64,000 nucleotides of DNA from contig OZ038458.1 in assembly GCA_964036195.1 (NCBI GenBank), forward strand, positions 9,747,832 through 9,811,831, given 5' to 3'. Position numbers and translations under genes: made by a program. Under the pieces are notes generated by a model. The model was not told where the DNA came from. It saw only the letters and a program-made list of their open reading frames with translations, and searched no databases. This DNA comes from Sphaerolaimus hirsutus. Lineage: Eukaryota; Nematoda; Chromadorea; Monhysterida; Sphaerolaimidae. Below, piece after piece: positions 1 to 64,000 of the stretch. Every line of letters begins with the position of its first letter. Position 1 is the first letter of the stretch.

Positions 1-2520
1 TGGCGTTTCCACAGTCGCCTCGGTGGTGAACGTGGTCGTGCGCGAAGTCGTGGGTGTGCGTGAAGTTGCAGGTCCGGTTGTTGGTGATGCCAACGCCGAC
101 CTAGCCTGATGATGAAGCAGGTAGTTGCCCGTGTCGCTTCCTGCGCGTTCGCGTGAGGTGAATTTGCGGATATCGGGCATGTGAACACTGTCTCTGTTCC
201 TGGCTCTGACTTGTCCTTCATCAGCTGAACTTTCATCTGGTTGAACGTATGCTGATAGTGACTTTGCCATTCTGTCCTCTGTTTCTGCTCTCCTGGCAAA
301 TCTGACGGACTGTGTTGAGTTGGATCTGGCTCTCCTCTTGATTGCTGGTCTCAACTCTGTCTTGCGCACTTTTCTTTGTGGATAATTGGTCTCTTTCTGA
401 GTTGATTTCTTGATAGTGTATCTGATGGCTCTGAAGCATAGCCATATGCATTTGAATGGACACACTATGCATTTCCATATGCATGTGTATACACACGGTG
501 GAATCACTGGTTTCCCTGTGGCAATCCTCCAATTGTACCACAGGTATCCTGCAGCTACAATTCCGGCTATCAGGATTGTGATCCCCAGCAGCATTGCGAT
601 TGTGTTGATGATCACTTGAAAGGGTCCTTTCAGCATTCCTCCCATAAAGTTGGTGTACCCTTTTGATACTCCAGATATATAATGACCATATGCTTTGCCG
701 ATTCCTGCTGCTGTCTGTCCAATTCCAGCTCCAATGCCTTCTATTGAATTTCTGATCACTCTGGGATCCAATGACATATCTGCTGTGTAATCGATCAACT
801 GGTTCTGCACATGCTCCAAATTCTGTAGTCTCTGAATCTGGCCTCTGACATCCATGAAATTGGTCGCTCTGTTGACAATGTTGGTGAACAGGTGAGGCGC
901 ATCAAACGTGAAGGCCTGCCACTGTCCTTTCCATGTCATTTCAATTGGAGTCTCTGTGACATGCACCATTCCATGTGCGGACTTCCATTGTCCATGCTCA
1001 TTTCTGTACAGGTGCGGTGTGGTGTGGCTGCAGTCCTCTTCTGGTGATTTCTCCACCAAGTCTCTGCTGCCTGGGCTCTTGAACCACAAGGGTCCGTCTT
1101 TGTCCAATCTCATTGGTGTGTATTTGTAACATGTCTCTCCCACTTTTCCTGTCTGATAAATTATGTATGGCTGCACTTCCTTGCATTCCCAAAACATAAT
1201 TGCTTCTCCAGCCCATTCTGCATGAACATCCTGTCTTCCCAGCATGGCTCGAATCCCCAGTGTTGGATCGATGCGGAAAAGCTGAGTCAACATGTCCAGC
1301 TGGTTCTTGCGAAGTTGACATAGCTGATGCCATACAATCGCAAATTGTGCCTGAGTCATCTCTCTGACTACATGTTGCAGGAACTGAAACTTGGAGTTTC
1401 TGTCGTCCAATCTGGCATACAATGTTCCACTGATTGTCGACTCTCTTGCCTCCACTATCTTTCCTGGCATTGCCCATTCTACAGGCACATCTTCTCTTCT
1501 GTCAAACTGGATGAATACACCTCCTTGATCGGTGTAGTATGTGTCTCCCGGAACACATTCTGAACCAATTGGCCTCTTTGTCTTGTTGCTGTGGGAGTAT
1601 GCTGCTTGCAACTTTGATACAATAATTGTCTGGCCAGATATTTCTGATTTGAATCTGCCAATTCTCTCATATGCACATTGATGCTTGAAATTCTCCGTAT
1701 CCCACACTGTGATTCCATAATTGTGGTCTCTGCAATGTCCCATCATGGCTCTGCACTGGCTGAAATCTTGCAAGTCGCTGATTACAGTCTTTCCATCAAG
1801 TGAAGCCACGGTTCCTTCTTCCATGTAGAAGTTACTGACGACATTTTCTTTGTCATGACAACACCATGAATATTCCACATTCAAGGTTTGATTGGTTGTC
1901 CACACTCTGGGTTCCATTTCTACCAAAGGTGTTCCTCTGAACATCTTGTGAATTCTTGCATAGTTACAGGCTACCACGCCAACTTGCTGGTATTTCTCAA
2001 AATTGCCTGTAATGCCTTTCGCTCCCCAGAAACTGGTGTGTGTGATGATTTCTTTGATTCTGATGTAGCATCTGTATGCTTTCTCTTTCTGTGGAATCTG
2101 TCTCTGTGCGTAAAGTGTAACTTTCATTGCCTTGACAAAATTCCTTGGTGGGATATGGCACTGCACTTCTTCAGGAACTGTAAGCGCATGTCCATGCCTC
2201 CCACTGGTACAAATTTGATACTTCTGGCTTTGTGAACTGATCACCTGTTCCACAGGATGATCCTTGATTGCGTCTTTGAATCTCTCATAAGTCTGCATCT
2301 CTCTGACAGACTTTGGCGGCCATTCTGAAGGCAAAGGCGGCAATCCATGATGCGCTGCCAATGATGGTGGCCTTACTGTCGAGGTTTCTAGAACGTATGT
2401 TCTGGAAAATACTTCGCTGTAAGCTTTGCCGGCTTCTCTCAGCGTTGCTGACTCTGACATGCCTGTCAACATCAACACCATGCACAGCATTCCAATCACT
2501 AGACTGCTGGTGGTTGCTGT
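1..2520 (-). other. Env-like glycoprotein region of BEL element 1 (in frame with pol)
   Basis: This part follows the DUF5641-like domain without a stop. It begins with a hydrophobic segment (about 2500-2460) that could be a signal peptide, then a long ectodomain-like stretch. A membrane-proximal Gly/Ala-rich segment (760-610) and a membrane span at about 615-541 follow, then a cytoplasmic tail of more than 170 residues that is basic and later Thr-rich. The membrane-proximal part resembles the matching part of element 2, including a GIGAGIGQ-like versus GINQGVGA-like stretch and a GP-Q motif before the membrane span, so the two env regions are probably homologous. How env is separated from pol (splicing or proteolysis) cannot be seen. 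Confidence 0.7.
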
Positions 2521-5500
2521 GGTTTTCCCTGTCGCACTCCTCAGGACTCTATCCGATGCTGAGTTCCTCTGAGCAGGGTTTTGTACAGAGTCTCTGTTCG
2601 AGCTCTGATTTCTGACATGTTTCTGGACAATTGCTGGGTCCAGTAAATTTACTTTGACTGTCACTGCTGTCTCTGGGATATCCATTGTCTTTGAATTGAT
2701 TTCCAGCGGATACAATTGATTGAGTGGTCTGCTAACCACATTTCTGTTGGCAGTTCTGACTTTTGCTGAGCGAATCTGTCCATCTTTGCTGGATTCTAAC
2801 TGCTCGATGCGACCCATCCTCCATGCACCTCTGGGCATGTTCTCTTCATAAATCAGCACAACTTCATTCACTTTGGGTTCTTGAGTCGCTGTCAATCTGC
2901 CATGTTTGTGCGTCACCTGAGTTCTTTCCCTCAAGCTCGGAATGTACTCTTGATGCCATAAGTCCCAGAACTTATCCAAAGTTTGCTGGGTTGTCTCCCA
3001 ATATTTCTGCAGTTTCGCTGCGTTATCCATTCTGGGCACAAATTCTCCATCTTTGTCTGCATCAAACTGTGGTGCTCCAATCTGACCTTCCCCTGTCAGG
3101 AAGTCTTTTGGCGTCAGCACTCTGAGGCTCTTTACATCACCATAGATGTAAGAGATTGGCCTGCTGTTGATCACTGCCTCGACTTCTGGCAGAAGTGTCA
3201 ACAATTCTTGCAGGGTTAACATTCTGTGCCCTACAGCTGCTTTGAAATGTTTCTTGGTGATGCCCACCATTCTCTCATAGACTCCTCCCTGCCATGGTGC
3301 CATAGGAGTAGTCATGTTCCATTGGATTTGTTGCTGTGAGCAGTAAGTCTGTACTGCTCCACTTTTGACCATTTCTGACCATTCTTTTCCAATATTAATG
3401 GCTTTGTCAGTGCTTGTGCTGAGCACTTTCTCTGTCAATTTGAATTGCGTCGCATTGTCTGAAATAACTGCTTCAGGTTTTCCACGCCTGGCGATGAATC
3501 TCCTGACTGCGTTCAGGAATTCCTGTGCTGTCATGTCCAGCACACTTTCCAGGTGAACTGCACGTGTCACCATGCATGTGAACAAACAGATCCACATTTT
3601 CCTGTGATCTTTGTCCACTTTGTACCAAACTGGTCCCAAATAATCCAAGCCCGTGTACTGGAACGGTCTGGCTCTCTGAACTCTGGTTTCTGGTAAATCT
3701 GGCATTGGTGGAAGCTGGTACGGCTTCGCTCCCAATTTCTTACAGGTTGGGCAGGTTCTCGTCACATTGTAGATCACCCGTCTGCCCTGTGTAATCCAGT
3801 ACTTTTGTCTGATCGCTGCCAATGTATGTTGCACTCCTGCGTGCATCAACTTCTCATGCTGGTCTCTGACGATCAGCTGAGTCACTGTAGCCGTTGCTGG
3901 CAACAGTATGAGTGGCACTGTGACCTCCTGTGGGTCTGTATGCTCCATTCTGCCGTGGCACTTCAGGATTCCATCCTGATGCATTTGCACATTGAGCCAT
4001 TTGATCAACTGCTGGTCTGCAGCTGCTTTCTTGCCATCCTGGCTGCCTTTGCTGTGGCCTGTTGCCAGAATCTTTGCCACTCCTTTGTAATGATTCTGTT
4101 GCGTCACTTTGATCCAATATTTCCACGCAATCTCTCTCTCTTCAATACTGATAATCCCCCGTGGTTTTATTGTACCACAGATACTTTTCATGATTTCTGA
4201 CACTCCATTCTGACTGTCATTTTTGCTGCGCTTTTTGTACATCTGTCGCACAAATCTCATCACGTATACTGTTGCATCCAGTAACTTTGTCAGTGATGAG
4301 AATCTCTGAATCTCAATTCCCAATGGGTTGCTTTGCTTGCTTTCATCAGCTTGCACATTGCTGGCATCTGGGTCACTGACCACTTGCTGTGTGGCGCCCA
4401 GGTAAATTGGACTGGCTTTTGGGAACTTGAGCTCTTCTCTCTTGATTTCTGCCATTACTTCTGGCGTGACTGGCTCCACTTTTGGCTCTGGCCACTCTCC
4501 AGTCATTAGCCATTCTGGCCCCTTCCACCACAGGTTACTGCTTTCCAACTCTGACATATTCATGCCTCTTGTAGCCATGTCAGCTGGGTTTTCCAGTCCT
4601 GCGATGTGTCTGATATGCATGTTCTCTGTCTCACTCTGAATTTTCCTGATTTCATCCAATCTGTTCTTGACAAAACATGCCAGTGGCTTCGCTGTTGTTA
4701 GCCACTTCAGACAACAGGTTGAATCTGACCATACAACTGTTTGCCTGAATTTGACGTCCTTGAGCTCTTTATGAATAAACTTTGACATTCTGCTGCCAAT
4801 CAACATTGCTAACAATTCCAGCCGTGGAATTGTCACTTCTGGTTTCTTTGGAGCGAGTCTCAATCTGGAGTACAGCAGGCTTGACGTGCCGCTGTCATTT
4901 TCTGTTTTCTGGCATATGTACGCCGCTGCGCTGTATGCCATTGCTGAGGCATCAACGAAAATGTGCAGTTGTGCATCTGCACCACTCTGATAATTCAAAT
5001 TTCGGTTGAACTTGATCTGTCCAACTTTGAGCAACTCTGTCTCTAATTGCTGCCAAATTGTTGTCTGTTCCTCAGACAGGGGTGTGTCCCATTCTTTGGC
5101 ACTTGGTCCTGAATGCCATAACGTTTGCAAAAATCTCTTTGCTGGCAGTAGGACAGGACTAACGAGTCCCATTGGATCAAAACATCCCGCAGTCACCTTT
5201 GCAACTGTCCTTTTTGTGGGAAGTTTGATTTTCTGGTCAGTTTCTGATAACTGTGGTTGCTGAACTGTCTTTGGCGTTTTCAGCCACATCTGGTCGCTCT
5301 CTGTGTCCCATTTCATTCCTAGGACTGTTGTGACAATTTCCTTGGCCACATCTGACTCTGCCAATTGCCAAGTAAAGCTCTTATTGTTGCTGTTCCATTC
5401 TCTCAGATTCATCTGTGCCTCTGTGAACAACACTTTGGATTCCTGGTACAATTCGATTGCTTTCTGCTCTGTGTCCACACTGAGGATCAAATTATCCACA

Positions 5501-8500
5501 TACAGATTTTCATCGATCAATTTTGCATTTTCTGTGCCAGCTTGATTCAGGTGATATCTGACTGTCAACGCTAGCAGCGCTGGGCTGCAGATTATACCAA
5601 ATGGCACTCTGGCAAATCTGTAAATCTGAATGTTGTCCTCCATGGATGGTTTCGTGGGATCCTTGTACCACAGAAATCTTGTCACATCTCTGTCACTGTC
5701 CTGCAGACTAATCTGCAGAAACGCTTTCTCTATGTCTGCGACCAGGGCGATTCCATGCAACCGGAATCGCATCAGCATCCCTACCAGCTGTGGTAGTATC
5801 ACCGGACCGCGGTACATGCACTCATTCAAGCTTGGCATGCCTGGCGGTTTCGCTGAGGCATCATATACCTCTCTGACCTTTGTGGTAGTTTTCTCTGGCG
5901 TTATCACTGGTTGATGAGGCAATATATGGAATTTTCTGCCATCCATAATATCCTCTTGGACTTTCTCAATCACTCCTTGCTCCTCTTGTGCTTTCATGAT
6001 TGCCTGAATTTTCTCCAGTAATTCTGGGTCTCTCTTGAGCCTGTTGGTGAGGTATCTGAACCTCTTGAACGCCATTGCTTTGTTGTCTGGTAGTTCATGC
6101 AAATTCGGTTTGTACATGAACTTTACAGAGTATCGTCCATCTGGGTTTCTCTGTACACTCTCATTGAATTGCTTGATGGCCTCATCGTCCTCGACGAGGT
6201 CTGGCTGGTCCATTATGCCAATGGTATCCAGTCTGTCCATATCTTTGACATTTGGTACAGGAGCAATTGACAACGGTGCTTCCTCGTACCACTTTTCTCT
6301 CTGAATTTGATGCACAATTGTGTTGACCACCACAGGATATGCGCCATCCGTGGTCCATTGATTTCTGTTGCTTGTCAGCTGTCCACCTCCCATCAGTAAT
6401 CCCAATTCTGATGGAATGACATACAATCCTGACGGAAGTCTGGTGGTGCTGGTGTTTCTGGACATCAAGTCCCAGAAATAATTCAAGCCTACTATAATGT
6501 CTGGCTTGAACTTGCACTCTGTCCCTTTTTCTTTGGGAATTCTGTCTGCAAAATAACTCTCATCCGGGAAGTACTTCTGCAGGTACTTTTCGTCCTGTTC
6601 TGATACAGGCACTTTGACTTGTTCTGTGGTCAATGTCGGGACCACATCAGCCACCATATCAACTTTCTGGCCATTTCTGAGCCGCATTCTGAATTCCACT
6701 TGCTGTACCACTTTATAGTGCGGCTTTTCATTTCCAAATGTGTACACCTGGATGTGGTGTTCACCTGTACTCTTCAAATTGAGTTTCTTGGCCACTTTCT
6801 CTGACATGTATGTTCCTTGGGATCCTGTGTCCAGGAACGCTTGAATCTGTAGTGGTGGCTGTTCAGGCTCCATCTCTGTATCCATTTCTGAAGCCTCAAT
6901 CACGGTTCTGGCTGTCATCAACATTGACATGTTCCTGTTTACTGACAGGTTCACTGACGTATTCTGTTGCTTTGTATTTGGTTCTGTAACCACTGTGCTG
7001 GATATGGTTTCTGTCTCTACCATTTCTGGTCCAGCTTCTTCCACAGTGACACAATTCACTGTGGCCTTTCTCTGTTGGCTCTGTGCTGGTCGACCGGCCG
7101 TCGGCACAGACTTTCTGCCATTGTTTGCTGATTGCTGGCCATTCTGTTGACCATTCGCTCTGAACGCTGGAATTTGCCGTCCAGCGTTTCCATTGCCATT
7201 GTCACCAAATTTCTCTGGGCACACCGCAGTGTGGTGCCTATTGGACTTGCAATAGAAGCAACTTCTCGTAAATTGACATTGATTCATGTAATGCCCTTTC
7301 TGCAGGCATCTCAGGCATCGCTCTGCCTTTGACAAAACCACTCTCCTTTCTCTGGCAGTTTTGAACTTTGGACATTTATCATTAAAGTGTAATTGCTGTG
7401 TGTCATTGCAGAACACACACGGCCTCCCAGGATTCATGAATCCAGCCTGTGGTGCACTCTGACCATTCTGGATCACAGACATGCTCCCTGTGCTGGTCCT
7501 TGGGTTCTCTGGCCCTCTGAATCGATTCCCATTGCCTTGGAATCGATTATTGAATTGCTGTGCGCGTGGATTATTCCCGAATCCCTGGCGCGATTGCTGA
7601 ACTGGTGCCTCAGTTTGCTGTGCGTGCTGTACAGCCTCACTGAGCGCTAGCTGCTGGCCAAACAGCTTTCTGAATTTTTCCACCGTCAAGGCTTCCTCAG
7701 TTCCCTGTTCCTTCTGGATTTCTCTGAGAACCTCGGGTGGCACTTTCTGTTGCAGCTGGCTCAACAGCATTGGATGTTCCACTGATTCACCCAGTGACTC
7801 CAACTGCTGGAGCAGCCTTTCAATTGCATCAAACAAAATTCTCATATCCTGACAGGTATTCCTGGCCTGTCGCAGCTTCATGATATTACTCATCAGCGTG
7901 TTTCTGACCACAACTGGCTGGTCATATCTCTTTTTGAGCATTGCAATTGCGGGTGCATAGTTCTCTGCGGTCACACTCAATCCACTGATCATGCCAAATG
8001 CTGAGCCTTTCAGCAAGCTCCTCAAGTATGAAAACTTGGAAATGTCCTCCAAATCTGTCCGATTGTGAATGTGGGATTCGAACATTTGCCACCATGATCG
8101 AAATTTGACAATTTCCCCAGTAAACTGTTCTACTTCCAATTTCTGTAATTTGACGCTCTTTGCTGTGGTTGCATTGGTTGAACTGGCCCCCGGAACAGCT
8201 CCCTGAGCTGTCAGAGCCATTTGTGCAGCCATCTGCTGTATGAATGCTGTGTTAACTTCATACATGGTATTTCCGCTCTGTTGCTGGATCATGTCTTGCA
8301 ACTCTTCGATGTACACATTCATGGCTACTACTTTCTGTGTCACCAAGTCTGACATATTTGCATATTCCTCATATGAGTCTTGGTATATCTTCTGTTCTTG
8401 TTCCAACTGGTCGGGTTCGTCAATGTCCTTGACGATGTCCCTCCATGCGTCAAATTGAGTTCTCACTGCAGTCATTGCACTTTCCAATTTTGCACCCTCC

Positions 8501-8667
8501 TGTTTGATAGTTGCAATCACTCTTCTCATCTCTGTTCTCTTATCATCCTTTGATGCTTCCGCAAATAGTTCCAGGTCATACTTGGCAAATTCTCTTGCCA
8601 ATCTACTTTCCACCCTGTGCTTTGCTGGCCCCAGGGTCTTTCTGATGTGACCCGTTGGCGAAACCAT
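1..8667 (-). CDS. BEL/Pao Gag-Pol-Env-like polyprotein, element 1 (C-terminus off window)
   Basis: The frame opens 33 bases after an in-frame TAA (8701-8703). Its first ATG is at 8667, and it stays open for 2889 codons to the edge. Visible in order: a DUF1759-type gag core (about 8165-7560); three zinc knuckles (about 7420-7219, the last two of CX2CX4HX4C form); an aspartic protease with DTGS near 6831; RT with a conserved Asp in ADIEKAF (5736) and a YVDN box (5502-5491) where YxDD is usual; RNase H with FVDAS (Asp at 4953); an integrase HHCC finger (about 3852-3744) and integrase acidic residues at 3645 (D), 3459 (D) and 3276 (E); and a DUF5641-like domain (2880-2690). An env-like segment follows. 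I translated most functional motifs directly from the minus strand; the remaining stretches were inferred open because no closed reading frame was found there. Host-cell reverse transcription and integration are expected roles from the family. Confidence 0.88.
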   Translation of the reverse strand, partial: MVSPTGHIRKTLGPAKHRVESRLAREFAKYDLELFAEASKDDKRTEMRRVIATIKQEGAKLESAMTAVRTQFDAWRDIVKDIDEPDQLEQEQKIYQDSYEEYANMSDLVTQKVVAMNVYIEELQDMIQQQSGNTMYEVNTAFIQQMAAQMALTAQGAVPGASSTNATTAKSVKLQKLEVEQFTGEIVKFRSWWQMFESHIHNRTDLEDISKFSYLRSLLKGSAFGMISGLSVTAENYAPAIAMLKKRYDQPVVVRNTLMSNIMKLRQARNTCQDMRILFDAIERLLQQLESLGESVEHPMLLSQLQQKVPPEVLREIQKEQGTEEALTVEKFRKLFGQQLALSEAVQHAQQTEAPVQQSRQGFGNNPRAQQFNNRFQGNGNRFRGPENPRTSTGSMSVIQNGQSAPQAGFMNPGRPCVFCNDTQQLHFNDKCPKFKTARERRVVLSKAERCLRCLQKGHYMNQCQFTRSCFYCKSNRHHTAVCPEKFGDNGNGNAGRQIPAFRANGQQNGQQSANNGRKSVPTAGRPAQSQQRKATVNCVTVEEAGPEMVETETISSTVVTEPNTKQQNTSVNLSVNRNMSMLMTARTVIEASEMDTEMEPEQPPLQIQAFLDTGSQGTYMSEKVAKKLNLKSTGEHHIQVYTFGNEKPHYKVVQQVEFRMRLRNGQKVDMVADVVPTLTTEQVKVPVSEQDEKYLQKYFPDESYFADRIPKEKGTECKFKPDIIVGLNYFWDLMSRNTSTTRLPSGLYVIPSELGLLMGGGQLTSNRNQWTTDGAYPVVVNTIVHQIQREKWYEEAPLSIAPVPNVKDMDRLDTIGIMDQPDLVEDDEAIKQFNESVQRNPDGRYSVKFMYKPNLHELPDNKAMAFKRFRYLTNRLKRDPELLEKIQAIMKAQEEQGVIEKVQEDIMDGRKFHILPHQPVITPEKTTTKVREVYDASAKPPGMPSLNECMYRGPVILPQLVGMLMRFRLHGIALVADIEKAFLQISLQDSDRDVTRFLWYKDPTKPSMEDNIQIYRFARVPFGIICSPALLALTVRYHLNQAGTENAKLIDENLYVDNLILSVDTEQKAIELYQESKVLFTEAQMNLREWNSNNKSFTWQLAESDVAKEIVTTVLGMKWDTESDQMWLKTPKTVQQPQLSETDQKIKLPTKRTVAKVTAGCFDPMGLVSPVLLPAKRFLQTLWHSGPSAKEWDTPLSEEQTTIWQQLETELLKVGQIKFNRNLNYQSGADAQLHIFVDASAMAYSAAAYICQKTENDSGTSSLLYSRLRLAPKKPEVTIPRLELLAMLIGSRMSKFIHKELKDVKFRQTVVWSDSTCCLKWLTTAKPLACFVKNRLDEIRKIQSETENMHIRHIAGLENPADMATRGMNMSELESSNLWWKGPEWLMTGEWPEPKVEPVTPEVMAEIKREELKFPKASPIYLGATQQVVSDPDASNVQADESKQSNPLGIEIQRFSSLTKLLDATVYVMRFVRQMYKKRSKNDSQNGVSEIMKSICGTIKPRGIISIEEREIAWKYWIKVTQQNHYKGVAKILATGHSKGSQDGKKAAADQQLIKWLNVQMHQDGILKCHGRMEHTDPQEVTVPLILLPATATVTQLIVRDQHEKLMHAGVQHTLAAIRQKYWITQGRRVIYNVTRTCPTCKKLGAKPYQLPPMPDLPETRVQRARPFQYTGLDYLGPVWYKVDKDHRKMWICLFTCMVTRAVHLESVLDMTAQEFLNAVRRFIARRGKPEAVISDNATQFKLTEKVLSTSTDKAINIGKEWSEMVKSGAVQTYCSQQQIQWNMTTPMAPWQGGVYERMVGITKKHFKAAVGHRMLTLQELLTLLPEVEAVINSRPISYIYGDVKSLRVLTPKDFLTGEGQIGAPQFDADKDGEFVPRMDNAAKLQKYWETTQQTLDKFWDLWHQEYIPSLRERTQVTHKHGRLTATQEPKVNEVVLIYEENMPRGAWRMGRIEQLESSKDGQIRSAKVRTANRNVVSRPLNQLYPLEINSKTMDIPETAVTVKVNLLDPAIVQKHVRNQSSNRDSVQNPAQRNSASDRVLRSATGKTTATTSSLVIGMLCMVLMLTGMSESATLREAGKAYSEVFSRTYVLETSTVRPPSLAAHHGLPPLPSEWPPKSVREMQTYERFKDAIKDHPVEQVISSQSQKYQICTSGRHGHALTVPEEVQCHIPPRNFVKAMKVTLYAQRQIPQKEKAYRCYIRIKEIITHTSFWGAKGITGNFEKYQQVGVVACNYARIHKMFRGTPLVEMEPRVWTTNQTLNVEYSWCCHDKENVVSNFYMEEGTVASLDGKTVISDLQDFSQCRAMMGHCRDHNYGITVWDTENFKHQCAYERIGRFKSEISGQTIIVSKLQAAYSHSNKTKRPIGSECVPGDTYYTDQGGVFIQFDRREDVPVEWAMPGKIVEARESTISGTLYARLDDRNSKFQFLQHVVREMTQAQFAIVWHQLCQLRKNQLDMLTQLFRIDPTLGIRAMLGRQDVHAEWAGEAIMFWECKEVQPYIIYQTGKVGETCYKYTPMRLDKDGPLWFKSPGSRDLVEKSPEEDCSHTTPHLYRNEHGQWKSAHGMVHVTETPIEMTWKGQWQAFTFDAPHLFTNIVNRATNFMDVRGQIQRLQNLEHVQNQLIDYTADMSLDPRVIRNSIEGIGAGIGQTAAGIGKAYGHYISGVSKGYTNFMGGMLKGPFQVIINTIAMLLGITILIAGIVAAGYLWYNWRIATGKPVIPPCVYTCIWKCIVCPFKCIWLCFRAIRYTIKKSTQKETNYPQRKVRKTELRPAIKRRARSNSTQSVRFARRAETEDRMAKSLSAYVQPDESSADEGQVRARNRDSVHMPDIRKFTSRERAGSDTGNYLLHHQARSALASPTTGPATSRTPTTSRTTTFTTEATVETP

Positions 8668-8702
8668 TTTCGCTGATGAATTTTCCTTCACTGTTTCTCT
8701 TT

Positions 8703-9290
8703 ATAGTGCGTCGCCTGTGACGCTTGGGACGCTTCTCTGCGTCTTTCTGTGTAGTGCTCTGTGCACCACGGATTTGTTGTGCCACGCACAATACCAATGC
8801 AGTCCTACAGGCCCCTGACGTGTTCTCACGCATTGACCTTTACTGCACTGGCACCAGGTGTGTTCCTAAAGCCCCTGACGTGATTGTTTACACGCGTTGA
8901 CTTCAACACACCGGTCAAATCTACCTGGACAATAAACAATTTATTTGCCCAGCAGTGTGCGCCCAAGGAGGGTCCGTACACACTCTTTCTGAGCGCTCTG
9001 GCGCTCTTTCTGGCACGCCTGTGTGCCTTGTGACCACGCCGGCCACTTGCTTTCCTGAGCGGCTCCTGTGCCGCTGTGCGCAGTGCTGCGCTTGCCGTGT
9101 CGCCCGTGACACGTTTCTGTGCACTCTGGTGCACTTTCTGATTCTGGGCAGTGTTTCTTTACACTGCTCTGCAATTGCGCCTGTGCAATGCAGTTTTCTG
9201 GCACTTTTGTGCTGTCTGATCTGATGGTACCGAGCAGGCACAGCGTGTATATTTGATGGGAGCTCCGCAAAGCCCCTACACGCTACCAAG
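8703..9290 (-). other. Leader region of BEL element 1
   Basis: No long frame of the element continues here. The stretch is rich in CTG/TCTG words like the coding part, for example in 8940-9130, which suggests it still belongs to the element. No primer-binding site could be assigned. A perfect 9-bp stem with a 4-base loop sits at its right end (9285-9306). Confidence 0.45.
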
Positions 9291-9306
9291 TATCCTAATA
9301 CTTGGT
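9285..9306. repeat. Perfect 9-bp hairpin
   Basis: ACCAAGTAT and ATACTTGGT flank a CCTA loop. It lies at the edge of the word-rich leader of BEL element 1. Its role is unknown. Confidence 0.6.
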
Positions 9307-11379
9307 TTTCAAATCCACTCTCTGTCAGCTACAGCCCTCTGTCAGCTACAGCCCTTTGTACACTGATACCCCTACTTTTGCACTTCCGAGGTATGAGTCC
9401 ACTCTTACCCAGTGGAGCGAGGGACCTCCGCGAATGCCCAAAAACAGCCCTTTGACTAGCGTGGCTTTGTGGCGATCCTGTCTCCGTCAGGTCACCCTCC
9501 CTTGGCATAGGAAGGACGTGCGAGCGGTCACTGGAGTCCAGATGTCCAGGAGCGTCCAGCGAAAGTTTGACCACCATCCGACAATGACTCCTTGTCAAAT
9601 GCCGGTGCCGCCCAGCGTCTAGCACCTTGCCAGAACACTGGTGAAAGCTGCCTGAAATCCTGACAGGCTTGTCAGAACTCCAGTGTCCTCCGCGCGTGAG
9701 CGTAGAACCGCTCCCAGGATGTAGACAGGAGTGCCGTGACTTTGGCACAGTGCTGTCTGCAAATCAACAGCCAACGCTCAGCCAAGGCCAATTGATGTTC
9801 AGCAGGACTTTTGAAGTTCTGCCAACTGCCGCACAATGTCCGTTCCGGCTTGGTGATAGCACAATGTCATGCAATCACCCTGCTCGCTGCGCCATGTGAT
9901 GAAGCCACCGAAGTCAGCGTCTTCTACCACCGAATCCGGCTGCTTCAAGACCGTAGTGAGAAACGGCCTTTAGAGTGGTTGATTTCCCGTTGTAGCCGAA
10001 CGTCCACTTGTCGACAGCCAAGTTGAGTTTATTTCGTAGTTGCGTGTTGAAAGGGGTTCAATATTGTTTCAGGTACTTTATTTGATCAGATACAGCCACA
10101 TATAAAAGCGCAAAGCCTAGCGAGCTTCCTAGTCGAAGTTTCTATCGCTAGCTTATTTTCGTTCAGAAGCTTGGGGTCCGCAGACTCAAGTAAAAACTCT
10201 CAAAGTAGCTAAGACACGGAAATCACGTATAGAAAAACAGCTACAGTAATTTCCTAATACAAATGCACAAATAAGACATAAATGCAACAAATAAACACAT
10301 CTAGCCGAAACAGTTGCCTTATACTGCGCGTGCATAAATTCAAATAATTATGGTAAAGAAATACCAGGTACAAATTGGGCTAATAGAAAACTATTAATCT
10401 TGAGAGGCGCGAAGTCGGCAAACTCGGCCGATTTACTAATTTGCTTCAATTTGTCAGAAAACATTGACGCACATTGGAACTAATAAAATAGGGTTTGAAA
10501 ACTGTAAATAGTAGTGTAAATGTTCCTAATGACGTAAATAGAATAAGGTATATTCAACATGATAATAATAATCACCTCCTGGAAACGTATGTTGAATAAT
10601 CTAGCAAATTGGGACTTATTTGAGGTAAATGGGTATTGTAATTGAGCAGAGTTTATAATATATTCGATTGAGCAAGGTATTATAATTATTAAGTAAATAT
10701 AAATAGTTGTGAACAGGGTTATGACAATTATACCTATGCGAAGGGCTTTGTAAAGTAAATGCTAGTTGCACGCAGGGCACCATTTCTCTATTAGGACGCT
10801 GGCCTAGATAATTACGCAGCACGTAAATATTTACAAGATTTGACTTTTGTAAACTGCAAGTAAACTATGCAAATGTATGTATAATCATGATCAGAAAATT
10901 ACGGCGAGTTGAATGAGCCTAATTTTATATTAATACACCTAATAATAACATATTTGACCTTTTAACCTAAACATTCCACATAAACCTATCAATAACTTAT
11001 AGAACACTTTCCTAATCGAATATTCTCCATGGGTAAATAATATAGTGCAGGAAATACAATTTGCGTGGTAAATTAATATAGTGCATAAATTGTAAATTAG
11101 TGCAAATAAGTAAATGTGCAAATATGAGCCTAATTATCAATTCTCTGTATTTCTTTATCCATCCATTTTGCCACGGTCAGCACAGTTTCCGTTTCCGTTT
11201 TGCGTAAAAAAATTTATTTGACACCCTAGTGCGAGGGCAGAGTATCATGTACGCCGAGTATATATACCTAAACATTGTGTTGCCTGTCACAAAATGCAAA
11301 TAGTTAATTTCATACATTGAGAGTGATGTCTCACACTTTGGGGCATGTGCAAGCATGGCTTGATTTTATCATAGTATTT
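9307..11379. other. Gene-poor stretch; isolated TATA-like motif
   Basis: I see no convincing gene. Bases 9307-10030 are GC-balanced, with a short direct repeat (CTGTCAGCTACAGCCCT, twice, near 9330-9355), and may be LTR or flank of BEL element 1. A TATAAAAG box on the plus strand (10101-10108) has no gene downstream. Bases 10200-11380 are AT-rich. A short piece of the CGGAAA-type hAT-like element ends at 11231. Confidence 0.5.
11187..11231. mobile_element. Fragment of CGGAAA-word hAT-like element
   Basis: It reads TTTCCGTTTCCG, then an A/T run, then TTTGACACCCTA, matching one end of the full copies at 39206-39834 and 43597-44225. Only one terminus is present. Confidence 0.7.
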
Positions 11380-11773
11380 ACTGTATTATCTCGAATTATC
11401 CCCCCCCCCCTCGAATTTACCCCCCCTCAAAATGGACTGGGGAAAACATAAACCCCCTCGAAATACCCCCCCCCCCTCAGGAATGATGTACATCATGTAT
11501 GCAATGTACATGATGTATTTATTACTACTTATTTGCACCGCAGCTACACTTATACGCTCATTTGTGTACAGATGTACATGTATAGCCTGAATAATAACCT
11601 ATTTTCTTACATTTATTACTGTTTTGGTGTAAGAAAAAGCATATTCTTTACTATTAATTTCACGAAAATTTCTGACGAAATAATAAAAAAACCCTCGAAT
11701 AACCCCCCCCCCCCCTCAAACTTTGCTGGCGTAATAATAAACCCCCGTGGGGGTATTTTGAGGTAATACGGTA
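11380..11773. mobile_element. TA-flanked MITE, GAAATACCCC-type (degenerate)
   Basis: It starts with a degraded CTGTATTATCTCGAA head and ends with GAGGTAATACGG followed by TA. The body alternates C-runs with TCGAA words. The central part (11480-11700) is AT-rich, with a TGTACATCATGTA palindrome near 11490. Confidence 0.55.
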
Positions 11774-11884
11774 TGCGGTAATTAAATGGCTGCAAATCAG
11801 TGGAAACAATGTTGTGATATTTGTGCGCTTGTGCACAAAAACAAATTGCAGAAGACCACATTAATTGAAAATTTTAAGGTCAAT

Positions 11885-12071
11885 CTGAGTAAAATTTACC
11901 ACATTTTTTTGCAGTAAATGAGTGTGGTACAGGGTACAGCACAGTAAATTTCAGAAAATGTGGTACATGGTACAGTATGGTAAATTTCCAAAAGTGCGGA
12001 AAATGGTACAGTATGGTAAATCCTCCTCCAAAACTGCAATACGGTACAGTACAGTAAATTCTGCCACCCTA
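11885..12071. mobile_element. Word-array relic, GGTACAGTA/GGTAAAT type
   Basis: Several copies of a GGTACAGTA-GGTAAATT phrase end in CTGCCACCCTA. Its reverse complement, TAGGGTGGCAG, resembles hAT-type termini. The other end is not recognisable, so this is probably a truncated element. Confidence 0.45.
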
Positions 12072-12164
12072 CACTAAACCACATTTTCGTTGTAGGGAGT
12101 TTTTGGGGTGGTCTTGGTAACATGGCTGCATAGAACAAATACACCAAACAACCCTGACAAAAAA

Positions 12165-13496
12165 AGCTGGTTTACTGCATTCATCACTGCAGGACATAGT
12201 GGAGGAGGACAATCTGGAAGAGGTGGCAGCACATCCAGACGTGATGCAGACTTAAGACTATTTGGACAAAGAATTGACAGTGCAACAGGACGTAGTGGAG
12301 GAGGACCATCTGGAAGAGGTGGCAGCACATCCAGACGTGATGCAGACTTAAGACTATTTGGACAAAGAATTGACAGTGCAACAGGACGTAGTGGAGGAGG
12401 ACCATCTGGAAGAGGTCGCAGCACAGCAGGACAAAGTGCAAGCTTGAAAGAGCTATTAGGACAATCTGGAAGAGGTAGCAGCACGACAGGACGTGGTGGA
12501 GGAGGACCATCTGGAAGAGGTGGCAGCACATCTAGACGTGATGCAGACATAAAACTATTTGGACAAAGAATTGACAGTGTAACAGTACGTAGTGGAGGAG
12601 GACCATCTGGAAGAGGTCGCAGCACAGCAGGACAAAGTGCAAGCTTGAAAGAACTATTAGGACAATCTGGAAGTGGTGGCAGCACAACTGGACGTCGTGG
12701 TGGAAGACCATCTGGAAGACGTCTCGGCACAGCAGGACAAAGTGCAAGCTTGGAAGAACTATTTGGACAATCTGGAAGTGGTGGCAGCACAACTGGACGT
12801 CGTGGTGGAAGACCATCTGGAAGACGTCTCGGCACAGCAGGACAAAGTGCAACCTTGGAAGAACTATTTGGACAATCTGGAAGTGGTGGCAGCACAACTG
12901 GACCTCGTGGTGGAAAACCATCTGGAAGACGTCTCGGCACAGCAGGACAAAGTGCAACCTTGGAAGAACTATTTGGACAATCTGGAAGTGGTGGCAGCAC
13001 AACTGGACCTCGTGGTGGAAAATTATCTGGAAGACGTCTTGGCACAGCAGGACAAAGTGCAACCTTGGAAGAACTATTTGGACAATCTGGAAGTGGTGGC
13101 AGCACAACTGGACCTCGTGGTGGAAAACCATCTGGAAGACGTCTCGGCACAGCAGGACAAAGTGCAAGCTTGGAAGAACTATTTGGACAATCTGGGAGAG
13201 GTGGCAGCACAACTGGACCTCGTGGTGGAAAACCATCTGGAAGACGTCTCGGCACAGCAGGACAAAGTGCAACCTTGGAAGAACTATTTGGACAATCTGG
13301 AAGTGGTGGCAGCACAACTGGACCTCGTGGTGGAAAACCATCTGGAAGACGTCTCGGCACAGCAGGACAAAGTGCAACCTTGGAAGAACTATTTGGACAA
13401 TCTGGAAGTGGTGGCAGCACAACTGGACCTCGTGGTGGAAGACCATCTGGAAGACGTCTCGGCACAGCAGGACAAAGTGCAAGCTTGGATCGCAGA
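12165..13496. repeat. Minisatellite with 105-bp core unit, open in several frames
   Basis: From about 12676 to 13480 the unit is 105 bp (35 codons) and nearly perfect. To the left (12165-12670) longer, more degenerate variants of the same phrases occur. Because 105 is divisible by three, frames stay open: 12108-13499 (+), 12673-13578 (+), 13531-12074 (-) and 13605-12532 (-) all lack stops. The products would be Gly/Ser/Arg-rich, acidic coiled-coil-like, Pro-rich and Cys/His-rich respectively. The 301-codon plus frame ends at an AATAAA motif (about 13573). Which frame, if any, is translated cannot be decided. Confidence 0.85.
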
Positions 13497-13609
13497 TAAA
13501 AGAAAACCGCAGCCCCACGCTGTGTGTACATTGTACAATGATCAATCCAAGCATCAAATCAATACACAGCAAAAATAAACATTCAATTATTCTATTTAAA
13601 AACAATTGT

Positions 13610-14723
13610 TACCGTATTTCTTCCAAATGCCCTCTGGAGGTTTATTTTTTCATAGTGGAAATTTTGAGGGGGGGGTAAACAAGGGGGTATTATTTCGCCA
13701 GAAATTTCTTGAACTGCCAGTGTTTATTTGTTTATACACACACACAGAAGTAGAAAACACAGTTGTTCAAAGTACGGAACTTTTGTCAAAGTAAACGTAA
13801 ATGTAAAGTGTTTTTTTACTCATCGCTGAGTACAGAAAACATAAAGTAATTTGTTTAAATTGTACACTGTGTAAAACGTGAGTAAAAAACTTTTTTTCCC
13901 AGGAAAACTAAAAAGTGGGTATTTTTGTCACAGATAATGTAAAACTGAGTATTTTCTCTCACAGAAAATGTACCATTTAGTATTTTTTTTCTATTTTTAC
14001 TCTGGAAAGTGTCAAATATAAGTTTTTCAACTGATACAAATTTTTTTCGGAAAATATCCGATGTTCTGTCCAATGAATCACGTTCTGTCTTCAAAATGTC
14101 ACTTTCTACGCCCGCTTCAAATACATTTTCGACGAGTAAGTGAGTACCGGTATTTTTTCGGGAGGAAACGTAAACGTATTTACGCAGTACGTATACGTGT
14201 TTATCGTATACATGTTTATCGAGTAAACGTAAATACCTACGTTTTAACAACTATTTTTATGGTAGAAAAATGCAACAAAAACCGCATGTACAAGAATCTA
14301 TAGACTTATAAAAGCATGTACCTAAACAATATAAACCCTGTTCCAGCTCAAAACATAAATTTCACCTGGATGTATTCATAGCGGCTGAATAAAAATTGTG
14401 AAAAATAATCCTGCGGTAACAGCTTGGAAGGCTGCAAAGCATTAAGGTATATTCAAAATTCAATAGAAATATTCGATAATGCAATAATTTGATGCAAAAA
14501 TTTTTGAAAAGTAATAAAAAAGATTCGAAGATTTCTACCTACTTTTTTCCAGAGGGTTTGCTATCGTTACCCGGATCACAAACAGCAGCTTTTGTCATGT
14601 ACTTTTAATGTCATGAATGTTCTCTTTACACTCAATTTGGGCGGTATTTTGAGGGGGGTTATAAGCTCATAGTGGCCATTTTGAGGGCGGTATTTCGAGG
14701 CTGTATTTCGAGGAAATACGGTA
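13610..14723. mobile_element. TA-flanked MITE, GAAATACCCC-type, split by a nested insertion
   Basis: The left end has TACCGTATTTCTTCCAAAT and the right end has TTTCGAGGAAATACGGTA. Both ends carry the CATAGTGG and ATTTTGAGGG phrases seen in other copies. A hAT-like element (13760-14252) sits inside. Confidence 0.6.
13760..14252. mobile_element. hAT-like MITE, GTAAACGTA-word family
   Basis: The left end is CAGTTGTTCAAAGTACGG and the right end is GTTTTAACAACTA. The interior is made of GAGTA/AAACGTAAA words in both orientations. No clear target duplication was found for this copy. Confidence 0.6.
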
Positions 14724-16050
14724 TAGGTATCTATTTTTAATTTTTTTTGTTGATGTTTGTTCCATTTGCATTGCAAGCTTGAGTGAAATTTCGTCCCAGT
14801 TCATTCCAGCTCCACTGCATTATCAAAAACATAGGTAGTTATTTTAAATTTTTCTAAATCAATTTCCTTTATTCCACAAATATGGATTACACTCCAAATC
14901 AAACGAAAATTGTGATACAAAATCGCTATGGCGCTTTTGCATTTGACGCAATGTTCTTGTTGCGCCATTGAAGCTTGGCGCTGCCGTCGCAAAGCGCGCC
15001 ATGATTCTTTTCGCGCCTGGCGCTTTTGACACCGCATAACAGAATGAAGTTTGTTCACCATCTTGCCCACTTTTGATTTTTTTTGGGTGAAAGATTTCAC
15101 GAAATGCGAAATCATTAGAGCTATTAAAAACAGCAAGCGGTTCTTCGAGCAAGCCGACTCATTAAGGTTGATTCGGTCAACGATGAAAAAAACGCAGAAA
15201 TTGAATACAGAAACTCATTTAATCTTTGGATTTGAGGAATACTGTGCTGTAATTGTCTGAACAAAATAAGGAATGTGCATTTCATAATGGGTCTCCGGTA
15301 ATTTAGTCTCGATAGATAGGTAGCAATATTTAAAAACAGTGATAGATAAATGGATTGCTGGCCGATTTGGTGGGGTACTCCCAGACCCCCCCATTGAAGC
15401 CCCAAGCATTTGATTATCTTGACCATGTGGACATGTTGTTGATTTTTGTGGTGCTTTTTCCTACATGAATGCTAGGTGGGTTGGTACAGTGATGTTTATG
15501 TGGTATCAATCACAGTCCCTGTAAAATTTCATGTGAAGTGTAAACAGTATAGTAAAATGTCATCAAATATCCCAAATGACCAGTTAAAAATTTTATTTGG
15601 CATTTTTCATGACTGTTTACATTTTTCGGAACATCTTACAGGATCTTCGAGTGCCCCCTGAACATGCACAAAGTAATTTTTATGAGAAAACCACTGTTTC
15701 TGCAATGAAACACTGCATTTATGTTTCATGTGCATTATATGAAAAACTCGAGTTTTTACCAAAAACACAGAATTAAAAACAGAGTTACTCAAGCTTTTTA
15801 TTGCAAAAACTCAAAAGACTGGTATTCAATTTTGAAAAGCTCAAAACACAGAAAGTGTTTTTAAAAAACTTACCCATCGTTGGATACGGTTCCTGTTAGT
15901 GGGCCATTCCAGAGAACGTTGAATCAAACATCGTACACTTCCCGATCAAATCAATCAAACTGTCCGACAAACGTGTTGACTCGATAAAATATGGTTCCTG
16001 GTTGTGGGTTGCGTGATAAATTGCCAAGGAGAGAAAGGCAAGAGTAAGAC
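14724..16050. other. AT-rich intergenic DNA with a GGCGC-word relic
   Basis: No gene is supported. Bases 14925-15035 hold repeated GGCGC/GCGCC words resembling the hAT-like element at 33066-33990, without termini. Confidence 0.45.
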
Positions 16051-16558
16051 GAGTATAGCATACCTAGTTGTTAAAACGTACGGTATTTACATTTACACAA
16101 AAAATATACTCGAGTACCGAGTAAATACGTTTTCGTTTCCTCTGAACAAAATACCTGTAGCCACCTGTTTTGCAAATGTACATGATTACAGAAAACGTAA
16201 TCCAGAGAAATTAATGGGAAGTGTAAACAGTTTAAATACAACTCGAGTGAATTGAAACAGTTGCTAAAATGGCAGCGGAAATGATCGGAGTTGCGACGGG
16301 TAGGGAAAGCTATAATTCCCAATTTTACTTTTACTCACCTTTATGTCTTTCTGGGTACAAAATCAATAAAATATTCGATTATCCGTTTTACCTGAGCAAA
16401 AATACAGTGTTTTTACGGTACTCACCTTTTACGCAGTGTACCTAAACGTTAAAAAATTTTTTTATGTTTCCTGTACCCAGGTGAGTAAAAATAAAAACAC
16501 TTTACGTTTACGTTTACTTCGAAAAAAGTTCAGTACTGTTAACAACTCTGGAGTATAG
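16051..16558. mobile_element. hAT-like MITE, GTAAACGTA-word family, 8-bp TSD
   Basis: The element is 16059-16550. It is flanked by perfect 8-bp repeats GAGTATAG at 16051-16058 and 16551-16558. Its ends contain TAGTTGTTAAAACG and TTAACAACTCTG. The body consists of short GTATAC/GAGTAC/AAACGTA words in both directions. Confidence 0.85.
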
Positions 16559-16738
16559 TCACAAAATGCGGTGCGCACACTAGCATTTACGGTCAGTACT
16601 AAGGATACCTTATTATTAAATTATTATTTTTAAATATTTTACGCAAAGTATGATTTTGCATTGTTTTAACGTATATATGACATTCCTTTGAATGCGTGCG
16701 AGTCTTCAAAAATCCCTTATCTATGGTGACGTTGTGTG

Positions 16739-17282
16739 CATCATAGCATAGTTGTTAAAATGTATTTATTTACTTTTACTCGATAAATACATATACTCGA
16801 GTACAGAGTAAATACGTTTATGTTTACTCCCAAAATTTTTCCTGTACTCGCTTTTACGTATACTTTAAGTTTAAGCAATTAAGTACTCGGGTACAGAAAA
16901 CGTATTTCAGATAGCCATTCTTTTCAACTTTTTGATGTCATAGAAGGGAAAAGGGTGAAAATATGATAAAAATAGTGGAAAATGGTTCAAAATGGGTATA
17001 TCATCACACACATATATATATATATATATATCACTTGCTTAAAATAAGTAAAAAGTTATTGAAATTAGTATTTTGAGAGAAAATTGGGGCAACATTTCTC
17101 AAACATACTTACATTTACGCTTTCCAGGAGCAAAAGTAGGTTTACTCACGTTTACTCATGAGTAACAGTATAAAAAATTTACTTTATTTTTTCTGTACTC
17201 AGGGGGTGAGTGAAAAATAAATACCTTACATTTGTGTATACTTTGAAAAACTTTTGGTACTTTTAACAACTCTGCATCATAG
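16739..17282. mobile_element. hAT-like MITE, GTAAACGTA-word family, 8-bp TSD
   Basis: The element is 16747-17274 with termini CATAGTTGTTAAAATG and TTTTAACAACTCTG. CATCATAG is repeated perfectly at 16739-16746 and 17275-17282. A (TA)n microsatellite (17012-17031) lies inside. The next copy of the family begins immediately to the right and overlaps the right target duplication. Confidence 0.85.
17012..17031. repeat. (TA)n microsatellite
   Basis: Ten uninterrupted AT/TA steps lie inside the hAT-like element. Confidence 0.9.
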
Positions 17283-18014
17283 TTGTTGAAACATATTTAC
17301 TTTTACTCAATAAATATGTATACTCAAGTACAGAGTAAATACATTTACATTTCCTCTGAAAAAAAGTTACTGTACTCACATTTACATATACTTCTTGAAA
17401 GTATTTTAATACAGAAAATGTATTTTTATATAGCTTTTTTAAAGGCATAGAAGGGAAAAAGGTCAAAATGAGTAGAAGTAGAAGTAAATGAGGGTAAACA
17501 AAGAAAATATAGAAAAAAATTCACTTTACGTTTTCTGCACTCAGAGGGTGAGTAAAAAAAACTTTTCATTTACGTATACCGTATTTCTCCGTGTAAAGCA
17601 CCCGGGTGCTATACAAAATCGAGACCCTTTCCAGCAACCTTTTTTTAAAACTTGTATAACACCCGGGTGTTAGGTCAAGGGGTGTTATACACGGAAACTA
17701 GACTAAACTAAAAAAGTGTGCTTTCGTTATAAATTTATGATACACGTACCAACATATTTAGGCTTTTTCGGTTCCCAGCGTGCAGCAATCCAACGGAAAA
17801 ATGCGTGCCGCGGAATTACAATGAGCGGCGCGCGCAACGCACAATATTTAAGCGATATTTTAGAAATTCAAATCAGTGATCTTTTTGAAACCTAGCATAG
17901 CACCCCGGGGTGCTATGCAGCTGTATAACACCCTGGGTGTTGTGCACGGGGGGGGGTCCTTTACACGGAGAAATACGGTACTTTGAAAAAAGTTTGGTAC
18001 TTTTAACAACTGTG
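17278..18014. mobile_element. hAT-like MITE, GTAAACGTA-word family, abutting the previous copy
   Basis: It begins CATAGTTGTTGAAAC and ends TTTTAACAACTGTG. The body has the same words as its left neighbour. A different, TA-flanked element is inserted at 17578-17980. No target duplication was found at the right side. Confidence 0.7.
17577..17982. mobile_element. TA-flanked MITE, GTAAAGCACCCGGGTGCTAT type
   Basis: Inverted ends TACCGTATTTCTCCGTGTAA and TTACACGGAGAAATACGGTA bound a body with several CACCCGGGTG or similar palindromes. The head CCGTATTTC is shared with the GAAATACCCC, GAATAAGACC and AATAGAACGGC families, but the body word is different. Confidence 0.8.
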
Positions 18015-19372
18015 GTGTGTGGTTGTGTGTAAATATAATGAACAGGACTCGAACTGCACGGAAAAAGTGCGATCAGCCTCGATGACTTCACTAGATGAGT
18101 CAAATTAATGGAGTGAGTCGGTTCGGTATTCTGATAGTTTTTTAGCCGGAACTCCGGTGGCTCCGGGAAATTATTGCGAGTCTGTTTCTGTTGTGCATGC
18201 GTTCAGCTAATAACATCGAAGGTCACTTGCAGCAGGAGAATTAAGCAAATTACTTCCAGTGTTGGTTTGATTATAGTCGGCAGACACGATACTCTACAAA
18301 CAGATCAGAGTTATGTCTTCGGCTGGAGACGGCCAGCCGAGAACTTATGACTCAAGGTTCGGCACAAAGAAAATAAAAAAAATAAAAAAATTGCCCTGTA
18401 CGCAAACCGGCCGTACTATCTTAAAGTGCGCTGCGTTTTCTAAAGGCAGAAAAATCGCGACATTTACCGGAACTTATTAGCTACCAACTAAATCATTTTT
18501 ATTCATATTTTTTAATAAAATTCACGGGCTAAACAAGCGTACAATGCGATATTGTCCTCGCAAATCGCTTGACGTGACGGGACGACGTCTCCCGCCATAT
18601 TGTTGATTTGGTAGGACTTGGTTCGTAATTTTTAATAAAAACAATGCACACGAGTGTTATCCATTGCTGTGAGGCGCGTGCGATAGAAACGGTTCGTTTA
18701 TTTCTGTAATTTTCGTTTGATCTTTCGCTTGGATGTTGCTTCGATGGCAAAACGATTTTTTGCAACATGCTGGCTTAGTGTCGCTCCTTCAGAACTCGCT
18801 CACGCAACGTCTGTGACAAGTCAGTAACACTTGAATGGGTTTATAGTCGACCATTTTGCAGTGCGGACATGTCTCCTCATGTTTTTGGAACAGTGCCAAT
18901 CTGGATCAGAATGTTCCCGTGACGAAAGTGCAAGTGCTTAATCAGTGTTATTTTTTGCCGCTCCACACTTCACGTCGATCATTATTCCACCGATGAAACC
19001 CACCCAACTGAATTGAACGTGAATGATTTGACGAGAGAACATTCTATCTGAAAGAACAGATTGTAGGTATCCAAATCTGTTGGTACTATCCCAAAGGGCC
19101 GCGGTTGTTTCCTTCAGACTACGGTGACTAAAGACGTCATTGATGGAGTGTTTCCTCCGGAAAAATGTACGGTGTAATGTCATCCGAGTATAACAGCGTA
19201 ACATGTATTTGGGTGGACTTGAAGGGTGTTTTTACCTAGATACATATCCCACCCAACTAAAAAGATATTGTCATAATTGTATGTCTGGACACAATTTATG
19301 ATATATCCTGTCAGCAATTATCTACCGTTGTTACAAATGCACGTAAAAAATTTAGTGCACTCATTACGATTT
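18015..19372. other. Intergenic DNA, no gene recognised
   Basis: Only short frames occur, none with a recognisable family signature. Confidence 0.5.
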
Positions 19373-20215
19373 GTTTTCAGGTCGTCATGACCGTAAGTAT
19401 GCTTTTACTTAAGTGGTAAGCAAAGTTTTATGCGGTAATTCAAATGACATGCAAACTTACAAACTTACTTGTCAATTGATTTACCACCTAAAACTTCACT
19501 TATCAACTTCCACAATTTGTCCGCATGTCTATTTACAGAATTGACACAAGGAAAAGGCCAACACCTGTGTAACTGTTATAAAGCTGTGATTACAGCTTCA
19601 CGGAAAATAACATCGGTAAATTTCAACGGATAATTGGTGACCTGAGAGTGGATGATGATAAAGGTCTCAAATTTTTCATGGAAAATATATTCATCAATAC
19701 CTTCATTGTAATCAAAATACAGCATCAACGGCCATAGCTGGATCCAACTAAAAATTTGAAAAATGATGATTTTCGATTAAAATTTTCTGTCAGAGAAAAG
19801 AGAAGTAATTTTGATTTTGCGTTATGTCTGTGCATGCAATCAGGCAACGCAAAATAATAATTAAAATGAAGTATTGAAGATATTGAAGAAACAAAATGAA
19901 GGTATTGATAAATATACCTATTTCCATGAAAATTGTTTGACATAACGCAAAATCAAAATTAGTTCTTTTTTCTCTGACATAAAATTTTAATGGAAAATCA
20001 TCATTTTTCAAATTTTCAGTTCGATCCAGCTGTGGCCGCTGATGCTGTATTTTGATTACAATGAAGGTATTGATAAATATATTTCCATGAAAAATTTGAG
20101 ACATGTATCATCATCCACTCTCATGTAACCAATTTTCCGTTGAAATTATTTTCCGTCAAGCTGTAGTCGCAGCTTAAAGCATTGCAGAGATTTTCATTTC
20201 ACACGACCTGACAAA
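19373..20215. mobile_element. Foldback element with long inverted arms
   Basis: Ends contain CAGGTCGT and ACGACCTG. The left arm (about 19560-19850) and right arm (about 19880-20180) are near reverse complements: for example, the phrase around 19667-19720 is matched at 20040-20110. A transcript would fold into one hairpin of about 270 bp. No protein is encoded. The superfamily is unclear. Confidence 0.75.
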
Positions 20216-20393
20216 ATAAAACTCTCAGATGACTGCACGCACGTAAACTATTTATAACATTGATCCGAATAAAGCACAGTTCTAAAGAAATTCGTATTTA
20301 TTCATTGGAAATCCCATTCATCTGAAAATATTGCCACTAGATAAATGCAAGTTGAAGCAAGCTAAAGGAAACTACGTAAATGTACGAAATTAG

Positions 20394-20576
20394 TATACTC
20401 GGCCGACCGCAAAGTAAATATGTGCAGATTCTTACCATAATTAAATGAATAAAACCTTTTGATAAATTTCGTAATTATTCCATAGTAAAAACGAAATATT
20501 ACGATGAAAAATCTGTTTACCTAATTTATCTGTATCGTAGGTTTCCATACTATGTATCTAAGTAGTCCGCCGAGTA
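20394..20576. mobile_element. TATACTCGGCGG MITE, short subfamily
   Basis: The left end is TATACTCGGCCGACCGC and the right end is GTCCGCCGAGTA. The interior (CATAATT, AAAACGAAATATTA) matches the copies at 29601 and 39843. Confidence 0.75.
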
Positions 20577-20766
20577 CAATGAGTTATAGTTTATTTACTT
20601 TCACGCTTAATCAAATAAATGCAATGGCGGCATATCTGATGCATTGTTTCACGTAAATAGGTAAAATAAATATTTACATATAAAAATAATATCACAGCTG
20701 TAAAAAAACAACCAGTTGCAAGCGCGAAACCCATAGATTCACAAATCAACAAAATCAGCCGCAAAA

Positions 20767-20992
20767 TCAGCCGCGCCACTGCGCCCCGTTGCCGACGCTG
20801 ATACTCCTGGCGGTGTTGTTCGCCGAGGTGCCCGCGTCGCTCAGTTCGAACTGCAGCTCGTCTATGACAGCCAGCGATATGGCCGGCACGGGGCGGCGCC
20901 GGTGCTCGCACGAATTGGGCCGTTGCGGCGCGGCGGCGCTCACGTCCCACTGCTGCGCACGCGACGGCGCCCGAACGTTCCCCACTGGGAAC
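20767..20992 (-). CDS. Candidate receptor exon 5b (alternative C-terminal tail)
   Basis: After GGGCACAG there is one base and then 74 codons ending in TGA. Third positions are strongly G/C. The phase again matches exon 4, so this could be an alternative last exon to 21860-21524. No family signature was recognised. Confidence 0.42.
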
Positions 20993-23900
20993 CTGTGCCC
21001 GTGGTTTAATGTTTAGGCGTGGTTGATAACGCAATACCGTATTTCTTCTAATAGAAGAGCGCCGTTCGAGTTTTTTCATCAACTTTTTTACCTGCCGTTC
21101 TATTGGAGGTGCCGTTCTATTGGATGTATGCCGTTCTATCAGAAGGAATAGGGCACTACGTAATACCGCGTTGATTTCGTTGCCATCGAATGACTACCGT
21201 ATATCCTCGAAAAAGGCCCGGGAGAGTTGTGATTATTATTATTTCATCGGAAGTTTTTGAAGGGGAGTTATTCAAGGGGAGTGATTTGAGGGGGGTGGTC
21301 TTATTCGAGGATAAACAGATAACTCTTACCGGGAAGTTCATCGAAAAAAAGCATCAGAAATTACACTTATATTAAAAGTTAATTGATAGCATCAATAGCC
21401 AAACCTTTTCAGATTTACATTCAAAAGCCGCTTTCGGAGACTTCAAAACGACTTGAAAAGATAAGACGAGGTATAAAAATAGGCAAGAAACGAAATAAGT
21501 CGTGCGCAAGGGTAAAAAAAATACTAAAGCAGCACCGACCGCAACGTGACTTGATGAGTCGCGGCTGCTGGAATCCCGCCGCCATCACACGTTCTGCCGC
21601 CGGCCGACGCTAATTGTGCCGTCGCGGCGCCATCCTTGGTCGAGCCGAGTTGGTCAGCCCGGCCGCGCGGCACGTCGCCGAAGCTCTGGTCCATCTGGCT
21701 GTGCCAGCGATAGCAACTGCCGCAGTCGGTCAGCGTCTGGTTCGGCGTGAACCACTCGGACTGCGACACGTCCGCCGCGCTGCCGGCCGCCGTCGGGTGC
21801 AGAAGCGCGTTCCGCTCGGCGCACTTGTCGCCGGCCATGTGCGATTTCCGCACAAGCGAACTGGAAAGGGAAAAGGGTCCGTTTGTTGGCAGTCGTCTTA
21901 TGCAGTAGCTGATTGAGATTACGGAAAAATTCTGTTTTATTGGCGTTAGATCAGCTACTAGGTACACTACGAATCGGAAAGAAGCTTGCCGACACAAAAA
22001 GAAGCTTGGAGGTATAGATTTGAAAAGAAGCTTGAAGATATATAGCGTATTCACTACAAATTAATATTTTAGACGGTAGTGTACACGGGATAATGAACTG
22101 AACATAAACTGAGACTCACTTCACTGAATAATACCAGGTGACATTTGTTTCTTTTTGTATTTCAAACTACCGTATTTCCTCGAAATACCCCCCGGGGGGT
22201 GATTGTTTCATAGTGGTCCCGAGAGGGGGGGGGGGGTTAAACGAGGGGGGGGGGTATTTCGAGGGGGGGGGTTATTGTTTCACAAGAAAATTTTTGAAAA
22301 CCAAGTACGAAATTGTCGTCTGAAACGTACGCAGACGTCGAAAAGTGCAACAAAAACCGCCATTTAAAAGGTTCTGTAGACTAATATTAGTATGTAGATG
22401 GTATGTACACTGTTCTAACGTGACACCAACATTGTTTTAACGTGTGTTCTGCAGTACACTGAACACAAACTACAGTTATTGTCATGTACGTTCCCTTGAC
22501 ACTCAATTTGGGGGGGGGTATTTCGAGGGGGGGGGGGTGATTGTTTCATAGTGGTCTCGAGAGGGGGGGGGGGTCAAACGAGGGGGGGGTATTTCAAGGG
22601 GGGGGGGTATTTCGAGGAAATACGGTATATGTGAAGAATTGTTCACAAATACCATGCAAATCTGGCAAAATATTTACACTTGAATAAACGTGGTACCCAG
22701 TGAACTTCCTTCACTAGCAAATGAGTAGAAACTACGAGCGGTTGAAAAGAGCGACAACAACTTTACTGGGCTGAACAGAAGGTTGAGCTTTGATGCACTG
22801 AAATTTGACGCATGTAGCAAAGCGTAGGGGAGATTGGCGACCCACACACTGGTCGACACATCAAAAAATTTGCGCTGTTGTCGACTGCATGTATCAACAA
22901 AAAGCACACACATGCGCATTCAGTTGACAACACGGTGGGTCACATTCACTGTTGAACAACTTGCGAACAACTAGCGTGTGGCCGCCAATAGGAAGATACA
23001 GAGCAAAAACATGATTCTGCGAGAAATGCAGTTCACACAAAGCAAATGCAAATATTTACTTTTCGCTCATACGATCCGCTAGCACAGCTGCAGAGCTCGC
23101 GCTGTAACAAACATTTTTTATTCAACATAAAATCAAATGCACTCTGAAATGACCATGCCGAAGCAATGAATATTTATAAGGATATCGGTGAAACGGCAAC
23201 CCACCAGGGCCTAGCGATGCATTTGCCGGCGGGCGGCCGACGGCGATCGTTGTCGGCGATCGCGTGGGGCGCCGCGCTGTGGCACATGCGTCTGCCGCCG
23301 CGGTGGCGCTGATTGGGCGACCGGGCGCCCGTCTCGCTCAGCGCCTCCTTGTCGTGCCGCCGGTGCACGTGCAGCAGGGTGCGCAGCTCGCGGCGCATGT
23401 CGAACGAAAAGTAGCCGTACAGGTAGGGGTTGATGCTGCTGTTGAACACGGCGAAGCAGTAGAGGATCGAGTCGACCAGCGGCAGGACGCGCACGTTCGC
23501 CAGGTACAGCGCAGCCGAGCAGAAGTACGGCGTCCAGCAGATCACGAAGGCCATGATCATCACGATGGTCATGCGCAGCGTCTTGCTGCGGGCGCGCTGC
23601 AGCAGCCTGCGCCCGTCCGTCGTCCGCCGCAGACTGACCATGCTCGTGTCCGTGTTGCTGGGCGCGGCCGTGAACGCGTGCTGCACCTTCGCAGGCATGT
23701 CTGTCGCTTTGTCGCCGTTGCCGACGCTGTTGTTGTTGTTGTTTTGCGCGTCGTTCTTGGCGAAAATGTGAGCGCTGCCCATCCGGACCAGGGACGCGCC
23801 GCGCAGCATCACCCGCGACGGAAGGCCGCTGAAGCGCGCCAGTGTTGAATCTGTCGAGAAAATTTCAAATGGATAATCATCTTGATAAAAAAGTATTTTT

Positions 23901-25454
23901 TGAATCAGGTACCCTAGTCAACGAACCGGAACTCGTGGATTTCCGGTTGACATTTTGCTCTAACACGCCGTGCACCCGTCTCACTTTCTCCTCGGCTCTT
24001 GCGTCGGCGGTCATTTTCAGCATGATCGAACCGTAGCAAAAAGCGATGGCGACCAGCGGCAGGACGTAGATGATGTTCAAGCTGAGCACGGTGTTCAGTT
24101 TGATGAGCCAGGCGGCTTGGTGGTAGGTCAGGCCCATGTAGGTGGAGTTGTCGTCGGGCGACATGCCCACGTCGATGGGGAAGCACTCGGTCCACTGGTC
24201 CACTTGCGGGTGCGTCAGCTTCATGTGCAGCAAGCCCTGGGAGTGTAAATATCAGCTTTGTGTGTTTTTCTATAGTTTTCGCACAATTCAACGGGTATTT
24301 CACATCGTAACACGATCACATTTACATCGTGTTTAAAGAATTGGCACAGCAATATTGACAGGTGTCAGACATTGAACATTGAAAGAGAGAATGTGCAGAA
24401 AAAGGAGGAGTAATTCGAGGGGGAATTCAAGGGCTTACTTCAAGTATTTACGGTAAATTATTCGAAAGTATGCTATCAAAAACGACGATTTTTATTTCGA
24501 TTTTTTGAAATGTCAACTTTCGAACATCAGCTTACAATACAAATTCAAACAAAATCAAGAAAGCCACTGACATTGGGCAGCGACAGCAAGGCAGCCAGAC
24601 ACCAAGACACGGCCAACATGCGGTTGACCTTCCTTCTGGCCGTCAGTGTGTACAGAGGTGAAGTGAGACTGAGATATCGGTCCACAGACATGGTGATCAG
24701 CACGAAGCCGGACGCGTACAGGGCGAACACGTCGATGAACTTGCACAGGCTGCACGCCCACGATGGCGCAAGCCAGTACACCTGCAACGGTTTTATAATT
24801 TATTAGACAGAAATACATATTTCCCCGAAGGGGTTTCCTATTTCGCCAGCAAATATTTAGGGGTTTAGTTAAAGGGGCGCTTATTCGAGGGGACCTACAG
24901 CCTGCCGCAAGTTAAGCGGACAGTTTCAATCTGCTCCCATTATGTCAATTTCAAATGAAAAGTGCTCAAATTTGGCATGGCAGTAGATAAATGTACCCCA
25001 TTTAGTATGTAAAGCGCACACATACATATCGCTAAATATTTCTAAACTTCTTACTCTGCTAATTTTCGGGAAGAAACCCCTTCGAGATTACACGGCATCT
25101 AAAACGAAAGACTACGCAGAAAAGTCGCGCCCAACGCACGGTCAACTTGTAGCCGATCTCCTTGGGCACGTGGCCGAAGGTGACCAACAAGTCGGCCACG
25201 TTCAAGTGCAACAGCAGCGTGTAGACCCTGCTGAGTCTGCGGCGCATGTGCCTCGCGAGCACTATGAACATGGTCACGTTGCCCATGGCGGCCACGACGA
25301 ATATGCAGCAGTAGCACAGCGCTATCGTGTAGTCCTGGGTGCTCAGCACCGGCGTGGTCGGCATCGACCCGTTAGACGCCATTATTTGCTCATTTTGGTC
25401 GATTGCGCTCGCGTTTGATGTAGCGTGCGCGTCGATTGCGTTGTGTTCAGTCAT
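20767..25454 (-). CDS. GnRH/AKH/corazonin-type G-protein-coupled receptor gene
   Basis: Proposed exons, all on the minus strand: 25454-25140, 24781-24551, 24236-23927, 23850-23205, then either 21860-21524 or 20992-20767. Splice signals are GT/AG and codon phases agree. With the 21860-21524 end the protein is about 612 residues. Features: two N-glycosylation sites before TM1; TM1 near IALCYCCIFVVAAMGN; TM2 with LNVADLLV; a PKEIGYKLTVYWLA stretch across the exon 1/2 join, typical of the GnRH-receptor superfamily; DRY after TM3; TM6 with FVICWTPYF; TM7 with NPYLYGYFSF, where YGYFS is a GnRH-receptor-like feature. It should be a plasma-membrane receptor for a small neuropeptide. The exact ligand class cannot be told from motifs alone. 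Exons are GC-rich against AT-rich introns. The exon 3 donor is the weakest call. Confidence 0.82.
21034..21152. mobile_element. TA-flanked MITE, AATAGAACGGC type
   Basis: It has the head TACCGTATTTCTTCTAATAG and a body of repeated GCCGTTCTAT phrases. A related copy is at 44433-44557. The right terminus is degraded. Confidence 0.6.
21196..21320. mobile_element. TA-flanked MITE, GAATAAGACC type (short)
   Basis: It begins ACCGTATATCCTCGAAAAAG and ends GGTCTTATTCGAGGATAAAC, with AGGGGAGT phrases between. It lies between the two candidate last exons of the receptor. Confidence 0.6.
21524..21860 (-). CDS. Candidate receptor exon 5a (C-terminal tail)
   Basis: A good acceptor (CCCTTTCCAG) is followed by 111 GC3-rich codons and a TAG. 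The other two frames contain stops. The phase matches exon 4. It has no membrane segment and is Cys-, Ser- and Gly-containing. It could instead belong to a separate gene. Confidence 0.5.
22168..22627. mobile_element. TA-flanked MITE, GAAATACCCC type
   Basis: Inverted ends CCGTATTTCCTCGAAATACC and GGTATTTCGAGGAAATACGG are flanked by TA. G-runs of 7-13 bases alternate with TATTTCGAGG. It lies in intron 4 of the receptor. A truncated close copy is at 40240-40458. Confidence 0.85.
23205..23850 (-). CDS. Receptor exon 4 (ICL3, TM6, TM7, proximal tail)
   Basis: It opens after CTCGACAG. It contains a long third intracellular loop with an Asn run, TM6 with CWTPYF, TM7 with NPYLY, and a basic tail. 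The frame reaches a TAA at 23174-23176 if unspliced. A GTGGGT donor at 23204 leaves phase 2, which fits both downstream candidate exons. Confidence 0.75.
23927..24236 (-). CDS. Receptor exon 3 (ECL2, TM5)
   Basis: The acceptor ACTCCCAG precedes GLLHMKLTHPQ. A Cys near WTECFP is the likely partner of the TM3 Cys. TM5 contains LPLVAIAFCYGSIML. The donor at 23926 is chosen because only a phase-1 end fits the frame of exon 4. A GTACCT donor 15 bases further on would break it. Confidence 0.65.
24400..24456. mobile_element. Fragment of GAATTCAAGGG-word MITE
   Basis: It reads GTAATTCGAGGGGGAATTCAA and ends in TTTACGGTA. It lies in intron 2 of the receptor. Confidence 0.4.
24551..24781 (-). CDS. Receptor exon 2 (TM3, DRY, TM4)
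   Basis: The acceptor CCGTTGCAG precedes VYWLAPSWACSLCK. The exon holds 77 codons with the DRYLSL box and the TM4 segment. The donor GTTTGA is weak but gives phase 0 to exon 3. Confidence 0.78.
24820..24890. mobile_element. Fragment of TTCGAGGGG-word MITE
   Basis: It holds CCCCGAAGGGG and CTTATTCGAGGGG phrases in receptor intron 1. No clear ends are present. Confidence 0.4.
25140..25454 (-). CDS. Receptor exon 1 (N-terminus, TM1, TM2)
   Basis: It starts with ATG at 25454 and covers 105 codons. It ends before a GTGCGT donor, so that KLT joins VYW of exon 2 in phase 0. Reading through the donor instead gives an unrelated tail. Confidence 0.8.
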
Positions 25455-25985
25455 CGAAAATTGGTTTTAGGATTTCTGAACAAAGTGTTTAAATTAAAGT
25501 GCGGTAAATATTTTCGTGATGTGCGAAATAGGGTAGTTCGAAAGTGCATATTCACCGATAGAATCTATTTCTAGTCTCCTTTTTGAAGCATGTGATGATT
25601 GTTGATTGGTGATTAACAATCTTCTAGGAGATGCGTGCGTCTGACGCAAATGCAGAACTAATTACCACAAAAACGTGCCTTGACTACTCTTTGCCTAACT
25701 AGGTTTCCTGTTGATAACGTGTAATTATATTCCCTATGCTGTGATTTGCTCTTTACCTTGCCTGTGGTTGTTTATTATATTCAATTTATAATTAAGCAAT
25801 GTTCAAGTGAATGAAAACGCGGTTCCTTCCTGCGTCATTCCAGGGAATATGGTAAATATAAATATGAACTTATTTAAAGAATTGCTCAAAAGATGTTATC
25901 GTCCAGCCCAAACGCGACACTCAGCGATTATTGGTCACCTTCAAAAATTGTGGGAACCTACCTGTTTTTGATTTCCAGCGATGGG
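25455..25985. other. Upstream region of the receptor gene
   Basis: AT-rich, with no further exon recognised. The 5' untranslated exons and promoter of the receptor may lie here, but no motif decides it. Confidence 0.4.
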
Positions 25986-26241
25986 TATACTCGGCGGACC
26001 GCATGCTATGCATTTTTCTGAAGGGAACACTCCGTCATGACGTCATCATAAATAAAACAAAAGAAAAAGAAAAAACATTTCGGAAAAACACATTCCTCAT
26101 TTGTACGCGACTCCGCCTTTTCTTTCTTTATAATATTTTTCTTTTGTGAAAATGCATACATCAGTATCCACTATCCAGCTCGCACGTATCGACCAATACA
26201 TAAACAATTTCGGGTGCATACTTTGCGGTCCGCCGAGTATA
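25986..26241. mobile_element. TATACTCGGCGG MITE, 256-bp subfamily
   Basis: Inverted ends TATACTCGGCGGACCGC and GCGGTCCGCCGAGTATA. The interior has CATGACGTCATCAT near the left end. It is related to 26938-27198 (opposite orientation) and 37362-37612. Confidence 0.85.
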
Positions 26242-26494
26242 CACGAGAGAGAATATAACCACCAATAGAAAGATATTTTGTATACGACGATAATGGAAGA
26301 ACACTAGCTCCAAAATGACAGCAATTCCATGTTCTCAGTTGTCGTTTTTTCAAAATTGCAATTTGTATTTAGCCCAAGGGGAAATGCGGGAGTGGCCACA
26401 ATTGCCTTGAACATTTCGCAAACCAAAAAATTTCTATCAACTTTTCCATTGTTGCAAAATGTTCAATGTTGTTCATTTGTTTGACACTGCATCT

Positions 26495-26865
26495 ATGGTT
26501 CAAACGGGACCTGGGGCCAGTTCTGCAAGTGAGAAGGTACCTTACTCTTAACTTTACTCTTTACTTATCAATATACTTATAACTTTACTCTTTACTTTGA
26601 TCTTAATTTCCATTTATGATTTCACCTTATTTTTTAACTTTACTCTTTAATCTTTTCTCTACTCTTTACCCGTAAATTTACTCTTTACTTTGCTCTTAAA
26701 TTTGCTACTTGCGGCACTGGCCCCAGTTTTGCCGGCAGGGACTGGGACAGAGTACAGTAATTTTTTCCATCGGGACCGGGACTGGAGCTTGGGGATCGGG
26801 ACCGCCTCAGTCCCGGAAATTTTACGAGCCATCTACCGGTACCGTTGTCCCATTTGAACCCTAAT
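26495..26865. mobile_element. hAT-like MITE, GGGACC-word family, with nested insert
   Basis: Left GGTTCAAACGGGACC and right CCCATTTGAACCCTA match the intact copy at 38206-38856. Words GGGACCGGGACTGG fill the right half. A second element (26514-26730) splits the left part. Target duplication is not clear. Confidence 0.65.
26514..26730. mobile_element. TTTACTCTTTAC-word MITE nested in GGGACC element
   Basis: Ends GGGGCCAGTTCTGCAAGTG and TTGCGGCACTGGCCCC flank repeated CTTTACTC words. A second copy in the reverse sense is at 28259-28452. Confidence 0.65.
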
Positions 26866-26937
26866 TACATCAACAGTTCCTTTGAATGAACAACAACAAA
26901 AATGAACCAGAATCAACCGCGCTTTTTTATCAGTGTC

Positions 26938-27198
26938 TATACTCGGCGGACCGCAAAGTATGCGCCCAAAATCATTTATGTCTTAGTCGATAACGCGCGA
27001 GTACGATACTTATGTATGCCATTTCATATAAAAAAATATCTAAAAAAAGAAAAAGGCGGAGTCGCGTACAAGCGACGAATGTTTTTTCCTAAATTGGTTT
27101 TTCTTGTTTTGCTGGAACTATTTTTATTTTATTAACAATGACGTCATGATGGAGTGTTTCCTTCAGAAAAATGCATAGCGTACGGTCTGTCGAGTGTA
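26938..27198. mobile_element. TATACTCGGCGG MITE, 256-bp subfamily, inverted
   Basis: It starts TATACTCGGCGGACCGC and ends GTCTGTCGAGTGTA. The interior is the reverse complement of 25986-26241, including ATGACGTCATGA. Confidence 0.8.
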
Positions 27199-27899
27199 CC
27201 TATTTGTAAATATTTCCATCACAAAAAGGAATTAAAAAACACTGCGGGGGAAGTCGCAAGACTTTGGGAAATAATGGGGTGAATAGGGCCCACCTACTGA
27301 TAATAATCATAACTTTCGCATCGAACAAGGGCTGCAATTTTGAATGAGAGCAAACAACCAGGGGGAGTACCTAAGTGGCAGTGTCGGTGTAAGTAGTGTT
27401 TTTGGAGCCCGTTAAGCAAAATATCGTCACGTTTCAGAGCCCTTTCATGACATGACACTCATCTTACGCGGTCAAGTTTTGCCCTTAAAAATATAGCATT
27501 AGAGTATTAGGGATGAAACAGGACGTTTTTAACAACCTCACCTTTTGAAAGACATCTTTGAAAATGACGTATTTATATTTAACATATACAGGTATATCAG
27601 ACGAGTGACAGTATTTTGTGATATTATATATAGCCATAGAATGGCTTTGGAGCCATGGGATAGCATTATAAACCGTCATTTCTGCCAAAAAAATCCATTT
27701 TTACGCCGACTCTCACCACAAAAAGTTCAGAAGGTTTCACACTTTAAGCTTACAATTCTACATGTTTCCCATTATATGTATCATCAAATATTTAGAGGAA
27801 CACTTTGTGTATTGAACATCCGGTTAGATCTGTATTACGTGTATATAGCACATATTTATGTATACAGCAAATCATGTAGAAAAGCGTTACGGTATTTTT
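27199..27899. other. AT-rich intergenic DNA
   Basis: No gene or clear repeat family was recognised. Confidence 0.4.
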
Positions 27900-28019
27900 G
27901 ACGATGGCGCTATTGGCGCTCGGCGACATTGTCCCCTGGCGCTTGGCGCTACGATTTGGAAAAGGGCCATAGCGCATTTGGCGCTAGGAGCTAAACCTCT
28001 GGCGCTTATTACATCACTA
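27900..28019. mobile_element. GGCGC-word hAT-like relic
   Basis: GGCGCTTGGCGCT-type words run up to the terminus ACATCACTA, which matches the right end of the full element at 33066-33990. The left end is missing. Confidence 0.6.
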
Positions 28020-28258
28020 GACGCTGGCCATCCCTACATTGGTGTGTTTCAAGGGGAAAACTACCTAGGTAATCAGAAGAACATTGCCATGTTAGCATTT
28101 GCATAGCCTTTGCCAGCTAGTTTTTGTAGGAAGTAAATACCAAGTATATTCGATCCACCCACGCTAGCATCCACACCGATGCTACATAGGTATTTAGGTA
28201 AATACGTACAAGCGGAAGCATAAAATGATCCACGGAGGAAGTTTTGGGAAAGCTGGGA

Positions 28259-28452
28259 CCAGGGGCCAGCTCCTTAAGTGGCAAAGTAAAGAGTAAAGTG
28301 AAAAGTAAAGTAAACAGTCAAGTTAAAAGTGAAGAAAAAGATTAAAGGGTAAAGTTAAAAAGAAAGAAAAATGATAAACATAAAGTTAAGAGTAAATTGA
28401 AGAGTAAAGACTAAAGTGAACAGTAAACTACTTTGCCACTTGCGGAACTGGC
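28259..28452. mobile_element. GTAAAGAGTAAAG-word MITE
   Basis: The left end is GGGGCCAGCTCCTTAAGTGG and the right end is CCACTTGCGGAACTGGCTCC. The body is a run of GTAAAG/AGTTAAAAG words, the reverse complement of the words in 26514-26730. Confidence 0.7.
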
Positions 28453-28537
28453 TCCGTTATCTTCCGGTAGGGAAATTTACTCGCCCGATACGTTTTTTTG
28501 GGTAGCCCTATGCATTTGCTTGAATTCTGATGTCTGT

Positions 28538-29412
28538 CAATTGAGGCATCTAGTTCCGAATGTCGGTATCTCCATCATTTTAGGTTTTTCCAAAATTGCA
28601 TTTGAAAATTCAAAGTTGGCCCGAGCGGGCAACTTTAAAGTGACAAGTCTTGCCCAAGACTTTTTAAAAAGCTTATGAAATTGTCTACATTTTCCATATT
28701 TTAAACCCTGCGGCCGGCGTATATAGCTAGAGTTATGATGATTCGATAGATAGCAGGTCAGCAGATTCAGTGGAGATACCCTGTTTCGAGTGATTTTTTT
28801 CAAAAAAATCACTCGAAACAGGGTATCTCCACTTAGTCCATGGGATCGATCAACTGGGTGGTGGTGCTGCCATTCTGCTGGCCCCACTTAAGAGCAAATT
28901 TCTTACCCTGAGAGCAGTGAGATACCCTGTTTCGGACAAAGACTTTTTGGAGATACCCTGTTTCCGACAAAGATTTTTTTGGAGATACCCTGTTTCGGAT
29001 GATTTTTTTCAAAAACTGGTTTGGAATTCTATACCGTAATTCGGATGATTTTTTCTGTTTTGTATGGGAATTTGGACTGTTTGCTTCAAATCTATACCGT
29101 ATTCGGATGATTTTTTCCGTTGGTGGAGAAACCCTGTTTCGAGTGAAATTTTTGGTGGCTCTTTTTGGAGATACCCTGTTTCGAGTGAATTTTTTCCAAT
29201 TTGAGGGTGGAGATACCCTGTTTCGGATGATTTTTTTTGTTTTTTTTTCTTAAAATCGGCATATATATATCTCGGGAACGGTATAAGATATTGAAAAAAG
29301 TCTTTTGCTATCATGAAGAAATAAGTGCACTTATCACAGATCCGCACTTACCTAACTCATTTTTTTACACTTTGGTCTTTACCGACATTCGGAACTAGAT
29401 GCCTCAATTAGA
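28538..29412. mobile_element. Inverted-repeat element with GGAGATACCCTGTTTCGGA words
   Basis: Nearly identical 30-bp inverted ends (GAGGCATCTAGTTCCGAATG and complement) lie at 28538-28570 and 29380-29412. Inside, GAGATACCCTGTTTCG recurs at least seven times between 28770 and 29230, and 28772-28833 is an almost perfect 31-bp-arm palindrome. No coding frame of note is present. Confidence 0.75.
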
Positions 29413-29600
29413 AGCACATTTATCAACTCTGGGTATTACCAATTCGATCAAAGTACTGAACTTTTTCAATGTATACGATAACGTTAAGTATTTTTACTAA
29501 CCCCTGAGTAGTACAGAAAACGTAAAGTAATTTTTTTTAAACTTTTACTCGATAGCAAACACAAGTAAAACGCTTTTTCCACAGAACACTCTTATATACC

Positions 29601-29784
29601 TATACTCGGCGGACCGCGAAGTATGCGCAGAATCCTACCATAATTCAATGAATAAAATTTTGTGATATATTTCGTAATTATTTATTCCACAGTAAAAACG
29701 AAATATTATGATGAAACAACTGTAAAATTTTTGGTTCATTATTCAGACGGATTATGGTACTAAGTGTGATGTCCGCCGAGTATA
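29601..29784. mobile_element. TATACTCGGCGG MITE, short subfamily
   Basis: Ends are TATACTCGGCGGACCGC and GTCCGCCGAGTATA, with interior as in 20394-20576. It is nested in a hAT-like element. Confidence 0.85.
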
Positions 29785-29850
29785 CCTATTGTGGCTATTT
29801 TCCTATTTTTCACTTTTTCTTCCTTTTCCCCTTCTAAACGTTGAAAAAGC

Positions 29851-30265
29851 TTACCGTATATCCTTGAATAAGACCCCAGGGGCGTTATTATTTCGTCAGA
29901 GGTTTTGGAGGGGGGAGTTATTCAAGGGGGGGGGGTACTATTCAAGGGGGGGGAGTTATTTTTTCCTCAGAACTTCCAGGAAAACTTTCATGTTATTCAT
30001 TGTTTGTATGCATTCCGTCAACACATCTAATGCAGAAAATGACCAGTTCAACAAGAACAAAAACAACGTATCCATCCTAAAATTCGTGTTCATCGGCATC
30101 TGAATCATTCAAATACACATTGTCGTTTTACCCAGAGGGGGGACTTATTCAAGAGGGGGGAGTTATTCAAGGGGGGCGTTATTTTTTCCTCACCTGGCCA
30201 ACAGGGGGGTGTTATTCAAGGGGGGTATTATTCAAGGGGGGGTCTTATTCAAGGATATACGGTAT
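29851..30265. mobile_element. TA-flanked MITE, GAATAAGACC type
   Basis: Ends CCGTATATCCTTGAATAAGA and TCTTATTCAAGGATATACGG are flanked by TA. AGTTATTCAAGGGGG phrases repeat on both sides of a unique centre (29990-30130). Confidence 0.85.
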
Positions 30266-30559
30266 ATAAAAGTTTATCTGAAATACGTTTTCTGTACTCG
30301 ATTACTTCAGTAAAGTATATGTAAAAACGAGTACAGGTACTTTTTCAGAGGAAACAAACATATTTAGGTACTCAGTTCTTAAGTATACGTATTTTTAGAG
30401 TAAACGTAACACATTTGACCAACTATGCTAATATCAATGATTTCGCAGGTAGGAGGAATCGAGTACGTTGACCTCCAAACCGTATCCACGTGATCCAACA
30501 CAGCACTGATCAACGATTTCCCTCGTGATGCTATTCACGAGATCGCGCATTCTACAATC

Positions 30560-31076
30560 CGTACAACCAGAGTTGTTAAAAGTACCGAAAGTTTTTCAAA
30601 GTATACGTAAACGTAAAGTATTCCTTTTTATACACCTCCTGAGTACAGAAAAGGAAAAGTTTTTTTTTCTTTTACTCATGAGTAAAAGTGAGTAAACGTA
30701 CTTTTACCCTGAGAAAACGTAAAAGTGGGTATTTTTGATAAATTTCACCCAAACTGTCGCTTAAAATCTTAAATTTTCATAAGTTTTCGCCTATCTTCAG
30801 CAATTTTTCGCTATTTATGTGCTCATACACCCATTTTCGACTATTTTTCCCGATTTTTATCCTTTTCTCTCATTTTTTCACTTAAAAGACTACATTAAAG
30901 ACTATCTAAAATACGTTTTCTGTACTCGAGTACATTCACAATGTATACGTAAAAGCGAATACTGGTACTTTTTCTGAGGAAACATAAACGTTTATCCAGT
31001 ACCCAATTTATCCAGTACTCGAGTATACGTATTTTTCGAGTAAAAGTAAATACGTATTAACAACTATGCGTACAAT
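30560..31076. mobile_element. hAT-like MITE, GTAAACGTA-word family, near-perfect TSD
   Basis: The element is 30568-31068 with termini CAGAGTTGTTAAAAGTA and TTAACAACTATG. Flanks CGTACAAC and CGTACAAT agree at 7 of 8 bases. Confidence 0.82.
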
Positions 31077-31431
31077 CTTCTTATTGTATTTACAATACGA
31101 GTATTATCTCAACTACCTACATCTCCGAGGATTTCCATTGTAAATCATTTCCTTCCAAACGTCACAACGATGACGAGAGAAGCTACATATTCGTCACAAG
31201 ACGACACGCAACAATCCAATCAGAATCAACGTGCATATAAACCGCCTTGCCATATACCCACAGTAATTTGCCATGAACCTAATTAGTACGGTGCATTGAA
31301 AGTGCCCGCTACATAATAGAGCAGCTGCGCCGCTGCACTTTTTCTAGGTCTGGCCCCGACCGGAAATTGCGGGACAGACACGGTTTATCAATTTAATGAA
31401 ATTGCACGACCACCGGTAATGCACGACCGAG

Positions 31432-31900
31432 TGCCGTATTACCTTTAATTGTAGGGATACCTCCAATAAAAGGTACCCTCTAATTGAAGGTACAATTTTG
31501 GCAATGAAGGTACCCTTTTTGAAATTGGATAGGAATAAAAGGCATACCTTCAATAGAAGGTATACCTCCAATAAAGGCACAGCTGGCTGTGTGCCAAAAC
31601 GCATGAAATAGTGAAAACAGTGGCGAAACATGGCGGGCAACGATGAAAATGGTGCTGACGGGCACGCAGATATTTTCACTCTGTGTCAACTGTCTACATG
31701 TAAATATTATGCCTGGTTCATCATTTTGTTGCACTCTAGTTTTATAAAGTAAATTGTGTTGCTCTTCACCGTTTGTTAATTGTTTGCAAAACCTGTTGAA
31801 AACAATACAAGGTACCCTTTAATATTTATAAGGTAGCCTCTAATTGAATGTACAGAAAAAAGTGACGAAATCGATTGAAGGTATACCTACAATTGGAAGA
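31432..31900. repeat. TACCTTCAATTGAAGGTA word array
   Basis: TACCTTCAAT, TACCTCCAATAAA and AATTGAAGGTAC phrases recur in both orientations at 31440-31580 and 31810-31890, around a unique centre. It is probably another small inverted-repeat element; a CCGTATTACC head is visible at 31434. Confidence 0.6.
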
Positions 31901-31908
31901 AATACACC

Positions 31909-31973
31909 CCTCGTTTAACCCCCTCGAAAGTTTCACCATGAAAAAATAAACCCGGGGTATTTCGAGGAAATAT
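31909..31973. mobile_element. Fragment of GAAATACCCC-type MITE
   Basis: It reads CCCCTCGTTTAACCCCCTCG, then CCCGGGGTATTTCGAGGAAA, with no left terminus. A further degenerate piece is at 32064-32165. Confidence 0.55.
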
Positions 31974-31976
31974 GTA

Positions 31977-32624
31977 CGTTACGTATCTGTAGTCAAGATG
32001 TAGTCTGATGTAAATCAAGATGGAGGTGGATCACATTAAAAACTGTATAGTGCAATCACATTATACCGTATTCCCTCGAAGTAGTCCGACCATCGAATCA
32101 ACCCTCCCAAGGGTTGTGCGAGCTGGAGAAAAATGCACCCTCCGCTCGAAATAAATACCCCCCTACAGGATGAGCGTTACGAAACATAGTATTTTATGAG
32201 AAGTGAAACATGTATTTTGGATGGCAGTTTGCATAGCAGCTATCAATGCGCAAATTTAGAATTTTATGCAATTTTTCAGTCTTTTAACTCTAATACATAG
32301 AATGAGTGACCGGTGTAACAATTATACCCTGGTGATTTTACGCTTTGCATGCGTGATTTTTACGCTGGAAGCATGCCAGGCAATGATATGAAACGCACGC
32401 GATTTGCTTAAAAACACGATAAAAATACATTGCTGTTATAACGTTTTGCATTAACGTATTCACAACAAAAACGTTTTTCATATCGCATGCTTCAATTATC
32501 ATTGGCACACAAACGTGAGACATAAATAACTCTGCGTGCAGCCAGAGTGTCATGTCGTTGGAGTATACCTGAAACATTTTACTTTGAAATATGGGCGTTT
32601 GATTACCTATATAGGTATATATGT
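31977..32624. other. AT-rich intergenic DNA
   Basis: No gene is supported. It contains the degenerate MITE piece at 32064-32165. Confidence 0.4.
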
Positions 32625-33057
32625 AAACACCTTCCCGGTCACGTCCGGCACCCATTTTTTGGTTTTACTTCTTACATCCTATCCCCAGTTCTAGGGCGCC
32701 CCAGAGGCTGAATCTTGGGGGAGATATTGGCGCAACCCCCATCTACTTCGCATGAATTTGGGGAGTCGCGGCGACCCCTCTCAGGGTGGGTCTCCCTTAA
32801 TGCAAATTATTTTTGGCCTTTTGGTGTCCCACAGCAGGTCCGGCACCCGCTGATTTCTGAGCTGTGGGAGGGGTATAAATGTCAAATTTTGGGGTTGTGT
32901 TACCAACACCACTACCCTACTATACACTATTCATAATTGTGAGAGAAATGTGAAAAAAAATTCAAAAATTCACTTATTCTCTAAAAAAGCACCACTCCCC
33001 AATAGATGGATGACAAAAAATTCACTTTTTGTAACTTTTTTATTAGACACTTGAAGA

Positions 33058-33998
33058 GATGGTTTTAGTGATGGAAAAGCGCCAGAAAAAAGGGCGCCAG
33101 GCGCCAATGGCGCCATGGCGCCATTCGAAAAGTGGGCGCCAAGCGCCAAGGGCGCCACAGAAAAAGGGCGCCAGGCGCCATTCGAAAAGTGGGCGCCAGG
33201 CGCCAAGGGCGCCAGGGAAACAGGGCGCCAAGCGCCAATGGCGCCAGGGCGCCATTTGAAAAAGAGGGCGCCAGGCGCTAATGGCGCCAGGGTAAGTAGG
33301 GGCGTACAACATCCCTGTGTGCTAAAAATGTGTTTCCAGCACTGTTGTGCACACACTGACTTCTTGATTCACATTCTCCAGCATGTAATCAACAAAAACT
33401 GGACTAGCAACACTTTTTTGCATAACATTATACTCATATGTTCAATTCAAACATAATAAAAATTGTCATTCAACAAAACAACAAACACACAAAAACAACA
33501 AACTCTTAAAATAAATCTTTACCGTGGATATTTTCTTGAAGTGTACGGAAACAGAATTGAGACGATTTGAATTGGTTGATTTAACAGTTTGCAAGTTCAA
33601 CAGTTCATCATTCTCAGCTTCCGATCATACAGACACGTCTGATGAACTGTTGGACAAAACATTTCCATCTACTCGCACCACTTCGTTCATTTTTCCAGCG
33701 AATTTTGATTATCTACTATTTATATTTATATTTTTTGTTTATTTATGCAGCACTCATCTTGAAGCCCTGCTGGCGCCATTTTGACGCCCTTTTAGGGCAG
33801 GGCGCCAGGCGCCAAGGGCGCCACGGAAAAAGGGCGCCAAGCGCCAAGGGCACCATGGCGCGTTTCAAAAAGTGGGCGCCAGGCGCCAAGGGCGCCACAG
33901 AAAAAGGGCGCCAAGCGCCAATGGCGCCATGGCGCGGCGCCCTTTGGCGCCCTGAAATGGCGCCAGCGCCATGGCGCCATTCCATCACTAGATGGTTT
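33058..33998. mobile_element. hAT-like element, GGCGCC-word family, 8-bp TSD
   Basis: The element is 33066-33990. It starts TAGTGATGG, ends CCATCACTA, and is flanked by perfect GATGGTTT repeats at 33058-33065 and 33991-33998. About 240 bp at the left end and 210 bp at the right are dense GGCGCCA/GGCGCCAAG words. The centre (33300-33770) is ordinary AT-rich sequence of unknown origin. Confidence 0.88.
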
Positions 33999-34634
33999 AC
34001 AATACTTTAAAGGGAAGGGTTTGATGTTTAAAGTTATGTTAAAAACCATACCTTTAAAATTCCTGCATTGCAAAATTTACTTAGGGTGAATTTTATGACA
34101 TCACAATGGCATCATTGCAGCAACAAAAATTTACAAAATTTACACTCTGAAAGTCCCCCCAAGTAAATTTTGCAATGCATGCATTTTAGACGTATGGTTC
34201 TTTACATAACTTTAAACTCAAACCATTCCCTTTAAAGTATCGTGAACCAGCTCTTCAAGTGTCTAATAAAAAAGTTCCAAAAAGTGAATTTTTTGTCATC
34301 CATCTATTGGGGGTGGTGTTTATAAGAGAATAAAAGAATTTTTTTAGAAATATTTCACATTTATCCCACATTATTGAATAGTGTATAGTAGGGGAGTGGT
34401 GTTGGTAACACATCCCCAAAATTTTAGATTTATACCCCTCCCACAGCTCAGAAATCAGCGGGTGTCGGACCTGCTGTGGGACACCATAAAAGCCAAAAAA
34501 AATTTGCACTTGGGGCGACCCACCCTGAGAGGGGTCGCCGCGACCCCCCAAATTCATGCGAAGTAGAGCGGAGTTGCACCAATACCTCCTCCAAGTTTCA
34601 GCTTCTGGCGCGCCCCAGAACTGGAGATAGGGAT

Positions 34635-36158
34635 TAGGGTGTCAAAAAAATTTTTTTACGGAAAACGGAAAACGGAAAGGTAAAATATTTTCACTTTACG
34701 GAAAACGGAAAACGGAAAGGTAAAAAAAAAATTTCTGCCGGAAAACGGAAAACGGAAAGGTAAAAAAATTTCACTCAGCGGAAAACGGAAAACGGAAAGG
34801 TAAAAAAAAATTGTCGGCCGGAAAACGGAAAACGGAAAAATGAAATGCCGGAAAACGGAAAACGGAAAGCAAAATTTTCACGGAAATGGAAAAAAATAAA
34901 GTGAAATGAGCACGGTAATAGACAAATTTGCAGAAAGAAAACCTGCATGCAGGTTTGCCTGTTTGGCTTTGATTGTGGTAGCTGTACATTCTGCAACCAT
35001 GGATCATGCCTGTAAATTCACTTGTAGTTCAAGCTTAACTGAACCAACAAAAACTCATCAAAAAGTAGCCATAGTGGCCATAGGAAAGAAAACACTATGA
35101 CAATTTCACAGTCTAGAAGCAGTGGGAATCACTGATGACCCCTATGCAACATTGCAGAGGAGATGATAATAAATAGCATAAAATTCAACGACAACAACAA
35201 ACGATACCATATTGACTGGCCGTATAAAGAGAGTATCAGTGACCTGCCCACAGGAAAACGCATCGTTTTAAACGCGTACTGTTTGGACTTGTCTGCAGCC
35301 CAGCAATTTTGGGAGCAGTCATAAAATACCATTTAAATGTGACAATAAACAACATGAATGAATATGAAGAAAATGAAGGGGAACGAAATTAGTTGGCAAA
35401 GATAATAAACAACATTTACGTCAATAACTTCATCATGAGTGTCACGAATGAAGTTGAAGCTTTAGAACTATATTACAAAGTCAAAGCTTTATTTAACCAA
35501 TGTTCTATGAACATGAGGGAATGGCTGTTAAACTCCAGATCAGTCATGAATGAAATAGCAGAAAACAACAGGAGTCCAAAGGTGAATAAAATTGTTGCAG
35601 TAATGGGCATGAAATAAAATCACTTAACGGACATGCTGGCAATATCAACACCAAAATTGCAAATTGACAGCATCACAACACCAACCAGACGAAACTTGAA
35701 TAAATTATTGGTGTCAGCATATGACCCAATTGGGTTCACAGCACCTGTTTCACTGACCCTGAAATCCCAGTTGTCAATGCTGCTCCAAGAGGCAAAAACA
35801 ACACAATGGGATGAGCCAATTGAAGATAAATACAGATTGGAAAAACAATGGAAAAATGCCAGAAAACTGAAAATCGAGCCAGAAAATGGAAAAATGGCCT
35901 TGTAAAATGGAAACGGAAAGGTAAAAATTTTTCAGCCGGAAAACGGAAAACTAGGCCGGAAAAACGGAAACGGAAAGGAAAAAAAATTTCAGCTGCCGGA
36001 AAACGGAAAACGGAAAGGTAAAAAATTTTCGGCTGCCGGAAAACGGAAAACGGAAAGGTAAAAATTTTTTGGCTGCCGGAAAACGGAAAACGGAAAGGTA
36101 AAAAATTTTCCTGCGGAAAGGCGGAAACGGAAAACGGAAACGGAAATTTGACACCCTA
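34635..36158. mobile_element. hAT-like element, CGGAAAA-word family, carrying a BEL pol fragment
   Basis: Ends TAGGGTGTCAAA and TTTGACACCCTA match the 629-bp copies. Flanks GATAGGGA and GATAGGGT match at 7 of 8 bases. CGGAAAACGGAAAGGTAAAA arrays occupy 34660-34890 and 35905-36150. Between them is a diverged BEL/Pao pol piece (35100-35905). At 1524 bp it is far longer than its 629-bp relatives. Confidence 0.82.
35101..35905 (+). pseudogene. BEL/Pao pol fragment inside a hAT-like element
   Basis: Bases 35108-35140 read FHSLEAVGITDDP, close to FHSLESIGITDDP of BEL element 2. Then come DWPYKESISDLPTG, and, after a jump over the RT N-terminal half, INNIYVNNFIMSV (35405-35440), MREWLLNSRS and SAYDPIGFTAP. 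The RT box reads YVNN. Stops and internal deletions break it: a stop follows the METK-like stretch near 35615, and the frame continues after it as TPTRRNLNKLL. It is a relic and cannot make a working enzyme. Confidence 0.8.
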
Positions 36159-36166
36159 GATAGGGT

Positions 36167-37026
36167 GTCACAAGCAGGGTTGGCAAAATCTCAGAAAAAA
36201 ATAAAAATAAAATAAAAATAAAATGGAAAATTAGAGAATAAAATAAAATAAAATAAAATGGAAAATAAATAAAATAAAATTACAATATTACTAAAATTCG
36301 AATTTTTGTAAAATTTTAGTAAAATTGTACAATAATTTGAATTTTTATACAATTTTAGTAAAATTTTACAAAAACTCGAGTGTCTGTTAAATTCTATAGA
36401 AAGTTTTCTATCATGTTGCTTAAGTTTCTAGCTGCTAATTTACAGAACTAGTGCCTAGTTGTATTTGTCATTGTTGTGATTGAAACATATCGTTGCTCAA
36501 AATTGCAAATTTTCACATTTTTTAAAATAGTTTCACCTTAAAGATCACTCATTTTTGTGATTTGTTTCCCGTTTTCTTCGTTCCAAACGTTGAAAAAACC
36601 TATATATTGAACCCCGCAAGCCCCCCCCTCCACCCAAAAAACAACCAAATTTTAGGTATCTTCATTTGGGAGGAGCAATTAGATGCATATATCCAGGACC
36701 TCCTGAGGGTCAAAATACAAAATGCCTACCTCACAACTCGTGTCAAAAGTTTACATAAAAATTTTTTGTATTCATCTGCATGCTTCTAGCATGCACATTG
36801 TTTTATGTACTTGCATCCAAGATTTCCGATTTTTTGTAAAATTTTTGTAAAATATTTGTAAAATTTTTGTAAAATGGTTTCATTTTATTTTATTAATGAC
36901 ATTTCAGAATAAAATAAAACCAAATAAAATGAAACATGAATAAAATTAAAATAAAATACAATTTTAATAAAAATAAAATAAAATTTTAGTAAAAAGAATT
37001 TTACTAAAACCAACCATGGTCACAAG
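36167..37026. mobile_element. hAT-like element, AATAAAAT-word family, 8-bp TSD
   Basis: The element is 36175-37018, beginning CAGGGTTGGCAAAATC and ending AAAACCAACCATG. Perfect GTCACAAG repeats flank it (36167-36174 and 37019-37026). AATAAAATAAAAT and TTTTGTAAAAT words fill both ends. The centre is unique. Confidence 0.85.
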
Positions 37027-37277
37027 TAAGATCAAAAATGGGGTGCCGGACGTGACCGGGAAGGTGTTTATGAACTTATCATGGACTGTGATTAAAATGC
37101 TGACCGAATAATATTTGTCTCCTTCGAAATACTCATCATACCGTCTGAGTGAGTGAAAAAATAAACACACGACGGTATTTCAGGAAATACGTAGCTGTCT
37201 ATCAAGTATATGAATATTTATGACCCCATATTGTATCGGCTGGGATATATCACAATTTCACAGCAAGCCTACTGGCA

Positions 37278-37932
37278 GCCGCAGCCAGAGTTGTTAAAAG
37301 TAAAAACGTTTTCGGAAACATACGTAAATGTAATTTATTGTGAATTTACTTACGGCCCGAGTATACTCGGCGGATCGCACGTTATGCATTTTTCCGAAGG
37401 AAACACTCCATCATGACGCCATCGTTCATAAAATAAAAATTGTTCCAGGAAAAAAAGTCGCAGGGAAAAAGCATTCGCCGCTTGTACGCGACCTCTCCTT
37501 TTTCTTTTTGAAATATTTTTATTATAATGTGCATACATAAGTATCCTGCTTGCGCGTTATCGCCCAAGACATAACTAATTTTGGGCGCATACTTTGCGGT
37601 CTGCCGAGTATACAGAAAACGTTATGTAAATTTTTTAAACATGAAATAGAAGTAAGAGAAAGTACAAATATTTCATTTCTATGCTTGCTAATCTAAAAGG
37701 AACATGTTTTCTGCTTAATTCATGGAACACGTTTTCTATAGGCCCACCAAATATTCAATAATAACTGGAAGTTAAACACCTTTATCTCAAAATATATTGT
37801 GAACCAGTAGTGTTTTCTTTATTCAGATAATTTCAAAAAGTATACGTAAATGCGAGTACCAGTACTTTTACTTGGAGGAAACGTAAATCATTTGAGTGAG
37901 TGTAAGTACGTTCTCGCAACCGTGGCCGCAGC
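37278..37932. mobile_element. hAT-like MITE, GTAAACGTA-word family, 8-bp TSD, carrying a nested MITE
   Basis: The element is 37286-37924, starting CAGAGTTGTTAAAAGTA. Its right end is degraded, but perfect GCCGCAGC repeats at 37278-37285 and 37925-37932 fix the limits. A TATACTCGG element sits at 37362-37612. Confidence 0.82.
37362..37612. mobile_element. TATACTCGGCGG MITE, 256-bp subfamily, nested
   Basis: Ends are TATACTCGGCGGATCGC and GCGGTCTGCCGAGTATA, with interior as in 25986-26241. Confidence 0.82.
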
Positions 37933-38197
37933 CACAGAAGTGCCATCAATGCAAGCGGCGGGTATTTCAAACAAATGAAAAATTAATTTCAGTGCGAGCG
38001 AATCTCGGGGCACAAATTGATACACCGCCACCGTACGACATTCCATCTGCATTCATGTATGTAATCGCAATGAATTAAATAGTATTCGCTGTTTGCTCTG
38101 CTATCGGTCGCCATGGTTTGCTTTGCTATGCTATGGCTACCTAAATAGATTCAACCACGAAATGACATGTACTCACGACACGTACACAGTTTTTTGA

Positions 38198-38864
38198 GTC
38201 GTAATTAGGGTTCAAACGGGACCAGTTTTTCGGACCGGGACCGGGACCACGGTCTCGCTTCAACCTATTGGTACATAATATCCAGCCAATGTTGTTCCAC
38301 ACACCTCCACTGTGAAGGACCACTCTCAATGTATTAGCCATGTCTTATAACATTATTCAAACACTATTCCACTCCCATCTTCACTTGAAGTCGTGAATAT
38401 TTGATGAAAAGCAATGTATTTATGTAACAAGTTGGACAAGACACTTGTAACAACACCTAAAATAGATTTTTTGGCAGAAATCACCACTTATAATACTACA
38501 ACATGGCTCCACAGCCATTATATTGCTATAAATGAATAAATATGACAACATAAGATACTGCTATTTGTCTGACATATTTACGTGTATATGTTAAACACAT
38601 TGTAACTATATTTGGGAGCCTTTGAAAAAACAACAACATTTTACTAAAAAACATAATTCTTCAAACCATTTTTTCATTGAAAAATACGTTTTATCCATCC
38701 CTTGTCGGGATCGCTATAAAATTCCGGGACCGGGACCCGGACTGGGTGGTCGGGACCGGGACTGGCTTTTTTTATTGTCGGGACCGGGACCGGGACCGCC
38801 CCAGTCCGGACTTTTTGCCGAACCATGTACCGGGACCGCGGTCCGTTTGAACCCTAGTCGTAAT
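38198..38864. mobile_element. hAT-like MITE, GGGACC-word family, 8-bp TSD
   Basis: The element is 38206-38856, starting TAGGGTTCAAACGGGACC and ending GGTCCGTTTGAACCCTA. Perfect GTCGTAAT repeats flank it. GGGACCGGGACC words lie at both ends around an AT-rich centre. Confidence 0.9.
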
Positions 38865-38919
38865 GGTATTTATGAGAGGGCACCTCATTTGTATTTATTT
38901 ATTTAAAGAAAAGAGGCTA

Positions 38920-39180
38920 GGGCACTTTACATGTTGGCTACTTTACATGCTGTCAGAAATGACAGTTTACATACCAAAATGCGGCACTTCTCATGTGAAA
39001 GCATGACAGTTTATATGCCAACACTTTTCCACCTCACACGGTTGAAATGCCACACTTTTCATGCTGCACTGACGTTTTTTTGCCATAGTGCGATGGTTTT
39101 CATTCTACAGTGTTTTGCCGGATTCTTCAAAAATACAACACTTCTCATGATGCAATGCGACAGTTCACATGAAGTGGTTG
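38920..39180. repeat. Degenerate word array (GACAGTTTACATG / CACTTTTCATGC)
   Basis: Phrases such as CAGTTTACAT, CACTTCTCATG and CACTTTTCATGC recur six or more times. No termini were found. Confidence 0.45.
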
Positions 39181-39197
39181 TGATTGATGTAAGTCTA

Positions 39198-39842
39198 TGT
39201 ATGATTAGGGTGTCAAAAAATTTTTTTTACGGAAAACGGAAACGGAAACGGAAAAAAAATTTCAGCGGCCGGAAAACGGAACGGAAAACGGAAAAAAATT
39301 TGCACTTGGCGGAAAACGGAAACGGAAACGGAAAAAAAATATAAGTGGCCGGAAAACGGAAAAAGGGGCCGGAAAAACGGAAACGGAAAAATGGAATTTG
39401 CATGGAAATGGAAAAATTTGCTGAAATTTTGCTAAAAAAACGATAAAATTCGCTGAAATTTTGCTGGAAACAAAATTTTTTTTACATAATTGACAATCTG
39501 TATGACTGTTTACCAGTTTGGCTGGAACAGAAAGCAGAAAGTTGAGCCAGAAAATGATGAAATGAGGCAGAAAGCAGAAAATTGAGGCGGAAAACGGAAA
39601 AAAGTGGAAAAACTGGAAATTGAGCCGGAAAACGGAAAAAAGGCGGAAAAACTGAAAATTTAACCGGAAAACGGAAAATGAGCCGGAAAAACGGAAACGG
39701 AAAAAAAGGTTGCCGGAAAACGGAACGGAAAACGGAAAAAAAATTTCAGCGGCCGGAAAACGGAACGGAAAACGGAAAAAATTTGCCTGCGGGAAACGGA
39801 AACGGAAAACGGAAAACGGAAATTTGACACCCTATGTATGAT
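39198..39842. mobile_element. hAT-like MITE, CGGAAAA-word family, 629 bp, 8-bp TSD
   Basis: The element is 39206-39834 with ends TAGGGTGTCAAA and TTTGACACCCTA, flanked by perfect TGTATGAT repeats. It is almost identical, in reverse orientation, to 43597-44225. It lies inside a degraded TATACTCGG MITE. Confidence 0.92.
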
Positions 39843-39997
39843 AATTATGTATGAATAATGAACCAAAAATTATACAGTTTGTTTCATCATAATATTTCAT
39901 TTTTACTATGGAATAAATAATTATGAAATTTATCACAAGATTTTATTCATTAAATTATGGTAAGTTTTCATACTAGGCGTGCTGTCTGCCGAGTATA
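39843..39997. mobile_element. TATACTCGGCGG MITE, short subfamily, left end degraded
   Basis: It matches the reverse of 29601-29784 from AATAATGAACC through CTGCCGAGTATA. The hAT-like element at 39206 is inserted near its decayed end. Confidence 0.65.
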
Positions 39998-40239
39998 CCA
40001 AATGCTCAGATGGGCATTTTATATACCTAGGTGCTATTTCATGACAATTTCTACTTCACAAATCAACTTTTTTCAATTGTGTAATTAAGGGCACTCTTTT
40101 ACAATGTGTAAAATATCTACAACGACAAATCAGATCACAAATAAAATTTTTAGGAGTAAAGAATACTTGGATCATTTTCAATGGAATTCAATAGCATGTT
40201 TATACTAATCTGATCTACTAATTTGTATGTAGTCTACTT

Positions 40240-40458
40240 AAGATGTACCCCCCCTCGTTTGACTAGTCTACAGGAGTCTATGCATGTCAGTTATTGATGC
40301 ATTTTTCTACCCCAGTGTACATCACAAACGACAATTTTGTACTAGGATTTGAAAAAAAATTTGGTGAAATAATACCCCCCCTCGTTTAACCCCCCCCCCC
40401 CCTCTCGGGACCACTATGAAACAATCACCCCCCGGGGGGTATTTCGAGGAAATACGGT
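40240..40458. mobile_element. GAAATACCCC-type MITE, truncated copy
   Basis: Its right end matches 22168-22627 in reverse, including TCGGGACCACTATGAAACA and the terminus GAGGAAATACGG. Confidence 0.7.
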
Positions 40459-40649
40459 ATCTCACTTTATTCTTTTTGTATAGATTGGCTGCAGTCGTGG
40501 TTGTTGCATGAAACAGATGTAGTGTGCCCACAAACACTAGTTTTCAACCAAAGATTTGAAAACTCATAAATCAACCCTGAACGCATTTGACTTTACTATA
40601 ATGTCTTTTTGATTTCATGAAACTATCTAGATACCTACGTAATATGTAA

Positions 40650-40785
40650 AGTGTCGCGGACTCCATTACAGATGCGGACCGCGTGTACGTTTTCAGATAG
40701 ATGAACTTGATGCTTTTTCATATGTAAATACTATCTGAAAGTACACGCGGTTCGCTACTGTAATGCCGTTCTGTTCGGCAGCCCG
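40650..40785. repeat. Short imperfect palindrome
   Basis: CCATTACAG...ACCGCGTGTACG...CAGATAG is matched in reverse by CTATCTG...TACACGCGGT...CTGTAATG. It is a small foldback element of unknown type. Confidence 0.6.
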
Positions 40786-41213
40786 TCGCTGTGACTAACA
40801 ATTTTTTAAACAGGGGTAACCCATTCTAAAGTTCACTAGAAAATTTAAATCATTTTTGTCTATAATTTGAATACCTAGGTAAATAGAAGCATTATTTAAA
40901 CTAGGTTCCCAAAACGGTTTTTTTTATGCACACATTTCTTCACGCCGCATATCTATACAAACATACTTCATTGTAACATTACATTGATAATGTTTAAATG
41001 TTTCAAAGTACGAAAAATTGAAACTGCCAGAACACAGCTTTCGAACAGAAAGGTCATTTCAAATTTATAAAAATTGTTTACGACATGATTTGTACCTATG
41101 TGCAATTTCTATAATGAGATTGGGAATTGCCAATTCAAGTGGCCTGCCTGGCACATACAGTTTGTCCAAAGTACAAAATGGAAACGAAAGATGATGTAGA
41201 TGCAGATACATAC

Positions 41214-41296
41214 CGTATTTTCTCGAAATACCCCCCCCCTCGAAATACCTGCAGGTCTGAGCGAACTTGCAACCCCCTTCTCAAATAACCCCCACC
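41214..41296. mobile_element. GAAATACCCC-type MITE fragment
   Basis: It has the head ACCGTATTTTCTCGAAATAC followed by C-runs. There is no matching right end nearby. Confidence 0.55.
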
Positions 41297-41389
41297 GGAA
41301 ATGAGTGTTTTAATTGCCCGGTGTAATGCTAAACACACGTTGAATATTTACAATAACTGAGTTCCTACAAACTTATATTTATAAGTATA

Positions 41390-41635
41390 TACCGTATTCC
41401 CTCGAAATACCCCCCGGGGGGCGATTGTTTCAGAGTGAGAATTTTGAGAGAAAAACGTGAAAAATGCAACAATAACCACACTTTATACGTTTTTACAGCC
41501 TTATATAAGGATGTAGATGGTATAAACGATGTTCTAACGTAACACAGTAAGTGTTTTGAACATCTGTTATGCATTTGCCGGACTACAAATTCATAGTGCC
41601 GATTTTGAGGGGGGTATTTCGAGGAAATACGGTAG
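41390..41635. mobile_element. GAAATACCCC-type MITE
   Basis: Ends CCGTATTCCCTCGAAATACC and TATTTCGAGGAAATACGG are flanked by TA. The centre (GTTCTAACGTAACACAGTAA) is shared in reverse with 46768-47032. Confidence 0.82.
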
Positions 41636-41735
41636 ACGCTTATATTTACATGTCGGTTATTATGTTGCATTTTTGTACGTCTGCGTACGTTACAAACAAA
41701 GAATCAGTACTGGAAGTTAAACAAATGCTATCGAA

Positions 41736-42468
41736 ATAATAAACCCCTTCGAAATACCCCCTCCCTCGATTATCCCCTCAAAATTTACACTCTGAAAAAA
41801 TAAACCCCCTGGGGCCAGATTTAATACTCCCTACAGATTTGTAGGGTAGGGCGTACGCCCGACAGATTTTTTAAAGTTCAGCCGCATCGACACACATGCT
41901 CCGAGAGCAAGGCGGTTTGTAAAATATACGAAACCATCCCTTAAGGTCGCCGATATTGCAATATTACGTATATCACTTCGATTTTGGCCCGGAAATCACG
42001 ATTTCGTCATTTCTTGACCGTCTGCCAATTCGTTTTTTATTTTATTTTGTCGGGCGGGTTACTCGCATAAGTCGCGCTTTTGTACGCTCGTGCATGCATT
42101 TCGTTCTTGTCGCTGCCCTCATGGTTTCGGTTGCAGACAGTGAACACTAAAAAAGTGACCACCTGACTATACAAAAGCGCGACTTATGCGAGTAACCCGC
42201 CCGACAAAATAAAATAAAAAACGAATTGGCAGACGGCCAAGAAATGACGAAATCGTGATTTCCGGGCCAAAATCGAAGCAATATACGTCATATTACAATA
42301 TCGGCAACCTTAACGGATAGTTTCGTGTATGTTACGAACCGCCTTGCTCTCGGTGCATGTGCGTCGATGCGGTTGAATTTAAAAAAATCTATCGGGCGTA
42401 CGCCCTACCCTACAAATCTGTAGGGAGTATTAAATCTGGCCCCTGGGGTATTTCGAGGAAATACGGTA
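41736..42468. mobile_element. GAAATACCCC-type MITE split by a foldback element
   Basis: The left part has TCGAAATACCCCCTCC and CTGAAAAAATAAACCCCC. The right part is GGGGTATTTCGAGGAAATAC then GGTA. The 625-bp palindromic element sits between them. Confidence 0.7.
41806..42448. mobile_element. Foldback element with about 290-bp arms and 9-bp TSD
   Basis: The element is 41815-42439 (CCAGATTTAATACTCCC to its complement). CCCCTGGGG occurs on both sides at 41806-41814 and 42440-42448. Left arm to about 42095 and right arm from about 42160 are near-perfect reverse complements over their whole length. Long inverted repeats with 9-bp duplications are typical of Mutator-like elements; the assignment is inference. 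Confidence 0.8.
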
Positions 42469-42536
42469 AAACTAATTCATTTTAAAATGAAAAAGTTATG
42501 TTGAAGAGTTCAAAAAACAATCCCATCTATAGTAAA

Positions 42537-44304
42537 TAAACACGTCCGGCACCCAATTTGTGATTTTACTTGTTACATCCTATCCCCAGTTCTAGGGCGC
42601 GCCAGAGGCTGAAACTTGGGGGAGATATTGCCGCAACCCCCCTCTACTTCGCATGAATTAGGGGGTCACGGCTACCCTTTGCACGGTGGGTCGCCCTAAG
42701 TGCAAAAATTTTATTGGCTTTTTTGGTGTCCCGCACAGGTCCGGCACGCACTGATTTATGAGCTGTGGGAGGGCTATAATTTTAACATTTTGGGGATGTG
42801 CTACCAACACCATTCCCCTACTATAATACACTATTCAATAATGTGAGATCAATGTGAAAAATTTCTCAAAAATTCGCTCATTCTCTAAAAAACACCACTC
42901 CCCAATAGATGGATGACTTTTCTTGGATCACTTTTTGGAACTTTTTTATTAGACACTTGAAGAGCTGGTTTACGATACTTTAAAGGGAAGGGATTGATGT
43001 TTGTTGTTATGTAAAGAACCATACCTCTAAAATGCCTGCATTACAAAATTCAATTGGGGCGAATTTTATGACATCATAGTGACATCATTGCAGAAACAAA
43101 AATTTACAAAATTTACACTTTGACATTCACCCCTTTGACAAGTAAATTTTGCAATGCAGGCATTTTAGAGGTATGGTTCTTAACATAACTTTAAACATTA
43201 AACTCTTCCCTTTAAAGTATCGTAAACCAGTTTTTCAAGCTTCTAATAAAAAAGTTCCAAAAAGTGATTTTTTTGTCATCTATCTATTGGGGAGTGGTGT
43301 TTTTAGAGAGTAAGAAATTTTTTTAGAAATTTTTGCACATTAGGTAATCTCGCATTATTGAATAGTGTATAGTAGGGGAGGGGGTTGGCAACACATCCCA
43401 AAAATTTTAGATTTATACCCCTCCCACAGCTCAGAAATCAGTGGGTGCCAGACCTGTGTAGGACACCATAAAAGCCAATAAATTTTTTGCACATAGGGCG
43501 ACCCACCCTGAGAGGGGTCACCGTGACCCCCCAATTCATGCGAAGTAGAGGGGGCTTGCACCAATACCTCAGCCAAGTTTCAGCTTCTGTCACGCCTAGG
43601 GTGTCAAATTTCCGTTTTCCGTTTTCCGTTTCCGTTTCCCGCAGGCAAATTTTTTCCGTTTTCCGTTCCGTTTTCCGGCCGCTGAAATTTTTTTTCCGTT
43701 TTCCGTTCCGTTTTCCGGCAACCTTTTTTTCCGTTTCCGTTTTTCCGGCTCATTTTCCGTTTTCCGGTTAAATTTTCAGTTTTTCCGCCTTTTTTCCGTT
43801 TTCCGGCTCAATTTCCAGTTTTTCCACTTTTTTCCGTTTTCCGCCTCAATTTTCTGCTTTCTGCCTCATTTCATCATTTTCTGGCTCAACTTTCTGCTTT
43901 CTGTTCCAGCCAAACTGGTAAACAGTCATACAGATTGTCAATTATGTAAAAAAAATTTTGTTTCCAGCAAAATTTCAGCGAATTTTATCGTTTTTTTAGC
44001 AAAATTTCAGCAAATTTTTCCATTTCCATGCAAATTCCATTTTTCCGTTTCCGTTTTTCCGGCCCCTTTTTCCGTTTTCCGGCCACTTATATTTTTTTTC
44101 CGTTTCCGTTTCCGTTTTCCGCCAAGTGCAAATTTTTTTCCGTTTTCCGTTCCGTTTTCCGGCCGCTGAAATTTTTTTTCCGTTTCCGTTTCCGTTTTCC
44201 GTAAAAAAAATTTTTTGACACCCTAGTCACGCCCTAGAACTGGAGATAGGATGTCACAAGTAAAATCAAAAATAGGGTGCCGGACGTGACTGGGAAGGTG
44301 TTTA
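42537..44304. mobile_element. Long palindromic element, copy 2
   Basis: It begins AAACACGTCCGGCACCC (shortened end) and ends GTGACTGGGAAGGTGTTTA. It has the same arms and palindromic centre (42965-43225) as 32625-37070. One hAT-like element (43597-44225) is nested in its right arm. Confidence 0.78.
43589..44233. mobile_element. hAT-like MITE, CGGAAAA-word family, 629 bp, 8-bp TSD
   Basis: The element is 43597-44225 with perfect GTCACGCC flanks. It is the reverse-complement twin of 39206-39834, with the same length and almost no differences seen. Confidence 0.93.
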
Positions 44305-44432
44305 CAATGAAATAAGATGGTGTGCAGCCGGGTGTGTGTAGGACGCAATCAATTGGAAAATCTGTATGGCCGGCAGCGTCCACACAAGTCAAAAACGCAG
44401 GTGCGAACCGGGACCATGTGTTGCATGTATAT

Positions 44433-44557
44433 ATCGTATTTTTCTAATAAATAGAACGGCATACATCAAATATAACGGCACCTCCAAAAACGGCACGGCA
44501 GGTAAAAAAGTTGACGAAAAAAATAGAACGGCTCTCTTCTATTATAAGAAATACGGT
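44433..44557. mobile_element. TA-flanked MITE, AATAGAACGGC type
   Basis: The left head TATCGTATTTTTCTAATAAA and right end CTATTATAAGAAATACGGTA surround GAACGGCA/AACGGCACC phrases. Confidence 0.7.
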
Positions 44558-45326
44558 AGACGCAACCATGCAATTAATGTAATACAGTCCGCTGCGCAAA
44601 TATTTACGTAGCGAACACAAAAATCGTGCGACGGAGTGATTGTCAAGGGATAAACACTGACAACTTCAATAAACGTTCACTGGTGGGGGAGGGGCTGTCA
44701 AAAGCTTAATGTCTGGGAAAGTGATGGGTGATTGTAAAAAAATTGTCAAACTACCCCAGTTACAGTAGATATGACTTTTTCAAAAACTGAAAACATGTGC
44801 AGAAAACTACTGCAGGAATTACGGTATGAGAGCTGCCTGTAGCGTCGGTTAGACATTTGAAAACTGAAGACAGATAAATCCAAACAGGAAGTATCTAAAA
44901 AGTGAACTGCAAGGGTGCAATCTATCATAAATATATATGATCCTGCTCGGTTACATATTCAAATGCCGCACCCAGTTAGTGACAAGTTACGGACACTAGA
45001 ATTAACTCATTTGTAAATTTTTTTGAACGGCATTTAGAACTAATTCTTCAACTTAACCATCTCTTGGCTTGCAGTTTTTGACACAACAGTTTTCTAAGAA
45101 GTTAAAACATGGCCCGGGGCACCATTTGTTTTCAATTTCCTTTTTCCATGAGTGACAGATAAGCAGTACTTCCAGTATAAATAGCAAACATAAATATTAA
45201 CGGATAGATTTGCTACTTTCAAGTTTTAAACAGACAAGTGAGTTCGCCAGTTGATGGATGTCAACAATAAGCTATTTGATGACTTGAAACAAGTCATCAG
45301 CACGATACGTTTGAAGTGGTATCCTA
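44558..45326. other. AT-rich intergenic DNA
   Basis: No gene or recognised repeat was found. Confidence 0.4.
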
Positions 45327-45334
45327 CATGGATT

Positions 45335-46274
45335 CAGACTTGTTAAAGGTACTGCACTTTTTCAAAGTAAACGTAAACGTTAAGTATTATTTTTACTTAC
45401 CCTTGAGTACAGAAAACGAAGAGTTACATTTTTACTTTTATACTGTGTAAAGGTGAGTAAAATACGTTTTTTTAAAAGAAAACGTAAAAATGAGTGCTTT
45501 TGTTTAAGAAAATGCAAAAGCAAGTAATTTTTACAGGGAAAACAAATCATTCGAGTCATTTCTATTTTTTAAAAACACGTCCCAACATAAATACATGTAG
45601 TATTAAACCTTAGGGCCACTTGCAGACACATAATATAACAGCATTGAAAAAATCGTCAATTTTTAGAAAAAATAATTAAATATAATCTCAGAAAATCTCT
45701 CAAGAAAAAAATATAATTAAATCTCTCTCAAAATATAAATATCAGAATTTGAGAGATTTTCTGATATTTTTTAAAATCTCAGAAAATCTATTAAAAATAA
45801 AATATAATTAAATCACTCCAGAAAATCGTGAAAAAATATATAATTAAATCTCTCTCAAAATTAATATAAATATGAGAATTTGAGAGATTTTCTGATATTT
45901 TTTAAAATCTCTTAAAAATAAAATATAATTAAATCTCTCCAGAAAATCATGAAAAAAATATAAATCTCAGAAAATCTTATATTTTCTGAGATTTTCTGAC
46001 ATTTTTTAAATATAAACCTGACAGAGATTTTTTCAATGCTATTTTTCAATTTATGCACCCCATAATTTTTCATAATTACGTTTTCTGTACTAGTGTACTT
46101 TTGGTAGTAGTTGATTGAACTTACTACAAAATTTCAATCAATTATTTACAACACATTCAAAAAGTACACGTTAATGTGAGTGCAGGTATTTTTTATCGAA
46201 GGAAACGTAAACGTATTTACCCAGTATACGTATTTATTGAGTAAACGTAAATATGTTTTCAACAACTTCCTATG
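45335..46274. mobile_element. hAT-like MITE, GTAAACGTA-word family, carrying a nested palindrome
   Basis: The left end is CAGACTTGTTAAAGGTAC and the right end is CAACAACTTCCTATG. Flanks CATGGATT and CATGTATC match at 6 of 8. A palindromic element lies at 45635-46042. Confidence 0.65.
45635..46042. mobile_element. TCTCAGAAAATCT-word palindromic MITE
   Basis: Ends ACAGCATTGAAAAAATC and GATTTTTTCAATGCT bound repeated CTCAGAAAATCTCTC and complementary phrases. Confidence 0.65.
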
Positions 46275-46282
46275 CATGTATC

Positions 46283-46767
46283 TGCAATTAGAATGGACTC
46301 GTTCGAAACACACAAATAGAAGGTTCCGGTCCGTGCATGTTTGAATCAGTTACCTTTTGCTAATTATCATCAACATATTTATGTAAATAAGAACAGAAAA
46401 TACTTGTAGTAGAAAATAGTTTTCTGACGGAATTCTCCGGAAATATACGAAATGGTTTAAAATCTGTTTTCATTTATGTATGCGTTAGGCAATCCGATTG
46501 TAGCTACTATAATGAAATAAACATAAAAAAAACGTAATATTACAGAAACATAAGTGAAAAGAAAACGTACCCTTTATTTTTGAATTTGATATCAAGGAGT
46601 ATTTATTTCATAGCAGGTTTCGACCGGGACATCGTCTTATAATAAGAATTTCCATCTCTTTCTGTCACTCAACAACAGTCAAAAGTATACATGATAAAAT
46701 ATTGCTATTAAATACCGTATATTATATATAGGTATGTACCAATATGCACTTTTTACCGCATATATTT
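46283..46767. other. AT-rich intergenic DNA
   Basis: No gene or repeat was recognised. Confidence 0.4.
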
Positions 46768-47033
46768 ACCGTATTTCCTCGAAATACCCCCCTCCTCGAA
46801 ATACCCCCCTCAAAATGGGCACTATGAATTTGTGGTCCGGGAAATGCATAACAGACGTTCAAAACACTTACTGTGTTACGTTAGAACATCGTTTATACCA
46901 TCTACATCCTTATAATTATAAGGCTGTAAAAACTTATAAATGGTGGTTATTGTTGCATTTTTCACGTTTTTCTCTCAAAATTTTCACTCTGAAAAAATAA
47001 ACCCCCGGGGGGTAATTCGAGGAAATACGGTAC
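46767..47033. mobile_element. GAAATACCCC-type MITE
   Basis: CCGTATTTCCTCGAAATACC and TAATTCGAGGAAATACGG are flanked by TA. It is related in reverse to 41390-41635. Confidence 0.82.
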
Positions 47034-47071
47034 CCTAAATCATCGAATGATCGCCAGTGGAGTTTGTTTTT

Positions 47072-47228
47072 CGTCCGGTTTTTAAAGGGGGTATTATTCA
47101 AGGGGGAGTTCCTCAAGGGGATTTATTCAAGAGGGACTTATTCAAGGGGGAGTTATTCAAGGGGGAGTTACCCAAGGGGGATTTATTCAGGGGGACTTAC
47201 GGTATTCTTATTCGAGGATTTACGGTAT
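47072..47228. mobile_element. GAATAAGACC-type MITE, partial
   Basis: GGGGGAGTTATTCAAGGGGG phrases run to CTTATTCGAGGATTTACGG. Confidence 0.6.
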
Positions 47229-47440
47229 TCTTACTGGTCGCCAGATATGCTAAATCCATGTACCTAAAGTAAATACCTAGATCGCCGCCATAGACATATT
47301 GTGGTCTGTGGGCGGCGATACCCGACGGCCGCCGGCACTCGAGTTGCATGTCAGAGTCAAGTCAAATCATGATAAATTGGCAGGGCACCCAAACAGGAAC
47401 AGCATTATACGATGCCTTTAGTCACACTCCACGTTTCACT

Positions 47441-48102
47441 TTTGCTAGTGGCTGTCAGACCGCCTAATGAATGTACCTACTTTACATAGAATATCGTGAT
47501 GAGAAACGGGGATGGCCAGGGGTTTTACTACTATTTTTTATAATACAACTATTTTTTAAACAAAAGGTTGGTTTTTACATGCAAACATCAAATGCATTTA
47601 AATGCAAATATCATTTATGTTGCTGAAATAAGGAAACCTTGAAAAAAATCATACCATTTTCCTATAAAAATACTAAATAATAATAAGAAATTGACATCTG
47701 CTATGTCTTCCAGTGTAAAAATTGCTCTCACATGTGAAAAGCAGTAGCTTTCATATTCTATGATACATGAATAGAAATAGACACTTTTACATATTCTAAA
47801 AAGAAAAGTACTCGTTACTACATTTTCCAGGAAAAAGTACTCGCTTTTACATTTTCCAGGGAAAAAGTACTAGATTTTACATTTACCCGAAAAAAGTCTT
47901 TTACACAAACTCATGTAAAATACTCATGGGTACAGATACAAAATGCATTTTACATTTTCCGTTCTAGGAGTGAGTAAAACGTAAGTACTTTACATATGAA
48001 GGGTGTGCTTCTAAAAGTACCGATCTACAAATTTTTCAAATTTGAGTTAGGACCATTTTTGGGGTCCCCATAAAAATGCGCTTCAAAAAAATATGTAATA
48101 TG
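47441..48102 (+). repeat. Left pLTR of the Penelope-like element
   Basis: 662 bp from TTTGCTAGTGGC to GTAATATG. It matches 51959-52620 with substitutions near 47888 (C/T) and 48095 (G/A) only. Its last part contains the TGTGCTTCTAAAAGTACCGA phrase also tandemly repeated after the right copy. Confidence 0.93.
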
Positions 48103-48273
48103 ATTGTGAATATAATATATATTGATTATTTGAGACTCTTTCTAAATTTATTGTTTATTATTCAATTTACCGCTCGACCTTGTTAAAATACACGTTGATT
48201 TGTGAAATAAAAAACTACGTTGGCATACGTTTGCAACTTTTTTCGGTGATTCTAGCGTAATTTACTCGCAAAA

Positions 48274-49140
48274 GTGTACTTGACTTATTTTCAACTTAAA
48301 TTTGAATTCCGTCTTTTTTGCGACAGCACCCCCCTACTTATGACAGATCCAGAATCCATACGAGATCATGCTACGGCGTACCCGGTAGGCAACGCGCCAT
48401 CTATGCCGTGCGATGGCGATAAATATGTGCCGCGGCATTCAACCAGCTTTAAATTCATGTTTGTGGATTTTCACTCTACTTTTGCGACTTTTGCCAGTAT
48501 ACATGTCAGGGCTTACGATGTTGATTTTTGTGAAAATTCAGCCAAAACTGTTGACAAGTACTCTGGGAATGCAACCATGCAGTGTGGCAGGTTAAGCTGT
48601 CGAACCTGCCTCCATATAAACCTTTCAAAGTACTTTACCTCTACAATCACTACCCAATCTTTTGTTCACAATTTTACAAACATTTCATGCCTTACCAAAA
48701 ATGTCGTTTATTTAATAACATGTCGGTGTGGTTTACAATATGTTGGTGAAAGTAAACACTCACTGGACAAGCGATTCCAGCAACATATTTATAATATCAA
48801 AAAAGGAGCAAAAAATAACATTTTTTATGCCCATTTTACCTCTTCAAATGAATGCACCTGGGAACAGTTATCAGTGCAAATTATTCACGTTGTCGATCAA
48901 GGCATCAATTTCAATCAAAAAAGTTCTGACTTTACTAAAATAGAGTATAACTGGATCAATTTACTATTTTGTGCATACCCATATGGGCTTAATCAGAAAA
49001 TTAAAACACTCGGTTTAATTGACAAGTTTGATTTTTCCAATAATCAAACTTTTCTACCCTTTTTCAACACCAGACTGTGTCGATTTCCACGTCAACGACC
49101 ACAACATCACAAACCAAAGGTCGTTAAAGCTACGCTTTAA
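48274..49140 (+). other. GIY-YIG endonuclease portion of the Penelope-like element
   Basis: A 288-codon open piece. It contains the Cys motif and the GIY-YIG core with the Tyr, Gly, Arg and His positions expected in PLE nucleases. It ends in a TAA. The downstream frame stays in register and continues the protein. Confidence 0.8.
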
Positions 49141-51299
49141 TTTATCAGTACGCTGAGATCACCAAGGCAGGTTTACATTTACCTCAATTCGGTTAAAAAA
49201 TTGGAGCTCTCAGAAGTGTTTTATTTAGCATCAGTAGCCCGTCAAAGAGATTTAATTACCTTTCAAATTGAAAAATGTTTAAAATACGGATCCGAGGCAA
49301 AAAGAAGACATTTATATTTCCGCGCAAAAACTGTAGATAAACCAATTTTTATCCCGTTTCACTATGATACTCATTTCAATGATGTAGTAAGCTTATCTGT
49401 TTTACATCAAAACAGATTGAAACGGGCTCTAACTAAAGAACAAATCAAATACTTAGATAAATTATCACTAAAAATTTCCTATAATACCCCTCTTTCACTA
49501 AAGATATTTAACTAAAATCGTTTTTTTTAAAATTTAACAACTAGCGATCTTCAACGCATCATAAATACTGACTGTGAATGCAAAAATTCACTTTACTGTC
49601 ACCCACATTTTAATCACATTTTGACTGGTGATACAAAACTTACACCTAATGTTAAATTGCAACAATTTTTAGGATTTGGAACCAAATATCGGATAGCACC
49701 CCAACCGAAAAAATTGTTTACACACTCCAAATTTACAAATATAGTAAACAATATTTGCAATCATTTGGCTTCTTTTACACATAATAATGTTACTGCACTT
49801 GACTCTTACAGGGCGCGTGCTCTGCATGGGGTCAAATGCAGAATGAAAACAGCCGTTATTTCACAAGAACGCTTTTCGAGGATTGAATGGGATGTGACTT
49901 GCGACCACGCACTTTTGGACTTACAGGAAAAGTTCGTTATTACCTGTATTGACAAAGCGTCAGGTACTTATTCGTTTACTTGCAAAAAACTCTACCTTTT
50001 AATAATTTGTAAAGAATTCGGCATAGATAATGTGAACGACACCTCAACCTTCGGTAATTTTACTTATACTTATGAGGATTTTGATGAAGTTGGTAAAAAT
50101 AACTTATTCAACAGACATCACCAACTCCACTTAGACTTCCATTGTGAAGATAAACGTTTTGAGAAAAAAGTCCCCATTATTTATGCCATACCTAAATATC
50201 ACAAAACTCCACCGAAATTTCGTTTTATTGCGGGCGCCAAGCAGTCTACCTTAAATGGACTTGCCTGGTACCTTCATTTAATTTTAGTTTGTCTACAAAA
50301 ACAATTGAAACACTACTGTGATACGATAGTAGAATCTGGAGGCATAAACAGATATTAGATTGTGGACAATAGTCTAAACACCATGCAAAAACTTGATACA
50401 TGTTCACATGTATCCAATTTAATTTCGGCTGATTTTTCACAGGCATATACGTCATTGGACATAAATGCTATTAAATATCAAATATCGAAATTAGTGAATA
50501 TTCTGGTGAAACATGACAAATTAGTGGTGTTAAAAAACGACTATGCTACACTTAAGTCAATTAATTGCTGCAGTGAGAAAGACAAAATTACTTTTAACAA
50601 CTCTGAAATTATCGATCTTTTAAATTCAATTTTAGACAACACTTATGTATCTTTTGCTGGATTGTTGTTTAGACAAACTCGAGGGATTACTATGGGTTCA
50701 TCTGTATCCCCTGAACTTTGTAACTTATCATTGGCAATGATGGAATTCACCTTTGTACAAACTTGCCAAGATAAAGATTTACTTCAAAAATTAAATAATA
50801 AAATCTTCAGGTACATAGATGATACTCTATGTATAAATTTTTTACTAATTTTGGACCAATTGCAAAAAATATTTACCATGAATCCTTAACTTTAGAGATT
50901 TCAGAACTGGAGAATGGCACTAGGTGTCATTTTCTTGATCTGAACATTTCTATTCGAAATTCCAAACCTTCATATAAAATTTACAATAAAACCGATGATT
51001 ATAACTTCAAAATAATAAGCATGCCATTCATTCATTCGAATATCAAACAAAATGTATGCTACAATGTATTATTTAGTCAATGTATTCGTTTTTGTAGAGT
51101 ATGTTCAAACTTAGACGATCTCAACATACGTTTAATTTCGCTTTTAATAACTCTTAAATCGAACAGTTATAGTACCCAAAAACTCAAAAGTACATTAGAC
51201 GGTTTTAACAGGAAATACACACCCTTGCTACATAAATATTCAATTACAAATGCAATCCAAAGATCTGATTGGAGAGAAGTAATATTCAACAATATTTAA
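48274..51299 (+). pseudogene. Penelope-like GIY-YIG/reverse transcriptase, with breaks
   Basis: One frame runs from 48274 to 50889 and is interrupted by TAA at 49138, 49513 and 49528 and TAG at 50356. A frameshift near the T-run at 50838-50843 is needed to continue to 51299. N-terminal part: a Cys-rich stretch (CGRLSCRTC, about 48590-48610) then the GIY-YIG nuclease (YLITCRCGLQYVGE, about 48708-48750, with a following KRF-H). RT part: DKASGTYSF (about 49950), DFSQAYTSLD (about 50430), TRGITMGSSVSP (about 50680-50715) and YIDD (50812-50823). It would act by target-primed reverse transcription. With these breaks the copy looks inactive unless stops are read through. Confidence 0.82.
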
Positions 51300-51505
51300 T
51301 ATTTACTTTTGTTTTTAAAAAATTTTACATCTCACTGAGATTCTGATAATAAAGCAGACATTTGAATAAATCACCCAGATCTGTATTCAAATTCCTATGC
51401 AAGCAATCTAGTAATTTATGCAATTTACGTAAAATCAATCTATTTTAATCAACAAAATAATTAAAAAATATCGATAATTACGTATCTAAATTCAGGCACT
51501 AAACA

Positions 51506-51655
51506 ATGGCACACGCGTCGCGCGGCATCAACAAAAATTCACGTGGCGGCGGACGCGGCGGGCATCCTAATGCAAATCAACCATCCGCAAATATTGTGCG
51601 CGGATTTGATGATGATTTCACGGCGGCCCAGAGAAAGAATTGGGGCGATTTTAGG
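51506..51655 (+). other. Exon-like segment with a splice donor inside the PLE unit
   Basis: An ATG at 51506 opens a GC-rich, Arg/Gly-rich reading (AHASRGINKNSRGGGRGG, then FDDDFTAAQRKNWGDFR) that stops looking coding at a GTATGT donor (51656). It could be a first exon of a host gene or a 5' exon of the tandem PLE copy. The phase does not fit the acceptor-like site at 48326, so a link to the PLE frame is not supported. Confidence 0.35.
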
Positions 51656-51958
51656 GTATGTTTGATATGGCCCAGTTGAGGAGAGGGCCAAAGTGTTTCA
51701 GAGGATTTTTTATTTTTATTTTTTGACATTTTGAGTTTTTTCGAAAAACTTGGTTTTCGCTTCTTGGCATCAAACAGATATTTCGGTGAAGCGCTCAGGG
51801 TTGCCGCGAGGCACCACTGGCACAATTTCAGGAATTTTTGAACATAACTTTCATTGGAAACTAGCCATTTCCAAAACACTTTGTCCCAGTGCGGGGATAA
51901 AAGTTCCCCAACCGAACCTATTTATACGCTATCACCAAGATTGAAACTACACTTTATA

Positions 51959-52620
51959 TTTGCTAGTGGCTGTCAGACCGCCTAATGAATGTACCTACTT
52001 TACATAGAATATCGTGATGAGAAACGGGGATGGCCAGGGGTTTTACTACTATTTTTTATAATACAACTATTTTTTAAACAAAAGGTTGGTTTTTACATGC
52101 AAACATCAAATGCATTTAAATGCAAATATCATTTATGTTGCTGAAATAAGGAAACCTTGAAAAAAATCATACCATTTTCCTATAAAAATACTAAATAATA
52201 ATAAGAAATTGACATCTGCTATGTCTTCCAGTGTAAAAATTGCTCTCACATGTGAAAAGCAGTAGCTTTCATATTCTATGATACATGAATAGAAATAGAC
52301 ACTTTTACATATTCTAAAAAGAAAAGTACTCGTTACTACATTTTCCAGGAAAAAGTACTCGCTTTTACATTTTCCAGGGAAAAAGTACTAGATTTTACAT
52401 TTACCTGAAAAAAGTCTTTTACACAAACTCATGTAAAATACTCATGGGTACAGATACAAAATGCATTTTACATTTTCCGTTCTAGGAGTGAGTAAAACGT
52501 AAGTACTTTACATATGAAGGGTGTGCTTCTAAAAGTACCGATCTACAAATTTTTCAAATTTGAGTTAGGACCATTTTTGGGGTCCCCATAAAAATGCGCT
52601 TCAAAAAAATATATAATATG
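51959..52620 (+). repeat. Right pLTR of the Penelope-like element
   Basis: It is 662 bp and 99.7% identical to 47441-48102 by direct reading. Confidence 0.93.
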
Positions 52621-52945
52621 TGGGGGTGCGAAATTCAATTTTGAGATATTGGGGGTTGAAAACAGCAAAAAAATTGCAAAATACAGTTTTTGAAATTTTA
52701 AATGTACCAATCTACACACATTTTTAAAAATTGTACTTCTAAATGCACCGATCTGCACAAGATTTTTTGTGCTTCTAAAAGTACCGATGTCAGCTCGGCA
52801 TCATCAGCAGCGAAAACTCAATTTGTGCTTTTTTACTATGGGTAAAAGTACCAATCTACATCTATCTGATTTTGTGCTTTAAAAGGTACCGATCTACATG
52901 CTATTACCAGTTTGTTCCTTTAAAATGTACTGTACTACAAAAAAT
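52518..52945. repeat. GTGCTTCTAAAAGTACCGATC word array
   Basis: The phrase recurs about five times in degenerate form from the end of the right pLTR onward. Confidence 0.6.
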
Positions 52946-53607
52946 ACGATTCGCTAAATGTTATATAGCTAGTGTTATGTGTATAAACAATGATTATACC
53001 CATGCATGTGAATACCCAACAATATGGCCGAGACGGTGCTACATACTACATACAAGCCAATATCACAGTCTGTATCCCTATACATACACAGGTGGCATTA
53101 TCACAGTCTGTTACCCTACACATACACACATGCGCTCTTAACAGTCAAACAGGTGCGATATACATACATGTGGGGCGGTGTTGCGACATTCCATGTGCAC
53201 GCAATACACGCATATTTACATTTGTATGTATCAATTGATTATGTATGCTGCGCCCGCTGCTCGCGTTCCATGCACAAATGCCACTGATAAATAGTTTGTT
53301 AGTTAGTTGATTAATTTATTGATTGAATGAGAACTTGATGTGTTAATAGGTTAATTGTGTGAAGTCTCTTTACAGTACTATGAAACATAAATATTTGAGA
53401 TCAGTGATTATAACAGAGGAATTTTTTAGTGATAGGCATAACACATTCACAAATGAAGTTTCAAAAATGAAGACAAATGACAATCTGTAACAAATTTTGT
53501 AACAAGACAGGATAATTAGTAATGTGTTGCCTTGAAAAAATCATGGATGCATGTAAAATTGTCCCTACATACATTTACAATGGTGATTTTAAAATCACTC
53601 CAATATT
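52946..53607. other. Intergenic DNA with CA-rich words
   Basis: Repeated ATATCACAGTCTGT/CATACACA phrases occur at 53060-53170. No gene is supported. Confidence 0.4.
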
Positions 53608-53695
53608 ATATTTGAGGGGGGGGGGGTATTAATTCATAGTGTCCATTTTGATGGGGGGGTATTTCAAGTGGGGTATTTTGTGGATATACAGTAAA
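53608..53695. mobile_element. GAAATACCCC-type MITE fragment
   Basis: G-runs with CATAGTGTCCATTTTGATGG and a degraded GTGGATATACAGTA end. The left end is missing. Confidence 0.55.
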
Positions 53696-53820
53696 TCGAA
53701 ATTTCATTACATTGCGATGAAAAAACTAATGTTCTTTTCTGTTTTTGGTTGTTTTTTACAAAAATTGATTAACATCACAGAAAATCTAACTTAAACTGCA
53801 AGAAAATTTGGAAAACTCAC

Positions 53821-54030
53821 ACAACATGCACAGTGACCCCTGTGCTTCTTGTTCACTTTTGTACAATTTCCACACTGAAATGACTGGCTGCCATTCTTGT
53901 TATTTTTGTTGAGGCTCCACTTGAAGACATGGCCGGGCCAATCTCTGGACTTGTAGAAGTATAATGGGTTCTTTCCCTTTGTGGTCAAACCGGCCGGAAA
54001 TGCCTCAGTGACACACGGGCCAAAGTCGGC
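53821..54030 (-). CDS. Possible host exon abutting the LTR of BEL element 2
   Basis: The minus strand is open as DFGPCVTEAFPAG, then a Trp/Tyr- and Cys/His-containing segment with GNCTKVNKKHRGHCACC, ending before a GTGAGT donor (53820-53815). The CX2C and HX(1-2)CX2C spacing suggests a small zinc-binding fold, loosely FLYWCH-like, but I cannot name it. The segment begins exactly at the LTR edge. Either the element landed inside this exon or a chance AG at the junction mimics an acceptor. Confidence 0.35.
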
Positions 54031-55127
54031 TGTAAAATAATACGGAACTTGTTGAAGTGACTTGTGAACTAGCTCCTATTCCTAACCGAGGAAGAGGACA
54101 AATGTGAACGTATGAAAGTTGACGTGAAGCGTCGTCTCTAGTTGACGTTCCGTTTTTTTATCAAAATGTGAATTAGTTGAGTTGAAGTGAATTGACGTGA
54201 GTTAGTGTGAAGCAAATTTAGATTGTTTACCAAAGGTTTTGACGAACGTTTTTATTTAGACAATTAAATACAAAGAAATAAGTGTAAATAAAATATCTAT
54301 AAAATTATACGTAAACAAAGGAATTAATTTACAACTAAATTAATTACTTAAATAAAACACGAAATAAGTTCTAATTACCGAAGAAATAAGGCAATTTATA
54401 GAAGGCACTTAATTACGACAAAAGGCGAATTAAGTGGCACGGTTGTGAGGAAAGCACCTTAAACAGCGCAGGTGTGAATAAAGCACTGAGGTGACTTAAA
54501 GCACCAAGAGTTAAACTTAGCACCAAAAACAAGCGACTTAATAAAGTGACAACGGCGCTTATTTAGATCCTAGGAAGAGATTCTTGTGAAGTTGACGAGG
54601 TTGCAAACACTGCCGATTCTAGCTGTGAAATCGGCTTTTAAGGGCCAGACCGATGGCGATTGACTTGGCGCCAATCGGTCGGCTCTAATCTCCGATTTTT
54701 ACCCAACATTTCCAATTGTGAAAGTTCAATCCTTGCCCGCTCGCGTCTCCGATGAAAAGCGAGCTAAACTGACAAGATAGTGAAAATGTGAGACAAGCCA
54801 GACAGCATTTGAAATGGCGCGCGGGCCCGGCCCCCCGCTTGGGGGCGAGCCCGCCGCTTAACATAAACATGACGGCGTATTTGCGTGCTGCTTGTCAAGG
54901 AAATGTGGCAGAATGTGAGCAATGACTAAGATCTAAATATGTGAGCGATGTAAAGCGCACGTTGTAAACAACGTGCTTGAGATATTAAATGACGAATGTG
55001 AAGATGTTAAAAATGGAATGTGAATAAAAATGGAATCGTAATAAATTGAATTAATTAAATATAAAAGAGAACATAAGAATGTCAACTTAAATATTAAAGA
55101 TTTTACATTTTACGATAATGTTACACA
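54031..55127 (-). repeat. 3' LTR of BEL element 2
   Basis: On the minus strand it starts TGTGTAACATTATCG, right after a purine-rich TTTTGGGAG, and ends CCGTATTATTTTACA. The TGT...ACA ends and imperfect terminal inverted repeats fit an LTR of 1097 bp. A GC-rich hairpin (CCCCGCTTGGGG) lies near 54830-54845. The GTGA word common in the coding part is also frequent in 54040-54220. Confidence 0.72.
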
Positions 55128-55140
55128 CTCCCAAAACTAG
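55128..55140 (-). other. Polypurine tract of BEL element 2
   Basis: The minus strand reads CTAGTTTTGGGAG directly before the LTR's TGTG. It has the position and composition expected of the plus-strand primer. Confidence 0.6.
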
Positions 55141-55204
55141 AATAAAAATTAAATTTAATTTAATTTTATCTCAGCCAATCTCGGCAAATTGATGTGAATC
55201 AAAA

Positions 55205-58115
55205 TCAAACGCCTGTGATACTCTCATCACTCCTGTGGTAGAAGATCGTCGGCGTCTTCGACGCCGGCATTTTCCCGGCCCTCCTCATGATGCTCGTCCA
55301 TGGGTTCGACGGCATCCTCCTCAGGCTGGCTGCCTTCCCCGTGCCCGGGCGCCTGGTCTTCTGGGGCCCCCGCTGGTCGGCCTGGCCAGTTGGGGAGCTT
55401 CTCAGATTCCTTGGCGAGCTGCTCGAAGGCTTGTCGGAGCGTGTCGGTCTCGTCGACGCTCGTCTTCGACGGCTCGGTGGGCTGCCATTGCTCCGTTGCT
55501 GCAAGCGGTTGGCTTGGTAGCAAGGGGACATGGGAGGTTGTGAATGAGGTCGTACACTGTGAAGAGATTGAGTTGAATTGGTCAAATGGTACGGAGGGGG
55601 ATCTAGATCTTGATCGTGATTTTCTTCCGTCTCTCCGAGCTCTATGTCGGACTGTGAAGGTGTTTGTTTGAGGAAGGTCACGGATCTTTTTAGATCGTTT
55701 AACTTTTGATTTGACCAGTTTTTTATTGATGTTATTGAATTTGTGAAAAGTTTGGGGTATAAAGGAAAATGTCTGGTGTGATGATTGATGCTCACCTGGG
55801 AGCCCTGCGACTCCAGCGAATCTCTTGAGTCGCTTTTGCAAGGGCTCGCGGTCAGGGAACGCGTCTTCCATTGTGACCTCCGTTGTGACGGGCTCAGTGA
55901 ATGTGAGTCTGGCGTTTGGTGACGAGCTCTGCGTTTGTGACTCGCAGGGGGGTGCAGGTTTTGTGACCCGGCACACACCCGTCTCCATTTCAATTTCTTC
56001 GGCGCGTTCGGTACTATAACCGACCGGGGGATCCGATCTAGGCTGTACCGAGCGTCCTGAAAGCCGTTTGAATGGAGAAACTCGCTTGAGGGGTGTGACA
56101 AACTTTGAAGGTAACTGTGACGAACTTGACGATTGTGTGACGGTTTGACTTGACAAAGCGGGTTTGTTGAAGCCGCTTTTCGGTTTCTTCTGGCGGTTAC
56201 GTCGCCGTCGCTTACCGATTTTTCCTTGCTGAACGGACGGGGTTCCCATTTGTTTGGGCTTCTGTCCCTTCTGCCCTTTCTTCGGAAAAAGCCCTTGATG
56301 TCTGGCAGCATACCCCTGCCGGTTACGAGCCGCCACTGCATGTAAACATAGCCAATATACCCAATACAAGCAATTGTGATAATAATGAGTATGATGTTCA
56401 CAGCTGTTTGAAGTGGCCCAGTAAGTAACGTGTCTAATGCAGACGCACCACCTGTGACACTACCGTGAATGATGTGACCAAATTCTTTTCCCACACCTTC
56501 AAAATATGCACCAACCCCTTGGTTGATGCCAGCAATATATGCCTGCACGGCTTTAGGATCGTTGGATTTTGTTGCAATATAATCAACTGAACGTGTGACT
56601 TGTTGTTCGAGTCGTTGCAGATTTTGAAAGTGATGATGTGCAGCCATGATACTGAATGCAATATCAGTCATGCTTACACCTGGTGACCCGGAAACGTTTA
56701 GTGTGAATGGTTTCCACGAGCCAGCCCAAATTAATTCGATTGGGAGTTTTGTGACATGCAAATTCGTTGGCCCGTTTTCGTTGGCCCATGAATTATCATT
56801 TAATTGATAATATTTGTGATCTTTCATGAGACAATGATCTATTGGTGAATGTGTGATTAGATCATTGGTACCAGGAGCTACGAACATTATATGCGGGTGA
56901 TCTGTGACTTTGACTGGCAGAAATTTATAACAAGTATTGTTATATTCATGTTGAAAATAAATCATTTCTGCTGTGACAGGTTTACAATCCCAGAACATCA
57001 ATATATCTCCATGCCATTCAGCATAGAGATTTTGACGTCCTAACAACGCTCGCAAGCCAAGTGTGGGATTGAATGTGACAATTGCATGAATTATATCCAA
57101 TTGGGTCTGACGGATGTGACATAATTGTTGCCAGATGGATCCAAATTGTTTTTGTTCCAGATGTGCAATTTTGTCAACTTCATATTGTTGACGAGCTGTG
57201 AGCAAGTGAAATACACCAACATCAAGATTCGGTGCGAGTTTGAAATGAAGAGGAGCTTTTTTTGTTTCAGGTTTTTTCAATTTCTTAAGTTGATATCGAA
57301 GAAATTGAATGAATGCCGAGCCCTGGTCAATATATTTTGCGTCTTTTGGCACACATTCTGCATTATTTGGAAATTGTTGTGATCTCCATGTGACCGAAAA
57401 TGCAGCTTGCAATTTTTCCACTATGTAATGATTTTGTGAATATTGCGCATCAAATTGACCAATCTCTTGGAACGCACACTGTTTGTTAAAAGCAGTAGCA
57501 TTCCATAAAGAGACGCCATTGTCGCTGTCATAACAATAGCCGGCTTGTGGGTTGCAATGTGACAGATCTTGAATTTCGGAAACAATTTTCTTTCCGTCAA
57601 GACTTGCGACCACACCTTCTTCTATGTGAAAATTCATCACCGTGTTACTCAGATTGTGACAAAAGTAGCAATAATCAATGTGAAGTGATTTGTTGGTACT
57701 CCACAATGCATGACCGATTTTTACTAAAGGTTCGCCTTTCCAAGTTTTATTTTGGTAGGCGATCATGCAATCGTAGGTTGTGACTCTGTGATTTCTAATG
57801 ATTTCTGGTGGCAACATAGATTTTCCGCCCACTAGACTCATATATGTGATTATAGTATGCTCTTGTTGAAAGCATCTATAAATTGGTGTTGTTTGCGGTT
57901 CAACACGCAACGTCCATATGGATATCACAATATCCTCTATGGCTGTAACTTGAGGAAAATGACATGTTACTTTTTCCGGAAGTTGAATTGCAAGACCAGT
58001 GCGTGTTTTATGGCACAGATTGAAAGTTTTGTGATATTGATCTGTCCATGTGAGCGCGTTGGCTAATTTTGATTGTATTAGCAACGTGAGTGCCATTAAA
58101 TGCGACACGTTTCCC
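55205..58115 (-). other. Env-like glycoprotein region of BEL element 2
   Basis: It is in frame with pol. A hydrophobic signal-like segment (MALTLLIQSKLANAL, about 58100-58050) is followed by a Cys-containing ectodomain with N-glycosylation sites. A Gly-rich membrane-proximal part (56560-56430) and a membrane span near 56405-56340 (NIILIIITIACIGYIGY) come next. The cytoplasmic tail is about 375 residues. It contains a PPPY motif of the kind retroviruses use for budding (about 55590). A second long frame overlaps the tail. Confidence 0.78.
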
Positions 58116-61100
58116 CAGAACGAATATGTGCCAGTGTAGCGACACGTTCGACGTGGGTTTGCGCGTCTTGCATCTTGTTGTGAAGATTGTGATTGTTGAT
58201 GTGATTGATCTGTTTGTGAATCATCACCTTTATCAGGTGGAGGTTGTGATTTATCATCATCCTTTACCTCAGTGTCGATTTTATACTCAACACCGTCCTC
58301 TGTGTCGATTTCAAGAGGCACGAGGTTAGATGGGGATCTACGTGTGCGACGGCCGTTACTTGACAATACTGTGACTGCACGTATTTTGCCATCGCTTGAC
58401 ACGTGTATCTCGTGAACGCGGCCCATTTGCCACATGCCACGTGGCTGTTTATTGTCAGTAATTAACACTACTTGGCCACGTTTGGGAGCTTCGTTGATAG
58501 TGCCTTTTTTCAAGCGTTGATTTTTGGCTCGATCTTTGAGTAGGTCAATGTATTGACGTGACCACTCATACCAAAGCACTTCACGATTGTGACGAATTTG
58601 GTCCCAGAGTAATGTGATGTCATCTCTGTCCTTTTCAGGCACAGAGTTGAGTGCAATTTTGTCAATGCAGTTGACGTCATTGACACGTGGGGGTGTGAGT
58701 GTGTAGGATTTTCCAATTTGTGAGGGTGTGAGATTGAAAGATCCATCCGTCAGCTTATCCCATTCCTCTTTTGGAATTTTTCGCATGGGTTCAATCGTGG
58801 TGGAATCAAGTTCCATCTCACGTTTTACATCCATGTAACATGGCGGTGGGGTGCCCCAAAGAAAATGTATTGGGCGCAGTATCGCTGCACCAATGTCTGT
58901 GTTTGACAAATATGACAATGGTCGCGTGTTGACGGAGAATTCGACGTCAAGCATGACTGTGAGAAATTCATGCCATGTGAGACAACGTCTACCGCATGCT
59001 TTTTTGAGCAAGCGTTTGACTAATCCGACCATGCGTTCGTACACGCCGCCTTGCCAAGGACTATTGGCTGTGATAAAATGCCATTTTACGTCCGGCAGCA
59101 TTTTGACACAATTTTTGAACGCGGGAGCATTGTCGGACCACATTGTGTCTGGCATGCCTCGTCGCGAAATGAAACGATTTAGAGCCATAATTGTGTCAGC
59201 TGTTGAGACACTATTGGTTGACTCTAAATGAATGGCGCGTGTACTGAAGCATGTTAGCAACAATATGTGTTGACTGTGACGGGTTCCGTTCTGTGAATAA
59301 ACTAACGGTCCCATATAATCAATGCCAATATGTTGAAATGGCTTGATTTGTGATTGAGTTCGAGTGACAGGTAATGTGTGAAAATCAGGTAATGTGAATG
59401 GACCTCCTTCCGCTTTGCGGCATGTGACACATTTGCGCAAAATTTTTGCAACTACCTGCTTGGCACTTGACAACCAGCAGTGTTCGCGTAAATCTGCTAA
59501 AGTGTGAAGCATGCCACTGTGACCAGCAAGCTCATGAAAATGAGTTACTACCAGCGTTGTTAACCATCCGGTCTTTGGTAGATAGTAAAATAACGAAGGG
59601 TTTCTGTGTTCTTTGTGAGACACACGCGTGACACAATATAATAAATTATTCCACGCGTCCCATTTAAGCATGTGGTGCTTGCCAAGTTGCGCTTGTGAAA
59701 TGCAACTGGCGCATTCTTCTGCTTGTGAAATGCGTAATACATGTCTAAATGCTTCGTTTAGATCAGCTTGTGTGATAGGTTTTGATAAATATTCGCTTTC
59801 GCGTTTTGCAGCTTTGTGCATAGAGCGATTTAGCCAATATGTTTTCACACGAAGTAGATAAACGACAGTGCGCAATAATTTTGACAATGTTGAAAATCGT
59901 CGAATGTCGATTTCAAATGGATTTGAAGGGATGTGACGTTGTCGACTTTCGACAAACGGATTTTGAGGAGTGACATTTTGTGACAAATTGGGGTCCAAAT
60001 TGACAGGCACTTGTTGTGCAAGAGCATTAGCTGGTTGTGAAGCAGGCTGTGAAGTTACTGCTCCAGCGTATAAAGGTCGACTGATGTGAGTGTCGCCTTT
60101 CGCAAGCTCTTCGGTGACAGGTTGCGCTTGATATTGCGAAATGTCAAGCATGGTTGATGTGAAGGGTTCAGCAAAAAATGTTGGTCCTGTGAACCACATT
60201 GTTTCGATCATTAGCTGATCAAAAGTACATCCCCGTGACGCTATGTCAGCTGGATTGTCTTTTGTAGCAACCTTGCAAATTTGAATGCAGTGTTTTGACA
60301 TAAATGAATGGATTTTTGTGACCCGATTGTTGACAAAAGTAGCCAGCGGCTTTGAAGTGTATAGCCAGCCGATGACAACTGTACTATCGGTCCATAGGAA
60401 ATTACTGTGAATTTTCCATCCACCCAGCTCAACGAGTTCATGATGTAAATAATCGATGAGTTGTGCACCAATTGTGACACCGAGCAATTCCAAGCGTGTG
60501 ATTGTGAGGGGTTGACCTTGTTTTGACGGAAGTGGAGCCAATTTTGTGCGAGCTGTGAGAAAACCACTAAAATATCGGTCATCTTCATAACCGTATTCAT
60601 CCGGTGAAATCGCTTGTTGACGCAAATAAGCGCAAACAGCGTATCCATCTTTAGAGGCATCGCAAAACACATGTAACTCTAATGGGCGTGTTTCGGCTTT
60701 GACATCGATGCCAAAAGAGTGAAATGAGCGCGGGAATTTGATTTGACTTATGGACGAGAGATGTCGTTTTAAATCGTCCAGTAAGTCATCCGCCTCTGGG
60801 TCTTCGATGAGTTCATCCCAGCTTGTGATATTGCACCTTTGAATTATTTGTGACACGCGAAATTTCAACTGAAATAACGCGGGTGCTGTGATGCCAATAG
60901 GATCGTATGTTGAAGCTAGCAATTTGTTTAAATTGCGGCGCGTTGCTGTGACAATGAGCGTGAAATCTTTTTTGGGAGCTGGCACTGCAATGGTGTCGTC
61001 AATGTGATCGTATACAAGACCCATTACCTTGATGTATTGTGACTGTTTCGGGTTGAGATCATCAGGTTTGATTTTCTCAGAAACAATACGTGAATTTGTC

Positions 61101-64000
61101 ATCCATTCACGCATGTTGAAATTTGCTCTTGCAAAAACAGCTTCAATTAAGCGATAGAGCTGTATTGCATATTTTTCATCATCTACGCTGATAACTAAAT
61201 CATCAACGTAAATGCTGTTGAGCAGCAGTTCCAGTTTCGATCGTTCATGTGTCTCAGCGGGATGCATGTGAGCTAATTCCGCTTCCAGGTGATATTTAAT
61301 AACAGTCGACAAAATGGATGGACTGCATGTGAGACCAAATAGCACCCTTGTGAATTGCATCATTTGAATATTGTCTTCGTGAGTCGGAATAGTGTCATCG
61401 CGCAGCCAATAAAATTTTGTGAAAGCGCGTGATTTTGGGTGAAGAGCAATTTGTAAAAATGCTTTCTCAATGTCAGCTAATAACACTACTTTTCCGGCTC
61501 TGAAACGAAGCATTAATCCGAGCGCCAGTGGTGTGAGAACTGGGCCTCGAAATAAGCAATTGTTGAGACTTGGCTTGCCTGCAGAACCATCATACACTAT
61601 TCGACATGTTGTCAATCTGCCAGGTGTGATGACAGGTTGGTGAGGTAAGATGTGTTCTTGCAAACCATCCTGTGAACCGTAGACGGGTTCTATGACACCC
61701 TTGTGAAGTTGATCTGAGATGACTTTCGCGTATGTGGCGAATAAATCGGGATCTTTTCGAAACCTTTTCAACAGTGACAGAAAGCGGCGAAATGCTTCTG
61801 CATTGTTGGTTGGCAATTTGTGAATTGTTGACTTGAATGGCCAATCTACGCTATAGCGTCCAGTTTCTGGATCAAGAGTAATTGATTCCAGAATTAACTG
61901 TTCAGCTATGTCATCATCATGTGATAATGGATCATCTGTGATACCTATTGACTCGAGACTGTGAAATTGAAATAATGTCTCTTGGCCAACAGCAACAGCT
62001 GATGAAGCATGTGAACTACATGAAACCATGAATTGATGTGGCGAAATGTCGGGTGTTGTGACAAATGACTGTGATGACGCATTTCCGCCAAGCATCAATC
62101 CAAGTATTGATTTGACGATAATCAATCCAGATGGGAGTTCGATTTCCATTGGTCGAATATCAAACTTCCAATAATAGTCTTGACCAATGACCACATCTGG
62201 TTGACATAGTATGTGACAAAACTCATCAGTCATTTCTGTCAATTCAAGCGGTTCCGCGAATTGTTCTTGTGCATGTTCACCGTACACAATATAAATGACT
62301 GTTTTGTCATCTTGTGACAAAGGAGGTGGGCATGCATATGTTGCCAAATTATCTACTGCACGTAAAGTGAGCGGAATTTGTAACATATTGCCCTTATTGT
62401 CGACGTGTTTGTAAATAGGCATGACGGCCTCGACTATTGACGTATTGACTGTGACAGGTGTTTTTGTCGCAAACACGTTCATTTGAAGAACAACATCTCC
62501 TTTGTTTTCAAAGTTATACTCATTTGCCACAGATGCTTTAATGTATGAATATTCGCATCCAGTGTCAAAGAATATTAACAAAGGGTCTGTGACTCGATTT
62601 AATTCAGCGTCTTTATTAATTAATGAAGCCTGGGCCACTTGCAAACGAACAATAGGCGCAAAATCGAACTCACATTCTTGTTCGGCCTGCTGCCTGGTAG
62701 CGGTGTTGGGGTTACCGTAACCCGCTTGTGCGCTCAGCACCTCCACCGTGGGCCTGTGACTGGGTTGAAGTGGCACCGACGATGACATTTGGTTCGGGTT
62801 GAGGTGTGGGTACACCTCATACCGTTTCTGCTGGAAGTCGACGGTCTCCATGTCCATGCCGTCCTTGATGAGGCCGGCGTGGAGCGTCGTCCACAGCTCG
62901 TTTTCGCTGTGATACTTGCGGGCTTCCTCCTGAGCTCTCGCCTGGAGCTCGTTAGCGGGCCTCGGCCATTCGCCCATGTCCAGCGGACCGTCCATATCCA
63001 TTTGATACAGCGTCTGCTGTCTCCACCGAAAATCGTTCTCGTCCGGTGGGATGACACACACGCTCATCGGTTCCGTGTGTGAAGGCGGATACGATGGCGG
63101 TGCATGTGACGAAGCCGCGCCCGTTGTGATTACCTGAGCGTTGACAAAATTAGCGCTCGTTGCTTTGACAAAGGCTTTATTTTGTGAATTGTTTACCTGA
63201 CGCCTTGCGGGTGCCTGTCTGGTAGGACAGAACGCCCCGTGATGTTGACCAATCTGGCGACAATAGTAGCAACTCAATCGTTGAGTGCACTGTTCCGCTT
63301 GATGGCCTCTGCGTGTGCAGCGTGTGCACACATCGCCCAAAGCTTGCAACCGTTCGATGCGCTCTCTCGGTGTGACGTATTGAGGGCAATCGGTGGTGTA
63401 GTGCTCTTTGATGCCACAGAACAAGCACTCAAATTTTGGCTTGCGATAGTCAGCAGCAGGTTGTGAAAACTGCTTTTGACTAGTCGCTCCGATCGCGGGA
63501 GTTCTGGGAGGTTGAGTGGAATTTTTATTTTTTCCTTGTTGTTTACCAACATTAGCATTGGTACCAGCAAAAGCAACCGTGTTGTGAATAGGTTTTGGTT
63601 TTGAAAAGGTATTTGGTGATTTATTTCCCTTTTTCTTTTGCTGTTGCCAAACACCTCCATTTTGTGGCTTTTTTAACGATGAATTCTGTGATTTTTGAAC
63701 AACGTTTGAAGATTGTGAACTTTGTTGTTCAGTTTTCATCGCATCTAATCGAGCACGAGCAATGGTAGTTAATGCATCGACAAACCTGACGACTGTGAGT
63801 TCTGTGTCGTCGGTTGCAGCAGTGCGCATTGAATTCCGGTGTTCTTCTGTGACGGCAAGAACAATATTATCGGGAAGATAACCACGAATTATTCGTAACA
63901 CTGCACCAGAATCGACACTTTCACCCCTTTCTTTTAGTTGATTGAGAGTTGACAAAAGGGTTCTTGTGAAATTTGTGAGGGAGTCTCCTCTTGACGAAGG
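55205..64000 (-). CDS. BEL/Pao Gag-Pol-Env-like polyprotein, element 2 (N-terminus off window)
   Basis: The frame is open from the right edge to a stop at 55205, over 2930 codons. The edge codons (SRGDSLTNF) still read as DUF1759-type gag. In order: three zinc knuckles (about 63435-63230); aspartic protease with DTGCEYSY (about 62570); RT with ADIEKAF (about 61480) and YVDD (about 61210); RNase H with FCDASKDGY (about 60665); integrase HHCC finger (about 59540-59415); integrase motifs GIDYMGP (about 59325), WSDNAPAF (about 59135) and GGVYERM (about 59045); a DUF5641-like domain (about 58500-58310); and an env-like segment from about 58110. Unlike element 1, the RT box is canonical. The true start codon is outside the window. 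Confidence 0.93.
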   Translation of the reverse strand, partial: PSSRGDSLTNFTRTLLSTLNQLKERGESVDSGAVLRIIRGYLPDNIVLAVTEEHRNSMRTAATDDTELTVVRFVDALTTIARARLDAMKTEQQSSQSSNVVQKSQNSSLKKPQNGGVWQQQKKKGNKSPNTFSKPKPIHNTVAFAGTNANVGKQQGKNKNSTQPPRTPAIGATSQKQFSQPAADYRKPKFECLFCGIKEHYTTDCPQYVTPRERIERLQALGDVCTRCTRRGHQAEQCTQRLSCYYCRQIGQHHGAFCPTRQAPARRQVNNSQNKAFVKATSANFVNAQVITTGAASSHAPPSYPPSHTEPMSVCVIPPDENDFRWRQQTLYQMDMDGPLDMGEWPRPANELQARAQEEARKYHSENELWTTLHAGLIKDGMDMETVDFQQKRYEVYPHLNPNQMSSSVPLQPSHRPTVEVLSAQAGYGNPNTATRQQAEQECEFDFAPIVRLQVAQASLINKDAELNRVTDPLLIFFDTGCEYSYIKASVANEYNFENKGDVVLQMNVFATKTPVTVNTSIVEAVMPIYKHVDNKGNMLQIPLTLRAVDNLATYACPPPLSQDDKTVIYIVYGEHAQEQFAEPLELTEMTDEFCHILCQPDVVIGQDYYWKFDIRPMEIELPSGLIIVKSILGLMLGGNASSQSFVTTPDISPHQFMVSCSSHASSAVAVGQETLFQFHSLESIGITDDPLSHDDDIAEQLILESITLDPETGRYSVDWPFKSTIHKLPTNNAEAFRRFLSLLKRFRKDPDLFATYAKVISDQLHKGVIEPVYGSQDGLQEHILPHQPVITPGRLTTCRIVYDGSAGKPSLNNCLFRGPVLTPLALGLMLRFRAGKVVLLADIEKAFLQIALHPKSRAFTKFYWLRDDTIPTHEDNIQMMQFTRVLFGLTCSPSILSTVIKYHLEAELAHMHPAETHERSKLELLLNSIYVDDLVISVDDEKYAIQLYRLIEAVFARANFNMREWMTNSRIVSEKIKPDDLNPKQSQYIKVMGLVYDHIDDTIAVPAPKKDFTLIVTATRRNLNKLLASTYDPIGITAPALFQLKFRVSQIIQRCNITSWDELIEDPEADDLLDDLKRHLSSISQIKFPRSFHSFGIDVKAETRPLELHVFCDASKDGYAVCAYLRQQAISPDEYGYEDDRYFSGFLTARTKLAPLPSKQGQPLTITRLELLGVTIGAQLIDYLHHELVELGGWKIHSNFLWTDSTVVIGWLYTSKPLATFVNNRVTKIHSFMSKHCIQICKVATKDNPADIASRGCTFDQLMIETMWFTGPTFFAEPFTSTMLDISQYQAQPVTEELAKGDTHISRPLYAGAVTSQPASQPANALAQQVPVNLDPNLSQNVTPQNPFVESRQRHIPSNPFEIDIRRFSTLSKLLRTVVYLLRVKTYWLNRSMHKAAKRESEYLSKPITQADLNEAFRHVLRISQAEECASCISQAQLGKHHMLKWDAWNNLLYCVTRVSHKEHRNPSLFYYLPKTGWLTTLVVTHFHELAGHSGMLHTLADLREHCWLSSAKQVVAKILRKCVTCRKAEGGPFTLPDFHTLPVTRTQSQIKPFQHIGIDYMGPLVYSQNGTRHSQHILLLTCFSTRAIHLESTNSVSTADTIMALNRFISRRGMPDTMWSDNAPAFKNCVKMLPDVKWHFITANSPWQGGVYERMVGLVKRLLKKACGRRCLTWHEFLTVMLDVEFSVNTRPLSYLSNTDIGAAILRPIHFLWGTPPPCYMDVKREMELDSTTIEPMRKIPKEEWDKLTDGSFNLTPSQIGKSYTLTPPRVNDVNCIDKIALNSVPEKDRDDITLLWDQIRHNREVLWYEWSRQYIDLLKDRAKNQRLKKGTINEAPKRGQVVLITDNKQPRGMWQMGRVHEIHVSSDGKIRAVTVLSSNGRRTRRSPSNLVPLEIDTEDGVEYKIDTEVKDDDKSQPPPDKGDDSQTDQSHQQSQSSQQDARRANPRRTCRYTGTYSFWGNVSHLMALTLLIQSKLANALTWTDQYHKTFNLCHKTRTGLAIQLPEKVTCHFPQVTAIEDIVISIWTLRVEPQTTPIYRCFQQEHTIITYMSLVGGKSMLPPEIIRNHRVTTYDCMIAYQNKTWKGEPLVKIGHALWSTNKSLHIDYCYFCHNLSNTVMNFHIEEGVVASLDGKKIVSEIQDLSHCNPQAGYCYDSDNGVSLWNATAFNKQCAFQEIGQFDAQYSQNHYIVEKLQAAFSVTWRSQQFPNNAECVPKDAKYIDQGSAFIQFLRYQLKKLKKPETKKAPLHFKLAPNLDVGVFHLLTARQQYEVDKIAHLEQKQFGSIWQQLCHIRQTQLDIIHAIVTFNPTLGLRALLGRQNLYAEWHGDILMFWDCKPVTAEMIYFQHEYNNTCYKFLPVKVTDHPHIMFVAPGTNDLITHSPIDHCLMKDHKYYQLNDNSWANENGPTNLHVTKLPIELIWAGSWKPFTLNVSGSPGVSMTDIAFSIMAAHHHFQNLQRLEQQVTRSVDYIATKSNDPKAVQAYIAGINQGVGAYFEGVGKEFGHIIHGSVTGGASALDTLLTGPLQTAVNIILIIITIACIGYIGYVYMQWRLVTGRGMLPDIKGFFRRKGRRDRSPNKWEPRPFSKEKSVSDGDVTARRNRKAASTNPLCQVKPSHNRQVRHSYLQSLSHPSSEFLHSNGFQDARYSLDRIPRSVIVPNAPKKLKWRRVCAGSQNLHPPASHKRRARHQTPDSHSLSPSQRRSQWKTRSLTASPCKSDSRDSLESQGSQVSINHHTRHFPLYPKLFTNSITSIKNWSNQKLNDLKRSVTFLKQTPSQSDIELGETEENHDQDLDPPPYHLTNSTQSLHSVRPHSQPPMSPCYQANRLQQRSNGSPPSRRRRASTRPTRSDKPSSSSPRNLRSSPTGQADQRGPQKTRRPGTGKAASLRRMPSNPWTSIMRRAGKMPASKTPTIFYHRSDESITGV
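55227..56369 (-). CDS. Overlapping 380-codon frame in the env tail region (possible accessory protein)
   Basis: A second minus-strand frame, offset from the polyprotein frame, is open for 380 codons and ends 22 bases before the main stop. It has no early ATG: it opens at a TTG, and the first ATG is at 56249 (340 codons). The product would have a basic arginine-rich stretch (GKRRRRNRQKKPK, about 56215-56175), a Ser/Arg segment (GRKSRSRSRSPS, about 55635-55600) and an acidic C-terminus. The next longest alternative minus-strand frame across the element is 143 codons. It could be translated from a spliced RNA or be a chance open frame. No homologue is recognised. Confidence 0.4.
   Translation of the reverse strand: MYWVYWLCLHAVAARNRQGYAARHQGLFPKKGQKGQKPKQMGTPSVQQGKIGKRRRRNRQKKPKSGFNKPALSSQTVTQSSSSSQLPSKFVTPLKRVSPFKRLSGRSVQPRSDPPVGYSTERAEEIEMETGVCRVTKPAPPCESQTQSSSPNARLTFTEPVTTEVTMEDAFPDREPLQKRLKRFAGVAGLPGEHQSSHQTFSFIPQTFHKFNNINKKLVKSKVKRSKKIRDLPQTNTFTVRHRARRDGRKSRSRSRSPSVPFDQFNSISSQCTTSFTTSHVPLLPSQPLAATEQWQPTEPSKTSVDETDTLRQAFEQLAKESEKLPNWPGRPAGAPEDQAPGHGEGSQPEEDAVEPMDEHHEEGRENAGVEDADDLLPQE

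Follow-up and report, generated by a model that had tools for sequence, protein, structure and literature searches.

What fills one retrotransposon of the nematode Sphaerolaimus hirsutus with a single five-letter word, and at which level, protein, DNA or RNA, does this word act? The window, a stretch of 64,000 nucleotides analysed here at its full length, ends in a BEL element that an earlier note, made from the letters alone, had described as saturated with TCACA on its sense strand, and for which it had proposed a nucleic-acid-level function or process.

A BEL/Pao element and its TCACA words

The element, here named BEL element 2, lies on the minus strand at 54031-64000 of the window and runs past it (to L032:404). 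Its 3' LTR (54031-55127, minus strand, 1097 bp) is 99.45% identical, without gaps, to a 5' LTR outside the window (L012:2477-3169 plus L032:1-404), and the 5-bp target-site duplication TCGGC (54026-54030 in the window) is the same at both ends. A gag-pol-env polyprotein frame (55205-63955, minus strand) stays open beyond the window and shows Pfam matches, all on the minus strand, to the reverse transcriptase (RT) domain RVT_1 (61112-61495), the Pao peptidase_A17 domain (60383-60943), the integrase H2C2 domain (59411-59560), DUF5641 (58322-58606) and an env-like Monjiviricetes fusion glycoprotein domain (56786-57571); the last scores 41.7 bits with a cut-off of 27, an assignment by domain score. 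CCHC-like repeats are visible in this frame, and no Pfam model matched the zinc-knuckle part of Gag. The matches to PF05380, PF00078, PF17921 and PF18701, together with the LTR pair and the target-site duplication, are those of a BEL/Pao (Belpaoviridae) element. In the ICTV profile of the Belpaoviridae, LTRs measure 0.2-1.2 kb and genomes 4.2-10 kb (PMC8742986); the LTRs of BEL element 2 fall inside the first range, and its length of about 12.2 kb (9970 + 2273 bases, nested LTR left out) exceeds the second, which is the size range of described members and not a membership rule. The RT region has at least 103 matches in the 348-Mb host genome, at 96-100% amino-acid identity. A solo BEL1-type LTR is nested near the 5' end of the element (L012:724-2023, 94% identical to window 9894-11184), with CTTT on both sides.

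The in-window part (9970 bases) contains TCACA 133 times in element sense and 4 times on the other strand, and each strand of the 54 kb of the window outside it averages about 1.2 per kb. Counted as TGTGA on the plus strand, the word is found 9-15 times in every 1-kb bin between 54001 and 64000, compared with 0-4 times in the preceding 54 bins; its density is even along the element and ends at the element edge. These counts bear out the earlier reports of about 10 TGTGA in the 540 bases from 59341 (10 in 59341-59880) and of a similar density through 55.8-64 kb, and the GTGA said to continue in the LTR at 54040-54220 is there as complete TGTGA at 54063, 54103, 54167 and 54206. Beyond the TCAC core noted for the LTR, the whole word populates it, with 14 TCACA and no TGTGA in sense over 1097 bp. 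Parts of the element outside the window (gag start, leader and 5' LTR; 2273 bases) hold 26 further copies, giving a total of about 160 (133 + 26, nested LTR excluded), or one per ~75 nt. The nested 1300-bp LTR has no TCACA in element sense, and 2 copies lie in the 1096 bases past the 5' LTR. Regular spacing of the words was not significant (CV 0.84 versus 0.91 for random placement, P 0.15).

The remainder of the window has features of its own. A second BEL element, BEL1, occupies 1-11184 (minus strand), and its LTR at 9895-11184 is 100% identical to L013:1465-2754, indicating a very young insertion; its RT has 94 scored genomic matches, 99-100% identical in amino acids, and the element carries a fusion glycoprotein of the same type. 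A tandem array spans 12074-13605; its period is ~96-105 bp, and several reading frames on the two strands stay open in it. Within 32001-48000, ACGGAAA words and GGCGCC-type words are strongly enriched at 32-40 kb, and the complement of ACGGAAA is so at 40-48 kb; two inverted repeat copies (39202-39834 and 43597-44229, 99.8% identical) are also similar to L013:840-1467. The fragments at 48274-51299 (plus strand), with RT and GIY-YIG-like frames, resemble a Penelope-like element. The window also holds a receptor-like gene with four matches; the three that carry names come from nematodes, in line with a nematode host.

The word, the protein code and the genomic copies

The coding sequence of BEL element 2 holds 116 TCACA, compared with 37.9 ± 4.6 in synonymous shuffles, which keep both protein and codon usage and never reached this number (0 of 1000); such a shuffle would be a conservative test if the word itself raises the TCA and ACA codons. 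The excess is found in all three codon phases (37 versus 20.2, 49 versus 11.0 and 30 versus 6.4), in agreement with the claim that the word falls in every phase, and the comparison with a codon-shuffled null that had been suggested as a check therefore does not support codon bias as the cause of the count. Of the three dipeptide classes that can accommodate the word, S[QH] (47 versus 21.7) and [FLIV]T (75 versus 48.4) are in excess in the protein, and the third, xH[KNTIRSM], is not clearly so (42 versus 33.7, 104/2000); of these hosting places, 37 of 47, 49 of 75 and 30 of 42, respectively, actually bear TCACA. By amino-acid order alone, TCACA ranks first among the 1024 words in BEL element 2, with a z of 6.5. 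The same test on 120 homologous polyproteins gave z values of -2.9 to 4.2 for TCACA, and two homologues have a different top word with a z above 6.5 (P0042, 12.3; P0114, 7.6). Word-bearing residues of the polymerase sit at less conserved columns (entropy 2.14 versus 1.80, p 0.013), with 7 of 67 in columns at least 80% conserved versus 155 of 661, which suggests that the protein has adjusted to the word and not the word to the protein.

Variation among copies of the element was analysed on 25 copies including that of the window, 4.2 kb each and most of them at about 5% DNA divergence from the window copy; each contains 52-57 TCACA. Variation was counted on 21 of these (L010, L027, L028 and L030 were excluded for partial or indel-rich alignment), with expectations taken from matched sites, of the same base at the same codon position. 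The 280 word columns showed 6 singletons versus 26.2 expected, 3 doubletons versus 5.8 and 4 shared variants versus 17.3, so that the proposed check of word positions between copies finds much less variation at the word than at the matched positions. TCACA was the most constrained of 143 5-mers tested (13 variable columns versus 45.7, z -5.6), and 46 of 66 word positions were present in all 21 copies, compared with 13-57% for 12 control words. The footprint of this constraint is confined to the first four letters, with observed-to-expected ratios of 0.25 for T, 0.08 for C, 0.29 for A and 0.10 for C; the last A, at 0.88, is required for enrichment yet scarcely constrained among coding copies. 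The two adjacent bases are unconstrained (1.36 and 1.21), and further offsets scatter between 0.54 and 1.33, a few flanking ones being low (0.54 at -12 and +9). Among minority changes, 10 create TCACA and 7 destroy it, where random placement gives 3.3 (P 0.001) and 35.5 (0 of 1000), respectively. The noncoding LTR region was compared across 17 copies, after removal of 4 of the 20 fetched because their matches were short; 3 of its 74 word columns were variable versus 11.6 expected, and TCACA was again the most constrained of the 5-mers tested (43, z -2.8). Strong ongoing selection holds the TCACA words over the ~5.4 kb on which constraint was measured and, by inference, over the remainder of the ~12.2-kb element. 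The excess in all phases, the presence of the word in the LTR and its constraint in noncoding sequence all support the nucleic-acid-level function or process put forward originally.

Other BEL families of the same genome were sampled for comparison. In BEL1, TCACA occurs 15 times versus 13.6 by synonymous shuffle. Twenty further BEL places (L065-L084) comprise, by RT similarity, 18 of a third family with subfamilies, a BEL1-like variant (L082) and a more distant element (L081), with at most ~40% RT identity to BEL element 2; TCACA z values there range from -1.2 to 3.1, the highest being that of L082 (12 versus 5.8), compared with about 17 in BEL element 2. Searches of the own genome with PF05380 (150 scored, 20 fetched) and with P0001 (58 matches) led to places that, by frame length and overlap, resemble BEL1 and the third family; among the matches listed there was no closer relative of BEL element 2, and one may exist. 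Scans of viral contigs gave no related element. In a scan of genome contigs, three from MAG bins (L001-L003) were BEL-like; their tested frames had no 5-mer above z 5.1 and no TCACA enrichment (z -0.3 to 0.7). As observations in their own right, these are BEL/Pao-type elements in contigs filed as bacterial or archaeal MAGs, likely through eukaryote contamination of the bins. Enrichment of such size is therefore absent from both the window remainder and the sampled BEL families, the latter being a comparison that the earlier note had proposed, and neither a host-wide bias nor a common need of BEL elements explains TCACA.

Two related words were also followed. GTCAA is enriched in BEL element 2 (41 versus 21.6) and, relative to random placement, is gained more (12 versus 3.7) and lost less (5 versus 14.5); it showed no clear accessibility gain (z 0.8) and no constraint in the column test (z -1.2). 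TGTCA is likewise enriched. Since BEL1 or the third family also shows a raised TGTCA and, at several places, a raised GTCAA, part of these GTCA surroundings is not specific to BEL element 2. The idea that each family has its own word was rejected: TCAGA, in excess in BEL1 (57 versus 25.8), is unconstrained (14 variable columns versus 13.4, rank 110 of 175) and gains little in accessibility (z 1.6, reached in 3 of 40), and no BEL1 word went beyond z -2.9 when 11 of 12 copies were put through the constraint pipeline. We take this excess as codon or composition bias and as a negative control for the method.

Predicted accessibility and a putative RNA-binding reader

Local fold prediction for the sense RNA gives the words of the coding part a mean unpaired probability of 0.380, which fell to 0.292 ± 0.018 when only the flanking codons were reshuffled (0 of 60 reached 0.380), and overall accessibility moved in the opposite direction (0.173 to 0.187). 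Control words, either of permuted composition or otherwise rich in A and C, showed no accessibility gain (z -1.5 and 0.2). Over the whole element and without flank control, the difference in predicted unpairedness is small (0.388 for the words, 0.351 for permuted words). GTGA, which could pair with the UCAC core, is depleted (14 versus 26.5; 0 of 1000 shuffles at or below); depletion of the full complement TGTGA was not significant by synonymous shuffles (4 versus 6.5), and recent changes showed no avoidance of GTGA (gains 8 versus 7.4). On balance, these results suggest that the word is read unpaired in RNA.

The reading that best fits these results, and to which we give an even chance, is that a sequence-specific single-strand RNA-binding protein recognises UCAC(A) and coats the whole RNA, and that this protein is most likely encoded by the element. 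About 160 single-stranded UCACA sites would be spread along the genomic RNA, and the putative protein would decorate it over its whole length. Even coverage, together with the lack of enrichment in the other sampled BEL families, favours an element-specific coat over a single local signal. We slightly favour an element-encoded reader over a host protein; such a reader would explain why, among the sampled families, only BEL element 2 has the word, and it would tell the RNA of this element from other BEL RNA and from host mRNA, for packaging or export.

One candidate reader is the zinc-knuckle nucleocapsid part of Gag. The other is the product of an overlapping open frame at 55227-56369 (minus strand; 380 codons, listed from TTG and not ATG), which lies over the end of env in another phase and may encode an accessory RNA-binding protein. 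Its N-terminal part is rich in Arg, Lys and Ser (for example KRRRRNRQKKPKS, plus an RS run), and its C-terminus is acidic. In 8 of 9 copies no stop interrupts the frame over the length fetched. Variable sites at the three codon positions number 21, 42 and 49 of ~361 each in the overlap and 2, 3 and 23 of ~102 each upstream, a pattern that moderately suggests dual coding. In 8 copies (L092 dropped), stop-creating changes occur once in this frame versus 5.0 expected (p 0.035), compared with 3 versus 5.2 in the polyprotein frame and 3 versus 5.4 in the third frame, so the stop test shows no constraint on the polyprotein tail. The best Pfam match was below cut-off (SAGA-Tad1, 16.5 bits, cut-off 31), and a homologue search gave none of 6988 candidates at E 0.01 or better.

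With less than even confidence, we propose a further step, in which the ~160 unpaired UCACA would act as a self-recognition code, read by the element's own protein (Gag nucleocapsid or overlapping basic protein), that picks out its own RNA from those of the many BEL elements sharing the genome, with its proteins bearing a measurable cost.

Competing explanations and known systems

Could the pattern arise without any reader? An account by codon usage, amino-acid repeats or composition can point to the over-represented S[QH] and [FLIV]T dipeptides; we give it practically no credence, considering the failure of every synonymous shuffle to reach the count, the excess in all three phases, the position of the words at less conserved protein columns and the constrained TCACA of the noncoding LTR. 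A mutation bias during reverse transcription, editing or repair, which would create and protect TCACA, is very unlikely. A context-dependent mutator could in principle raise gains above and losses below random placement, but one substitution channel is insufficient (the excess is ~100, and each word one step away is expected ~9-34 times), constraint falls on T, C, A and C individually and spares the adjacent neighbours, the flanks predicted to keep the word unpaired are left unexplained, and the other sampled BEL families lack the pattern. Among binding sites, small-RNA evasion and biased mutation, the options listed by the earlier note, binding sites fit best, given the 4-nt footprint, the purged losses and favoured gains and the predicted unpairedness, and simple mutation bias fits poorly. 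Binding could also take place on DNA, through a strand-polar binding site or a recombination-directing word; the LTR and coding parts bear the word alike, and strand polarity alone is compatible with DNA. We nevertheless consider a DNA-level signal unlikely, as double-stranded DNA needs neither the specific rise in predicted sense-RNA unpairedness nor the depletion of the complement core GTGA.

More weight is due to a host RNA-binding protein of UCAC/CAC specificity, of the Vera/IMP or RBPMS type, which would bind the words for germline localisation, export, stability or silencing protection; we regard this as quite possible, though short of an even chance. Oocyte mRNAs are localised by clusters of short CAC motifs including UUCAC, which Vera binds, according to PMC1973087, and TTCACA occurs here 45 times versus 9.7 expected from a dinucleotide model. 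The RRM of RBPMS, crystallised on UCACU, contacts UCAC according to PMC4783296, matching the 4-nt footprint. Against a host protein of this type, BEL element 2 has the repeated short CAC-containing words of a localisation element in an even density over its whole length, and not in a local 3' UTR cluster, and other sampled BEL families of the same genome do not use the word. Moreover, according to PMC4798249, binding of Hermes/RBPMS to nanos RNA needs UGCAC repeats and was prevented by changing UGCAC to UUCAC; here GCACA, the core of these repeats, is not enriched (12 versus 11.2) and GCAC is below expectation (30 versus 54.7, dinucleotide model). A literature search, narrow in part and no proof of absence, found no described UCACA or UCAC word in retroelements or nematode proteins.

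The usual place to look for self-recognition of RNA by retroelements is a single structured packaging region. BEL element 2 is a case in which the signal apparently takes the form of a five-letter word over the entire RNA, retained at the expense of protein-coding demands, and the combination of synonymous shuffles and constraint among copies is applicable to other repeat families. In the retroviral Rev/RRE system, a basic protein comes from a frame overlapping env, and the RRE is one structured element. By analogy, BEL element 2 may encode a basic protein in a frame overlapping env and has RNA sites that such a protein could bind; it differs in having ~160 short, predicted-unpaired words in place of the one RRE. 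Anakin-type Pao elements also join BEL/Pao to an env-like glycoprotein, of chuvirus type there and with a Monjiviricetes fusion domain here; they are from mosquito, the accessible part of their description does not mention an RNA word (PMC7642597), and the env of BEL element 2 is assigned by its domain match. Localised oocyte mRNAs (Vg1, VegT and nanos) share with it the repeats of short CAC-containing words such as UUCAC, which in the mRNAs are described as localisation-element clusters in the 3' UTR and here extend over the whole RNA including its coding part (PMC1973087). The dispersed packaging signals of RNA viruses, in the Twarock/Stockley model, likewise consist of many copies of one short motif through the genomic RNA, and BEL element 2 has many selected copies of such a motif along its own; the viral signals are, as described in PMC6281560, sequence-structure motifs recognised by the coat protein, whereas here a plain 5-mer, predicted to be unpaired, is found in a retroelement.
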